Shown here: positions 1 to 64,000 of the stretch, piece after piece
How positions within the stretch are numbered: the first letter of the stretch is position 1
How the letters are laid out: each line of letters begins with the position of its first letter
Assembly (NCBI GenBank): GCA_025403435.1
Contig: CM046343.1
Location: 33,328,930-33,392,929 of the forward strand
Source of the DNA: Artocarpus heterophyllus
Lineage: Eukaryota > Streptophyta > Magnoliopsida > Rosales > Moraceae
Direction: 5' to 3'
DNA: 64,000 nucleotides
The notes under the pieces: model-generated
What the model was told of the DNA's origin: nothing
Seen by the model: the letters and a program-made list of their open reading frames with translations, nothing else
The model's database searches: none
Position numbers and translations under genes: made by a program

Positions 1-1842
1 TATATTCTCACAATTTAAAACATTTCATAAACATCATCATCATCATCATCATATCATAAAAGTGCCTTAAGCACAATTTCATAGAACATATCTTTCATAA
101 CGTTGACCATTTTAAAACTTTATCCATTTTATCTTAAGGGCCCAAGTGTTGCACCATAACATCATCATAGGCGCGCCGTCATGAGAGGAGAAGGGTAGCT
201 AATCTCAAACCAAACATGACATCATAACATAACATTTCATAACATTTGGTGTGCAACACTTATTAGGTGATACTTATATACATACTTTTCATTCTTAAAA
301 ACATGCCATAAACATCATGCATAACTTAAAATCATGAGAATCTTTCATAAGAAATCCTTTAAGGAAAATCACCGTAAAATCATCATGAATATCCTTGTAA
401 ATATATCATCAAACCTTGGAAAAATATGTGTCATGTTGCAGGTGAGAATGTACTTATCTTATCTTTATTGATAGCTTACTTAACCTTAAAATTGCACTTG
501 GTGACGACGCCGCGGTCTCGATGTGCTCGCTTCCTTGAGTGTTCATGCCATTTATCATTTTAAAGATGCAATAAAATCAATACTTATCATAAAATATTCA
601 TACACATAACATTCATTCGTACAATATTCGCATATACATACACTTATGTATACATTCATCACATTTCAGACATATCCCATAATCATCATCGTAAAAATTA
701 TCATTAAAACATAGAAACGCTATTCATAACATGCTTCCTTAAAATTAAAACATTTCATATATTGTAATCATGAAATTTTTTTTTTTTTTGAAACATCTTC
801 CTAATAATTTAAAATGCATATATTTAATTTAAACTTCATACAATCATCATATTATCATGCATGAAATTATTTCATTATCATAAAATCTTTTAAACATACA
901 TAACATTTCATAAACAAAATCCAGAATTAACATTTATTGAAACATTTTTCTTAATGAATTCCCATAAAATTTCATAACATATAAATAAAACACATTCATC
1001 TTTCATACTCTTACATATGCATATTTTAACAACTTTTCAAGAAAACATCATATTTACCCCTTGAATAATCATTACATTTTTTTTATATACATTCAAAATT
1101 ATACAGTAACATTACTGTGAAGAGTAGAAGATAGAAACATCATTTTTCCATAAAACATTCATATGACATGAAATTAGAAAGCACCACATAACATATATGC
1201 ATAACATCACATTTAAAAATTCGAGACAAAACACAATACCTATAGAAAGATATTGTAGACGAAACAAGGAGAAGAATTTCTTTTCAAAAACATACCAGAG
1301 AAAACCGAATACATACCTTGAAGTTTCTTCTCAAAATCCTTGAATTTAACCAACGAAATAAGACTTTTCTTTCAATGTTCTCAGAAAAATTTTAGAGAAA
1401 GAGGGAGAGGAAGAACTCGTGGAGAAGAGAAGAGAAAGAGAAATGAAAGATCGTCTCAGAAATTTTTGAGAGGAAAACGTGAGAAGGAGAGAAAATAATG
1501 AAAAAGGAAACGTTAAAAATTTTTAACGTATTAAACATAATTGATGGGAATTCAATTCCTTTCATTAAGTCAGATTTTTCTGACTGTTAAGGGCTGTTGG
1601 CGTGGAAGGAAAGAAGAGAAAGAAGGAAAGTCCAATCTCCCACTCAATACTTACCATGTTTTGCCCTATTTAAATTGGAAACCATATAAATTGACATAAA
1701 TCATGCAAGTCAAACCCATTTTATTACCTTAACTAATAAAACATTCTATTATTATACCAATTAATCACGTTAAATCACCCAATTAACGTAATTAATTCAA
1801 CCATAATTTTGGAGAGATTTCAGCTGACTGCTCGTCAGCCAT
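1..1842 (-). mobile_element. Interior part of a minus-strand Gypsy-like LTR, continued at 3887-4209
   Basis: Very AT-rich sequence with many short ATCAT/CATAA repeats and no credible gene. On the minus strand it continues an LTR whose first bases are at 4209 (TGTAACGCCCGCC). A purine-rich stretch at about 1380-1650 reads as the CT-rich leader typical of plant LTRs on the minus strand. The LTR runs off the left edge, so its other end, its partner LTR and any coding region are not visible. It was interrupted by the solo LTR at 1848-3881. Family assignment is inferred from the TGTAACGCCC start and overall texture. Confidence 0.5.
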
Positions 1843-1847
1843 GTTCG
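1843..1847. repeat. Target-site duplication GTTCG, left copy
   Basis: GTTCG immediately precedes the TG of the solo LTR and is repeated exactly at 3882-3886 after its terminal CA. Confidence 0.9.
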
Positions 1848-3881
1848 TGTTAGACATGTATGCTCTAAGGAGTAAAAATGTAATACGTTTTTGGAGACAT
1901 TTTTATCAATAAAGAATTTATTCATTTATATATACCAAATATTGTCCTCTTTACGTTCATATTTGTTGAATGTATGATAAGCAAACAGTAGTCTGAGACT
2001 GTCAGTCCAAACCTTAAGAATTGGGCATATGATGGGATGATTATGCGGAAGACACAATTCTTAGGGTGACGGTCTAAAACATATGATCCGCAATCGAGGG
2101 AATAAAATTGGGTGCTTTATTCATGTAAAGATTGTTATGTTGTCTTTATCCCTTTTGGGAGATGGTTTGTCTTGACCATCGGAGTTGGACTCCATGAATA
2201 GAAACATTGGCATGTTGTCAAAGGTGACGATGTGTTGGATCGGGACATAAAGTGAATTGATTTGGATTAATAATTCTGTCTTGGCAAATCGATTCACTTT
2301 AGACAATCATTTGTATTGTATCTTAATCCTGAGATGAATAATGGGCCCGTTGTCTCGACTTGTGTCTTTTGATGTACCAATGGGTGACTCCCACATTTCT
2401 ATAGTGGCATGCATGCCGGTACGTTGGAGGCATGACTCTTGATAGCGTAGACTTGTTATTCATAGATATGGAATCCATAGCTCCTCTTTAGGAGTAATGA
2501 TATCCTCTTATATGCGTTGTCTTGTAATTGAAAAACTAGAGCGCTCAATTATTTGGATACATAGGTGTAACCGAGTGGTATACTATTTTTGGATGGTAAG
2601 TTTTCTAATGGTGAGACAATGGAACGTAAGATAAAAATAATCGGGAAGGTAAGACAGAATTTGTCCTTAAGCCGATTATGGATGATCATATGGGGATGCG
2701 ATACACTATGATATGTCATGGAGACTTAGCTACACGAGCTTCGTAATTCTATAAAGTTCGAGAGTGCAGCTCCAAGCTTTTAGTGGAGTAGCGTTGGAGT
2801 TGATAATTGTGAAATGTATATCTGGGATATTGAGTTTCATAATTATCATGAGCTTGAACTTTATAGGTCCATTTTGGTCCCCTTTGCTAGCTCACAAAAT
2901 CCTGTAACGACACGACGTGCTTTTCCAATAATTGGTGACTTATGTCGGATTTATCAGATTGGTTTAAAATTTATAAGAATCAAATAATTCATGTCTGTTT
3001 ATCGGTTGAATTAATTATGTAAGAAAATTAGTTCAAGATGAACTTGTTGAATTATTGTGTTCAGGTAATTCTTGTCTGTTTATCGGTTGTTTTAATTTTG
3101 GACAATTAGAACAAGATAAACTTGTAGAATTATTGTGAATTGATTTATTTTCTTAGAGATTATCTCGATAAAGTTTGTTTTGATCAGATATCTTTTCTAT
3201 TGGGCTATTTGAATCAAAACTGAGACTTTATCCTTTAGAATCTCGGGTGAAAAATAAAAGATTCGTGAAGATTTTTTCCCGGCAGTTCGGCCTGTCGGAT
3301 GACGTGTTCGGCCTGCCGAACTGGCCTGTTCGGCCTGCCTATCAGAAAGTTTGGCCTGCCGACCGACGACAGTTAAGATTACGCATTTTCACGTGGATCT
3401 TATCAGATATTGATCCGAACTTGATTCTGTTTCGATTTTTTTGAGACCTAATCTGATATGGACTGACCCTAGGACCAATAGGTATAAAAAGGGAGTGAGT
3501 CTAATGATTTACTTAGATCAATTTGAGAGATTAAGAGTGATACTCTTCGAGTGAGCATCTGAAAACTCCCTGAGAGCTTTTGTTCACAAATCACGAACAC
3601 TAGCTTTGGGTTCTCTCTGTTGGTTGGAAAGAGAGTCACCGGTGGAAGAGCTGCACGTGTGAGCCCACACTCACTCCGGTTGTGGATAGAGAATAGCAAA
3701 GAAGACCAGTTGGTTGAGGCTCTTTTGGAACGTTACTTCTCTACACAGGTCGCGGAGGTTCTTCGGCACACTGAGGTTAGTAAGATCTGTTTAATTTATA
3801 CATATAACATGTCAAACTTGTGTTTTGGAAAATACTCTGACGAAAATTTTTAAAATTCCGTTGCGCACTTTGTTTCCAACA
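1848..3881 (+). mobile_element. Solo LTR (family A, copy 1), complete with target-site duplication
   Basis: A 2034-bp LTR beginning TGTTAGACATG and ending TTTCCAACA (5'-TGTT...AACA-3'). It is flanked by a perfect 5-bp direct repeat GTTCG at 1843-1847 and 3882-3886. No PBS, polypurine tract or second LTR lies next to it, so it is a solo LTR left by LTR-LTR recombination. A TATA box (TATAAAA) lies at 3483-3489, so U3 is about 1.6 kb. Several copies of the motif TTCGGCCTG(C/T)CG lie at 3285-3365. A second copy of the same LTR spans 52524-63587, split by a later insertion. Small ORFs inside are not genes. Confidence 0.92.
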
Positions 3882-3886
3882 GTTCG
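3882..3886. repeat. Target-site duplication GTTCG, right copy
   Basis: Matches 1843-1847 exactly. The following bases continue the interrupted outer LTR. Confidence 0.9.
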
Positions 3887-4209
3887 GCCTGCCGGTGGGG
3901 TTCTTCGGCCTGCTGAGCTTAAAAGTTCGGCCTGTCGATCTGTCATTAAATGCCATAACATAAAACATTCATACATCATTGCATCATAAATAATCATATA
4001 TTGCATCATAAATAAACATATGCTTAGAATTTCACATGAACACTAGAGCACAACGATCCCATGCGGTCGTCACCTATCACAAAACTTGACATAAAAAGTT
4101 AGTAACATGCACATCACATATCATATCATATAACGTTATTATTAATAACATTCCTTATTAACGTTACTAACTTAACGTGGTTTGTTACATGAAATAGGCG
4201 GGCGTTACA
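3887..4209 (-). mobile_element. 5' end of the outer minus-strand LTR
   Basis: Read on the minus strand from 4209, the sequence starts TGTAACGCCCGCC, a common start for plant Gypsy LTRs. It continues across the solo LTR insertion into 1-1842. Near 3885-3935 it contains further copies of the GCAGGCCGAA-type motif also found in the solo LTR and at 63840-64000. No coding potential was seen. Confidence 0.5.
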
Positions 4210-5240
4210 ATAGCCTTCTTGGACTCTTCGTCCGAGACCTAATCTGCTGTAGCTTAGACCTGGTTTTCTCTAGTTCGCAGTAACCTTCTTGGACTTGGTC
4301 AGACTCTTCATCCTAAACCGAAGGTCTCTTCCCGGTCGTCCCGAGAATGGTTAGGGGGAGAGATAAGGCTACTGGAAAGGCTCAAGGCCCTCCTTCTAGC
4401 GCCAAATATTGATGCCTAAGATCGACACAACACCGTGTGCGGGGGTGCACAGTGGTCAGGTTCCTTGTTCTGCCTCCTGCTCTGCCCGACTCTGCCTGGT
4501 CTGGTCAGATTTATAAGAGGAAAGAAGGCCTTAAAGTAAGGGGACACCGGTTTGGTGCCTGCCAAGGGCACTCTGACGCTTAACTCAGTGTTCTGACAAG
4601 GAAGAGCTAAGGGAAAGGTAGAATAAGCAGAGGAAGAATGCCCGTACCTTTGTGGTGAAGTTGATGCTCCTATTTATAGGGTTTAGCTTGGATCCAGGTG
4701 TGGACCGGTTTGGCCCGTGACTCGAGTGTCTAGCCATAGGTGTCACAATCTCCAAAGAAGGAGGATTGCCCAACAGAGTCTTAAGATGGTACCATGTGGT
4801 GGTCTTTAGGTATGATCCACTATTGTGTAATCTAGTCGGGATCCAACCATCTTGCCAATCGGGTTTGTCCTTCATGGTTACTTTGGCCAAATCGGACAGA
4901 TCCTACTCGGATGAATCCTGGTCAGAGAGATCCTGGTCATGGTCGGACGAGTCCTGGTCGGACAGATTCTACTCTGACGGATCCTGGTCGGACAGATCTA
5001 GGTCCTGGTCGGACAGATCCTAGTTCTAGTCAGACGGGTCCTAGTCTGACAAATCTTGGTAGGACATATCTTGGTCTTGGTCAAACGGGTCCTAGTCGAA
5101 TAGATTTTGGTCCTGGTCGGATGGGTCTTGGTCGGACAGGTCCTGGTCCTGGTTGGACAGATCATACTCGGACAGATCCTGGTCCTGCTCAGACAGTCCT
5201 GGTCCTTTCAGCCAACCTAATCGGGTGCTTAGATTAAAGA
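4210..5240 (-). mobile_element. LTR-retrotransposon fragment with a PBS-like site and minisatellite
   Basis: On the minus strand, the sequence ...GGCATCA followed by ATATTTGGCGCTAGAAGGA (about 4393-4415) looks like an LTR end followed by a TTTGGCGC-type primer-binding site, as in Tat/Athila-like Gypsy elements. The LTR would then run from roughly 5240 down to 4415 and include the minisatellite at 4890-5215, with internal sequence from 4400 to 4210. The outer boundary is unclear and no gag or pol is present. Open frames here merely read through the minisatellite. Confidence 0.4.
4890..5215. repeat. Minisatellite of TCCTGGTCGGACAGA-like units
   Basis: About 325 bp of imperfect tandem units, 12-18 bp long, around TCCTGGTCGGACAGA. 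They produce low-complexity Ser/Asp/Trp-rich or Gly/Arg/Thr-rich open frames on both strands (the longest is about 108 codons), which I regard as artefacts. Confidence 0.8.
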
Positions 5241-5284
5241 GGATATGAACTTCAAACAGTTTTCTCATCATGAAGATTTCCCCT

Positions 5285-5830
5285 AACAACAAACGTCAAC
5301 CTCCACAACAATCTACCGACTCTGCAATTTCAGACCCAAAGTCGACAACCATTAACAACGTCACTTATCCTATTTTGACCCCATTAATGTAGTGAAGTTT
5401 GCAAATGGGAGTGAGTGAAAGGAAAGTCACCACTTATGTCATGTCTATACACAAGTCACATGTCAAATTCTATAAAAATAAAGAAAAAAAGGGAACATTG
5501 TTATCAATTTGGGTGCAGTTACCAAATATTTTCAAATTCTAGTAGCTAATTTTCACCCAAAAAAAAAAAAATCAAGGGGCACAATGTTAATTAACAAGAA
5601 GTTCAAGTAAAACGATGCAACAAAATCCCCTATTTTTTCACAAAAAAAAAAAGGACTGAAAGACATTCCACCCATAAAAAAAAATTTCTTCTCTGTTGTC
5701 CTCAAAAAACCGTTTAAACTCCTTGCCACCTAACAGCCCTTGCAACATTGTTGTTCTCATATTTGCATAAAACCACAGCAAGACATACAATGATGCAGCT
5801 TGGTAGCCAGCATGCCATAACTGTAGCAGT
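5285..5830 (-). mobile_element. Degenerate LINE remnant, related to 8245-9190
   Basis: Bases 5285-5420 match 8245-8375 (RNase H C-terminal region of a plant LINE, minus strand). Bases 5700-5830 match 9090-9185, including a shared stretch around ACCAC(A/G)GCAAG. The middle part present in the 8-9 kb copy is missing or replaced here. There is no open frame. A weaker match continues near 6150-6210 and 9220-9290. It lies just downstream of the phytocyanin gene. Confidence 0.55.
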
Positions 5831-6004
5831 GTTTGAAAACTTTGGTTCTAACTAAAAAGTGAAAAGTGGTGGGAACCGTTGGTTAGAATCACTTTGACTG
5901 TAGCATGTGAGAGCTTTACACTGTAGCAAATTTTTTTTATTGTTACTGTAGCATATGAGAGCTTTACATTGTTCATAACTGAGTTTGTTCTCAGCCAAAC
6001 AGCC
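5829..6004. mobile_element. MITE-like element carrying the TGTAGCATGTGAGAGC motif
   Basis: Imperfect inverted ends (GTGTTTGAAAACTTTGG and GTTCTCAGCCAAACAGCC) enclose two copies of the motif CTGTAGCATGTGAGAGCTTT (about 5898 and 5947). The same core recurs at about 7750, 25195, 27210 and 29890. I infer a small non-autonomous DNA transposon; the target-site duplication is not clear. Confidence 0.5.
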
Positions 6005-6439
6005 AGTTAGTTCAAATAATTTTGCTATAGTGTGTTCTCACGCAAAATTTGTATTGCTACAATATTTTTAATTTAAACCATTGGTTCAAATCGAGTTTCC
6101 AAAATCCTAGATTTCTTGTTTTGTAATCTTTTTTTTGTGCGTGTCTTTCGTTCTAGCCAGAAACTTAGCAGCTAGCTATTTGCCATAATTTTGGTACAAT
6201 AACGGAGTACTTCAAGTATCAGAGTGGGATATCATTGATAGCATGGTTGTCTGCTGCCGGTTGCTGCCGCAATTTAATGCTGAAGACGAAAGGTGTGTTA
6301 AAACAAAGAAATCAAACCAATAGTTCCAAAATTCCCACCCCAAAAAAAATATTAATACTACTCAAACAACACTAATCAAGACACAAAAATACATAACAAA
6401 AGAATCATTGATATAATAACATCATTACTTGCTCAACCA

Positions 6440-7039
6440 TCAAGCTAGAAACACTCCAAGAACACCCACTAGGATTACAATCAAGCCAAATCTTGATGCA
6501 GAGATAATACTCGCTGCAGAAGGTTGATCTTGGCTCGGAGAAGGTGAAGGTGAAGGCACAGGAGAAGATACTTGAGGCAACACAGTGATAACAAGCTTCT
6601 GGCCCGTCTCACAGCAGCCACCAACGCCACAAATGTACCATTTCCTTCCGGTGGTTCCCGGGGGGATCACATCGTTTCCGCTAGTCAGCAGCACCGCATC
6701 TTTCGGTTGCTTGCATTGTTGGAAGCCGGTACCGTTGACTTTGAACACATTGTGAGCTCCTTCCGGGTATTTAAACACTACACACCAAACAATTTGTTAG
6801 ACAATAACAAGCTAATGGTCACATTTAATTGGTATATCTAATTATTTTACTGTAATAGAAATTATGAGCTTCCCAAGCTTGTCACCAACATGAAATTCCT
6901 TATTCTTAGCCCAAGCTTGGTAATCCAAGTTGGTAGTCCAACCCGTCTCATCTCCGACAACGAATTCGACCGCAGAAATTGAAGGGACAAAAATTGCCAT
7001 AATGGCAAGAGCAACGAAGAGTTGTTGGGAAGAGGCCAT
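6440..7039 (-). CDS. Phytocyanin / early nodulin-like protein, two exons, donor site altered
   Basis: Exon 1 is 6874-7039 and exon 2 is 6440-6777, giving 167 residues. In order: signal peptide (about 1-23), plastocyanin-like domain (24-122), Pro/Ser-rich spacer, and a hydrophobic tail typical of GPI-anchored phytocyanins, so the product is probably on the outer plasma membrane. Family type-1 copper ligands are His, Cys, His and Met/Gln. Here His64 (AHNVF), Cys105 (WYICG) and Gln115 are present, but the second His position is Cys110 (GGCCETGQ), so copper binding is doubtful, as in many early nodulin-like members. Cys77 and Cys111 fit the usual disulfide. The join VGDKL-VFKYPEG is the conserved family junction in phase 1. 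At that point the intron starts GGAAGCTC instead of GTAAG, while the acceptor TGTGTAG is normal. A TATA-like TTTAAATA lies near 7155. It is either a real gene with a sequence error or a splice-damaged allele. Confidence 0.8.
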
Positions 7040-7665
7040 TGTGAGTGTTGATTTTCTTCTATTGAGTGATTGGTTCTCTCTTAGTAAAATTTTGCCCTGA
7101 GGAGATTATCAAGTGCTTGTGAATTTGTTATGACAACGAGTTGAAATTGTTGAGTATTTAAAGGTTATGGTGCTACAAGCAAATTGATGAAAACAGGAGC
7201 CTAGAAATCATCTAGTGTGGCCTTGGACGGTAGTGTTGGCGGCACTTCTTGCCTGCCGAATGGCACAATAAGATTACTTGTTGCAAAAAATTTATACTAA
7301 ACAAATTACCACGTTTAAGACCAATTCATTGCTGGACTTGCATGGAAACAAACTTAAGCTGGCCAGTCGCTAGAACTATGTGAAGAAAATTCAAACTGTA
7401 AAGAGGCTTCCTTTTTTTCTCCATCTTTTTCTATTTAATATATCTTGACAGCCCAATATTCACAAGGATTCTTTTTATTTTTGACCCAAAGCTCTGCCAT
7501 ATTCGACGAGTTATTTACCATTTTATAGTCATTGTTTTGAGTCTATAAAAAATATACCCCTGATTTTGAATGTTCTCAAGATTGTTCAAACCTCAGAATT
7601 TCAATTTATGTCAAATTTGTACTTATTTTTAATGCAATGATTGATTTCAACCCCTTAATTTATAA

Positions 7666-7804
7666 GGTCTTTGGGAAGTGAGTTGGAACTCAGAGTTCAA
7701 ACTAAAAGTTCTGTAAAATGTGAGAGCATTATATTTTTGATTTTACATTGTAGCATGTGAGAACTTTACACTATTTGAGTTTAAACTGAGTTTGTTAAAC
7801 ACCA
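7666..7804. mobile_element. MITE-like element, same motif family
   Basis: About 140 bp with loosely inverted ends (GGTCTTTGGGAAGTGAGTTGG and CAGTTTGTTAAACACCAC) enclosing TGTAGCATGTGAGAACTTTACAC. It resembles the element at 5829-6004. Boundaries are approximate. Confidence 0.45.
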
Positions 7805-8244
7805 CATTAATCATATACTTTTATAGCTTTATGGATGAATTTGTAACTGAAGCGTAATTTAACATTGTACTTCCAAAAAAAATAAGGTTAGGTTAAAAAA
7901 AGAAAAAAAAAATCATAAAAAGGTATTTTTCAGATAAGTTACTAAGGATAAATTCATCAATTTAAGAGTCAAATGAATTGTTCACACAACAAATGTACAG
8001 ATTTGACATGTGCTTGAAATTTAAAAGGACCATCTTAAACATATACAAAATAAAAGGTCTACATTTTAATTAAAAAAACCCCTAATGTTAACAGTCATAT
8101 GTATGAATATATATTATATATCTATATGTTATTAGTTGTCATGACCTATACACGAATCAAATTAATAATTTTGAATTATGCCATGACATCACATCATTAA
8201 AATCCTTGCGATAAATAAAACTACTTCCCATACTTTGGAGGTAG

Positions 8245-9190
8245 TTATTCAAATTTCACAAAAAAATTACCATCCAGTTCCACTATGCGATTTCAGACAA
8301 AGTCCACAATGATTAACAAAGATTCTGATTTTGACACCATCAACATTCAACGTGGTGAAGCTTGCAAATGGGGGTGCGTGGAAGGAAGAATACTTGAAGA
8401 AAATCCCGCAGTGATACTCCATACGGGGCTCTGCTCCTTAGCATGTGAGACCTCAATCACCACTTCACAATCACTTTCGACCATCCTTGCCCCTCGGCTA
8501 CAAATTACAATTAACGCGCCGACTCCGAGGATTGCAAGCATTTCATCATGAAGAGTAGACAAGGCTGTAGAGGGAACTGTCCATGTTAGAAGGCAAGGCT
8601 AGCGCCTGAGTTGTGCCAAGAAGAATCAGTGTTCATCGGAGTAGGACTCGCACTTCCGCAAGTCGTTGGTGCAACTCCCCCTAAATTCAACAAATGTCCT
8701 ATGACTGGTTTCCCAACAAAAAATAACACATTGAGATTTGAGAGCCACCCAAATCGCTTCTACAACCAGAGCTGCATACAACAAAAAGTCCTCTCTATCG
8801 ACGTGGGCGGGTAGAACATGGCTCGGAGAATTAGTAAACTGGTCAAGCAAGTGCAAGGCATCATTGACCTCCTCCCACTTCACACACCAAACATAGGTGA
8901 ACCATCTAGATTGCTCTAGCTAAGGCACAGGAGATGAACAAGTGAGGGGATCCTTCCAGACCGCAGTTGCATAATGGGAAAGTCGAAGAGGATGCGAGAT
9001 GGTTTGCATCTAGCTTACTCCAAGCGGGGAGCACCTCTAAGGCCATTCGCCACAGAAGGAACTTAAGATGTTTGTGTAAACTTCAAACTCCACAAGCGCC
9101 TCCACACCTCTGATTTGCGTAACACCACGGCAAGGCTCGCAATGATGTGGCTTGTTGGCCACCGGGCTACAATTATGGTAGTTGGCGAGT
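8245..9190 (-). pseudogene. LINE remnant: zf-RVT and RNase H part of a non-LTR reverse transcriptase
   Basis: Minus-strand translation, with stops and frame changes, gives in order a WRRLWSLKF...FLLWRMALEVLPAW stretch (about 9110-9020), then CNCGLEGSPHLFISCALARA (about 8965-8905), which is the zf-RVT pattern of plant LINE ORF2. Next comes a KWEEVNDALHLL...LLYAALVVEAIW segment (8883-8626), then ARMVESDCEVVIEVSHAKEQ (about 8500), the RNase H core. The reverse-transcriptase domain and 5' end are absent. It is a dead C-terminal fragment. The apparent plus-strand frame at 8285-8551 is its shadow. Confidence 0.75.
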
Positions 9191-9299
9191 TGCCAAAAAA
9201 GTTCTTAATCTTTTTCATGAGTTATTTATTTCAACCAGACGCCTAGCAGTTGGCGAGCTGCCATAATTTTTGGTATTATAACGGGTTACTTTGAGTCTC

Positions 9300-10375
9300 T
9301 AATTATCTATAAATAGATGGCTCTCTATTCATTCTATACATAATTGAAAGTCTTGGTGAGACTGCAAAAACTCTACCAAAACCTCTATAGTAGGCGTGAT
9401 TCTAGTCCCGCTTTGCTTATGTGGTGAGATTAGTGGGTGACTAAAAGTTAATTGAATGGTCATTAGAACCCTAATTTTGTTCTACCCCCACACGTTCGTT
9501 CGTACCATGTCAAGGATTAGGTGAGTAAGACAATAGTTTCATATAGAGAACAATTCCCATTAGAAGATCTCCGACCTTATCTCTTCAATCGAAGTATAAA
9601 TTAAATATATATTTATTAAGAAATTAAATTGATATACTCTATAACAGTGTTTTATAATATTATCTAAGCGAGTCATGAAATAAACGCACTGTACATAATG
9701 AGATGATGTAGAAACATGACATGATGCGATATGAATGACTAATTTTTGTTAAAATACAGCAAGTTTTAATCACATCCACTGATGGTCATATATAAAATGA
9801 TCTTAATCTTAAGTTGTTAACAGATTTCTATTTATAGAATTATGACTTTTCATTTACTCGATATAGATTCAAGAATCTAATCCTCTCCCTTGTATTTTGG
9901 AGGTATAATAAAGTAGATAGCTAGGAATATTACTATTACAATATGAAATCCATTCCTTCTTTAACGAGAAGCTAATACATAATTCTCTTAAGTATCGATT
10001 CACGTCCTGAACAATACGAGTGCTCAAATCGTGATTAAGTTCATGAATTATCATTCATTAGAGAATTAATGGCACTCAAGGATAAAGAAGTAATTAAAGT
10101 TATTAATGGATTTTTTTACCTTGCTCAAATTATGAATTATTTATGGAGGATCAATTTAGATACAATAACTATATCAAATGGACAACTCTAAAATTGAGTA
10201 ATTATATATATATAAGTTTAAGAGTGCAATTTCAAGTTTTTGGTGGAGTAATGTTGCAAGTAATTAAAGAATAAGATAATAATTTAATTAATACATTGGT
10301 TTTATTGGAGCTTAAAATTATAGGTCCATTAATCCCCTGCTATCCTTGTAAACATTGTTTGGACAAATGAAATAT
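9300..10375 (+). mobile_element. Rearranged LTR fragment related to the LTR at 43245-45529
   Basis: Bases about 9640-10375 match 43550-44430 at moderate identity, including GAGTGCAATTTCAAG and TTTATTGGAGCTT followed by GTCCATTAATCCCCTGC. Bases 9300-9540 (TATA-like CTATAAATAG, then an AGGCGTG segment) resemble 45100-45300, the promoter/3' part of the same LTR. The two parts are in the opposite order to the intact copy, so at least two fragments are joined. No coding region. Confidence 0.6.
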
Positions 10376-11653
10376 TGGTTTATCTCCTCCACCTAACCGC
10401 AATGGGGAGAGATCTAATCTTGCATTCACGACCACGTTGGAATCCGTTGAGCAGAGGAGGGCTGTTCTACAACAACGACGGAGAGGAATTTGCACTCGTC
10501 ATGCCGCTTGTAATCCCCCTACCGACGATCACCTTTTTTACAATAGTTGTTTTGCGGCTGAGTCGAACACAGCCGATGGCATTTAAGTTTGAGACGCACA
10601 ACTAGGCAGATATGGGTTTAGCAATCGGGTTCAAGAAGTACAAGGCATTCGAGTTCTGTAAGGCGCCAACGTGAACAACTGGAAGATAGGAAAGGAATGG
10701 CGACTGGAGGAGGGAGGAGAGAAAAGAAAGGGGAAAGTAGAGGAGAGGAACAAAAAAAAAAATAATATGAAAGTGAGGTTGTATTGGTCTTTTATTTTAA
10801 TTTTTACTTTGTCATGCCACATTAAATCATTGTTTTTTTTAGGTGTGACACAAATCAATCCACACCCAAAAATTGTGGCATGTAGCCTAAATATTCCTCT
10901 AAAGGGGGTGTATGCACGTACGAGTTCAGGCGAAGAACTTAGCCCATCCCGGCCTGGGGTCTTAGGCCAAGCCAATGTACGAGTCAAATTTCTTAGCCTT
11001 CAATTGGCTCATTTGATCCAACCCAAATTGATGTAATTTTTACTATCGCGGTGGACTATTTCAAGTATTATGGTAGGCACTACCAGCTTAACCCCTAGGC
11101 AACTTAAGCAATTTTTAAGGCCCCCATATTTTTAGGCATTGATTATGGCTCCTACTTCTTAAAATTAGAATAACAATAGCCTATTTTTTAGGCATTAGGA
11201 GATTATTTTTTAAAAAATTAAGATAACTAAAAAATCCTCTGATTATGCATTAAAACTCCTTTTTTGTGATATAAAACGTGAAATCAAAATGTGGAGCACT
11301 CTTCCATTATTATTATTATTATTATTTTGAAAATCACTCTTTAAATGCTTTTGACTATCAAATCTTTTTTTTTTAATATCAAACCACTCTTTTTCACAAG
11401 AAATAATGTCCTTCCTCAAAAAAAAAAATGATGAAAGGGCCTAATTAGCATACTTTAAATAAAATTTTTGATAAACATATGATTAATTTATTTATAAAAA
11501 GAAATATAAATAAACAGTTTTTATTTAGAAGTAAGAAAAATCTAAAAAATATGTTTTTCAATTTTTGGAATGTAATTTTTCAATTTATTCTCTAATAAAA
11601 TATAAAATTTTTGAAAAAGCCTCTTTAAAATTTTTGCGTAAGTCCCTAAAATA
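10376..11653. other. Gene-free stretch
   Basis: AT-rich intergenic DNA with no convincing coding region. Several overlapping open frames at 10375-11036 start at non-ATG codons or lack recognisable similarity. A purine-rich stretch lies at 10680-10760 and short (ATT)n repeats near 11310. Confidence 0.5.
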
Positions 11654-11661
11654 CCTAGAGC

Positions 11662-12352
11662 TAGGGGTGTACAAAAACCGCCCCGCAACCGCCGGCCGCC
11701 CGCCCAAAAAAAAAACTATGCGGGTTCAACCCGCCCGCCTACATATGTTGGCGGGCGGGTACGGTTTTAAATTTTAGGGGACGGGTTCAACCCGAACCCG
11801 CCCGCCTAATTCTTAAAAAAAAAAAAAAAAAAAAATCTTAATCTAAACCTCTCCCACTCCTCATTCTTTAAAAAGAAAAAGAACATTTGACTTTATTCAT
11901 CATTTCATCTGTAGTATCCTGTTATTTTTGAACCCAATAAACAGGTTTTATGGAAGAACAAGAATTCTTGACTTTGTTCATCACTTCATATATAGTTGAT
12001 GTTTCTTGTTGCAATGAATGATTATGTTTCTTAATTTTTTATGAATATGGTTATTGTCTTTAGGCGTCAAACTTGGTTGTTGTTGAGAATGCTTCATACA
12101 TTATCGTCTTATATTTTCTACAAATTTTCTTCACTTTTTTTTAATAAAAAAGAGCTCAAAAAATTATATTGTACATTAGTGTAGACCCAACCCGCCCAAC
12201 CCGCCCGCACCGCCCGCACCCGCCCGCCCCCAAACCGAAACCGCCCGCCACTCCATGGGCGGTTTGTGGGTTGGTTAATCGCCAACCCGTCACTTAAAAA
12301 AACCGCCCCGTACCCGCCCAAAAACCGCAAACCCGCCCGTTGTTCACCCCTA
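11662..12352. mobile_element. Non-autonomous hAT element (691 bp) with perfect 8-bp TSD
   Basis: Terminal inverted repeats TAGGGGTGTACAA (11662) and TTGTTCACCCCTA (ending 12352) are flanked by an exact 8-bp direct repeat CCTAGAGC at 11654-11661 and 12353-12360. An 8-bp TSD and TAGGGGTG ends are hAT hallmarks. Both subterminal regions are rich in CCCGCC/GGCGGG repeats, which could be transposase-binding clusters and can pair with each other. The centre is AT-rich and encodes no transposase, so movement needed an hAT transposase supplied in trans. Confidence 0.9.
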
Positions 12353-12379
12353 CCTAGAGCCATAGTAGGATATTCTTGG

Positions 12380-13090
12380 TAGAGTTGTCAGCTTGCAATA
12401 GTGTAAGGCACGGCCCAGTCCAACCCAACCCAGCCTTAAACTATTGCAGGTTGGGCTGGCAGGCACGCCGATGGGCCAGGGCTGGGCCTAATACCCAAAG
12501 CCCATAGGGCTAGCACGGTCTTAGTCTATGAAGGGCCTACGCCAGCCTAAGCACACAACAGGCCCGGCTTGGCCTAGGCACGCCAAAGGCCCTTTTAGCT
12601 TGGCCCTTTAGGTGCTCAAAAAAATACCCCTATTTTAAGCTCCTTGAGGTTTTAACCTTAAACCTTTATAAGAAATAAGAGTTTATCAACCACTCAACTA
12701 GACAGTTATTTGTATGTTTTTGATATCTAACTATATTTATCATGTCTATAAAGCATATTACAAATTTAGATATAAACTTGCTTAAATCACACATAAAAAA
12801 AATAAGAATTTCTATTTTTCAATACTCTACATAATATTTAGAAATATTTCTTTACACTTAGTAGTCTCATGATTTTATACATTAATTTTTTATTAAAATT
12901 TTTTTAAAATAAACAAAAATTTAGAAATTAAAAATTATGGTGTTGGCCCTACTTAAGCCCTACAGGGCCTGGGCCTGAGCCCGACGCGGCCCTTCAAGAA
13001 CCAGAGTTGGGCCTGAGGTTTTCTTTTTAGATACGGCCCTCTACTATAAAGGGCCGGCCTTGGCGTGGCACAAGAGCCGGGCCACCTCTA
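12380..13090. mobile_element. Second, older hAT-like non-autonomous element (about 711 bp)
   Basis: Ends TAGAGTTGTCAG (12380) and the inverse of TAGAGGTGGCCCGG (ending 13090) form an imperfect inverted repeat. GC-rich subterminal GGCC/GGGC motifs lie at both ends and an AT-rich centre has no gene. The flanking 8-mers ATTCTTGG and ATTGCTAG match at only five positions, consistent with an old insertion or a slightly misplaced boundary. It begins 28 bp after the first hAT element. Confidence 0.65.
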
Positions 13091-13724
13091 ATTGCTAGTA
13101 TCATAGTTGTGACTGTCGGTTCTGCAATTTGTTGTATGATGGCAAGCTACTCCAAGTATCACAGTAAGATACTGCTAGTCACGGTTTCTACTTCCGTTAT
13201 CTCACTATGGTACTCTGGGGGATGTTTAGTATGCCAATACGTTAAGCTGGCATTTTCTTCCAGAATATTTTTTTTATGGCAATCAATATCTTGTGAGTGT
13301 GGCATTTGACATTTGTGTAAAGCCCCAAACTACAGGTCATTTTTTTCCTAGGTTTCCACACCGTGACATGCTAAAAGTTGATCTCTGCATTATGTTTTTA
13401 TATGTCGAGAGTTCTTTTTTCTTTTCCCCCAACTTGGCATGCATCAAAATATGAAACAAGACTATATAAAGATCTTAAACCTCAAAATGATGAATCTTCT
13501 CTCACGAAATATCCCTCCAAAAGCCCACTTTTTTTTCCTATAAAAGTACTGGCTCGCATTTCATCCACCAAACAACCCCCACCTACATAGCTCGTTAAAC
13601 ATACACATGGACCAATATGCAACTAAATATTGCTTATTATGATGGATATACATGTGTGTGTGTATATATTACTCAATGCACAAACCAGCTCAAAGAGTGT
13701 TCTTGTTTCATTTTACATTGGCTT

Positions 13725-16512
13725 ATGGAGGAGAAAAAAATGGACAAAAGGCCAATCTCTCCAAGTTCTATCCAGACTCACCTTGTTGACATTCATGAGA
13801 TCTTACCGCCAGAAGTAGAGGGAGATACAACTCATGTGGCTGAAAAATCGGAGAAGCGATACAACCGACCTGTTAGAGGGAGAGATGTAAAGAGAAACCA
13901 CAGGAGATTCAGCAGGCAAGTTTCTCTAGAGACTGGCTTTTCTGTGCTCAATAGAGAGTCCAAGGCTAGAGATCATGAGAGGAGGGCTCTTGTGGGAATG
14001 GAAGGAGTTTCAGAGGTTTCGATTCAGTTAATAGGATCGAAGGCATGGAAGGAAGGATAGGTGACCAGTTTAGCACTTTCAAGACCAAATCAACTCTGAA
14101 TAAGCAGAACTCTCTGTTGCCATCTGGAGTTAAGGACCAAAAAGAGATGGTGTGTCATAGAAATGAATTAGGGTCAGAAGGGCTTGATGAGTCTGTTAAT
14201 AAAAGTGATCCTGCTGGGAGATACTTTGCTGCTCTTAGAGGTCCTGAGTTAGACCAAGTGAAGGTAATATTATCATTACTACATGATCAAATGAAACCTT
14301 AATTTCTTGTGTTTTTTATGTTTTTCAGTTTGGCTGGTAAGTTGCTTGAATGAAACTTTGAACTGATATGAAAATGTAACCTTCGCTCAGATATAGTCAT
14401 ATAATAAGCAAACATTCTTAAGAATATGCCAAGTAAACTAATTTATGTTGCATTATTTATGTATCACCACTTGTGATTATAAGTATTGATTTTTTTTGTA
14501 ATTGATCCACGTATTTATTAGAAGAAACCATATAGTTTTAGAACAATGTTATAGGACACCGATGATATTAAACACCATACACTAATAAAGGAAAAGTGGG
14601 CGCCACCTTTTGTTAGTTGTGGTGCTCAACACTGATGATGTCTCCAAGCATTTTCCATAGTTTTGTATTAAACCTTGTTATCAATTAAAATGTCATAGGT
14701 GATGTCAACATAAATGGTATTTGAAGTTTTTCACAAATTTTACTCTAGGATACGACAAGATATTGCAGTAGAGTAAATTTCATTCACTGTTTGTGAAATT
14801 TTAATTGCCTGATCAATAAATATTCACTTTAAAACTAGTGAACTATAAGGCACACAAGTGCTCCCATACATAGATCTTACATGCATTAGCACAGCTGATT
14901 TTTTTGGTATGTCACATGCTCATATGCCAACTCTAGCTCTTTAGACCATTGGACAAAACCAAACTTGACAGAACACGCATTCATTAACTATATGCTGCTT
15001 GTTTGTGTTACGTAGGATTATGAAGATATTCTTCTTTCAAAAGACGAGCTATGGCCATTTGTCCTTCGGTTTCCAATTGGGTGTTTCGGTATTTGTCTAG
15101 GCCTTAACAGCCAAGCCGTCTTGTGGCGTGCTCTAGCAACGAGCCTCGCCGTTGAATTTCTCCACATTAGCCCTTCCATAAACCTTGCCCTCTGGCTACT
15201 AGCCCTTGCAGTTCTTGTCTCAGTCTCTATCACCTACATTCTCAAATGCATATTCTACTTTGAGGATGTTAAAAGAGAGTATTTTCACCCGGTAAGGGTC
15301 AACTTCTTCTTTGGTCCTTGGGCTGTCTGCATGTTCTTGTCCAATTCGGTACCACCAATACTTTTCCCTGCCACCCTTCACCCTGCAATTTGCTGCACTT
15401 TCATGGGACCCTATTTCTTTTTGAGCTGAAGATCTATGGCCAGTGGCTTTCAGGCGGAAAAAGGCGGCTTTGCAAGGTGGCAAATTCGTCTTCTCACCTC
15501 TCGGTCATCGGGAACTTTGTTGGAGCAATTTTAGCCGCAAAAGTGGGGTGGAAGGAGCCTGCGAAGTTCTTCTGGGCAGTTGGTTTTGCTCATTACCTTG
15601 TGGTGTTTGTCCCTTTGTACCAAAGATTGCCAACTAGTGAAGCTTTGCCAAAGGAGATACACCCAGTTTACCCCATGTTTATTGCAGCTCCTTCAGCTGC
15701 TAGTGTTGCTTGGCATATTATCTATGAAGAGTTTGATGGGTTGTCCAGGACTTGCTTTTTCATCGCTTTGTTTCTCTATCTTTCATTGGTTGTAAGGATT
15801 AATTTCTTCACAGGGTTTAGGTAATTAGCTACTCCTAAAGTATGGTAACTATTTCATATTTTTACAATTGATGGGTTTTCTTAAAGCATTGTTAGAATAC
15901 CTTTCTTTTTTCTCCTTCCATAGTATGCTCATAGTTCGATACAACTAACTCATCTTTTTAGTAGAATTAAGTTACCTCTTTTTGTTCTATCAATGAACTT
16001 CGAGATTTTTCTTAAGATAAAAAGAGTTGAGAAGCGCAACGACATTTATGATTTTCTTTTGTTATTTTAGCTAAAAAAATCATGGTTTATCCACAGTGAT
16101 ATAGCATCCTCCAAATTCTTAAGTTTCAAAAATGGCTAACAATCTAGTCTTAAATATTTGCAGGGTCTTGGTGGCATGGTGGTCTTATACCTTGCCAATG
16201 ACGACTGCCTCAGTAGCCACCATCAAGTACACAGAAGAAGTCCCTTCGTTTTTAAGCAAAGGCCTTGCGCTTACTCTTTCTTTCATGTCATCAGCAATGG
16301 TGTCTGTTTTGTTTGTTTCCACTCTTCTCCATGCCTTTGTATGGCGCATATTGTTTCCAAACGACTTGGCAATTGTAATGACAAAGAGAAGGCATACCAA
16401 GGAGAAGAAACCCTTCAAAAGAGCCTATGATATTAAGCGGTGGACTAAGCAGGCTCTCACCAAGAACAATTCAGTAAAAAGGTATTTCGATGCAGAGAAA
16501 GAAGGCCATTGA
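13725..16512 (+). pseudogene. SLAC1: SLAC1-type guard-cell S-type anion channel with two frameshifts
   Basis: Three exons: 13725-14263, 15016-15820 and 16164-16512, all with GT-AG borders. The N-terminal cytosolic domain includes the SLAC1 signature FSRQVSLETGFSVLNRES and ends AGRYFAALRGPELDQVK. The channel domain follows (LRFPIGCFGICLGL, ILKCIFYFED, KIYGQWLSGGKRR, VGNFVGAILAAK, SFL/INFFTGFR) and the tail ends KRWTKQALTKNN. In plants this TDT/TehA-fold plasma-membrane channel releases anions from guard cells during ABA- and CO2-triggered stomatal closure and is activated by OST1 phosphorylation of the N-terminus. The reading frame breaks twice. Near 13994-13999 one base is missing, so GNGRSFRGFDSVNRIEG is in another frame. 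Near 15419-15425, TTTTTGAGCTG should supply LELK but lacks one base. Elsewhere the sequence is well conserved, so this is either a very recent pseudogene or two homopolymer-adjacent sequencing errors. Confidence 0.88.
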
Positions 16513-17687
16513 TTGCACCTTAATCAGAAGCAAGTTATGCAGTGCTCCTTCCTACCGAACGACTACTTAAAACCATGATTCCATGAAGATCATTTTTGGA
16601 AGATCAGAAATCTATCATCATCTAATGTTTAAGATGTTGCCTTCATGAAGCAATTTACTTGTGGACTACAAGTCCTGCCACTGCATATGCTCATTGCATG
16701 TTTCCTCGGCCAAGATGGTTTGGTAAGGCTAATGTTGTGACGCATTGAATGCAAGTCCTCTTGCTCCATTTTTCTTTCTCTGCCTAAATGAGCTATCAAT
16801 GATTTTGCTAGGTATAATTTACAAGCAGTTTAAAAACATAATTCAAATCAAGAGTTTGAGCTAAAAATGGTTTGAAATTATTTTGTGAAAGAAAAAGACT
16901 TCAACAAAACCAGTTCAAACTTTTTTTTTTTAATTTATAGTTCAAACTAGGTTTCTAAAATCATCAAAATAAAAGGGTACAGTCAAGTAGTCATTAAATG
17001 CATAAAACGAAATCCAGTCCTATCATTCATATATTGTTTGCTGTACTGCAGGAAGCAAATTTAAAAGCAAATTTGAAGGGATATAACAAAATCGTCCCTT
17101 GTAGTTTATCAAAATTTTGTATTTTAAAATCTTTTTAAAATTAATACCATAATATAAGTTTTAACACGATTTTTCCTCCCAGAGAGAGGGTTTTTAACAC
17201 GATTTTAAAACATATAGGATAGTTTTAAACAATTCGTAAATAGTAAGAGAAAAGCAGGGTGGAACACGACGTTCCCATAAAGCATGGGCGGATTTTGTTA
17301 TTATTCCAACTATAAATTAGGAATGGTTGCAAAAGTTTTATGTTGTCGGGAAGAAGGACCCCTTGTACCCTGTATACATTGCTGAACTACTAGCCATTTT
17401 CATCTTAAAAAAAAAAAAAAAAAAAGGTCAAAAAAGAAAATACGAAGTGAGGTGGTCACAATTGCTATACAACACAGGCTTTTGAGCATATTATTGATTT
17501 GAACTGAAACCTACAACTTGAAGGATGTAAAAACTAGTATGTGGGGTAATTTCAATTAATTCCATATACAACATAACAGCCGGATGATCTTGGATTGAGT
17601 TGTTCTATTCCAAATTTGTCTCGGCAGAATATACTAAATCCAGATTATGTTGCCTATGCAGTATAAGAATCTTGTCGTCTTCTACTC
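16513..17687. other. Intergenic region between convergent SLAC1 and TPX2-like genes
   Basis: Contains the 3' flanks of both convergent genes, a poly(A)-like tract at 17408-17426 and AT-rich sequence. No further gene was seen. Confidence 0.5.
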
Positions 17688-20600
17688 TCAGCGGATACCC
17701 ATCCTCCTGTTTTGATTTCAATGTAAAAAGGTTTTAACTCGGAAATGTAAGGAAAGTAAAGGGTAAGAAAAGTTTAGCGGAACTGCCTTCATTGAATTGG
17801 CAATACCTTGTGTGCAATTGGTGACCAATTTCAGAGATGCCCCCATCACTCCCACATGAGATCTGCTTTCGACCAAATACTGATGTTTTTGCTGTCACGG
17901 GATCCATTACCTGTAGTGTGTAGGATGTCAAAATATATGAATTACAGACGACTAAACTAGGGCAAATGGCTAAAACACTACTTGCATAAGCATAAATTTC
18001 AAATGAATAGCAAAAGAGGCATCACAATTACTCAAAAAACCAATTCTTCTTTGTAGAATGTACCTTATTTTCTGGCTGGAAAGAAACCAATCTATTTTCT
18101 TTTGAACCCTTGTGCCAAAAAATGGAATAATTCAGCATGGTAATAGACAAATTAAATTGAAAAGGATTTTGATATTCATTTATAAAAAAACTGAAGAAAA
18201 GCAAGGATAACCTTAACAGATAAAGAATTCGACCGAGGCAATTTCAGGTGAGATCCGTTGTTTGACTGGAGCTCAGATGTCAGAGAAAGCTGGCATTAAA
18301 CATGAAAATAAATGAAAAACATGTCATACATACCAACTCTGCATGGCATGAATGAGGGAAAAAAGCAGAATTCATTAATTGCTGCCAAGCATACCTTACT
18401 GAAAAGATCTGTTGGTGGGTTATGCTGAATTCTCCTCTCGGTATGGAAATTGAATTCCTATAGAGAACTCAAAGCACGTTACTAACTTAGAGATTTCTTT
18501 CAATGAGTAATCTAAACATATAGTGACAAGAAAGTGATAAAAATCTCTACACTACCATTGGTATTGTGGGTTCTCGCTTGCTATTCCGGAAAACACCGAT
18601 GTCTCCTTTACTAGAAAATATCTGCATTGAAAAGGAAATAAATTATCTTTGAATAATTGCTAAAACGAGCTTCATAAAACACTAACAAAAGTGACAATGA
18701 AATACCTTCTTATTAAGAGGAAGAGCTTTGAATCTGTGCATTACATCCCCATCTTGCTTTAGAGATTCTGTGGTACTTGGCCTGACCAAAAGCAGCGCAA
18801 TTCCTAAGTGCTATTTTTTATTTCAAATGCAGCGTGCACTTGACTCTTTTTTTCACTCATACTCGATAATGAAAATAATCTGTTTTATTACCTTCTGGAT
18901 TCCCTATTTCCATTTTCTACCATTGTAGAAGTACTGGGTTTGTCTGACCCCTGCAAAGAAAAGATGAAAAAAAATTAGTTATATATCACTTCCACAGATT
19001 TACAAATACTCCCATAACTTCTACGTTCGAAAAGATGAAGGAAAACTTAAACTTGAGAATATACTAACGCAAAAACATTAAATCTAACTTGCAAACAACC
19101 TTGTCATGGTCTTTGCAATTATTTGATAATGAAGCAGTAGACCCATTGTGCATGGCCCTTTCCATTGTCTTTAGCTGAAACACCTAAAAAGCCATGAGAA
19201 GAAGAAAATATAAGCGACAAATTCTACGTGAGAAACTACAATTTGCCAATGCTTGTTCCTTTTCCACTAATAAGGATAAAGACATCGTTACAAAATTTAA
19301 AAGTTTTGTTAAGAAACAACGAAGAAAAAAGTATCAAAGCACTAACTTGAAATTCTGGCAATTTTGGAGTACTCCTTTTTGGGAGTGGCAATGAAGGGGC
19401 TTCAAAAATCTGCAATTCAAGACAAACTAAGTAAGGAGGCAAAACAAGAAGAAAAATTCACACAAATTCGAAAGAGTGCAAGTACAGACTTTTCTGTTTA
19501 ATGGTCTTGCTTTAAATCTACGAACAGCTGATGTCACTTGCTCCACTTCTGTACCACTCCGAGACCTGATATTGATAAAACGTATTAAAGTCACCACATT
19601 TCTAGACTAGATTGTGTAGCGTGTCTTTAACAAAATAGGTACATGCTAACCTCATTCTTTCTGCCCGATGTGCTGTTTTAAGTTCAGGCTCTCTTGGTAT
19701 AGTAAGCTTTAACTTGGCATGTGCAGAGGATTTATCAACAGTTTCAGATAAAACAGTGTCATCCTGCAAGACCACCCAGGCACACTTAGGGGCTTTCTTT
19801 GACTCACTTAAATAGTCTCAACATTCCAAAAGAAAATATAATTCAGATCAGAAATATAAAATCAAAGATTTACATACATTTAGAATGCAATTTTGATGTA
19901 TGCTGCCTAGTTTTGAGCAAAGACTAATTAATTTTTTTCCTTCCCGACAATTAAATCAGTTCATAGACAATGGTGACTAGAATCGTGGAAATTTATGAAA
20001 GAGAAACATCTTAATGGTAAGTTTATTTAGGCTAAACATATGACAAATGTGTAACAAAGTAGGATTCCATCATGATACTTGTAATACAATTTGAGTGGCA
20101 TTACATACCTTTCTAGGGATCTTGCGGACAAAACTGGTTTGCTGCTTTCCGTCAGTGACCTGAAATCAGGAATAACTCTGAGCCAGCCATAACCCTATTT
20201 TTACAAACAAATTTCTAGTTCATGTGTGTAATAAATATGCCCATGAACAATTTCTAGCATTGATAGAAAATTAGTTCGTTACGCAGTTATAAAAAGTCAA
20301 GCATCGTCAGCACAAATCACTAAGGACGCAACCTCTGTACCTTACGTAAGTGTCCTCCCTCTAGCTTTTGCCTCTTGGGAGCCTGGCTTTCCACTCCAGA
20401 AGAACTACACAAGCTCTTTTCGTTAATTTGAACCAGTGGCATCTGAAATCTAAACATCAACAGTACCACAATATTAAGATAACAATATGGTGTGCAGAAA
20501 GTTCACTGTATGTCAAGCTTCAATACAAAGTTGAGTTGATGGTAGTTGGTACCTAGAACTGCCAAATTGAGGGGGTCGATTTTGCTTTGCCAGCTGACTT

Positions 20601-21741
20601 GCTGTTGGCTTCAATAAAGTTGAGCTCCTTGGAAGAGACGCCTTGGTAGAAGGGTTAGCTTTATCTTTTGGCTTGTAATTGGATAAGAAATTGTATAATC
20701 CTGTAAAGAAAAAATAAAAATACAAATCACACAAGTATCTTACACGTTAGCTTTGACCATATAAAGTCGTTATTTCTGAACTATATTAATTAAACTTTGG
20801 CAGATACACATTATGTAAGAGCTAAAACATTTCAAGAGTTTGCAGATTGTATAACATGGGTATAACAAAGGATTTTCATGAACAATGCAAAAAGATGAAG
20901 CACGTTGAAACATCAGCAAGCATTTAAACATGAAACACCGCCTTTTTAACTAATCAATCAGGACAATAATCCGCATTTTTTCAGTCAAAAAGTCATCAAC
21001 TTGGTCACCTGTAGATGATCCATGTGGATGATTCAGAACTTTCTGTAAATTACCAAAGATCCCTCTTTCCATTGCTTCAAAATCTAGCATATATAGCATC
21101 ACATCAGGCACAATAATTTAGGCTTGAAAACTACGTTAAAACTGCTAGGTAACTGCAAAAAGAGATTGTACAGTACTACCTAAATATATTCCAAGGATCA
21201 ACTAGTTTTTTTGCCAAAACATTCTCAATCATAAAATTACCTCCATTATTTACATCTCTTGAACAAAAATCTTGGCCCCCACCGACATGGCAACCACCGT
21301 AAAACGAAGAACTCTGATTTTCTCTCTCTGATTTCGGTGAAACATTCACATTTTCCAGGAGAATGTCCTCTCCTAGAACCAACTTCGTCACAAAAGCTGA
21401 AATACAGGGGGAAAGGAAAATGAGATTCTGTTCACTGATTTTCAAGAGAAAACAGAAATGAATCAAACGAGAACCAGAAAAGTCGAGAAATTTGGGTCTC
21501 CAGCAGCAGAAATTACGAATAAAAAAAAACTTGAAAAGTGTCGTGCTCGAGCTAGAAGAGAAGACTCACGAGAAGGCGGATAGCTCTTGGCCGACTCGAA
21601 CCAAATCTCCGCTTCTCGAGCCTCAGCCGGAGTCTCCTCCCGAGTGAAATCGAAGTACCTCGCCGCTTCGAACTCGTACTCAAGGTCGATTTCGTGAGCC
21701 TCGAACACCGGCTCCACCTCCATATCCTCCTCCATCTCCAT
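17688..21741 (-). CDS. TPX2L: TPX2-like microtubule/spindle protein, 18 exons
   Basis: A GT-AG model stays in frame throughout. Exons: 21570-21741, 21241-21396, 21009-21083, 20553-20700, 20341-20449, 20109-20159, 19651-19763, 19490-19565, 19347-19409, 19100-19183, 18892-18950, 18706-18781, 18556-18621, 18395-18457, 18212-18289, 18064-18108, 17807-17910 and 17688-17706. They total 1557 bases and 518 residues, starting at ATG 21741 (MEMEEDMEVEP). The N-terminus YEFEAARYFDFTREETPAEA is a TPX2-family signature. A basic PKRQKLEGGHLRK segment looks like a nuclear signal. The central part has the TPX2 hallmarks PSLPLPKRSTPKLPEFQ and EFNFHTERRIQHNPPTDLF, the importin-binding region. The product is shorter than canonical TPX2 and lacks its C-terminal kinesin-binding part, as in plant TPX2-like proteins. 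Predicted role: nuclear/spindle microtubule assembly and Aurora kinase contact. The exon 2/3 junction is the least certain. Confidence 0.88.
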
Positions 21742-21764
21742 CCTCACTCTCTCTCTCTCTCAAA

Positions 21765-22060
21765 ACCGTCGCTTTTTCTTTCTCTCTCTAAAAAAAACTT
21801 ACGCTTTCGCTTTCGCTTCTGCTTTCTCTCTCTAAAATGCCAGAGCCTAACATGAACGAACCAGAAAAAACCAAAGCCAAACACCACGAAATCTCTTCAT
21901 CTCCATCCCCTCTCTCTTTCTCTCTCTAAAAACCTTCGCTTTTGCTTTCTCTCTCTAAAAAACTTCGCTTTCGCTATCGCTTTTTCTCTCTAAAATGCCA
22001 GAGCCTTGCGTGAAACAACCAGGAAAAAAAAAAAAAAACTCCAAAGCCAAACACCAAAAA
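21765..22060. repeat. Imperfect tandem duplication in the TPX2-like leader/promoter
   Basis: The block CTCTCTAAAATGCCAGAGCC followed by AAGCCAAACACC occurs at about 21825-21885 and again at about 21985-22055, with CT-rich and CGCTTTCGCTTT-type runs before each. The repeat unit is about 150-160 bp. It lies directly upstream of the TPX2-like start codon (21741), in the CT-rich region expected to be 5' UTR or core promoter. A TATA box is not obvious. Confidence 0.7.
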
Positions 22061-22513
22061 AAAAAATCAATCTTCGCAGAGACACATAGCTTGAAGGAGA
22101 ATCAAAAATGGAGGTTCCGAATCGGACCGGCGATTTACCCTAAATCCGGAAATCCGAGCTCCGGTTAAACACCATAGAAAGCTCGATTCTCAAGAGAGAG
22201 TAAGACGAGCGCTTGAAGAATAGTTTCTTTTTTTCTTTTTTTTTCTTTAATATTTAAATATATTTACGGTTCTCTATAAACCGAAGGTACAACAGTTCAT
22301 AGCATAAAGTACAAGTCCATGTCAATGTATGGATACGACCCAAAACCTTTTCCTGTTGTAGCGTCCAAAGTTTTGAATTTAGAAATATTATTTAATTCAA
22401 AATGACATCTATGCCCATGTCGTTTTCCGATAATGGTGAGCCCAGCATTGGGCTTTGGGGGTCTTAAATTTGAACAATAATCGTGGATAAGACTGTCATT
22501 TCGCTGTCTTACG

Positions 22514-22651
22514 ATGGAGGAGCAGTGTTATCGCTTTCCGAGCTGGGTTTTTCGGGCGACGAGAAGTTGTCGTTTTTCCGAGGATTCAGAGATTTCGGCG
22601 CTAGTGGGATTTGCCCTTGGGTTTGGTGAAAAATTGCGAGATCGCCACTGA
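22514..22651 (+). CDS. Short divergent ORF, 45 codons, possible truncated first exon
   Basis: ATG at 22514 opens a 45-residue frame (MEEQCYRFPSWVF...) in a locally GC-richer stretch, divergent from the TPX2-like gene. I do not recognise it. It may be the 5' exon of a gene whose remainder was displaced by the inverted-repeat element starting near 22.9 kb, or a chance frame. Confidence 0.2.
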   Translation: MEEQCYRFPSWVFRATRSCRFSEDSEISALVGFALGFGEKLRDRH

Positions 22652-22892
22652 CCGTTGTTTTATCGTTTTATTTGGTAGTGGATAGGAGGGGTCCCGCCTC
22701 CTGCAGGATTTCAAAAAAAAAGTGGGATTAGCCGAACGGTCACTGAAGGGTAATAACGGAATTTCAGCTTCTCTCAGTCAGAATTATACGTTACAATTAA
22801 TCCTCCAATTTAAGATATATTCTTCTTCCTAAGATTTATTGTTGAGCCTTTAAATTTTTGTTATAGAAAAATTAATCCCTGTTTGAGCAAAA

Positions 22893-24745
22893 TATGAGTA
22901 TGTTTGATTCATGCATTTTTTAAACTTAATAGACTCAAATTTAGATTAATTTAGATTTAAATATCAAAAATTCTTAGGATATGTATTTATTTCCCTCAAA
23001 ATCTGAATCATTTGAGTATCAAGAATTTTGGTACGAGTCTTTGAGTATAGTATTTGAATGAAAATTTGAATTTTTGTTAGAGAAAATACTGTAGCAAAAT
23101 GATTCAAACTGTGATTTGAAAACTCAAACAAATACACTCTAAGTTTTCAGAGTTCTTATTCCCTCTTAAACTTTTGATACTCCTGATATTCGGATATATT
23201 TGCTACAGTAAAAATTAAAATTCTCTCACCTATATATCTTTGCTACAGTAAAAACTAAAATTTTCTCCCTTATATTTGAGGCAAAAAATCATAACTTCTT
23301 CATTTGATATCTAATTGAGATGATTTTTTTTTCACTGTGTTTCTAATGAAAAGAGGAATAAATCAATATCCATATTGCATCTTTTTTAAGATCATTAGCA
23401 TTAAGATTTTGTTAGATTTATTAATAAATCAAAAACTATCTTCACTACTTCTACAAACACAAATTTTAATTTTATTTCATACTCAAATTAAAACTTAAAT
23501 GCACATCCAAACATCAAATTAAATCACACTAACTCAAATTAAATCACTAATTCGCATCTATTTACCAAATGGACAATTGAGCCGTGTCCACGCAGTGGAA
23601 AGTTTCAGGGAACTTAACAATCAGAGAAATGGCTGACGATTTCTTTCTGTTTCTCTTTGAATCGGAATCTGAGAGACAACGGATTTTAGACATGGAGATG
23701 ATAAAGCAGATTGGGATGGCTGGTGTTTTACCCCTTCATGCGCGTGCAAGCTCATAATCTCACGTTCAAAGGGATGACAGAAAAGGCTGGTCAGCTTATT
23801 GGGGATCTAGTAGGTGATTGTCTTAAGGTGTGGAAAGATAGACATGGGAGGTGTTTGTCTTGGAAAGATAAACGTTCAATTCTATTCCCTCGTTCAATGC
23901 CATGCATGAAGGAGGTGCAATCTTACGCAATAAAGAGAAGGGCAAGACGGGGATTTCAGATCCTATTGTCAGTGGCCCTTGGGACCTTAATGAAAAATCA
24001 GTGGAAGAAGGGGCCTAGACTTCAATTCCCATTGGTGAGGTTGGCACGTCTTCGTTTACCTCTGTGGTGGATTCCAACGTTGCAGGGAGTTTTTCTTTTA
24101 ATCCAGTTGCTAACAAAACTGTAAAAAAGTAAAAAGGTCTCACGAAAATTACTCAGAAAAAGACGGCTAATAGCAGTACAGTTTAAGTAGTGATTTAATT
24201 TGGTAAATGGATGTAGATTAATGATTTAATTTGAGTTAGTGTGATTTTAAATTAAAATTTAAGTTAGTGATTTAAATTATTATTCGAATTGACGTTTAGA
24301 TATGTATTTAAATTTTAATTTAAGTATGAAACAAAATTAAAATTTATGTTTGGAGAGGTAGTGAAGATAGTTTTTGATTTATTAATAAATCTAATAAAAT
24401 CTTAATGTTAATAATCTTAAAAAGCATGCAATATAGATCTTGATTTATTTCTCTCTTCATTAGGAACACAATGAAAAAAGAATCATCTCAATTGGATATC
24501 AAATGAAGAAGTTATGATTTTTTTTCTTAAATATAAGAGATAATTTTATTTTTAATATAACAAAGATATCTGAGTATCAAAAGTTTAAGAGGGGATAAGA
24601 ACTCTAAAAACTTAGATTCTTGATACTCAAATGATTCAGATTTTGAGGGAAGCAAATACGTATCCGAAAAATTCTTGATACTTAAATTCAAATTTGAATC
24701 TATTAAATTTAAAAAAATACATAAAATAAACATACCTTTTTAACT
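22893..24745. mobile_element. Foldback-type element with long inverted repeats and captured cargo
   Basis: The arm at about 22893-23580 is repeated inverted at about 24190-24745. Matching blocks include TTGATATC(T/C)AATTGAGATGATT with its inverse, and AGATTTATTAATAAATCAAAAACTATC with its inverse. The arms total about 560-690 bp with indels between them; the left arm also contains a small ACTGTAGCAAAATGATTCAAA MITE segment at about 23025-23145. The roughly 600-bp centre holds a broken coding fragment (23629-24124). The arms begin with GTATGTTTGATTCATG-like ends. No transposase is present. Exact termini and TSD were not resolved. Confidence 0.7.
23629..24124 (+). pseudogene. Broken DUF4283-like (LINE ORF1 / zinc-knuckle family) gene fragment
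   Basis: From ATG 23629 one frame reads MADDFFLFLFESESERQRIL, like the start of DUF4283 domains. After a frameshift near 23705 a second frame (ending 24124) reads GWLVFYPF...NLTFKGMTEKAGQLIGDLVG, the usual second half of that domain in plant LINE ORF1/gag-like proteins. The remainder is low-similarity basic sequence. It sits exactly between the inverted arms and looks like cargo captured from another retroelement. Confidence 0.55.
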
Positions 24746-26284
24746 TCTTGTCATTTGTGATTTATTATAGAAAATGAAGATTATAATTTTTTTAGCTTAA
24801 ACATTAGCCAAACATTTTTCAAAGCAATTGTAGCATTTGATTCTGTTTCTGTCGAAAGGACACTCTATAATGTGGGGCGTCCTTTGAGGAAGTACATCAA
24901 TGCAAGATCACTAAAGCTCGTTAAAAATTTCTAATCAAGACAAAAAAAAACTCATTGAAAATTCCTGACCAAGACAAAAGTCAAAAGGAAGTGACACAAA
25001 ATTGTAAGAAGGCAAGTAAATATTTGTCTGATTATCCTTAAAAAATTTGAAATTCAAAAAATGTTTTGACAAAATTATTTTTAATTAACAGGCTGTTTGG
25101 TATGGATATTTTTAATTAACTTTTTAGTTATAAATAGTATATAATTCTTATATATTATAGTAAAAATAAAAAGATTATAATAGTATAAAGCTCTCACATG
25201 TTACAGTAAAAACGGTTCTAATCATCATATCAAACATCCTATAAAACTTTTAGCTGTTATAATATAAAATTTTTACATACTATAATTTCAGTTTAAAAGT
25301 TTTAAGTGTTACCTACACTTCTAAAAACCTACAAGTCTATAAACGAAGAATTGCAACCCAAGTCATTAGGTTGTGATAGGGTTGCGACCACCTAGATCAC
25401 AACAGATTGCCTTTGTTGCAACAAATTGCGACAAACATGGGGCTTGCCATTGGTTATCCCTCACCCATGTCACTTCACGCGTTGCCAAACCAATAGTCCC
25501 TTCAACGTGTGTTGCCCTTCTGCATCGCGATGTTGGTCTTCTTCACTGGTAGTTATTTCATTATGGAAAAAAACTTCATTCTTTCTTTTTTTACTCTAAA
25601 TTTTATAATTTTAAATATGTGAATTTTGTTTTATGATATATTCTTTTTTTTTTAATAAGCATCTTTTACATTATTGATTTATAGGGTAAAAACTAGCATT
25701 TTCACAAAAAATAAAGAGATCGTTATAAGATTGCTATGATGTTTAGGCTGTAATTCAATGTGATATAGAGCACGTACATTTATTAAGATTCAATAATAAA
25801 CTTTGACTCGTGCCCTATTCATAAAGGAAAAAGGAGGAAAGAGGTGCATAGCATGTTTTAAAAACTTTTCTAAGTAAATAGCATCTTTTAAAATATAGTG
25901 TAAATAAACCATAATTACGGTGTAGAATGCTAATTATCTTAAATTATTTAAAACTCGTCATTTACTTCTTTAAATTTCAAAAAGAATGTCATTTATTGCA
26001 AATTTTTGGAGAAAAATTAAGCATTTATGCTATAGAACTCCACAAGAAAAAAAAATGTTTAACTGACTTTCTTTCTCTAGTATTAACTTATGAGTTCTCT
26101 TACCGTCCGGTTTGTTTGCTACCCGTTTATTTGCTGTACTTTCTACTATAACCAAAAGTTTATTTAATAATATGGTCAATGAATCTGCTTTGGATACCTC
26201 TGTCAGCCAACAGCATTCAGAGAAGTAGGCTTACAATTCCAGTGTCGTACTGAGAGCACATTGTCTAATTTGTCATGACATTAT
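24746..26284. other. Gene-free AT-rich stretch
   Basis: No coding region. It contains the MITE-like element at 25091-25240 and AT-rich sequence with short open frames lacking similarity. Confidence 0.5.
25091..25240. mobile_element. MITE-like element (150 bp)
   Basis: Ends GGCTGTTTGGTATGGAT and ATCATCATATCAAACATCCT are inverted repeats with mismatches. The interior carries AAGCTCTCACATGTTACAGT, the inverse of the motif at 5898. TSD not resolved. Confidence 0.5.
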
Positions 26285-26412
26285 TAAAGGTCCGTCTGAT
26301 TCGAGTATTTGAATAGAGTATTTGAATGAATATTTAAATTTTTATGAGAAAAAATACTGTAGCAAAATGATTTAAACCGTGATTCGAGTATCGAAACAAA
26401 CGAACCTTAAAA
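26285..26412. mobile_element. MITE (about 125 bp) with TAAGGTTCGTTTG-type ends
   Basis: Left end TAAAGGTCCGTCTGATTCGAG and right end CGAAACAAACGAACCTTA form an imperfect inverted repeat. The core ATACTGTAGCAAAATGATTT matches the segment inside the left foldback arm (about 23090) and, more weakly, about 35690-35745. Confidence 0.6.
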
Positions 26413-26474
26413 GTCACCAATATAGTTTGGCTTAGGACAGTCCAATGTTCATAACTATACAATTTGCCACGATT

Positions 26475-26507
26475 ATTATTGTTGTTGTTGTTGTTGTTGT
26501 TGTTGTA
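26475..26507. repeat. (TTG)n microsatellite
   Basis: About ten uninterrupted TTG units. They create an Asn-rich open frame on the minus strand that is not a gene. Confidence 0.9.
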
Positions 26508-26784
26508 ACATGCCAAATTCTGTTGCTATTGGGGAGGTTATAAGTATAAACAAGTTATGTATTTTAACAATTTAGTAAAATATGATTGAAATAATGTGTC
26601 TAGAAATTCTATTCAAATAGTGTCTGAAACTCTAGGAAAGCCCTTTGCAAATAACATTTGGGTCCTTCCTGGTAGAAATTTTCTACCAATAGCGTTTTTA
26701 AATCATTCGATATAATCAAAATTACCATTTTTTCAGACCAAATAAATTCAAACCAGGTAGGTTACCTTTTTTTTTTTTTTTTCG

Positions 26785-27048
26785 TCTCAATGGCATTTTG
26801 TTTACTATGCAACCCATTATACAACAGCTCTTGAATTTCCCAATAACCAATGCTATTGGCACTTCTTCTTGTATGAATTGCTTCTTGTTGCCATCCATCA
26901 CAACGCGTCTTGTACTGCCAAATGGCAGCTTCAGACAGTCTACACAGATCAGAGAAGGGCTGTGACTGTGAGGCAGGCATTTTCAGAGTTGGCCATTGTG
27001 CGTCTTGTTGTTGTCGAACCATATATTCCCAGCATTAAGATGCTTAGG
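26785..27048 (+). pseudogene. Possible isolated exon or gene fragment of unknown family
   Basis: An open plus-strand frame reads ...FFLYELLLVAIHHNASC and TDQRRAVTVRQAFSELAIVR, ending at KMLR next to a good donor-like GTAAAC (27049). Base composition is less AT-rich than the flanks. There is no start codon, partner exon or family that I recognise, so it may be a displaced exon or a retro-fragment. Confidence 0.25.
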
Positions 27049-27140
27049 TAAACCACTCAAATTGTTTATGATTGTAAGATTATTCTCTCTTCCACAAAAT
27101 CTCTGGTCCTAGTTGATCTTGCCACGGTGAAAAGTTTATA

Positions 27141-27269
27141 ATGTTTGGCAAAATCAATTTTAACTAAACTTTTGATTGTTGTACTTATAGCGATAAGGAA
27201 AAAGTGAGCTACAGTGTAAAACTCTCATATGCTATAGTTTCAATTTTAAACACACTTTTCAAACATCTT
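27141..27269. mobile_element. MITE-like element, same motif family
   Basis: Ends ATGTTTGGCAAAATCA and CACTTTTCAAACATCTTA are loosely inverted. The interior has CTACAGTGTAAAACTCTCAT, a variant of the recurring motif. Confidence 0.45.
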
Positions 27270-29828
27270 ATATACGAATGATCCTCCTCATAGTAAATTT
27301 ATCATTTATATGCCATATAAAGATTTATTTTGTCTCCCTCTCTTCAATAAGATGTTCATGTCATGTTGAAATGCCTTATTTTTCCAAGAGAGATTTAAGT
27401 AAATCTCATTTTTACACTAAATTATTGGAGTAAATGGTTGGTTTTAGAAGTTTTTGTAGTAAATAACAGTAAATAGAAAATTTATTTAATAAATTACTTT
27501 CCTACTTATAGTATATATATTTTTACCTAGAAAATTTTTGATTTACCTAGTAAATTTGTTGTTTACTATAATATTTTCAAAACTTGCTACTTGCTTTTAA
27601 TTAGTTATACAAAAGTGTTATTCATTATAATTTCTGCTTTTCTCTAAATTTATTTAGGTATACCACCCTCTATCTTGTAAGTAATAATTTGTACGTTTGT
27701 CTTTTTCAAAAAACTTTTATTCCTGCCTTACTGTTAAATAAAATCTAGTTTCTTTTTTCTTTATTTTACATATATTATTGATTGCATGAAATCTGGTGTT
27801 ATTCATCGTCCTTTTTATTTTCAAAATTTTCAAACTCGATAGTTTTTTCCCTCCCTCTCATTAATTAACTCGTTTCCCTTCGACTAATCCATTTTTTTTC
27901 CTTTTATTAGGATAGATTTTTCCGTTTGTACAAAAATTTAGGATTTTAATTTCTTGCAAATCTACACGCTTAATGTTTTTAAGCCTTTTTATAATGAATT
28001 TGCACTTTGTTATTTATAGTATTTGGCATGATTATTATAAAAAATGATTCTTAGCAGATTAATGACTAACGGTGTATAGATCAGTGCAGTTTATAGTATA
28101 ATAACAAATTTATTATATATCATCGCACGATGGATTCAATTGGCCAAACACCAATACATCATAGTCCCATCATATATTTGGCGTAATCGTAAATCATAAA
28201 TTATATTCTAAAAAAAGATAACATAAGTAGCAGCATAAATAATTCATTGAAAAAAGGAGAACATGGGTAGCAGCAAGCGTAACTTAACCATGCTCTTGAT
28301 AAATAGACAGTTAACAGACATAACATAACTCCGTACTTTATTCCATTATACGGCATTGACGAAGCCAAATTTTTTTTCAAAGACAACTTGAGTTAAATCG
28401 AAATCCTAAACTAAAATAAATTTATATTTTGTAAAGAAATATGGAAGGAATTCCATATTCAAAAAGAGAAGGACAGCTAAATCTAAATAAGTATTTCCCT
28501 CTCAACTGGCATGGATAGTTCAAGTAGTCAAGTATGAGTAATCGAGTATATATCATGCCAATCCCATAAGTACAACAACTCAAGTGTCTAAAGACCTTAC
28601 TGCACAGAAGGCAAAGAAAAAGATGTGTACAAACTACTCAAGTCAAGGCATAAGGGATTCATACTAGACCAATGAAGTCTTGTCTATTGGCTGGACCCTG
28701 ATCGAGTTGCATTTCTCGATCACTAGAAGTGAAATTAAAGGTGTAAATGAAACTTTTAAAACCATTATGCATAAAATTTAGTATTGAGAGGAAATTTAAA
28801 GGGAAAATTGATAAATTGTAGATTGATTTAAGGATATAAACAAAATATTGATGTCAAAAGTTATTAGTATAAAAATTGAAATTTAAAAATTCTAAGGGGT
28901 TAAATTAAAAAAAGTCGGAGGAAAAAAAAAACTTTAATAAATTAATGAGCCCTAAGGAGCTAGTTGGGCCTAGGAAGGGATCCTCTAGTCTTTGATTGGC
29001 TCCGTCTATACTACACGTTAAATCAAGAAAAATCACATCTTATGTCATACAGTAAAAAATTATGTTTTGTTTATATCAAATAAGGTTAATATTACATGTT
29101 TAAATTGTATCACACTTAAATATAATATTATATATATATTTATAAGAAAGAGTGAGTTTTTAAACATATTGTTTATGAAAATTCTCTTAGTTGGAATCCC
29201 CTAACAAACCTTGTGAAGATGATAAGTGAGGCACCCTTTTCACCTCCAATAAAAAAATCAATTGGTCTTGTGGGAATAGAAAGAAAAAAAAAAAACATGG
29301 ATAAGTCTCTTTTTTCAACTATCAAATGTGAAAAAAAATATATAATTTTGATCAAATCTAATATTTTAAAACGTATATTGTCGACAAATTTTTTACCAAA
29401 AAGTCCCTCAATAAAAAGAAATGCTTTATAATTAGCAACTTTTTTGGGCGGAGTTCACGGATGTGAGCGGTAACAAAGAGCCAATCCTACACACACATGA
29501 CTCTCCAACAGTCCAACTACACAGTTGAGGAGTCCCACAGCTTATTTAGATGATATTATTATTATTATTATTTTCTTCAAATTCTGATGATATTATTTGC
29601 AAAAGCTACTTTGCACACGAGCCGCAAACATCCACATCTCACCGACATTCTTGATCCGTGCAATTGCCATTCTCCGTTTATCCTTTGTAATTTATGTCAA
29701 CGCCTTGAAAATGGCATATTGTCTTAAGGAGGAAAGACCCATCTAGATTCATTAGCCATTAATCTCAGCTTAGTTTGATAAGTTAGTCAAAACGTAAACC
29801 CTTCTAGATTTATTAGCAATTAATCTCG
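27270..29828. other. Gene-free AT-rich stretch
   Basis: No supported gene on either strand. Small open frames (28201-28386, 29173-29431) have no recognisable similarity. A short (ATT)n repeat lies near 29555. Confidence 0.5.
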
Positions 29829-29972
29829 GCTTTGTTTGACAAGTTAGAATTTTAAGTTCTAATTTGAAAAAATAAAAATTTGCTACAGTGTAAGCTTTCA
29901 TATGTTACAGTGCATAAGTTTCAACACTACAGTATTTAAGTTTCAACTTTAAGTTCTAACTTTGTTTCCAAC
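29829..29972. mobile_element. MITE-like element
   Basis: Ends GCTTTGTTTGACAAGTTAGAA and GTTCTAACTTTGTTTCCAACC are partially inverted. The interior TGCTACAGTGTAAGCTTTCA belongs to the motif family seen at 5898, 7750, 25195 and 27210. Confidence 0.5.
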
Positions 29973-31870
29973 CACTCTCCTCATTTTTTGGGAGAATCTT
30001 TCAAGTAGAAAAGAACATCAGTTCTCCCTATTAAAGTCAATATTATATCCGCAAATCAAATGTTTGCAATTCTACAACTAACCCATCTTTCTTCAACCAT
30101 ATGAATGGCAGATTTTACTTTATTTTATATTTTTTGCTAGAAGAAAGGCAGAAAGCCAGAATGTGTTTAGTTTATTCTATCATATGGCACCTTTTAAGAC
30201 AATGATGAGGATCTTTCTATTATTAGAAAGAAAAAGATGCTACCTTGGGAATGATTATAAGGAGCTTTCTGATAAAGGAATTTTTAATTTTGATAATTTT
30301 CTCGGATCTTGTTTATGATTTAGTATGAATCCCTTTGACCACATGATTGCACAATTATACTCCTCTCAACTTGCTTGGAAAGCTTGAAAAATCGGAATAC
30401 CGTGCGGTATGAGACGCAAAGTTTGAGTAATAAATATCTTTCTGCCCATTTTCCATCTTGATTGGAATTGAGGTGGTCCCAACCTAAAAGCCACAGAAAA
30501 GTGACATGTGAATTATAGATTGGGGAAATTAGGGCTGCATAAGACTAGGAGGAAATGAGACTAGAAGCAGCCTATGGGTTCAATAATCAGTAGTTGTTAT
30601 ATACACACATATACATATAGACTTGTTTTTAATGGTTACGTTTTAATAAGAATATATGTTTCAATAAGAGTATGCTTTAACGATAATCGATGATGTTGTG
30701 TGAAAAGATTCAATCTGATTAATTATCATATAATCATTTTTAATTTTATTAATCAACTATCCATTCCGTTACAATCCATCAGATTTATTTAAACAACAAT
30801 AATAACAATACAACCATTAAAATTACACCCGTATGTGTGTGTATATATATATATTTATAAGCTTTATAGTGGTGTGTTGGTGATGGGTATTGGGATATTT
30901 GATGGCTTGCCTTGTTGGACCTTGCTTGCTTAGCTTGAGGATGTGGTAGACATAAGAAGGGACAAAAAAGCCAAAGGTTTGATTGATAGTGCCAAAGCAA
31001 TGGATTTGGAAACCAATTATATAAGAAGCCGCCTTGGTTGAGATTCCTTGTGTTTTTTAAACGAAGGGAGGACCTTAGAACATTTGAAATTGGTTTGTGG
31101 CTGAAATTAACAAACAAACGCCAATTATTTGTGTGGACAAAACATAGCAAACAACTTATCCATTTTGGTTTTATAAATCACCTTCAAATTTGTGAGTTTG
31201 AATTATAAAATGTTTGATTTCACTAGTGAAGTCTCTTTCGAAAATCAATTACCAAAGAATTAACAATTCATCGTGATATGGTCTTGTTTTTGAAATGTAA
31301 CGTTTTACAAGGGTAGGACTTTATCAAAATTAATTACATTTATGTATTGTTTGATATAGGTTTAAGTTTCATATAAATTAAGAATATACTCTATGCCTAT
31401 CGAACTCCTAAAATCCAAATTTTTACTTGTTTCGCTTTAGTAAACAAATACTATTCAATGTCTAGAAACATATACTACCCGTATGCATTTCTTATCTATC
31501 GATTACCACCTATTTTGTTAGTTAGTTATTGATTTACGTTTAAGATCATGGGAAAGCATGTGTCCTAATCAACGTCTCAAAATTGTAATGTGAACAATTT
31601 GGTTAAAAATGTGTAGGGATGATCATAAGGGTGATATGTAACATTGCCCAAAACATTAACATGTGTGTTTGTAAGCTTGACTATTTTACATGTTTTAAAA
31701 ATATTTCCACTAGTTGAAGAAAACAGGATCAGCCATGTCCACATACCTTCAGCCTCTAGGTAATCTATTAAAATCATTGATAGAATAGAAAAGAACAGTC
31801 TTATGTATAACATGAATCGATCCTTAAATGTTAAGTCAGAGTTTTAATATAAGTTGTCGTTTACTATTAT
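29973..31870. other. Gene-free stretch upstream of the ACS10-like gene
   Basis: AT-rich, with short GT/TA runs at 30835-30855. A 121-codon minus-strand open frame at 30785-31150 lacks similarity and includes simple-sequence translation, so I do not call it. Confidence 0.5.
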
Positions 31871-32029
31871 TGGGCCATTTAGTATTGTTTTCAAAATAAG
31901 TAAAAATATTTTTATTTTAAAAAATAAAAATTTTTGGTGAATTATGTTGAGAGTGTTTTTAAAATTTTTGCTTCGAAAAACATGCGAAAACATTTCTAAA
32001 AATTCTGAAAATAAAAACGAACGAGACCT
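31871..32029. mobile_element. MITE (family M2, copy 1)
   Basis: About 160 bp with inverted ends GGGCCATTTAGTATTG and AAAAACGAACGAGACC. Its body (GAGTGTTTTTAAAATTTTTGC, then AAACATTT) matches 44696-44856 and, in reverse orientation, 50458-50591. Confidence 0.6.
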
Positions 32030-32730
32030 ATGTTACTATTACGTTAACTTTATTTTTCTTTGTTTTTAATTAAAGGTAAAAGATTTGAACTCTAACCCTA
32101 AACTAAAATCTTGCATAAATTTTATTGGTGGTGGTGATTCACACTCCTTAGTTTTCGGAGCTCATCACAGAAGGTCGAACATTTTATATAAAGAGCCCCT
32201 CAACTCCTATAGGGTTTATTCAATTAATCCGAAGTTGATCTATGGATGCCAATTGAACCAATCAGGTGTTGGTAAATCTTGCATAAATTTATTAGCCTAT
32301 ATTTGAAACTAGCGCAACATTTTACTTTTAAAAGTAATTTTAATAGCTATTACTATTAATGCAAAATTTTCCTAGAATTGGCCACCAACTTGAGACTATT
32401 ACAAACTTTTTTACTTCAAAGTCGAATACTCAAAAAAAGAGAAAGAGAAAAATCGCAAACTGGTTAATAAGAGCCTAGGGCCAATTTTCGCCTCAAACAA
32501 AGGAACGGCGCATAAAACAACCCGAATCAAAATCCTCACTCCCACAGCCAGAGAGTGAGAGTGTCTCCTCTCAACACCACCCACACAACAATCTCTCTCT
32601 CTCTCTCTACGGCTCATTCCTAGTTCTCTCCGACGACAACCAAGAAAACCATATTCAAACAAACAAGCCTCATGAATTTGATTCTTCTTCTTCTTCTCAG
32701 TCATCGTTTTCTTCATCTTGTTATCGTATA

Positions 32731-35318
32731 ATGACCATAACAAGAATTGGGTCTGACGAAAAACAATCGAAATCCACAAACAACCCTTCAACGAGCAGTT
32801 CCATGAGAGTTATCGTCCCTCTCCAAGGCGTCGTTCAAGGCAGGGGAGGTCTCGTCCTCGGTTCTCTCATCCCTTGCGCTCTTTACTACTTCCTCCAGCT
32901 CTTCCTCAAACGACGTCGTCACAACTCTCCCTCTCCTCCTCCGCCGCCGCAATTCTCGGATTCTCCGCCGACGCCGCCGGTTCTTCCGAGGACCCTTTCT
33001 CGGACGCTCCTCTCTCCCAGGGGATACGGTGGGCCCGCTCACGTGTCGGGCCGGGTAGGCTCCATTTTGAAGGGAGGAGATTCTCCTTATTTTGTTGGGT
33101 TGAGGAAGGTCGAGGATGATCCGTACGACGAGGTTGGTAATCCGGATGGAGTTGTTCAGCTTGGCTTGGCCGAAAACAAGGTGGTATTTTTTATTTTTTT
33201 TTAAATTCAAGTTTGGTTTTTGTAAGCGCGTGCGTGTTTACTTCTTCTTTTTTTTGGGTTTTAATGGGTTTTTCTTTCTTTCTTTTTTTTTTTTTTAGTT
33301 GTCGTTGGACTTGGTAAGAGATTGGCTTGTGGAGAATGCTAGGAATGCTATGTTGGGTGGAGGAGGAGAAAGGAACGTTCGGGAGCTGAGCATAAGTGGG
33401 ATTGCTAGTTATCAGCCTTTTGATGGATTAATGGATTTGAAAATGGTATGCTAAAAATGTTAAACTTTGTGTAATGTAACTTTTCACATTGATGTTATAT
33501 GTTTTATATTTCTTGTTTTTGCCTAAATGAGTAATTTAAGTAAAACTCAAGCCTCCCTGTTCTGTGGCTTAAAGTTAAAGGAGTTGTGGGAGTGAAAAAC
33601 TTGTTTTATGTGGCTTTCTTTTGTTGTTGTCATACATGCTGGCTAGAAAAAAATTCAGTTTCATTAGAGGTCATGTTCATGAAAATGTCCAAGAATTCGA
33701 AAATGTCAAGATTTGTCATGGGAGTGTAGTTTCTGTGCGTCATTTTGACCCCATTGGGTTAATGAACTGGTATGGTGTGGGTTTGTTGTGAAATTATGTA
33801 TCTTGTCAAGCACCTTATGTCTATCTCAATTTTTAGTGGATTTTTATAAGTTAAAAGTATGCTTATATCTCCTGACTTAAGTAGACGGGGTTATAAGTGT
33901 TAGTTCTTAATGATAGAGTAAGAATCAGTGTTCCATTATATAATGGATTCATTCTAGATTGGAGAATAGTTATTTGAAGAAAATGACACAATTAATTAAG
34001 AGTGATTAGAGCTTCTGTTTTCCAATTCGTGCTTCCATTCACAACTTGCCTCCCGTCTGGCGGCATTATAGTTCTCTCTGGCTAAGGACTAGTCTTCGAT
34101 GGCATGGTGAAGTTGATTTTTGGCATTACGTATGCATTTACACATATACTAAATGAAGTTGATTATTTATTTTTTTCCTTTTTCAGTTGTAATTTTTTCT
34201 TGCTGTGCAGGCTGTATCGAATTTCATGTCTCAAGTTATGGGAAATTCAGTCTCCTTCAACCCCTCGCAAATTGTATTAACAGCTGGTGCATCGTCTGCC
34301 ATTGAAATGCTGAGCTTCTGCCTAGCAGATAGTGGAAACGCGTATCTTGTCCCTACACCATGTTGCCCAAGGTAGTAGTCACCAATCTCTCAATTTCCAA
34401 GATGTTTATGCAGGTTACCGGCTATGCTTTGAGAAAACTAAAGTCTCAAACTTTTTACGCAGTCTGGACAGGGATGTAAAATGGAGAACCGGAGTGGAGA
34501 TAATACCCGTTCCATGCCGTAGTACAGACAATTTCAGTTTAAGCATAACTGCTCTGGACCTTGCATTCAACCAGTCAAAAAAACGCGGCCTAAAAGTCCA
34601 GGGAATCATAATTTCAAACCCTTCAAACCCTGTTGGCAATCTCCTCAGCCGAGAAACACTCTACAGCCTGCTAGACTTTGCCAGAGAGAAAAATATACAC
34701 ATAATATCAAACGAAATATTTGCTGGCTCCACTCGTGGAAGCGTGGAGTTCATAAGCATGGCAGAAATCATCGACTCTGAGGATCTTGACTGCGACAGGG
34801 TTCATATAGTTTACGGTCTATCAAAAGATCTCTCTATTCCGGGATTTAGGGTGGGTGTAATCTACTCCTTCAATGAGAATGTTTTGGCTGCTGCTAAAAA
34901 GTTGACAAGGTTCTCATCCATATCGGCTCCATCTCAACGGTTGCTTATATCTATGCTTTCGGATGCAAAATTTGTTCAGAGATTCATTGAAACAAATGGG
35001 GAGAGGCTAAGAAGAATGTACCACAAATTCGTCGAGGGACTGGAGCAATTGGGCATAGAATGCACAAAGAGCAGTGGTGGTTTCTATTGTTGGTCAGACA
35101 TGAGTAGATTTATCTATTCTTACAGTGAGAAAGGTGAGCTTGAGCTGTGGGAAAGGCTTTTGAGTGTAGCCAAGGTCAATGTAACTCCTGGATCTTGTTG
35201 CCATTGTATTGAACCTGGATGGTTCCGTTTGTGTTTTGCTAACTTGGCCGAAAGCGACATTCCCGTTGTCATGGAACGAATTCGGAGAATATCTGTGCCA
35301 TGTAAATCTCAAAGTTGA
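32731..35318 (+). CDS. ACS10: ACS10/ACS12-type aminotransferase (ACC synthase-like), four exons
   Basis: Exons 32731-33180, 33299-33445, 34211-34371 and 34463-35318 give 537 residues. The N-terminus [17 protein letters not shown] plus a membrane-like segment (about 41-59) and a Pro-rich linker are characteristic of ACS10/ACS12. Relatives of that group act as amino-acid (Asp/aromatic) transaminases rather than ACC synthases. The fold-type I PLP domain shows NPSNPVGN (305-312), the Schiff-base lysine Lys374 in YGLSKDLS and the substrate-side Arg in [10 protein letters not shown]. Three usual active-site positions differ: Cys-Cys (250-251) stands where TPYYPGFDRD has Tyr-Tyr, and Asn336 and Phe339 (SNEIF) stand where SDEIY supplies the PLP-binding Asp and Tyr. 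A CT-rich 5' leader lies at 32570-32610. It is convergent with the LRR kinase gene, 984 bp away. Confidence 0.9.
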
Positions 35319-36302
35319 AAATCTTTGTTGGTTAATGTACAGGGGTGGGGGAGCCTACGAATTCTTTTAAAGATGGAGGGCTTGCAATGGCATGAATTAC
35401 TTGGTCCGGATATTGTTGTGGACTGATCACCTCATGCAAAGAGAGATATGTTGAGTCAAATTGTCAACGTAAAGGAATAACTAATGGGATCATGCAACTT
35501 TCCCTAAAAAAAACGATTACTAAACTTGGGTTTTTGGTGCCATCAATTTCTCACTTTTTTATCAAGGGACAATTTGGTTACCAAATTATACACAATCAAC
35601 AACTAAAATTTGCAAACGGTTAGCAACTTTTTAATGGTTCTGATCATTAACTCAAATTAACAATCAACTATTGAGAATTTGAATGGAAATTTAAATTTTT
35701 ATGAGAGAAAACATTGTAACAAAAGGTTTGAATTGTGATTGATCATTAAAACTAACTGGTAAAAACTGTAAAGTGCAGCCTGATTACCTCCATTGAATTT
35801 TAAAGTTCATTTGATAAATTATACGGCTAAAAAACAAATAATAATAAATATTGGGACTAGTCAGATAAAGCGAACAAAGGTTTGAGGGACAAAACTATCA
35901 AATTACTAATAGTTTAAAGATAATGGTGCCAAAAAACAATAATCCTGAAAAATTAATGGAGAATTTCATATTAACGAAATCCCTCTGTACATGAGCACGT
36001 TAGAACAAGCAAGGCCTTGACTTTGATTCCGTCCCATGCCTTGTCTAAGAATGAGATACAATAAAGAAATGATTTTTATTGATCACAAATATTAAACAAA
36101 ACAATTGATTTTTGGTAAATCTCAATTTGAATACAGAAAGAATTTTTCTAATTTTTTCCTATCGAAGACCCCCTTTTTTCCTTTCCACAATTGCCCAAAT
36201 TATGTCCCAGCTAGAGTACTATTTATTATTCTTACTCTAATCTCTGCTCCTTAAAATGCTTCACTGAGGTGACAAAATAAAACCCTTTGTATTTAGTTCT
36301 GG
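35319..36302. other. Convergent intergenic region
   Basis: 3' flanks of the ACS10-like and LRR-kinase genes. It contains a decayed MITE-like stretch at about 35660-35760 (TTTGAATGGAAATTTAAATT). No gene. Confidence 0.5.
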
Positions 36303-39052
36303 TTATTGTGATTCTGATCCATTTCTAATGGACTCAAGAACCTGAACAACCTCAGCCATGCTTGGCCTTCTTGAAGGAACCTCAGATGTACATATAAGCC
36401 CCAACTTCATTACCTGAATAAGCTCATTCTCTACAATACCCCTCAAGTTTCTATCAAAACAATCTGAAGCAGAACCACTTTCCAACAATGCCCTCACATA
36501 TTCACACAAGACCACAACCTCACTAGCCCTTGGACTCTCAACTGGCTTCCTACCTGTGACCAACTCCAAAAGAATCACGCCGAAGCTATAAACATCACAC
36601 TTCTCGCTCAACCTCAAGCCTTGCGCCAACTCCGGCGCAACATACCCCACAGCATTGTGGAATTTGGTTAGGCCATAGTTGTCCAAGATGGGAAGAAACT
36701 TTCCCAAACCATAATCAGACAACTTGGCATTGTAAGTCTCGTCTAAGAGAATGTTAGTGGACTTAATGTTGAGATGGAGGATCGGAGGCCTACAATCATG
36801 GTGAAGGTAGGCAAGGGCCCTTGCCGTTCCAAGAGCGATCTTGAACCTCCTTGACCAATCCAATTCACTATTGCCGCCACCGGTGCTGGTGCCTGGATAG
36901 TGAAGACCGTGAAGATTGTCATACAAGTTCCCATTCGGGATAAACTCGGATAGAATCAACTGCATTGTGGAAGACCAATAATAACCTTGAAAGGCTACTA
37001 AATTCGGATGCCGTAGATTGCCTAGCCGTCCGATTTCCTGCTCAAATTCGTCTTGGTTCCTGATCCTTCCCAAAGTCTCGAGCTTCTTCACCGCAATGGA
37101 GACTCCACCTTCAAATGTTGTCTTGTAGACAGTCCCAATTGATCCACCACCTATCATACACTCCTTGTCAAGCAAGGCCTTTGTGCCAGACTCCCAGTCT
37201 TCATACCTTGAAGGCAAGCTTTTGCTGAAAAGAACCAGTTTTCCAATTATGACATTCGAATCAGTTGAAGCAAGTGGGGTGCTCTCAACAACCATTGGCT
37301 CCTCATCTTTCTTCCTCCTTCGGGCAACAATGTTCATGATAGACACTAGACACACCCCTGTAAGGATCACTGCAGCAGCAACAATTGCAATAATGGCAGA
37401 CACAGTTAATGGATGTTTTTTCTTCGGACTTGAAGTCGTTGTAGCATTGCCCATGCAAGGCTTGTCCAAAGGGTTGCCGCAGAGCAAGGGATTGCCGGAA
37501 AATGCAGAGATGCCAAATTGCTGAATGGTTAAAGGAATGGTGCCTGAGAGATTATTAGAGGAAAGGTTAAGATCGGTTAAATTTTTTAGGTTCCCAAGAG
37601 AAGGAGGGATTGGCCCTGAAAGTGAATTTTGTGACAAATCAAGAATTTGCAGTTTTGACAAGTTTCCAATGGTTGGTGGGATGCTTCCATTCAGATGATT
37701 TCGATGTAGGTTGAGGATTTCCAGGTTGGCCATGTTGTAAAGAGTCTTGGGAATTTCCCCCTCTAAGGCATTGCCAGAAACATCCCTGCAGAAACAACAC
37801 ACGTTAGGAATTCTTGTAAGTTGGAAACCATATATATCAATATGAACTCAAAATCATGTACTAGATTATTTTGGACTCACAGCTCGCGAAGAAGTTTGCT
37901 ATTGGTTATATCAGCAGGTATTTCTCCAACAAGGTTGAGATTGTGGAAATCCAAAACCTGAAGCACTGGAATGCTGGAAAACCCCTTTGGAATCACACCA
38001 CTTATAGAGTTATTACCCAACTGAATCACCACCAGCCACTCTAGTGTGGCAAGCTCAGTTGGGATACTCCCACTAAGCCTGTTAAACCCCAAGTTTAAAA
38101 CTTTCAGACTTCTACAGTTTGCAATTCCCGCAGGGACTTCCCCATCAAAACGGTTTCTTGAAGCATCAAAAAACTCCATTTTGTCACCACAAATTGTCAT
38201 ATCAGGAAGCCTCCCAGTAAAACCATTGTATGACACATTAAGGCGACTGAGATTTACAGATCCAAGAACCCCAAAAGGCGCTAAACCGGAGAAAAAATTG
38301 CTACCAAGATCCAACACTTTCAAGCTCTGGCATGCTGAGAGCTGCTTCTCAACACTCCCTGATAATGCATTGCTTCTTAATGAAACATAATCAAGCCTTG
38401 GAATATCACACAGCCTCGAAGGAATCCCACCACTCAGCTTGTTGAAAGAGAAATCGAACCCTTCAAGGTTGAAGCAATTGGACAAAGAATCCGGGACTGG
38501 ACCAGAAAGCAAGTTGTGAGACAAAGAAACAAACCTGGTTTTGTAACAATGCTTGAACAAAGATGATGGTATCTCGCCAATAAAACCATTCCTTGACAAA
38601 TCTAGAAGCCTAATGTTCGGCAAATCACCGATAAACCCTGGGATTGGCCCAGATAAGGCATTCGAGCTCAGATTGATCTTCCACAAGGTTTTGATATCGC
38701 CATATTCTTGTGGGATATTGCCACTAAACAGGTTTCCAAAAAGTGTTAGAATCCTCAAAGACTTTAGCCCTGACAAAGCAGGAGAAAGTGTTCCACTCAA
38801 ACTAGTGTTCCACAAAACAATCTTCTCCACAAACCCATCAGAGTTACACAAAACACCATTATAATCTACACAAGGATTTTTACTCAAAACCCATGAGCCC
38901 AAGCTATTGTAAGGATCATTTGTGACATTCCCTTTGAATTGGAGCAGAATCTCTCTATTATCAGTTGCAGGCAAAACACAATTCAATAATAGCCCAAGGA
39001 AGCACAAAAGAAGAGCATGATGACAAGAACTAAAATGATAGAATTTTCTCAT
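36303..39052 (-). CDS. LRR receptor-like kinase of the At1g12460/At1g62950 type, two exons
   Basis: Exons 37881-39052 and 36303-37785 are joined at a phase-2 GT-AG intron and give 884 residues, close to the length I recall for the Arabidopsis relatives. ATG at 39052 (MRKFYHFSS) is chosen because it starts a clear signal peptide (1-30); the longer open frame upstream has no ATG. Then come an LRRNT Cys pair (NPCVDYNGVLC), about 17 LRRs, a transmembrane helix (about 518-543) followed by RRRKK, and a kinase domain with glycine loop IGGGSIGTVYK and VAIK lysine IAVKK. The catalytic loop reads HLNIKSTNILL, with Asn where active kinases have Asp, and DFG is replaced by DYG. It is therefore probably a weak or inactive kinase acting as a plasma-membrane signalling scaffold. 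Ligand unknown. Confidence 0.93.
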
Positions 39053-39764
39053 GCTCGGAACAAGGGTATGAATGAAAAAAAAAAAGAAAGAAACAGAATC
39101 TACCCGTTTGGCATTATGGCATTTGGACAAAGATTAATGAAGGTAGATCCGAGCTCCTCTTCTGCTATAGGCAGTTGTTCTTCCACCAAATGTTGTCGGT
39201 TCTTCTGGTTCTTTGGATTTCCCAACAAAAACAACAAATGAGAAGGAAGAAACATTCAGATCGTAGTAACCACTTGACCACATCTTTTCTTCACTCAAGC
39301 ACATTTTTTTGTGCATCAAGGATTAGAAACCCAATTGCCCATTTAAATTAAAAAATAAAAAACGATTTTTTCTTTTGGGGTTGAACACAAGGACACACAA
39401 AATTTGATCTTTGGAAGAACAAAGAGAGGAAAAAGCAAAGTATAGTAAAGCAAGAGAGAAGAGAAATGGTGGGCAGGAAGTTATGGGCTTTTAATTGCTA
39501 TGAGAACTTGCAAAGTAGAACAAAATTTAATTATAAAAAAAAAACAGCAAAGAACAGCGGTTTTGCCACGACCCAAGTGAACAAACTGAACCACATGCAT
39601 GTCCATTTTCTTCTCCCTGTCTCTCTCTTCCTTCCTTTCTCTCTCTACTTCCCTTCTTTCCTTTCCTTTTATTTTACAGACACTTTCATGTGTTACAATG
39701 ATAAAAAATTACAACAAGTGAACTAAAAAAAACTAAACTAAACCCCTTTGAGTTTCTCTCTCTT

Positions 39765-39792
39765 CCCCACTCTCTCTCTCTCTCTCTCTCTT
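39765..39792. repeat. (CT)n microsatellite upstream of the LRR kinase
   Basis: Uninterrupted CT dinucleotides on the plus strand (GA on the sense strand of the gene), about 720 bp upstream of its start codon. Confidence 0.85.
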
Positions 39793-41241
39793 CCTCTGTC
39801 TGAGCACCAAGTAGGACCTGTCTCGCTCTCACAGCATTTATTCTCTCTCACCAACCATGCCGTTAACTTCCATGACCATCATCATTTCCACACCACATAA
39901 AATTTTCTCTCCCAATAAAAGGAAAAAAAAAAAAAGATATAACAAGGAAGATATATAGTGAAGAAGAAGAAGAAGAATGGTCTTTCACTCTTTCTTTCCT
40001 CTGTACTTTCTTTTCCTCTCCACTTTTTTTTAATTTTTTTTCTATACATCTGTTTTGATTAGGACTTTGTGAGAAGACATTTGTTGTTTAATTATTATTA
40101 TGCATATACTTATCACGTCATTTTTTCCTACTAATTTATTAAGATTAATTAAAGTTGATGAGACGTCAATTTTGTATCTTTCTGAGTTTCTTTTTTATTT
40201 TTTATTTTTTATTTTTTATTTTTTTCTTTCTCTAGAGATAGTGGTGAATGGTACATACAAAATCAAAACAATTGGAAAGAAGGTGACAAAGAAGGCTTAG
40301 AAACGCCCTGCGAATTACTATAAAGATTAGAGTAGAGGCACATTTGAAATGCATTTTACAAGGTATTTTCCAGCTGGAAAAGAAAAATAAAAAAAAATTG
40401 AACACTCCTGTGCATTAACTAAAAAGCTGGATCAGCATCATGCCACGTGTCTATTCTTTTTTAAAGGATTTTTTTTTCTTCGCATCATATTAGTCCATTA
40501 ACTAGTGTAATATTGTTTTAGTGGGTTATTTATCTTGTTATATTTTGTATTTTAAGTTTATTTACATAATATATTTTTAAATTTTGATCTTATCGAATTT
40601 ATATCTTTAAATTTATATTTTTTTAATTAATCTTTAATTTTGATATAAAAAATTATCAAAATATCTTTAAATTAAAAAAAATAAGATAACTTCAAAACTT
40701 AAAAAAACTTGATATTAAGATTTTTACCTTAAAAAATACATAAAATACCTTCAAAAATAAATATTTTGTATTTTTTTATTTTTGTTTTCTTCATATTTTT
40801 TAAAAGTTTTAGTTTTTTTGCTCTTTTACTTAAGGATAAATTGGTCATTTATGTTAAAATCAACTATTGATTGAGGTAAAATATAGATTTGTATATTAAA
40901 TTTAATATGCAAGTATACATTCAATGAGATTGATTACCGAAAGTATAGCTTTGATTTAAACTAAAACAGAGGGCATAGACAGATAAATATCTCTATTTTA
41001 TTTTATTTTTCAGTTTAAATTTTTATTTTATAGGCTTTTTTTGTTTATGGCTCTTAGAATATCTGCTTATTTTGCTTTTGTTTGTAACATTTATTTTTAA
41101 AAGTCTAACTATCTGGCATTCATGAAATATCAGTTTCGATCCCTTTCATTGTAAATTGTATATTTTGAGATAGAATGTTGCATGAAAATGGCACCTATGG
41201 ATTTTAAGGGAAATAAATTGGTTTAATAATCTAAATCAAAA

Positions 41242-41242
<1 letters not shown>

Positions 41243-41280
<38 letters not shown>

Positions 41281-41292
41281 CACATACACATA
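41243..41292. repeat. (TA)n/(CA)n microsatellite
   Basis: TATATATA run passing into ACACACAC; no other feature. Confidence 0.85.
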
Positions 41293-43849
41293 ATAAAAGA
41301 CATGGCTTAGGTGACACTACCTAGCTTTTTATTGTTACCATTTTTAGCCCTTTTTTTTTCAATTACCATTCTACTTCTTTTTAATCTCTTACATGTCATA
41401 CTCGTGCTAGACCTGCTTAAACTAGACAATTTGCTAACAGAATGGTCAAAACCGTGTATCTTAAAAATGTTTGGGTATTAAAATTTTAAAAATAAAAGTC
41501 ATTAGTGAAAGTAAAACAAATGAATATTCTTAAAAGCTCCGAAGAAAAAACGTTAGATCATGAACAAAACAATTTTAAAAATATGAAATTTAATAAAACT
41601 CAAAGAGTGTTTACTTATTTAGAATTACGTACATTACATCATCGATATTATTTATTTCCCACTAAACCAAATTGTCCTTTTACTTTATTATATTGTTTTT
41701 GGGTATTATTTTTTCCTTTGAACGTTACTCTTTTCCCGATTCAAAGCTTGTCTTTTTGCATTTGACTAACAAAGATCGGCAGAATCTAGTCAGCAAAACA
41801 GAAAATGCACCCAGGAGGACAAAAAAGAAAAAAGAAAAGAAAAAAAAAAGATGAGTTTAAGAAAAGTACAAGACAGAAAATGCATTTATTCTTGACCGTT
41901 AGATCAGTTTCAAGGTTTAATCCTGTCAAACCTCATTCATATTGCTTATTTGGCGTTTGGATTGGAAAATGGCGTATAGCAGGAATATGACAAAAACAGT
42001 TGGCAATTTCATGGGTGGTCCCAAACAGACGTATCTCAGCCTTACGATTTTTTTTAAAAATTTTAATTTTTTACAATTTCTCATATTTATTTGCCTATCA
42101 ACGTCATACAACACTTCAAACAACCCCTCGAAAAAAGGGAAAAAAAAAAAACCAATAACACTTCAAAGAACAAAAACTGTTGTCCCCTTAAAAAAAAAAA
42201 AAAAAAAATTGCTGTGAAGCACTTTAATATTTGCCCCGAGTATTGGGCAACATAGATCAATCATCACGCGCTTTATAATGTAGAAATTTTTAGCGCGTGT
42301 GATACACGCAATTCCTTGATTTCTTTGGTAAGCCAAGTCAAAGGAAGCAGTGCATGCAAATGGTATGGTAATGGCAGCAATAAATGTGTAAATCACTGGT
42401 CACTATCTTCTTCACCTTCCTATCTCTCACACCTTGACCCAAAAAATAAAAATAAAAATAAAAATAAACTCTCTCAAACACATTGCATAGAGAGGTAAGG
42501 GAAGATAACAAGACAATTTCTAAGGGAAAAAAAATATTATCTTTTGGTTACAAGGAAAAATATTTTGCATGAATATGCTTTGCTTCTATCCAAAATGATT
42601 AGGTTTAGAAGAACCCAAAATGCTCAATTGAAAAAAAGGTTACTACAATTTTATTTTTATTTTTTTTTACTTGGGAAAGAGAGAAAGTTAGAGAAATGTT
42701 TTGGTCCATGTTTACTTGTCGCAATTTTCTTCTCAAAATTGTTGTATATTTGTCTAAAAAAGGTCAGTAATAAGCATAATTGAATGTCATTTACATGCTA
42801 AGTACTATTATATGTGTTTTTTGTAGCGGTAATTATAATGTGGCGCATGAATGTTACATGACACATTTGGTACCATGATTGTGTCAAGGAAGAGGAAAAG
42901 AACCACTTGCCAAAAACCACAAAAAAAAAAAAAAAAAACAGAAAACGTTATAATGTATATGTCATAGGACAAAACTGTTCGCAAGCATGAAAGTGCCGAA
43001 TATGTAACAACCACACTAGCATCTGGCAGAGAAGAATATTACTATAATTTACCATTTCAATCATGGACAGCTAAATTCAAGGTTAATAAAAGCACATATC
43101 TATTTGTATATTAATTTCATATGGTTTTTGGAGCCAACACAGTCCCACCCATGCATGCATGTCAATCATACAGCTATGAGACTTTCAAGGGTCTCTTTCA
43201 CAGTTCTTTATTCTATTTGTTTTTTCCCTTTTTGTTGGTGTTAATGTTAGGATAGATACCCATTAAACATATGGTGTTTTGAAATGAAAAAAATTTATAA
43301 ATAAATAAAGTAAATTTATTCATTATATTTGCATATATGTATTTTGAATACTTTAAGAATATCATTAAAATTTCATAATTATCTATGTGACATTATTATA
43401 TAAAAGCGTTATATATAAGAGGATAATATTTAAGGATGATAATTAAAATGGTCAATAATATATAATTAATTATTTAATTAAAGTATGAAATATTTAATTG
43501 AGCATTACTAGTACATGTCATTTCATTAAGAATGAAACAGTTTTATCTAAACCGTTAATGTATTGAGTTATTAAATGAGTGCACTATGTATAATGAGATT
43601 ATATAGGATCAGGACATGATAAGATATGAACAGTTAATAATTTCTATTAAATATAGTAAGTTCTTATCATATCAACCAATAGTCATATATTAAATGATCC
43701 TAATCTTGAGTTATTAGTAGACTCCTATTTATGGATTTATACGGGTTTGAGAATCAAATCTTATTTCTTGTATCTTGGAAGCATGATGAACCAAGAATGT
43801 TAATATTATAATATGTAATCTATTCCTCCTCTAATGAGAAGTAGATAAA

Positions 43850-44116
43850 TAATTCTCTTGAGTATTGATTCGGGGCTTGAATAATAAGAGCGCTCAATTT
43901 ATGATTAAATTTATGAATTTATTATTCAATAGAGAATCAACGGTATTCAAGGATAAAGAAGAAATTAGAGAGGTTAACGGATATAGTCATTACAAATAAT
44001 TCTCTTGAGTATTGATTCGAGGCTTGAATAATAAGAGTGCTCAATTTATGATTAAGTTCATGAATTTATTATTCAATAGAGAATCAACGGTATTCAAGGA
44101 TAAAGAAGAAATAAAG
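43850..44116 (+). repeat. Tandem duplication of about 140 bp inside the LTR
   Basis: The block starting AATAATTCTCTTGAGTATTG at about 43850 is repeated at about 43995 and runs to GATAAAGAAGAAAT in both copies, with only a few substitutions. Copy spacing is about 143 bp. Confidence 0.85.
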
Positions 44117-44124
44117 AGGTTAAC

Positions 44125-44200
44125 GGATATTACCTAGCTCTAATTATGAATTATTTATGGATATTACCTAGCTCTAATTATGAATTATTTATAGATGATC
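44125..44200 (+). repeat. Tandem duplication of about 37 bp
   Basis: GGATATTACCTAGCTCTAAT followed by TATGAATTATTTAT occurs twice in a row. Confidence 0.85.
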
Positions 44201-44695
44201 GACTTACATGTAATGACTATATCAAGTGGACAACTCTAAGAAATAAGTAATTGAATATCTATAATTTCAAGAGTGCAATTTCAAGTATTTAGTAAAGTTA
44301 TATTGGAATTAATAAAAGAGTAATAGATTAATTAAAGAGTTTAATTAATACATTAGTTTTATTGGAGCTTGAAATTGTGTGTCCATTAATCCCCTGCCAT
44401 CCTTTAAACACTGTTGGACAAGTGAAATTATTGGTTTAAATAATAATTTTAGAATTATAAAATTCTAAATTAAATATCACTCAATATAAATTAATTATGA
44501 ATTGATTTATAGTTATGAAATAATTAGATTGTTTAATAAATAAAATACAATAATTAATTTTAGAAGTTACATAGAGGGTGGGTCTCACTGTGTGTGGCGC
44601 ACACATAGAAGGGTCCCATTGTATGTGGTACCTAAGCACAAAGAGGAAAGTCTTCTTGTGTATATCAAAGCTTGTTTACAAAGTTTTCATATTTA

Positions 44696-44856
44696 GAGGC
44701 CGTTTGGTTATGTTTTCAAAATAGGTGAAAATGTTTTTGTTTTGGAAAATGAGAATTTTTTGAGAACTGTATTAAGAGTGTTTTTAAAATATTTGCCTTG
44801 AAAAATGTGCAAAAACATTTTCAAAAATTCTAAAAACGTAACCAAATGCCCCTTTA
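44696..44856. mobile_element. MITE (family M2, copy 2) inside LTR family C
   Basis: Inverted ends AGGCCGTTTGGTTATGTTTT and AAAACGTAACCAAATGCCCC, about 160 bp. TTTA on both sides may be the target duplication. It matches 31871-32029 and 50458-50591. Its position inside the LTR shows it is younger than that LTR. Confidence 0.75.
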
Positions 44857-45558
44857 GTATTTGCAATCTTGAATAAATGTGATTTGATTCAAATATGGAG
44901 ACAAATGAGATTAGATAACAAGTATTATTTTCACGTAAACTGCCCAGTAAATAGCGCCACATGCACAGAGAATCTCTCTGTGTGTGGCGCCAATCACAAC
45001 ATGGGAATAGGAAACTTGTGTCTTTTATTTTACTTAAATATTTGATATTAAATTAAAATAAAAAAGACTTTTCAAAATTGAGGAGCTCTCTTATTCTTTA
45101 TAAACAGAGGCCTCTTCTATTCATTTAGAACATGCTTGTGAGTCTTGGAGGGACTAAGAATACTCTACAGAAGGCGTGTAGAAAGAAAGAAAGAAAAAAA
45201 AAAGTTCTTCTATTCTATAATTTAAATTAGTTGAGTGATCTTTAAGAAACTATATTCCTTCAATGCCTACCCATTCGTCCATCCAGTGTTGAGGACTTGC
45301 CAAGGAAAATGGAGGTTGTGTCCTAAAAAGAATGTTCTTTGCAAGCCGGTTGTTTCCGTTCATCTCCTATCATATTCCAGTAAGCAAATTATTATATATT
45401 TCTTTATGCGTAAAATTAACATAATCTATAGTGTGTTGTAAAAGTTTTGAGAAAATTTTTGTTGCACACGATTTATACTATTATCACGTTTCTACTATAT
45501 CTTAAGAAAATCGCTTTCTAAAACCAACAATAAATGAGTAATGGCTAGAGAAACACTT

Positions 45559-46508
45559 TTTTTTTTTATAAGAGGTTCATTCAATATGAAAGTGATAGAA
45601 AAATGATACGATCGACTTGAATGACCTTAGGATACAATGTATCTCAACCTACAACAAAGATCGGTTCTATCAATTAGTTCGAATGATGCTCAACTGAAAA
45701 AACGTATGCCTTATTATGATAAAAGACACATTAAGTATAGAGTACATATAATGTTCTTTCAACAATATCATTACAATTGAAGGAAACTTCTAATCTATAG
45801 AGAGCAAAAGACCCAAGGCCAACCACAACACTACATAGAACACAAATCTAGCGACACACATATACCAATACTATCAAAAAACAACTAGACTAGGTCAGTC
45901 ATACAGACAAAATTGAAAGATAGGAAAACTACTTTTTTTATTACAAAATAAAACCAGAAATACATTAATACATTGCTAACAAACAACGAATACATGACGA
46001 GAATACAATTGCCTTTATTAAAAATAAGGAAAAAAAAAATATCAAAAGCAGACACATGCTAACAATATAATTAGACAATCGACACAGATCTAGCCAACTC
46101 GACCAAAAAGACCCGAATAAGCAGATGTCGACAAACATCTAACAAGGCAAGCAACCCTCTCATTGCATCAGCAAGACCACCCCTAAGGCTCAAATTCACC
46201 AAATTTAGTAGATCTGCCCTAAGCGGCACATCCACAAGCTTGGTCATGACAAAACTTCCATCACCACCCACCACGCCACACACTCTAGCCACCATGCCTA
46301 GACCTTCATTGAGTAGCCCAAGGCTTCTCTTTTAGGGATGGGAGTCTGGAGACCGGCCAAGGGCGGTGCTAGACTCCAACCCAAAGAGAGAAGACAAAAA
46401 CCAATCCCTAGCACACCCTCAAGAAAGAGAGAGAGAAGGCCAGCTTTATATTTTGTGCAGTAGCTTTTTAAAACCCTAATAGCTTAATTAATTGATGATA
46501 CTGCTCTG
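45559..46508 (-). mobile_element. LINE-type retro-insertion (950 bp) with 11-bp TSD
   Basis: GAGAAACACTT occurs exactly at 45548-45558 and 46509-46519. A poly(T) run follows the left copy, that is, a poly(A) tail on the minus strand, so the element was inserted by target-primed reverse transcription. From its 5' side (46508) it has a CT-rich leader, then an open frame of 74 codons at 46071-46295 (MVARVCGVVGGDGSFVMTKL) that I do not recognise, then AT-rich sequence. No reverse transcriptase is present, so it is a truncated or deleted LINE or a large SINE-like derivative. Confidence 0.75.
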
Positions 46509-46519
46509 GAGAAACACTT

Positions 46520-47425
46520 GTTTGCATACAATAACTTCATTATTTTATGCGCTTAAGTTTGATTTATACTTTTCTCAATTTTTATAATCCGAATTCAGGG
46601 ACCTAGCAAAGATTCCTCTGCACAAATAGAGACCTCAATAAACTGTATTTTATTCAATTACTTGTACATTGTTGCCAGTACGTTAATGGTCTTGACTTAT
46701 GCGAGCACTTGGAAACTAAACTATTCTCAACAGGGATCAAAAGAACATCCACACGACAGCATCATTTTGTCATAAGGCGTGCATTAGTATATTTGATAGA
46801 ATTCAGACACTATATGATTGTCAATTTCTTATCCTGTCGTTTTAATAACGATTACTTTAGTCCTTTGATATGTAGATCAGATTGGTGCATCAAAACGTAA
46901 GTCTCTAATCTCTCTACAAGAAAACTTGTACGCGTCATCTACAATCACTGCAAGAAATAAAGAAAATAAGAGAAATCCTACACATATATGGAGAAATATT
47001 TCATCCACAAGAAAAAACATCAACACCCATTTTCTATTTACAGTAAACAATCTTGTCCCAAGTCAAATCAATTCTTTCCAACCAATATTTCAACCATATA
47101 CAAGTGATAATCGAAGAAAGAGAAAAGAGCAGGAGAAGGGGGGAACAGAGAGACACGAAGGAGGGAGAAATAGAGGAGAAAGAAGACATTCTCTTTCAAG
47201 GAACAAAGAAGTTCAAGTATAACATAGATGTCAATCATGTTAGAACTTTGTCACGGTTGTGTCTGTCCTTTCCTCGATGTTTCTATAGAGTCATTTTTAA
47301 GATAAAGAAAACCCCTTCTATGGATGAAGTTGTTTTAATAATTTAACTTCATCCAGCATGTGCCATGCTCATTTCCTGGCCAGGCTCGTGTAATATATGG
47401 TTTTTCACGGAGCCAAAAGCTTTAC
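46520..47425. other. Gene-free stretch downstream of the VTT gene
   Basis: 3' flank of the 47426-49802 gene. Several overlapping open frames at 46709-47346 have no recognisable similarity. A purine-rich stretch lies at 47110-47185. Confidence 0.45.
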
Positions 47426-49802
47426 TTACTGTAACAGCAATTCATCTTCCCTCTGGAGTTCCTTGAGCTTACTTTTTGCGTATACCGTGATGAAAATTGT
47501 AGCAGCTGCTGCAGCACAAAATCCTAAAACAGTAAATATGATCTGTGGTGCTGAAAGACCATGGTGCTCGTGTGAAGCATCCGCGAGTGTCCGTATTAGG
47601 ATCCCACTGCAATGGAACAAGGGTAAAACTTTTTCTGACCACGAACAAATAAAAATTTCTTTGGATAAACAAAACGAGGTATTCGAATGAAGTGAAAAGC
47701 ATTGTCGGATTTCTCTCTTTTAAGTAAACAAAGGCGTATACACTTTAAGAATCAAAACCAGGTGAACAAGGGAATTCTACAAATCATGAGCACACATGGC
47801 CAATGAAACTAATGCAAGGCAAATAGGGATTAAGGAAGAAAAAAAAAAGGAAGAGAAAACAAGTAAAGAGATCAAATGCAACTAGCCAACCTAAGTGAGT
47901 GCATTGCTCAAGCATTGCAAATCCCAATCCTACCTTTAACAAGTCCAACGATCCTTCATAAATATAGTTATAATTTATAAACCATAGCAGCGACATTGCT
48001 ACCAAAAAAACTCAAGAGGGATTAATTGAAGTTGGAGGTGACAGAAGAGGCAAAAACAAACATGAAAACATGCCTCGAATGTACACTTATTGCAAAAATA
48101 AGAAAAATTCTGAGACGTGAAACTAGCTTTAAACTATAAAAGAAGAACAGATTATATTGCATCATTTTATGCACATAAATGAATTTTAAAGGTGACATTT
48201 TCAAAGAGAAATACGGAAGCAATGTCCTCTTTTGCACATGAATATTGTGAAGCGTGATGAAACGTATCTGCACACGGAATGTGCGAGCCTGACAGAGAAA
48301 TACGTCTATGCATACACATACCGTGATTCATGAATAAGGAATGCTACAAAACATACACAAAAGGTTGCACGCAAACACTAAAACACATAGAGGACCTGTC
48401 CTCAAAATGACACACCACACAAACAGAGAAAAAGAGAGGGAGCCATCTTACGTGTAGATTGTAACAAATATTTCAGGCACCATTCCGACCAACGACCCTA
48501 GAAAGTACGGGCCATATTTAACATTTGTCGCCACGGCACAGTAATTGTAAATGATATACGGGAATGGAGAAATCCTGATCAACATTACAGCTCGAAACTG
48601 ATGAAACCAGTTTCCTTCGCCGGCCGATCTTAGAATTGAAGCTCTCTTTGGGTACCTTTCCAACCAACCCTACAAAATATTTAAGAAAGAAAAATGTATG
48701 AATAAGATCATCAAAGGAAAATGGGTTGGCGAACAACGGAAAATCAACAAATGAAACACACCTGAATCTTTTGATGGAAGAGAGAACCAATGAAGTAAGG
48801 AAGAGATATGCCAACAGCAGCCCCTGATATGATTAGCAGAAACCCGAATCCATAACCAAAAGTCATTCCAGCCACCCACATTGATGGTGAAGAAGGTAGA
48901 AGTAAGGTGGGAAATATAGCCACAGAAGCAAAAACCAGAACTGCAAGCACCGGAGTACTGAATGTTGTTGTCTCCCAGTGTATTAGAGGAATAATCTCCT
49001 ATTATATACAAAATGTCATCACTCATCAGCAGTAAAGCAACTAACTTTGCATGTATATAATATAATGTATATATAAAATCACATATCAATTAGTGCTTTG
49101 AAAACCAGTGACATGGAAACCTACTAAAGCTCGGATTTTTTTCCCAAATTGCAAATTTGAAGCACAAATCCATTACATCACATGACGCATCTAAAACCCT
49201 TTAAGATATCAACTCGAGGTCCTGAAAATCTAATATATCAAAATCTTATACTTCATATGATCGCCAAAATTGGAAAAAAAAAAAAAACCCAAATAACAAC
49301 AGATTATGAGAAAATCACAAAATCCACATCTTACTAACCGGAAAAAAAATCCCTTTTCCTTCACAAAGAAGAAAAAAAGCTATTTTCTCAAATATTTACA
49401 AGAACGAGAAAAAAAAGTTCCTAAAAAAAAGTTCCTTCAGATTCAAGAACAAAGAACAAATATATTAACAACAGAAATACAACAAGAAATAAAAATCGAT
49501 TACGAAAAATGAAGAAATGACAAAACCTTATCCATGAAAAAAGGACCAATCCATTTGATGAAAACCGTGGCCAACAAACCAGCGCAGGCGAGCCATAGAA
49601 CCAAGCGAGCCCAGTACCACCACGATCTTCCAGTGATCGGAGAAGAATGTTCGACCAAGCCACCAATCCCTCCTTCTCCAGGTCGGCATTCTTCAGGTCC
49701 CATCGCCAATTTCACGTATTCACCATCCGCGTTGCCGCCTCCAAATCTGAGCCCTAGCTCAGGCACCACCTCGCCTCCGCCGTCTTCCTCATAATAAGTC
49801 AT
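47426..49802 (-). CDS. VTT-domain / SNARE-associated Golgi membrane protein (At1g12450-like), four exons
   Basis: Exons 49527-49802, 48762-48998, 48452-48669 and 47426-47606, all GT-AG and in frame, give 303 residues. ATG at 49802 starts MTYYEEDGGGEVV; the upstream open extension lacks an ATG. After a hydrophilic N-terminus come a first helix (WWYWARLVLWLACAGLLATV), then the VTT/DedA-like core with VFASVAIFPTLLLPSSPSMW, GMTFGYGFGFLLIISGAAVG, FRAVMLIRISPFPYIIYNY and YFLGSLVGMVPEIF, and a last helix (FTVLGFCAAAAATIFITVYA) with a charged tail. The FRAVMLIRISPFP motif is the family's conserved re-entrant-loop segment. Relatives (TMEM41/VMP1/TVP38) are ER/Golgi scramblase-like membrane proteins, so a role in lipid or vesicle trafficking is inferred. 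Confidence 0.92.
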
Positions 49803-50457
49803 GGAAAATCTTCCCACCCCTCCCTCCCCCGACAAGCTCAGGCCTTCCTCTCCCCCCTTTGTTACCCCCTCCAGCGAAGACGCGAAGAAGAGAAGATGGC
49901 CGTGCTCGGAATTTGGAAACCCTAGATGTAGAGGAAATTGTACGTATTGCAGAGAATGTAGGGTTTCAAAAACCGGAGAGAATCAGGGGGAATCGAAACC
50001 GGAGAAGGAAGGAAGCAAGACTGTCTGGTAGATATGCTGGGAGGTTTTGGATGAAAAATCAAAATAAAGACTCAGAAAATGCTTTTAAGAAAAGAAAAAT
50101 TAAATTATTAAAAAAAAATCTGTGCGAATAAAAGAAACTGCTATTTTTGGGAAAACGATGTCGTTACGTCAGTGTAGTAGAACACGCTTGGCGTGGAGAG
50201 GATTCGTTAGCATGTCACGTAAACATTATTTCCAATTTCCATAACGGCTATTTTTCTTTACTTATTATTATTTTTGTGTTCTTTTTCCGGATGATTGTGA
50301 TTGGTTTGTCGTGGCTTCACCGTCACGGTGGGAATGTGGGCCCCAGCCGAATTTTGGACAGACCTGAGTTGACTAACTCACCGTTTTTCTTTTTTTCTTT
50401 TTTTAAGTATTTTTATGGTGGAAAAATGTAATTTGATATCTTTGATAGAATATGCTT
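49803..50457. other. Promoter/5' flank of the VTT gene
   Basis: Less AT-rich 5' leader region (49803-50040) whose plus-strand open frames are shadows, followed by AT-rich promoter sequence. No TATA box stands out. Confidence 0.4.
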
Positions 50458-50591
50458 ATTCTGTTTGTTTTTGTGCTCAAAATTTTTAACAAAAAAGTTT
50501 TAAAAACATTTTCGGCACAATTTTTAAAAAATTTTTATTTTTTAAAACAAAAATATTTCACATATTTTAAAAACAATACCAAACAACTCTA
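50458..50591. mobile_element. MITE (family M2, copy 3, inverted)
   Basis: Inverted ends TATTCTGTTTGTTTTTGTGC and ACAATACCAAACAACTCT. The body AAAACATTTTCGGCACAATTT is the inverse of the corresponding part of the copies at 31871 and 44696. Confidence 0.6.
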
Positions 50592-52010
50592 TTATTTTAA
50601 TCATTATTTTAGTTTTTTAACGGCTTGATTTATGATTGTTCATGTTAAAATTTACAATGCACGACACAAAACTTCTCCCATAACAAGTGAAACTATTAAA
50701 ATGTTAATCCAATGACTAAAATAACATGCTTGATCAATAGTATAGAATTATCTTCACACCATAAAGATTCTCTTGTTTTTATAAAATAATATCTTTTTCA
50801 TCCTATGATTAAAAACCCACTGTTAATAAAATAATTGAATTTAATATACATTTCATTATTTGGATCGTGATCTAATGTTTTGTGAGTTATAGAGTTTGTG
50901 TTTTGTGAGTTGTAGAGCTTTAACTTATATGATCAAATAGTGGTTTTTTTTATGCATGTCACAACAACAACAATGGGGATTTTATAGTGATTACTTTGGG
51001 AAATAGCATAAAATGACCCTCATAATAACAATAACATGTGCTTCACGGGACTTTTTAGGCAAAAAAATTTGTGAAATTGAGTCGTCAGGAGTTGGCATAT
51101 TGGAGATTGACACGTGGAATTTGAGCTGGCAAAAACCATTCGCGTGCGAATAGGAGAAAAAATTATTAGATTGGTCGGCGGGTCCAGCTTTAGGCAGGCT
51201 TGTGAAAGGTTGGATTTTGGTAATTATGAGGTAATCAATTTTTTGAAAGAATATGAGGTAATCATTTTATTCCCGTATTCCTTTAAAAAATTATTTCCTC
51301 GTTTTTTAAAGCAAAAAAAAAAAAAAAATCCATAACAAATTGCTACCGGATTTTCTTTAAAAAGAAAATGCAGTTGGCGTTTATTTTGTTCAAAATTATA
51401 ACTGTCTAATTTAAATTGACAAATTCAAACGGATTAAAATTGGAGGCTGTGAAGGAGATGCTTTCAAATTTATAACTCTCTGGACTCCAATGCAAAGGCT
51501 AATGTTGATATTATATTTAACATTAAAAAGTAAAAATATCATATTAAGTGTGTTGTTCTTTTGGGAAAAAAACACATGCTCATTTTATAAATAAAAAAAT
51601 TATAAGTATGATCGAACTGAGAACCACAGTTTCAAAATCTCTCAATTTCATTAGATCAAAAAATCTTAAATAGCGAATTGATTTGACAAGAGTTAAAAAA
51701 ACCAAAATGATGAATTGACAATTGTTTGTTTTTTTTTACTGAAGATTTTATATACCCAAAATGTATCAAAATCATACAAGTAAAAAAAACAAAGACGTAC
51801 CGAATATGGATGCAGAGAATATTTTACTTTTTGCTTTGCTCGCTTTTTGTGAGTAGGGTAAAGAAAGATCACTAGCAATGGAAAATGATAAGACAACATT
51901 TCATCCAAAAGAAAAAAAACTAAAAACAACAATAATCAAAAGAGCTATTATAAATTAAAAGAAGACATATTCCGAAATTAAAAAAATACAGGAAGCCCCA
52001 AGAATCATCC
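50592..52010. other. Gene-free AT-rich stretch
   Basis: No supported gene. Short open frames (51114-51335, 51693-51932) have non-ATG starts or simple-sequence content. Confidence 0.5.
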
Positions 52011-52518
52011 TGTAAGGCCCCTGAATTTTAAAGTAGGATTAGTTATGTTAAGTTTAATTATTAAGTGCGTCAGTATAAATTTTATTGTTAATTTTAGTCA
52101 TTTAAAGATTTTGTTGCATTTTTCATATTTAAAATTTGATTTTTAGTGTTAAAATATCAAATGACATTTTTACTTCACATTTTCCTCATATTTACGAAAA
52201 TGTCATTGGGGCCTTTTTTTTTTTTTTTCTTTTCCCTTTCCTCTTTCATTTTCACGCTCTCTCTCTCTCTTTCTTTCTCTCGCGCACAGCTCCCTCTCTC
52301 TTTCTTTCTTTCTCTAACAAATTTTGATTTGAAGCTTCATTCTCATAGATTTGAGCAAGGATTGAAGTTCAATTATCAAATTTTTCATCCAAAAACACCA
52401 TTAAAGGTTAGCTTTCTCTTTTTCCTAAAATTTTAAAGTTTTAAATTTCTATTTTTCAAATTTTCTTTGATTGTTGAATATGAACTTCAGTGAGCTTAGT
52501 TAACGTTTAATCTAAGTT
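52011..52518 (+). mobile_element. Outer LTR, left part (continues at 63593)
   Basis: Begins TGTAAGGCCCCTGAA, a typical plant Gypsy LTR start, and holds a long CT-rich leader (52215-52320). It is cut by solo LTR copy 2 at 52519 and appears to resume at 63593. Its far end lies beyond the window, so it may be an LTR or the start of a whole element. Confidence 0.5.
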
Positions 52519-52523
52519 CATGG
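52519..52523. repeat. Target-site duplication CATGG, left copy for solo LTR copy 2
   Basis: CATGG here and CATAG at 63588-63592 differ at one position. Confidence 0.65.
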
Positions 52524-53218
52524 TGTTAGACATGTATGCCATAAGAAGTAAAAATGTAATACGTTTTTGGAGACATTTTTATCAATAAAGAATTTATTTA
52601 TTTATATATACCAAATCTTGTCCTCTTTACGTTCATATTTGTTGAATGTATGATAAGCAAACAGTAATCTGAGACTGTCAGTCTAAACCTTAAGAATTGG
52701 GCATATGATGGACTGATTATGCGGAAGACACGATTCTTAAGGTGACGGTCTAAAACATATGATCCGCGATCGAGGGAATAAAGTTGGGCGCTTTATTCAT
52801 GTAAAGATTGTTATGTTGTCTATATCCCGTTTGGGAGATGGTTTGTCTTGATCATCGGAGTTGGACTCCGTGAATAGAAACATTGGCACGTTGTCATACG
52901 TGACGATGTGTTGGATCGGGACATAAAGTGAATTGATTTGGATTAATAATTCTGTCTTGGCAAATCGATTCACTTTAGACAGTCATTTGTATTGTATCTT
53001 AATCCTAAGATGAATAGTGGGCCCGTTGTCTCGACTTGTGTCTTTTGATGTACCAATGGGTGACTCCCACATCTCTATAGTGGTATGCATGCTGGTACGT
53101 TGGAGGCATGACTCTTGATAGCGTAGACTTGTTATTCATAGATATGGAATCCATAGCTCATCTTTAAGAGTAATGATATCCTCTTATATGCGTTGTCCTG
53201 TAATTGAAAAACTGGAGC
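52524..53218 (+). mobile_element. Solo LTR (family A, copy 2), left part
   Basis: Starts TGTTAGACATG and follows 1848-2555 closely. At 53218 it is interrupted by the 53219-62268 retrotransposon; the remainder is 62274-63587. Without the insertion it is about 2.01 kb against 2.03 kb for copy 1, which shows the empty site as AAAAACTAGAGCGCTCAA. Confidence 0.92.
53214..53218. repeat. Target-site duplication GGAGC, left copy
   Basis: Directly precedes TGTGACACCC of the 5' LTR and is repeated exactly at 62269-62273. The uninterrupted copy-1 LTR has AGAGC once at this point. Confidence 0.95.
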
Positions 53219-53272
53219 TGTGACACCCGTTATTCTCCTAAGGGTATTAAGGTAATTAGATTAATTACCTAG

Positions 53273-53283
53273 TATATATATAA
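53273..53283 (+). promoter_or_regulatory. Probable LTR TATA box
   Basis: TATATATATAA about 55 bp into the LTR, followed within 40 bp by CT-rich sequence. It is also present in the 3' LTR near 59928. If it is the true promoter, U3 is very short and R-U5 is over 2.2 kb. Inferred only. Confidence 0.45.
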
Positions 53284-54097
53284 AAAAAATCAGAAAATCT
53301 CTCATAATTCGAAACTCTCTCTCTCTATACTTTCTCTCTCTAAAAAATTCTCTCTCTCTCCTCAAAGATCGTTTGAGATTTCGGCATCCGTTTTCGACAC
53401 CTCCCGCACCAATGGAAAGCTCTCGACGAGCTGAGTCCAACGAGGTGCCGCGCCGCCCAAAACGCCGCCGGAGGAGACCACACGCGCCGCCCAAAGTGGC
53501 GGCAAAACCCATTTCTTTCCGACGAGATATCTTCGCCGTCCGACGTCCGATCGACGTGATTCTTGTTCCTACACGACCACCGTGATGAGAGGAACAAAAC
53601 CCACCCTTGGTGGCAGCTCAACAACCGCCGGATTGCTCCGCCCGTCTATTGCCGCCGTGCACCGCCGCCCCCATGGTGGAACTCCGCCTTGCCGGAGGAG
53701 GTGACTGACACCACCCCTCCCAATGAGTTCAGAGGATCAAGGGGAGTAAAACCCCTCGATCAATTGCACGGAAGGAGCCGGTTTCGCTGGAGAACGGCCA
53801 ACGCCGCCGTCAACCGTCGCGGGAGTCTCCGTTTTGGCTCTTCCCAGCCACGTTTCTTCAAATTGGATGAGGGGAAATGCTCATAGGAGGATGGGTAGCA
53901 AAAGCCCTCAGCCAATTTCAGGTTTCCATCGTCGGAGAATCAAGATCGGAGCTCATCCATTTCTACCGACGTTGTACTTCACGACCCGCTATGTTAGAGG
54001 CAGAATTGAGTGAAATTGACCCCGCCATTGGACTCAGAAGGGTCGATTTAGGGGGGGTAGGCCCGAGCCCAGCTGCCAACGGACCCCGATTGACGCC

Positions 54098-54164
54098 GGT
54101 CAACGCCGGTCAAAGTCGGTCAACGCCGGTCAACGGTGGTCAACGCCGGTCAACGGCCGGTCAA
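54098..54164 (-). promoter_or_regulatory. Tandem array of seven GGTCAA units (W-box core TTGACC), 5' LTR
   Basis: GGTCAA starts at 54098, 54108, 54118, 54128, 54138, 54148 and 54159, that is, a 10-bp period with one 11-bp step. The complement TTGACC contains the W-box core TTGAC bound by WRKY factors. The unit CGCCGGTCAA is a minisatellite, so function is inferred from motif and helical spacing only. Confidence 0.55.
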
Positions 54165-55622
54165 AGGCCAAAATGGGATTTTGTGATCCGGACCTCCGAT
54201 CGAAGATCCGAGACCGTCTCCTGACTCGTTTCGATGCTCTGGATGCAATGGTGACCTCCGTTCGAGCAAATTCCACTCCGATGAAAATCATCCGGTACCG
54301 ACTGCATGCGAATCGAGGCGATTCAAACAGCAGCATCGGAGTCCAGAATGACGTTTTCAAGAATGTATGATCTCCAGGAAGCATTCCTAGCCATTCATAG
54401 TCGCTCGAGGAGCACTACAGAGGATGCTTCATAGATACAGCGAGATACAACTGGATCTGCTTTGCTTGGAGTTCAAGATCAAGGGAGTATGGAGTTAACG
54501 TTAATTGATTCCAGGATTAAGAGACTGTTGATAAGCTTGAAAGGTAGGGATTCTATTACTCATCTTTTGTAAGGTTTTTATAGAATTAAAATTGATTGTT
54601 TTGCCGCAATATATATATCTATGTTGAACTGATATTATATGAGTATCACATATGAAACTATGACATGGACTCGTCTTGTATTGTACGGCGAGGAACATAA
54701 TGAATTTACACATGTTATAAATTGAGAAGCATGGTTAGGAAAACTAACTCTATTTAATAATGATTCAATATAGAGAAATTGTAAGACATGAAGAGGGCGA
54801 CGGTTACGTCCTTGGGCATGAATACCCTAAAAGGTAAAATAGGGGGAAGGCGATGACGCTTCCTTGGGTTGAAAGTCCCAGAACACACTGTACAGGAATC
54901 GATTTGGTGAGGACTCGGGGCTTGATGTCCCCCTCACCGGAATACCCTTGGAATGTTTATAGGGTGATCAAGTGCGCCCATTTGGGTCTCGATGAGTTGA
55001 GTGATACTCAATTTAACATGGATACCTAGGAACAATGATGATTGGTAATATTTGTATAAATGTGTAATTATGACACTTGGTAATGATTAACTACGGTATC
55101 CATAAGATGTGATCATAATATACCTCATAATCTGGAATATGATGTGACTTACTAACCATGCAGATTTTAATGTGGTAATGATAAAAACCTAAAGGTGAGT
55201 AATGGCTTTCTCTACTGAGCATAGTGTTGCTCATTCCCTTATGTTTATATCTTTTCAGGACTCACTAAGTGTGAGGTGGCTACGAGAAATATAGTTGAGG
55301 AAGTGATGTAACTATATTACATTGGGACTGCTTCAATCGTTGAGAATGTTCTTCATGATAATGTAAGCATCAATTGTTACTTCTGTGACTGTATTATAAT
55401 GTGTTGAGGGTTAAAATGATGATGACAACAGTTTATATTATTAAATTTAAGGTGCTACATTAAAACTGTGGTTTATTTGTCGTTTATATTTTTATTTTTG
55501 AGTTGAGAGTTTTCATTTAAGTCCCGGGCAAATTTTATTTTTAAGGTTTTACTTTTATTATTTATTTTTATTTTATCTCATTAAAAACTGTTAACCCCCA
55601 TATAGGGGCGTTACAAAATTTT

Positions 55623-55634
55623 TGGTATCAGAGC
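55623..55634 (+). other. Primer-binding site (initiator Met tRNA type)
   Basis: TGGTATCAGAGC begins 8 bp after the 5' LTR end; it matches the common plant iMet-type PBS. Confidence 0.92.
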
Positions 55635-57103
55635 CTAGGTTCGGTTAACCTAGGGAGTGTAGCACCACTTTAAAAAATATATTTTTGAGATGGTTTTGAA
55701 GCTGAATTTTTATTGTCATCATCAAAATGAACCTTCACATTGATTTATACAGTCTAGAAGGATGTAACATGGAAAGGCCATAGAATGAAAATATCAATAG
55801 TTATATGAGTACAATAATTTTATAGAAGGAAAGTATTAATAGTTATAAGGGAATGATAATTATATGGAATGAGTTTATAAGTAGATTGCTTATGAGAGAT
55901 TCGTATAATATTTGGATCTATAAGCATATCTAATTCGTATAAACGATGAGAAATTCGTATAGATACGAGGATTTAAGAGCCTTTTGTCTCGTGAAAAACA
56001 ATAAGAAATATAAGGCTTGATTTATTGATTTTAAAGTTTGGCATAGATATGCCAAATTTTTCGTAATTGATTCAAACCTAAGTAATGATTATGTGTGGAT
56101 TCGATGGAGCACATAAGTGTCAATAACTTTTCTTAAAAGTTCTATTTATTTGAGGAATATGATATAAGTTGGGAATCATGGTATTGAATCTTGAGAGAGA
56201 TAAATGTTAGACTTTTGGTCTGTTGAGACTGTGTAAAGTCTAGAATGCATGAATCTCAAAATTGGAATATTTCGTTACGTACATTGTATTTAAGTGTATC
56301 AGTGAATCTTTTGGTTACCTAAGGTTTTGTTATATGAGGAAATTATATATTGTATGAGTAGAATTGTGGGGATTGTAGATGTTCTTAAGTAGTAACATCA
56401 AGTGTCTTTGTTTGTTGATATGGTCTACGTTGAAAGACGTAAATTGTATTGATTTCAAGGTTAGTCGCATTCTAAACCCTTGGTAGTAATGATGATGAAT
56501 CCATTGATAGATGTTAAGTATTATGAATAACATATGGGTGTATGCATTGTTCTATAAGGTTTTGATTAAAACAAAATTATTTGAGTTGCTGGAAGATTAT
56601 GTTGTTATGAAATGATTTTAAATATCATTCAGGAAGATCCTTGTTGTCATTAAATTAGATTTGTTGTTTATAGTTAACTTTATCTATAGTGGGCTTTGAA
56701 TTGGGTTTAAGATTTATACAAATTGGTTTTCAATTTTATGTTTGTTATTTAACTCGTTCTAAATGTGTTAAGGCCCGAAACAACCTGACCATTTTCAACT
56801 AAGAACATTTGGGCCTAGTTTAAATCTTAAATCAGTTTGATTCACACTGTCTCTCCCACGTGGTTTCTATACGTGTCATATACAGTGGTTTAATCATTGT
56901 TTACATATACGTTTACTGTGCATAGGAGCTTATTTCTCCGAGTTCACTTTTTCTCTCTTAATTTGTTATTTTCTCTCTAAATCGCAAATCCTCTTCTTTT
57001 TCATTAAAAATTCTTCTTTTTCTCTAAAAGAAGAAGGAATTCTAGGATTCTGCAATTTACTATCTTAATTTTTCCTTTCTATTTACTCTTCTTTCATCTC
57101 ATC
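55635..57103. other. Non-coding 5' internal region of the element
   Basis: AT-rich and closed in all frames over any gag-like length. The last 250 bp (56850-57100) include a CACGTG-type G-box near 56858 and CT-rich sequence resembling a plant 5' UTR, which may drive or lead the ORF at 57104. Confidence 0.5.
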
Positions 57104-57625
57104 ATGGACCCAAAGTACCAACACCTGAGAAAGTATTTCCCATCACTCTCCCAAAAGATTCTCAGAAAGAAATACAAGGCTAGAATTACTCGGTTGTGGA
57201 TTCTTATGCGTTTTGGTATCCCTTGTGATGTGAGAATGTTAATAGAGGGGAAAATCCGTCCGAGTGACTTTAGTCAAGATGTCGGTTTACCAGGAACGGG
57301 TACCAGTCGTAGTGCAATGAAAAGAAGAGCTCGTGCCATCGTGGTCACTTGTAACAAATGTGGAAGACAAAATTGTAACGGTAAATGTACTTCACCTGGT
57401 TATATGTCTACGAATAGAGAGGATAAAATAAGGTTTTGTAGGGATGGACTTTCAAAGGAGAACTTGGATAGCATCCATCCTCCTCTCCACGGTCACCCTA
57501 GTGGATATGTTCAAGGAGCTATTTTTAAACTCTGGCCTAAATTTTATACAGAAAGACAACGCCTCAGGAATATGGTATTTCTAGATCCTGTTTGTCAAGC
57601 CATAAGAAAACTGGATGGGGAATAA
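57104..57625 (+). CDS. Basic zinc-finger ORF in the retrotransposon, resembling viral nucleic-acid-binding proteins
   Basis: 173 codons, ATG in context ATCATGG. An N-terminal basic/hydrophobic part (1-60) is followed by an Arg/Lys cluster (KRRARA, 73-78) and a Cys motif C83-x2-C86-x4-C91-x3-C95, then a charged tail with WPKFYTERQRLR. The order basic cluster - short hydrophobic - four-Cys finger - Pro-Gly - acidic patch resembles the cysteine-rich nucleic-acid-binding proteins of carlavirus-like plant RNA viruses. It does not have the CCHC spacing of retroviral gag. That comparison is pattern-based and unproven. The frame is intact and intronless, 643 bp upstream of the LOG-like ORF. Possible roles are RNA binding or packaging for the element, or a transcription-factor-like effect on the host. 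It could instead be a diverged gag-like protein. Confidence 0.55.
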   Translation: MDPKYQHLRKYFPSLSQKILRKKYKARITRLWILMRFGIPCDVRMLIEGKIRPSDFSQDVGLPGTGTSRSAMKRRARAIVVTCNKCGRQNCNGKCTSPGYMSTNREDKIRFCRDGLSKENLDSIHPPLHGHPSGYVQGAIFKLWPKFYTERQRLRNMVFLDPVCQAIRKLDGE

Positions 57626-58268
57626 GTCATCGCTCTATAAAGGTTATTTAGTCTTTACTTGTTTGAAGCAGTTTTAGCTGATGTTCAACAGTTTGTGTTT
57701 TTCTTTTACTCAGAATATTTGCTTTTGTGTTTGAAATAATTGTGATTATTAGATTGATACAGTAAGTGTTAATATCTTATTTAATTTATGATTTTCTCAA
57801 ATATATATATAATAAAATATATTATCTTATCAGACACGTCACATACGGTACAGTAATATGTTTGAATTTTGAAAAGCTTATCCAGATATTCCAAGATTTG
57901 TGTCTCAAATTTCAAAAGTTCTACAGTATTTGTCGTTTATATTAAATTTCTAGACTTGGTGTATATTTGTCAAAAAGTCTACAGTTGTGTCATGAGGGTC
58001 TTCTGTCAAATTGTTCTCAATTGTCAAAAGTTATACAATTAGAGTCTAATCTTTTTCAAAAAGTGAATCAGATTTTCTGTAAACTATCAATCACCTTATC
58101 TTACTTTCTTATCCGCACAAGATTTTGTTTAAATCTTTGGATTACCTTTTCATTACCTACTCGTCTATCTCTTTAGCCCTTTTTGTGTATTTCTCATCTT
58201 TAAAAACTCATGTAGAACCCGAAGTCTAAGTGGAGCAGACATTAAGCAACCACTTCTATAAACCAAAT
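57626..58268. other. Spacer between the two cargo ORFs
   Basis: 643 bp of AT-rich sequence. Short open frames (for example 57967-58176) lack an ATG or similarity. An in-frame extension of the LOG-like ORF reaches GTG at 58230, but ATG 58269 is the natural plant start. Confidence 0.5.
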
Positions 58269-58919
58269 ATGTCTACCTCCCAGTCCACGAAGAAAATAAA
58301 GAATGTCTGTGTCTTTTGTGGTTCCAGCCTTGGAAAAGATAAAGCTTATTTAGAAGCTGCAAATCACTTAGGGCAAGTCCTAGCACACAAGAAGATTAAC
58401 ATAATCTATGGGGGTGGTAGTATAAAAATGATGGTAAATATGGCACTAGCAGCTAGGTCTAGCGACGCTACTGATGTAAGAATTTGGCCTCATATTCCAG
58501 TTGAAGGAAACCTTTGTAAGGAAGCCATAGGTAAGGGAGAAGGAGTCAGGAGTATCCCTAAAAATTTTAAAGACATAATCTATAATTCTGATGCTTTTAT
58601 AGCATTACCTGGTGGTCTAGGTACTCTTGAGGAAATATTTATAGTTGCTTGTGGGCAATTGTTGGGCTTTTATTCCAAACCTTTGGGACTGCTGAACGTA
58701 AAGGGTTTTTATGACGGTCTTTTGAAATTTCTAGATTACGCTGTGGAAGAAAACATCACTACAGAATCGGAGAGACAAATCTTTGTCACTGCTTCAACAG
58801 CTGAGGAATTGATAGATAAAATGCAAATCATACATCCAGAATCCGACACTGCAACATCCAAGCTTGAATGGGAAAGGGAAAGCCGGGAGCGGCCAATTGA
58901 TTTGAATCTCCATCTGTAA
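58269..58919 (+). CDS. LOG-like: LOG-family protein (cytokinin riboside 5'-monophosphate phosphoribohydrolase-like), retrotransposon cargo
   Basis: 216 residues, the full length of plant LOG enzymes, which release active cytokinin bases from nucleotide precursors in the cytosol. Visible landmarks: VCVFCGSS (13-20), IIYGGGSI (45-52), SDAFIALPGGLGTLEEIF (107-124, the PGGxGTxxE signature), KPLGLLNVKGFYDGLL (137-152) and the family's C-terminal SKLEWERES. Compared without gaps with the usual plant consensus, GGGSIGLMG has become GGGSIKMMV and the MHQRK loop has become IPKNF. The conserved catalytic/phosphate-binding Arg is thus Asn99, while Glu121/122 remain. Plant LOG genes normally have several introns; this copy has none, which implies capture through an mRNA. 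It may be inactive as a cytokinin enzyme, could act by pairing with host LOG dimers, or may use another substrate. Confidence 0.9.
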   Translation: MSTSQSTKKIKNVCVFCGSSLGKDKAYLEAANHLGQVLAHKKINIIYGGGSIKMMVNMALAARSSDATDVRIWPHIPVEGNLCKEAIGKGEGVRSIPKNFKDIIYNSDAFIALPGGLGTLEEIFIVACGQLLGFYSKPLGLLNVKGFYDGLLKFLDYAVEENITTESERQIFVTASTAEELIDKMQIIHPESDTATSKLEWERESRERPIDLNLHL

Positions 58920-59856
58920 TCTTTTTGTTTTATCTTTGGCATGTAGGCATGTGTGTCCGTATTTCGTGTGTTACGAATAACCGTTTGCCTTGTATTCTGT
59001 GTTTCTTGTGGTACGTCGTTGTTAAATCTTTTAGATTCATTGAGCCTAATGCCGGGATGGCTGGATACGGAGTACTTGATGCTCTCGAAACGCATTCTTC
59101 TTAAGGTCCGATCTTTTGTTTATCGATGTTTTTGTATCCTCTAAGCATGCATGATATGGATAGCTGGTATACGGAGTGCCTTGTACTCTCGAAACGTATC
59201 CGTATCATGTTTGTAATGTGTAATATTCTGTTAATATTATGTGGAAGTACCAGAGTCAGTTATGGGGATATTCCATATGAAATATGAGTATATTATTTGG
59301 ATTGAATGTTTGTGTCATGAGGATAGCTGTTTAATGAAAAATATGTCGGGTATGTTTGCAACCAGAGATTCCGTTTAATATCTCTATGAATAAGTTTAAT
59401 GTATGGTTTTGAATATAAGTGTTTGTGATATATGTTTTATGATTATGTTTTAGTTTATTAGTTGAGGTATGAAATCAAATATATTTGACTTTTCCTTACT
59501 CAAAAAGGAAAAGGAACCTAAAGATGAAGTATATAAAATTTCTCTGGCAATCTCCTTAAATGTGATTGTAAATCACAGTCCATGGACAATGAAGGACTGG
59601 AATCATGATATGGTCAATATGTATGCCTGATCAGATTCCTAGACTATTATACGGTGTTATAAGTTGAAACTTGTCAGAAATACTCTCATTGAGGGATCTA
59701 GGAGTAAGATTTATTATGCAAGTAAATAAGTGGAGTTACGATAACTTAAATTTGGAGGACAAAGAACATTAACGGTTTAGACTCAGAATTGGAATCATAG
59801 TGGAATCATAATTTTTACTAGTATTACTAGAATTGAAATTTCGAGGACGAAATTTC
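58920..59856. other. 3' internal non-coding region of the element
   Basis: Closed in all frames over gene length. It contains the spaced repeat above and ends with CGAGGACGAAATTTCTTT before the polypurine tract. Confidence 0.55.
59065..59200 (+). repeat. Two spaced copies of an ATACGGAGT...CTCTCGAAACG repeat
   Basis: GGATACGGAGTACTTGATGC leading to CTCTCGAAACG (59064-59092) recurs as ATACGGAGTGCCTTGTACTC leading to CGAAACG (59169-59197). The unit is about 28 bp and the copies are about 105 bp apart in the 3' internal region. Confidence 0.7.
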
Positions 59857-59858
59857 TT

Positions 59859-59870
59859 TAAGGGGGGTAG
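59859..59870 (+). other. Polypurine tract
   Basis: AAGGGGGGTAG immediately before AGC and the TG of the 3' LTR, the expected plus-strand primer. The preceding GAGGACGAAAT motif is shared by many plant Gypsy chromovirus-related elements. Confidence 0.88.
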
Positions 59871-59873
59871 AGC

Positions 59874-62268
59874 TGTGACACCCGTTATTCTCCTAAGGGT
59901 ATTAAGGTAATTAGATTAATTACCTAGTATATATATAAAAAAAATCAGAAAATCTCTCATAATTCGAAACTCTCTCTCTCTACTTTCTCTCTCTAAAAAA
60001 TTCTCTCTCTCTCCTCAAAGATCGTTTGAGATTTCGGCATCCGTTTTCGACACCTCCCGCACCAATGGAAAGCTCTCGACGAGCTGAGTCCAACGAGGTG
60101 CCGCGCCGCCCAAAACGCCACCGGAGGAGACCACACGCGCCGCCCAAAGTGGCGGCAAAACCCATTTCTTTCCGACGAGATATCTTCGCCGTCCGACGTC
60201 CGATCGACGTGATTCTTATTCCTACACGACCACCGTGATGAGAGGAACAAAACCCACCCTTGGTGGCAGCTCAACAACCGCCGGATTGCTCCGCCCGTCT
60301 ATTGCCGCCGTGCACCGCCGCCCCCATGGTGGAACTCCGCCTTGCCGGAGGAGGTGACTGACACCACCCCTCCCAATGAGTTCAGAGGATCAAGGGGAGT
60401 AAAACCCCTCGATCAATTGCACGGAAGGAGCCGGTTTCACCGGAGAACGGCCAACGCCGCCGTCAACCGCCGCGGGAGTCTCCGTTTTGGCTCTTCCCAG
60501 CCACGTTTCTTCAAATTGGATGAGGGGAAATGCTCATAGGAGGATGGGTAGCAAAAGCCCTCAGCCAATTTCAGGTTTCCATCGTCGGAGAATCAAGATC
60601 GGAGCTCATCCATTTCTACCGACGTTGTACTTCACGACCCGCTATGTTAGAGGCAGAATTGAGTGAAATTGACCCCGCCATTGGACTCAGAAGGGTCGAT
60701 TTAGGGGGAGTAGGCCCGAGCCCAGCTGCCAACGGACCCCGATTGACGCCGGTCAACGCCGGTCAAAGTCGGTCAACGCCGGTCAACGGTGGTCAACGCC
60801 GGTCAACGGCCGGTCAAAGGCCAAAATGGGATTTTGTGATCCGGACCTCCGATCGAAGATCCGAGACCGCCTCCTGACTCGTTTCGATGCTCTGGATGCA
60901 ATGGTGACGTCCGTTCGAGCAAATTCCACTCCGATGAAAATCATCCGGTACCGACTGCACGCGAATCGAGGCGATTCAAACAGCAGCATCGGAGTCCAGA
61001 ATGACGTTTTCAAGAATGTATGATCTCCAGGAAGCATTCCTAGCCGTTCATAGTCGCTCGAGGAGCACTACAGAGGATGCTTCATAGATACAGCGAGATA
61101 CAACTAGATCTGCTTTGCTTGGAGTTCAAGATCAAGGGAGTATGGAGCTAACGTTAATTGATTCCAGGATTAAGAGACTGTTGATAAGCTTGAAAGGTAG
61201 GGATTCTATTACTCATCTTTTGTAAGGTTTTTATAGATTTAAAATTGATTGTTTTGCCGCAATATATATATCTATGTTGAACTGATATTATATGAGTATC
61301 ACATATGAAACTATGACATGGACTCGTCTTGTATTGTACGGCGAGGAACATAATGAATTTACACATGTTATAAATTGAGAAGCATGGTTAGGAAAACTAA
61401 CTCTATTTAATAATGATTCAATATAGAGAAATTGTAAGACATGAAGAGGGCGACGGTTACGTCCTTGGGCATGAATACCCTAAAAGGTAAAATAGGGGGA
61501 AGGCGATGACGCTTCCTTGGGTTGAAAGTCCTAGAACACACTGTACAGGAATCGATTTGGTGAGGACTCGGGGCTTGATGTCCCCCTCACCGGAACACCC
61601 TTGGAATGTTTATAGGGTGATCAAGTGCGCCCATTTGGGTCTCGATGAGTTGAGTGATACTCAATTTAACATGGATACCTAGGAACAATGATGATTGGTA
61701 ATATTTGTATAAATGTGTAATTATGACACTTGGTAATGATTAACTACGGTATCCATAAGATGTGATCATAATACACCTCATAATCTGGAATATGATGTGA
61801 CTTACTAACCATGCAGATTTTAATGTGGTAATGATAAAAACCTAAAGGTGAGTAATGGCTTTCTCTACTGAGCATAGTGTTGCTCATTCCCTTATGTTTA
61901 TATCTTTTCAGGACTCACTAAGTGTGAGGTGGCTACGAGAAATATAGTTGAGGAAGTGATGTAACTATATTACATTGGGACTGCTTCAATCGTTGAGAAT
62001 GTTCTTCATGATAATGTAAGCATCAATTGTTACTTCTGTGACTGTATTATAATGTGTTGAGGGTTAAAATGATGATGACAACAGTTTATATTATTAAATT
62101 TAAGGTGCTACATTAAAACTGTGGTTTATTTGTCGTTTATATTTTTATTTTTGAGTTGAGAGTTTTCATTTAAGTCCCGGGTAAATTTTATTTTTAAGGT
62201 TTTACTTTTATTATTTATTTTTATTTTATCTCATTAAAAACTGTTAACCCCCATATAGGGGCGTTACA
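59874..62268 (+). mobile_element. 3' LTR of the cargo element
   Basis: 2395 bp, nearly identical to 53219-55615, differing by about 17 substitutions and a 2-bp indel in the CT-rich stretch. It ends GGGGCGTTACA, followed by the GGAGC duplication. The GGTCAA array is retained at 60751-60817 with the same spacing. Confidence 0.95.
60751..60817 (-). promoter_or_regulatory. GGTCAA array in the 3' LTR
   Basis: Seven GGTCAA units with the same 10/11-bp spacing as in the 5' LTR. Confidence 0.55.
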
Positions 62269-62273
62269 GGAGC
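62269..62273. repeat. Target-site duplication GGAGC, right copy
   Basis: Exact match to 53214-53218; the solo LTR then continues with GCTCAAC. Confidence 0.95.
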
Positions 62274-63587
62274 GCTCAACTCTTTGGATACATAAGTGTA
62301 ACCGAATGGTATACTTTCTTTGGATGGTAAGTTTTCTAATGGTGAGACAATGGAACGTAAGATAAAAATAATCAGGAAGGTAAGACAGAACTTGTCCTTA
62401 AGCCGATTATGGATGATCATATAGGGATACGATATACCATGATATGTCATGGAGACTTAGCTACACGAGCTTCGTAATTCTATAAAGCTCGAGAGTGCAG
62501 CTCCAAGCTTTTAGTGGAGTAGCGTTGGAGTTGATAATTGTGAAATGTATATCTGAGATATTGGGTTTCATAATTATCATGAGCTTGAACTTTATAGGTC
62601 CATTTTGGTCTCCTTTGCTAGCTCTCAAAATCCTGTAACGACACGGCATGCTTTTCCAATAATTGGTGACTTATATCGGATTTATCAGATTGGTTTAAAA
62701 TTTGTAAGAATCAAATAATTCATGTCTGTTTATCGGTTAAATTAATTTTGTAAGAAATTAGTTCAAGATAAACTTGTTGAATTATTGCGATCAGATAATT
62801 CTTGTCTGTTTATCGATTGTTTTAATTTTGGACAAATTAAAACAAGATAAACTTGTAGAATTATTGTGAATTGATTTATTTTCGTAGAGATTATCTTGAT
62901 AAAGTTTGTTTTGATCAGATAACTTCTTTATTGGGTTATTTGAATCAAAATTAAGACTTTATCCTTTAGAATCTCAGGTGGAAAATAAAAGATTCGCGGA
63001 GATTTTTTCTCTAGAGTTCGGCCTGCCGGATGACGTGTTCGGCCTGCCGATTAGAACGTTTGGCCTGCCGATCAACGAGAGATAAGATTACACGCTTTCA
63101 CGCAGATCTTATCAGATATTGATCCGAACTTGATTCTGTTTCGAGTTTTTGAGACCTAATCTGATATGGACTGACCCCAAGACCAATAGGTATAAAAGGG
63201 AGTGAGTCTCATGATTTACTCAGATCAGTCGAGTGATTAAGAGTGATACTCTTCTAGTGAGCATCTGAAAACTCCTTGAGAGCTTTTGTTCATAAATCAC
63301 GAACACTAGCTTTGGGTTCTCTCTATTGGTTGGAAGGAGAGTCACCGGTGGAAGAGCTGTACGTGTGAGCCCACACTTACTCTGGTTGTGGATAGAGAAT
63401 AGCAAAGAAGACCAGTTGGTTGAGGCTCTTCTGGAACGTTACTTCTCTACACAGGTTGCAGAGGTTCTTCGGCACACTGAGGTTAGTAAGATCTGTCTAA
63501 TTTATACATATAACATGTCAAACTTGTGTTTTAGAAATTACTCTGATGGAAAATTTTAAAATTCCGCTGCGCACTCTGTTTCCAACA
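62274..63587 (+). mobile_element. Solo LTR (family A, copy 2), right part
   Basis: Continues copy 2 from 53218 and follows 2561-3881 of copy 1. It holds a TATA box at 63191-63197 and ends TTTCCAACA. It has fewer TTCGGCCTG motifs than copy 1 (63017-63070) because of a short deletion. Confidence 0.92.
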
Positions 63588-63592
63588 CATAG

Positions 63593-64000
63593 GACTTGTT
63601 TTACTATGAATCTAAGCTTTATTTGAACAAAAATTTGTTTGATCAAATTTTGATAGTTTTCTTTAATTTTCAAATCAAAGGTGAAATTGAGTATAAATTT
63701 AGGGGAAATGATTTAAATTTATTCTACTATGATTTTTTATGATTTCTATATAATTTTTATGCTATGAGATTGAGAAAGCAGGTTTTGATTTGAATTTTTG
63801 AGCTTGGGAAGGTCGAGACTCGAAGTCTCGGGTCCTCATATTTTGCCAGTTTGGCAGGCTAAACTTGATCTTCAGCATGCCAGATTCAAGAAGTTTGACA
63901 GTCGGATTCATATCTTCGGCAAGCCGAACTATAGCAGTTCGGCAGGCCAGTCTGGATGTTCAAAAGGCTGAACCGTGCAGTTCGGCAGGCTGGACTAGGA
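63593..64000 (+). mobile_element. Outer LTR, right part (runs off the window)
   Basis: Resumes the LTR beginning at 52011. It holds several GTTCGGCAGGC / GGCAAGCCGAAC motifs at 63840-64000. No gene. Its end and any internal region lie beyond the window. Confidence 0.45.

Follow-up and report, generated by a model that had tools for sequence, protein, structure and literature searches.

The stretch of 64,000 nucleotides analysed here (the window) contains a complete LTR retrotransposon, one member of a large, young and amplifying family, whose interior carries two genes under purifying selection. The first (CRP) belongs, by sequence comparison, to a plant protein family that matches carlavirus nucleic-acid-binding proteins, and the second encodes a LOG-family protein. 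Our observations comprise the anatomy of the element, its copy number and youth, the open frames, the purifying selection, the family relationships of the proteins and the recurrence of the gene pair beside gag-protease. We favour, with moderate confidence, the interpretation that these two genes form a selected host-manipulation module carried by a non-autonomous element; the mechanism by which they might act is one that we infer. What an earlier, sequence-only reading of this DNA had observed is confirmed, and its interpretation is supported in part.

The element spans 53219-62268, with exactly the borders that the sequence-only reading had assigned to a young LTR retrotransposon: LTRs with TG...CA ends, a GGAGC duplication, a polypurine tract and a tRNA-Met-type primer-binding site (PBS; Table 1). 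The PBS motif, TGGTATCAGAGC, is presumably that of initiator tRNA-Met. The two LTRs are distinguished by 15 transitions and 2 transversions over 2395 aligned sites (K2P 0.0071), and in other copies an unrelated A+T-rich sequence takes the place of their exchangeable segment. A paralogue of the flanks at 1847-3794 (95.5% and 91.7% identity) is a natural empty site: it carries no insert, and its junction reads ...ACTAGAGCGCTC.

Table 1. Features of the element and its insertion site, in window coordinates
Feature	Position	Strand	Remark
Target-site duplication GGAGC, left	53214..53218		Empty site in paralogue near 2539-2542
5' LTR	53219..55615	+	2397 bp; 99.2% identity to 3' LTR
Exchangeable LTR segment, mostly G+C-rich	53290..54476		Approximately LTR 72-1258
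PBS TGGTATCAGAGC	55623..55634	+	Found in 20/20 copies read
ORF1, 173 aa, carlavirus-type nucleic-acid-binding (CRP) family (by relatives)	57104..57625	+	Intact in 18/19 other copies
Basic motif KRR, residues 73-75	57320..57328	+	Family alignments
Zinc-finger-like CX2CX4CX3C (C83, C86, C91, C95)	57350..57388	+	Pattern in 103/125 family members
ORF2, 216 aa, LOG-family protein (PF03641)	58269..58919	+	Intact in 18/19 other copies
LOG codons 51-104, anomalously diverged block	58419..58580	+	Substrate loop GLMG to KMMV; MHxR arginine R to N
Retained LOG motif PGGLGTLEE, residues 114-122	58608..58634	+	Alignment
C-terminal IDLNLHL, LxLxL EAR-like motif	58896..58916	+	Strict LxLxL ending in 87/120 listed relatives
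Polypurine tract AAGGGGGG	59860..59867	+	Pattern in 18/20 copies
3' LTR	59874..62268	+	2395 bp
Target-site duplication GGAGC, right	62269..62273		

The interior (55616-59873, 4258 bp) contains only two ORFs of more than 130 codons, as had been noted from the sequence. A Pfam scan of ten stop-free pieces (nine from the interior and one from an LTR, a subset of all such pieces) gave no match of any kind better than E=0.29, and the gag and protease-like ORFs of another element, L048, found no match in the window as tblastn queries. Since no gag-pol was found in this way, we regard the element as non-autonomous. An Rfam scan of 52000-64000 also returned no match at gathering thresholds.

Copies of the element are numerous in the same genome. 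Among 2676 candidates, all 40 interior copies that were scored are at least 98% identical, and the LOG protein is identical and stop-free at 150 of 150 scored places (the window included; 6117 candidates). These counts rule out the LOG ORF as a one-off retrocopy. In the 20 copies that were read, the window's among them, target-site duplications were detected in 17, LTR divergence (K) ranges from 0 to 0.0125, and four LTR pairs are free of substitutions.

ORF1 had been described as a zinc-finger gene; a zinc-finger-like pattern of four cysteines is present, and kinship with carlavirus-type nucleic-acid-binding proteins characterises the product better. Among 61 aligned family members, which share seven invariant columns, Pfam matches at E up to 0.01 were obtained to PF05515 in 52 and to PF01623 in 51 (best E=1e-8). 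Eight relatives scanned singly each scored above at least one curated cut-off, six passing PF01623 and six PF05515, with matches covering up to about 90 residues. The window's own protein scores 16.3 bits against PF05515 (E=0.0096), below the 23-bit cut-off; we treat this single score as noise level, because chance alone matched the three reversed controls to another family with E-values between 6e-4 and 4e-3, and its assignment thus derives from its relatives. None of four reversed or shuffled controls matched PF05515 or PF01623. A search of IMG/VR returned no relatives of CRP, and the best match of the family among solved structures reached only E=0.11. In carlaviruses, proteins of this type are nucleic-acid-binding suppressors of silencing, and in one case a transcription factor. 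We consider it unlikely that CRP is instead a nucleocapsid or RNA-chaperone substitute, loading the element's RNA into the particles of a partner: its basic motif and finger, its nucleic-acid-binding family and the failure to find gag in the element would suit such a role, whereas it adjoins gag in L048 and L049, where a substitute would be redundant, and its finger differs from the gag knuckle, which has the CCHC form.

The earlier identification of ORF2 as a full-length, intact and intronless LOG-family gene holds (PF03641, E=9e-22; Arabidopsis At2g37210, 2a33, E=2e-43), and its lack of introns makes capture from a host mRNA plausible. Both the PF03641 fold and the PGGxGTxxE motif of a LOG phosphoribohydrolase are present; the arginine of the MHxRK segment, which we take to be catalytic, is absent: the window's protein reads IPKN at this segment, and W129 is G. 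The arginine is present in 98 of the 106 readable sequences among 120 listed relatives (14 were unreadable by pattern). Because the replaced block, codons 51-104, includes both the substrate loop and this arginine, the LOG protein of the amplified family has probably lost catalysis; the replacement could alternatively signify relaxed constraint. A frameshift was rejected as the origin of the block, there being no shifted register. The C-terminal LxLxL, which we label EAR, is a short motif on which that reading would rest; L214 and L216 rank among the 56 most conserved sites. As for viral relatives of LOG, one IMG/VR search gave none and another gave sixteen loci with weak and mostly partial matches.

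The sequence-only reading had suggested that LOG may aid the element, for example through cytokinin-driven division. Membership of the LOG family is upheld; cytokinin activation is doubtful, because the arginine and the GLMG loop are both changed in the window's family. The fuller version of that idea, namely that LOG is a genuine cytokinin-activating enzyme promoting division of the cells in which the element is active, with CRP as an accessory, seems to us improbable. The retained PGGxGTxxE, the prevalence of the arginine among listed relatives, and the presence of both GLMG and the arginine in the LOG proteins of two older subfamilies of the same genome, L045 and L047, are in its favour; it is opposed by the overwriting of codons 51-104 in the amplified family, by the presence of the altered protein at every one of the 150 scored places, and by a score of 85.8 bits where the NCBIfam LOG equivalog, a model from a library built for bacterial and archaeal annotation, sets its cut-off at 300.

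Both frames remain open in other copies (Table 1), with none of 82 distinct coding variants introducing a premature stop, and 1 of 59 pairwise indel events falls inside the ORFs (nominal p about 1e-7; events shared by descent enter this count more than once). Neutral simulations without indels rarely or never left the frames stop-free (LOG, 0 of 1000 runs at 49, 46 and 40% identity; CRP, 7, 1 and 0 of 1000 at 60, 50 and 45%), so the open frames are unexplained by chance. Purifying selection is strong for CRP and weaker for LOG: variants common to several copies comprise 13 synonymous and 4 non-synonymous changes in CRP (dN/dS 0.11, p=2e-5) and five of each in LOG (dN/dS 0.36, p=0.1, not significant), and private variants appear neutral (dN/dS 0.69 and 0.76, respectively). 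Against L045, dN/dS (NG86) is 0.16 for CRP and 0.26 for LOG, values that are not near 1 and that uphold the proposal that selection kept the ORFs open; the LOG value against L046, 0.52, is raised by the replaced block.

The older copies show decay: the CRP of L046 is frameshifted, that of L047 has no start, and in a separate set of 150 places stops lie inside about 50 (counted by eye). The PBS motif is present in L047 and was not found by pattern in L045 or L046. Two further elements, L048 and L049, have the gene order gag-protease-CRP-LOG; gag is seen in L048, and L049 has, upstream, a PBS-like site presumably of Asp type. Because the gene pair here adjoins gag-protease in elements with another type of primer site, the CRP-LOG module, judged by sequence, occurs in two retrotransposon backgrounds. 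A LOG sequence (P0053) and a CRP sequence (P0149) both lie on contigs of 8723 bases, a coincidence that suggests linkage elsewhere and may be chance.

Could the two genes simply be passengers, old captures that hitch-hike and look conserved through the recent common origin of the copies? The youth of the copies, the apparently neutral private variants, the non-significant LOG constraint within the young family and the decay of older copies are as this would predict; at 45-60% protein identity, however, neutrality would not be expected to leave the frames free of stops, and the low dN/dS across older subfamilies, the avoidance of the ORFs by indels, the recurrence of the pair beside gag-protease and the invariant CRP columns likewise count against it. 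We regard this possibility as already disfavoured and very unlikely.

We therefore return to the host-manipulation module. The interior would be an old two-gene module maintained by selection acting on the elements themselves, which may borrow gag and pol from other elements by means of their own PBS and polypurine tract; both proteins would favour the element's expression or spread in trans. CRP might counter RNA silencing or alter transcription, and the LOG tail might recruit TOPLESS-type corepressors, probably without cytokinin activation in the window's family; where the active site is intact, in other subfamilies, cytokinin activation is possibly also involved. More tentatively, and with less than even confidence, we envisage a portable cassette that pairs a virus-type silencing suppressor with an EAR-tagged LOG derivative and is shuffled between unrelated lineages in the manner of viral accessory genes, its LOG rebuilt in the amplified family from hormone enzyme to corepressor recruiter. 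A family without replication genes that retains two selected cargo genes while amplifying suggests accessory counter-defence in plant retrotransposons, an idea that it opens to direct testing. The CRPs of plant RNA viruses would also be linked with a protein family present in many plants, and some of the multi-copy gene models annotated as 'LOG' in plants may be accounted for in this way.

Among known systems, LARD and BARE2-like non-autonomous elements resemble the window's element in having LTRs, a PBS and a polypurine tract and no complete gag-pol. They are mostly non-coding or carry parts of gag-pol, whereas here a conserved pair of non-gag-pol genes is kept. The Athila lineage has a non-Met PBS and gag; the window's family has a Met-type PBS, and no gag was found. 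The abstract of Steinbauerova et al. 2011 reportedly mentions a pair of Athila-like elements similar to LOGL4. Of the 120 listed LOG relatives, nine that are named Populus entries belong to the LxLxL clade. The statement that no lineage with this cargo had been described is overturned by LTR elements of Citrus and Populus with LOG/YgdH domains, already in print in a paper that also cites the 2011 report of Steinbauerova et al. (PMC9289625). According to the accessible part of that paper, they too have a LOG-family extra ORF inside an LTR retrotransposon; their consensuses were built around reverse transcriptase, whereas no gag-pol was found in the window's family, and the terms Carla, PF01623 and viral suppressor are absent from the paper (PMC9289625). 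The tRNA-Met PBS matches chromoviruses such as Tekay and, in the excerpted text, is not used by non-chromoviruses such as Athila (PMC6317226). It is not decisive for a chromovirus, because copia elements have one too. Carlavirus and related cysteine-rich or nucleic-acid-binding proteins (PF01623, PF05515) have, as does ORF1, a four-cysteine finger that comes after a basic motif; ORF1 differs in being longer, in its cysteine spacing and in being encoded by a retrotransposon. The finger of potato virus H, for instance, is CX2CX9CX4C, which departs from the usual CRP-family spacing, and in the accessible text silencing suppression was not seen for every carlavirus CRP in every test (PMC3689765). 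Finally, Ty3/Gypsy elements of orchids carry an AlkB m6A demethylase with in vitro activity; as described in the accessible text, these are large (25 kb) Gypsy-type elements with one extra domain, in which they differ from the window's element, and they share with it an extra enzyme-derived ORF that is proposed to aid the element against its host (PMC9289625).

The sequence-only reading had proposed a young LTR retrotransposon carrying LOG and zinc-finger cargo instead of gag-pol, and the element with its two-ORF interior is real: the LTRs, target-site duplication, primer-binding site (PBS) and polypurine tract (PPT) were confirmed, and a Pfam scan of ten stop-free pieces (nine interior) found no gag-pol remnant (best E = 0.29). 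ORF1 encodes a carlavirus-type cysteine-rich, nucleic-acid-binding protein (CRP) and ORF2 a LOG-family protein. At plant substitution rates of 1.3e-8 to 2.5e-9 per site per year, the LTR divergence corresponds to an insertion age of ~0.3 to 1.4 million years. A natural empty site is visible at 1847-3794, a paralogue of the element's flanks (52523-53218 and 62270-63500; 95.5% and 91.7% identical) from which the insert is absent. Elsewhere in the window, ORFs 36303-39052 and 32731-35318 are presumably leucine-rich-repeat receptor-kinase-like and aminotransferase-like. The PBS, TGGTATCAGAGC, is one that we take to be of the initiator tRNA-Met type. According to a section of PMC6317226, copia elements and most chromoviruses use such a PBS, and non-chromoviruses do not. 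The LTR has an exchangeable first half: copy classes share no related sequence over about LTR 72-1258, and the remainder is about 97-98% identical. In three copies (L012, L016 and L021) a mostly G+C-rich segment of ~1.2 kb (53290-54476) is swapped for unrelated sequence, and the LTR ends and 3' half are conserved despite the swap.

Coordinates of the element, its ORFs and the gag-containing relatives
Feature	Position	Description	Remark
LTR retrotransposon	53219-62268	LTRs 2397 + 2395 bp, K2P 0.0071	GGAGC target duplication
CRP ORF	57104-57625	one of only two long interior ORFs	
LOG ORF	58269-58919	one of only two long interior ORFs	
L048 and L049	G000:C28:21256900-21273600	two gag-protease-CRP-LOG elements	

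We searched the element's own genome (985 Mb) for copies. With the interior as query, all of the best 40 of 2676 candidates scored were at least 98% identical; with LOG, all of the best 150 of 6117 (the window's included) gave an identical, stop-free protein. These figures of 40 and 150 places are lower bounds and describe the best copies only. Twenty copies, the window's among them, were read in detail, having been picked by similarity over the first 985 interior bases and not by their ORFs. The PBS is present in all 20, the PPT pattern in 18 and a target-site duplication in 17; LTR divergence ranges from 0 to 0.0125, with no substitution in four LTR pairs (those of copies L018 and L024 were compared across 250-410 bp only).

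Selection to keep the cargo open had been inferred, rightly so: strongly for CRP, and for LOG across subfamilies. CRP is intact in 18 of the 19 other copies (L017 has one 1-base deletion), as is LOG (L013 has ACG in place of ATG), and just 1 of 59 pairwise indel events falls within the ORFs. Distinct variants in these 19 copies comprise 20 synonymous and 18 non-synonymous changes in CRP and 16 and 28 in LOG, with no stop in either; within this young family dN/dS is about 0.31 for CRP (p = 0.0003) and about 0.63 for LOG (p = 0.10, not significant). Multi-copy variants are constrained (dN/dS 0.11 for CRP; 0.36 for LOG, p = 0.10) and private variants are unconstrained (0.69 and 0.76). In L045, an element of an older subfamily, both ORFs are open and ordered as in the window element; between the two, CRP has an NG86 dN/dS of 0.16 and LOG one of 0.26; for LOG against L046, a further element, the value is 0.52. 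In neutral simulations of 1000 runs per identity level, the LOG frame never stayed open at 46-49% identity; the CRP frame did so in 7 runs at 60% and in 1 at 50%.

The LOG protein ends in an LxLxL tail, presumably EAR-like. A strict LxLxL ending occurs in 87 of 120 listed LOG relatives; the other 33 include shorter or differently ending clade members, nine sister-group sequences (six named Xanthoceras) and five canonical-looking LOGs (P0115-P0117, P0119 and P0120). In the LOG tree of 121 sequences, 107 belong to the LxLxL clade (support 0.99), all nine named Populus entries among them; the window LOG sits there on a very long branch, weakly placed within the clade. Among the 56 most conserved LOG sites (22 divergent representatives), which include L214 and L216, it keeps 43 and loses 13, including G53, L54, W129 and H135. 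It also lacks the MHxR arginine, which 98 of 106 readable listed relatives keep. The anomaly is confined to one block, codons 51-104, where dN and dS are 0.55 and 0.66 against L046 (0.09 and 0.27 elsewhere) and 0.54 and 0.71 against L047, a further subfamily element (0.10 and 0.37 elsewhere). Since L046 and L047 are alike in this block, it is the window family that changed; the block is present in 19 of 20 copies with 52 or more of its 54 residues, L025 being missed by the pattern. A frameshift origin is ruled out, as no frameshift explains the block. We take the block to have been either replaced by a diverged sequence or changed at an accelerated rate; catalysis has probably been lost in the window-family LOG.

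Another search, with the protein relative P0008, gave an uninterrupted LOG match at all of the best 150 of 5888 candidates scored (50-60% identity to P0008), and ~50 of these 150 places contain stops, counted by eye. Four were read: L045, L046, L047 and L048. CRP-LOG is present in the first three (CRP is broken in L046 and L047), without a meaningful gag or protease match; of the three, L047 alone showed the Met-type PBS. L045 has uncertain LTRs, and its CRP and LOG are fully open though the flanking repeats (possibly LTRs) are only 73-81% alike. This locus may have been retained by the host. L048 has gag (PF03732, E = 5.5e-9), an ORF that we take to be protease-like (it matches nothing in Pfam) and the pair, with CRP broken and LOG open. 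Upstream in L049, 721 bp before the gag ORF, lies TGGCGCCGTTACCGGGG, presumably an Asp/Athila-type PBS. L049 also carries a second such set in opposite orientation, with its gag part 58-71% identical and LOG cut at the locus end. The pair therefore occurs in two retrotransposon backgrounds. In both gag-protease sets the protease-to-CRP gap is 0.6 to 1 kb, so reverse transcriptase and integrase cannot fit, which suggests a separate and old pol-less architecture. In the Xanthoceras gene model P0002, a gag-like stretch (41%, E = 4e-9) is fused with LOG.

Direct search returned 15 CRP homologues and profile search 856 at E up to 10; among the 120 profile matches listed, organism-named entries are all plants (Hibiscus, Xanthoceras, Populus, Acer, Rhamnella and Orobanche). 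Of 61 aligned members, 52 match PF05515 (best 1e-8) and 51 match PF01623 (best 6e-8), the viral nucleic-acid-binding families, with matches taken at E up to 0.01. Eight relatives scanned singly all exceed the curated cut-off of at least one family, and each family's cut-off is exceeded by six. None of four reversed or shuffled controls matches PF05515 or PF01623; the three reversed ones match a family unrelated to these (E 6e-4 to 4e-3), so the window CRP's own E = 0.0096 is uninformative alone.

The cargo had been thought undescribed. LOG cargo as such is not new, LOG (YgdH) inside LTR elements being already in print in a section of PMC9289625; the novelty claim has to be narrowed to the module. 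Among the results listed by term searches of the open-licence PMC literature, nothing pointed to LOG elements lacking gag-pol, to an LxLxL tail or to a CRP as partner. Portions of PMC7264820 contain no mention of LOG, LOGL or cytokinin, and portions of PMC6317226 and PMC11963269 none of lonely guy, cytokinin or carlavirus. The claim as narrowed is for a conserved module of viral-type CRP and EAR-tagged LOG on a gag-pol-less, heavily amplified element, found also beside gag-protease. Any mechanism for this module is a proposal. In excerpts of PMC3689765 and PMC12172455, carlavirus CRPs are reported to be silencing suppressors and chrysanthemum virus B p12 to be a transcription factor causing hyperplasia; in one study p12 failed to suppress silencing locally, and elsewhere it is called a weak suppressor. 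The potato virus H CRP, in the viral form excerpted from PMC3689765, has a cysteine spacing unlike that of the retrotransposon CRP family.
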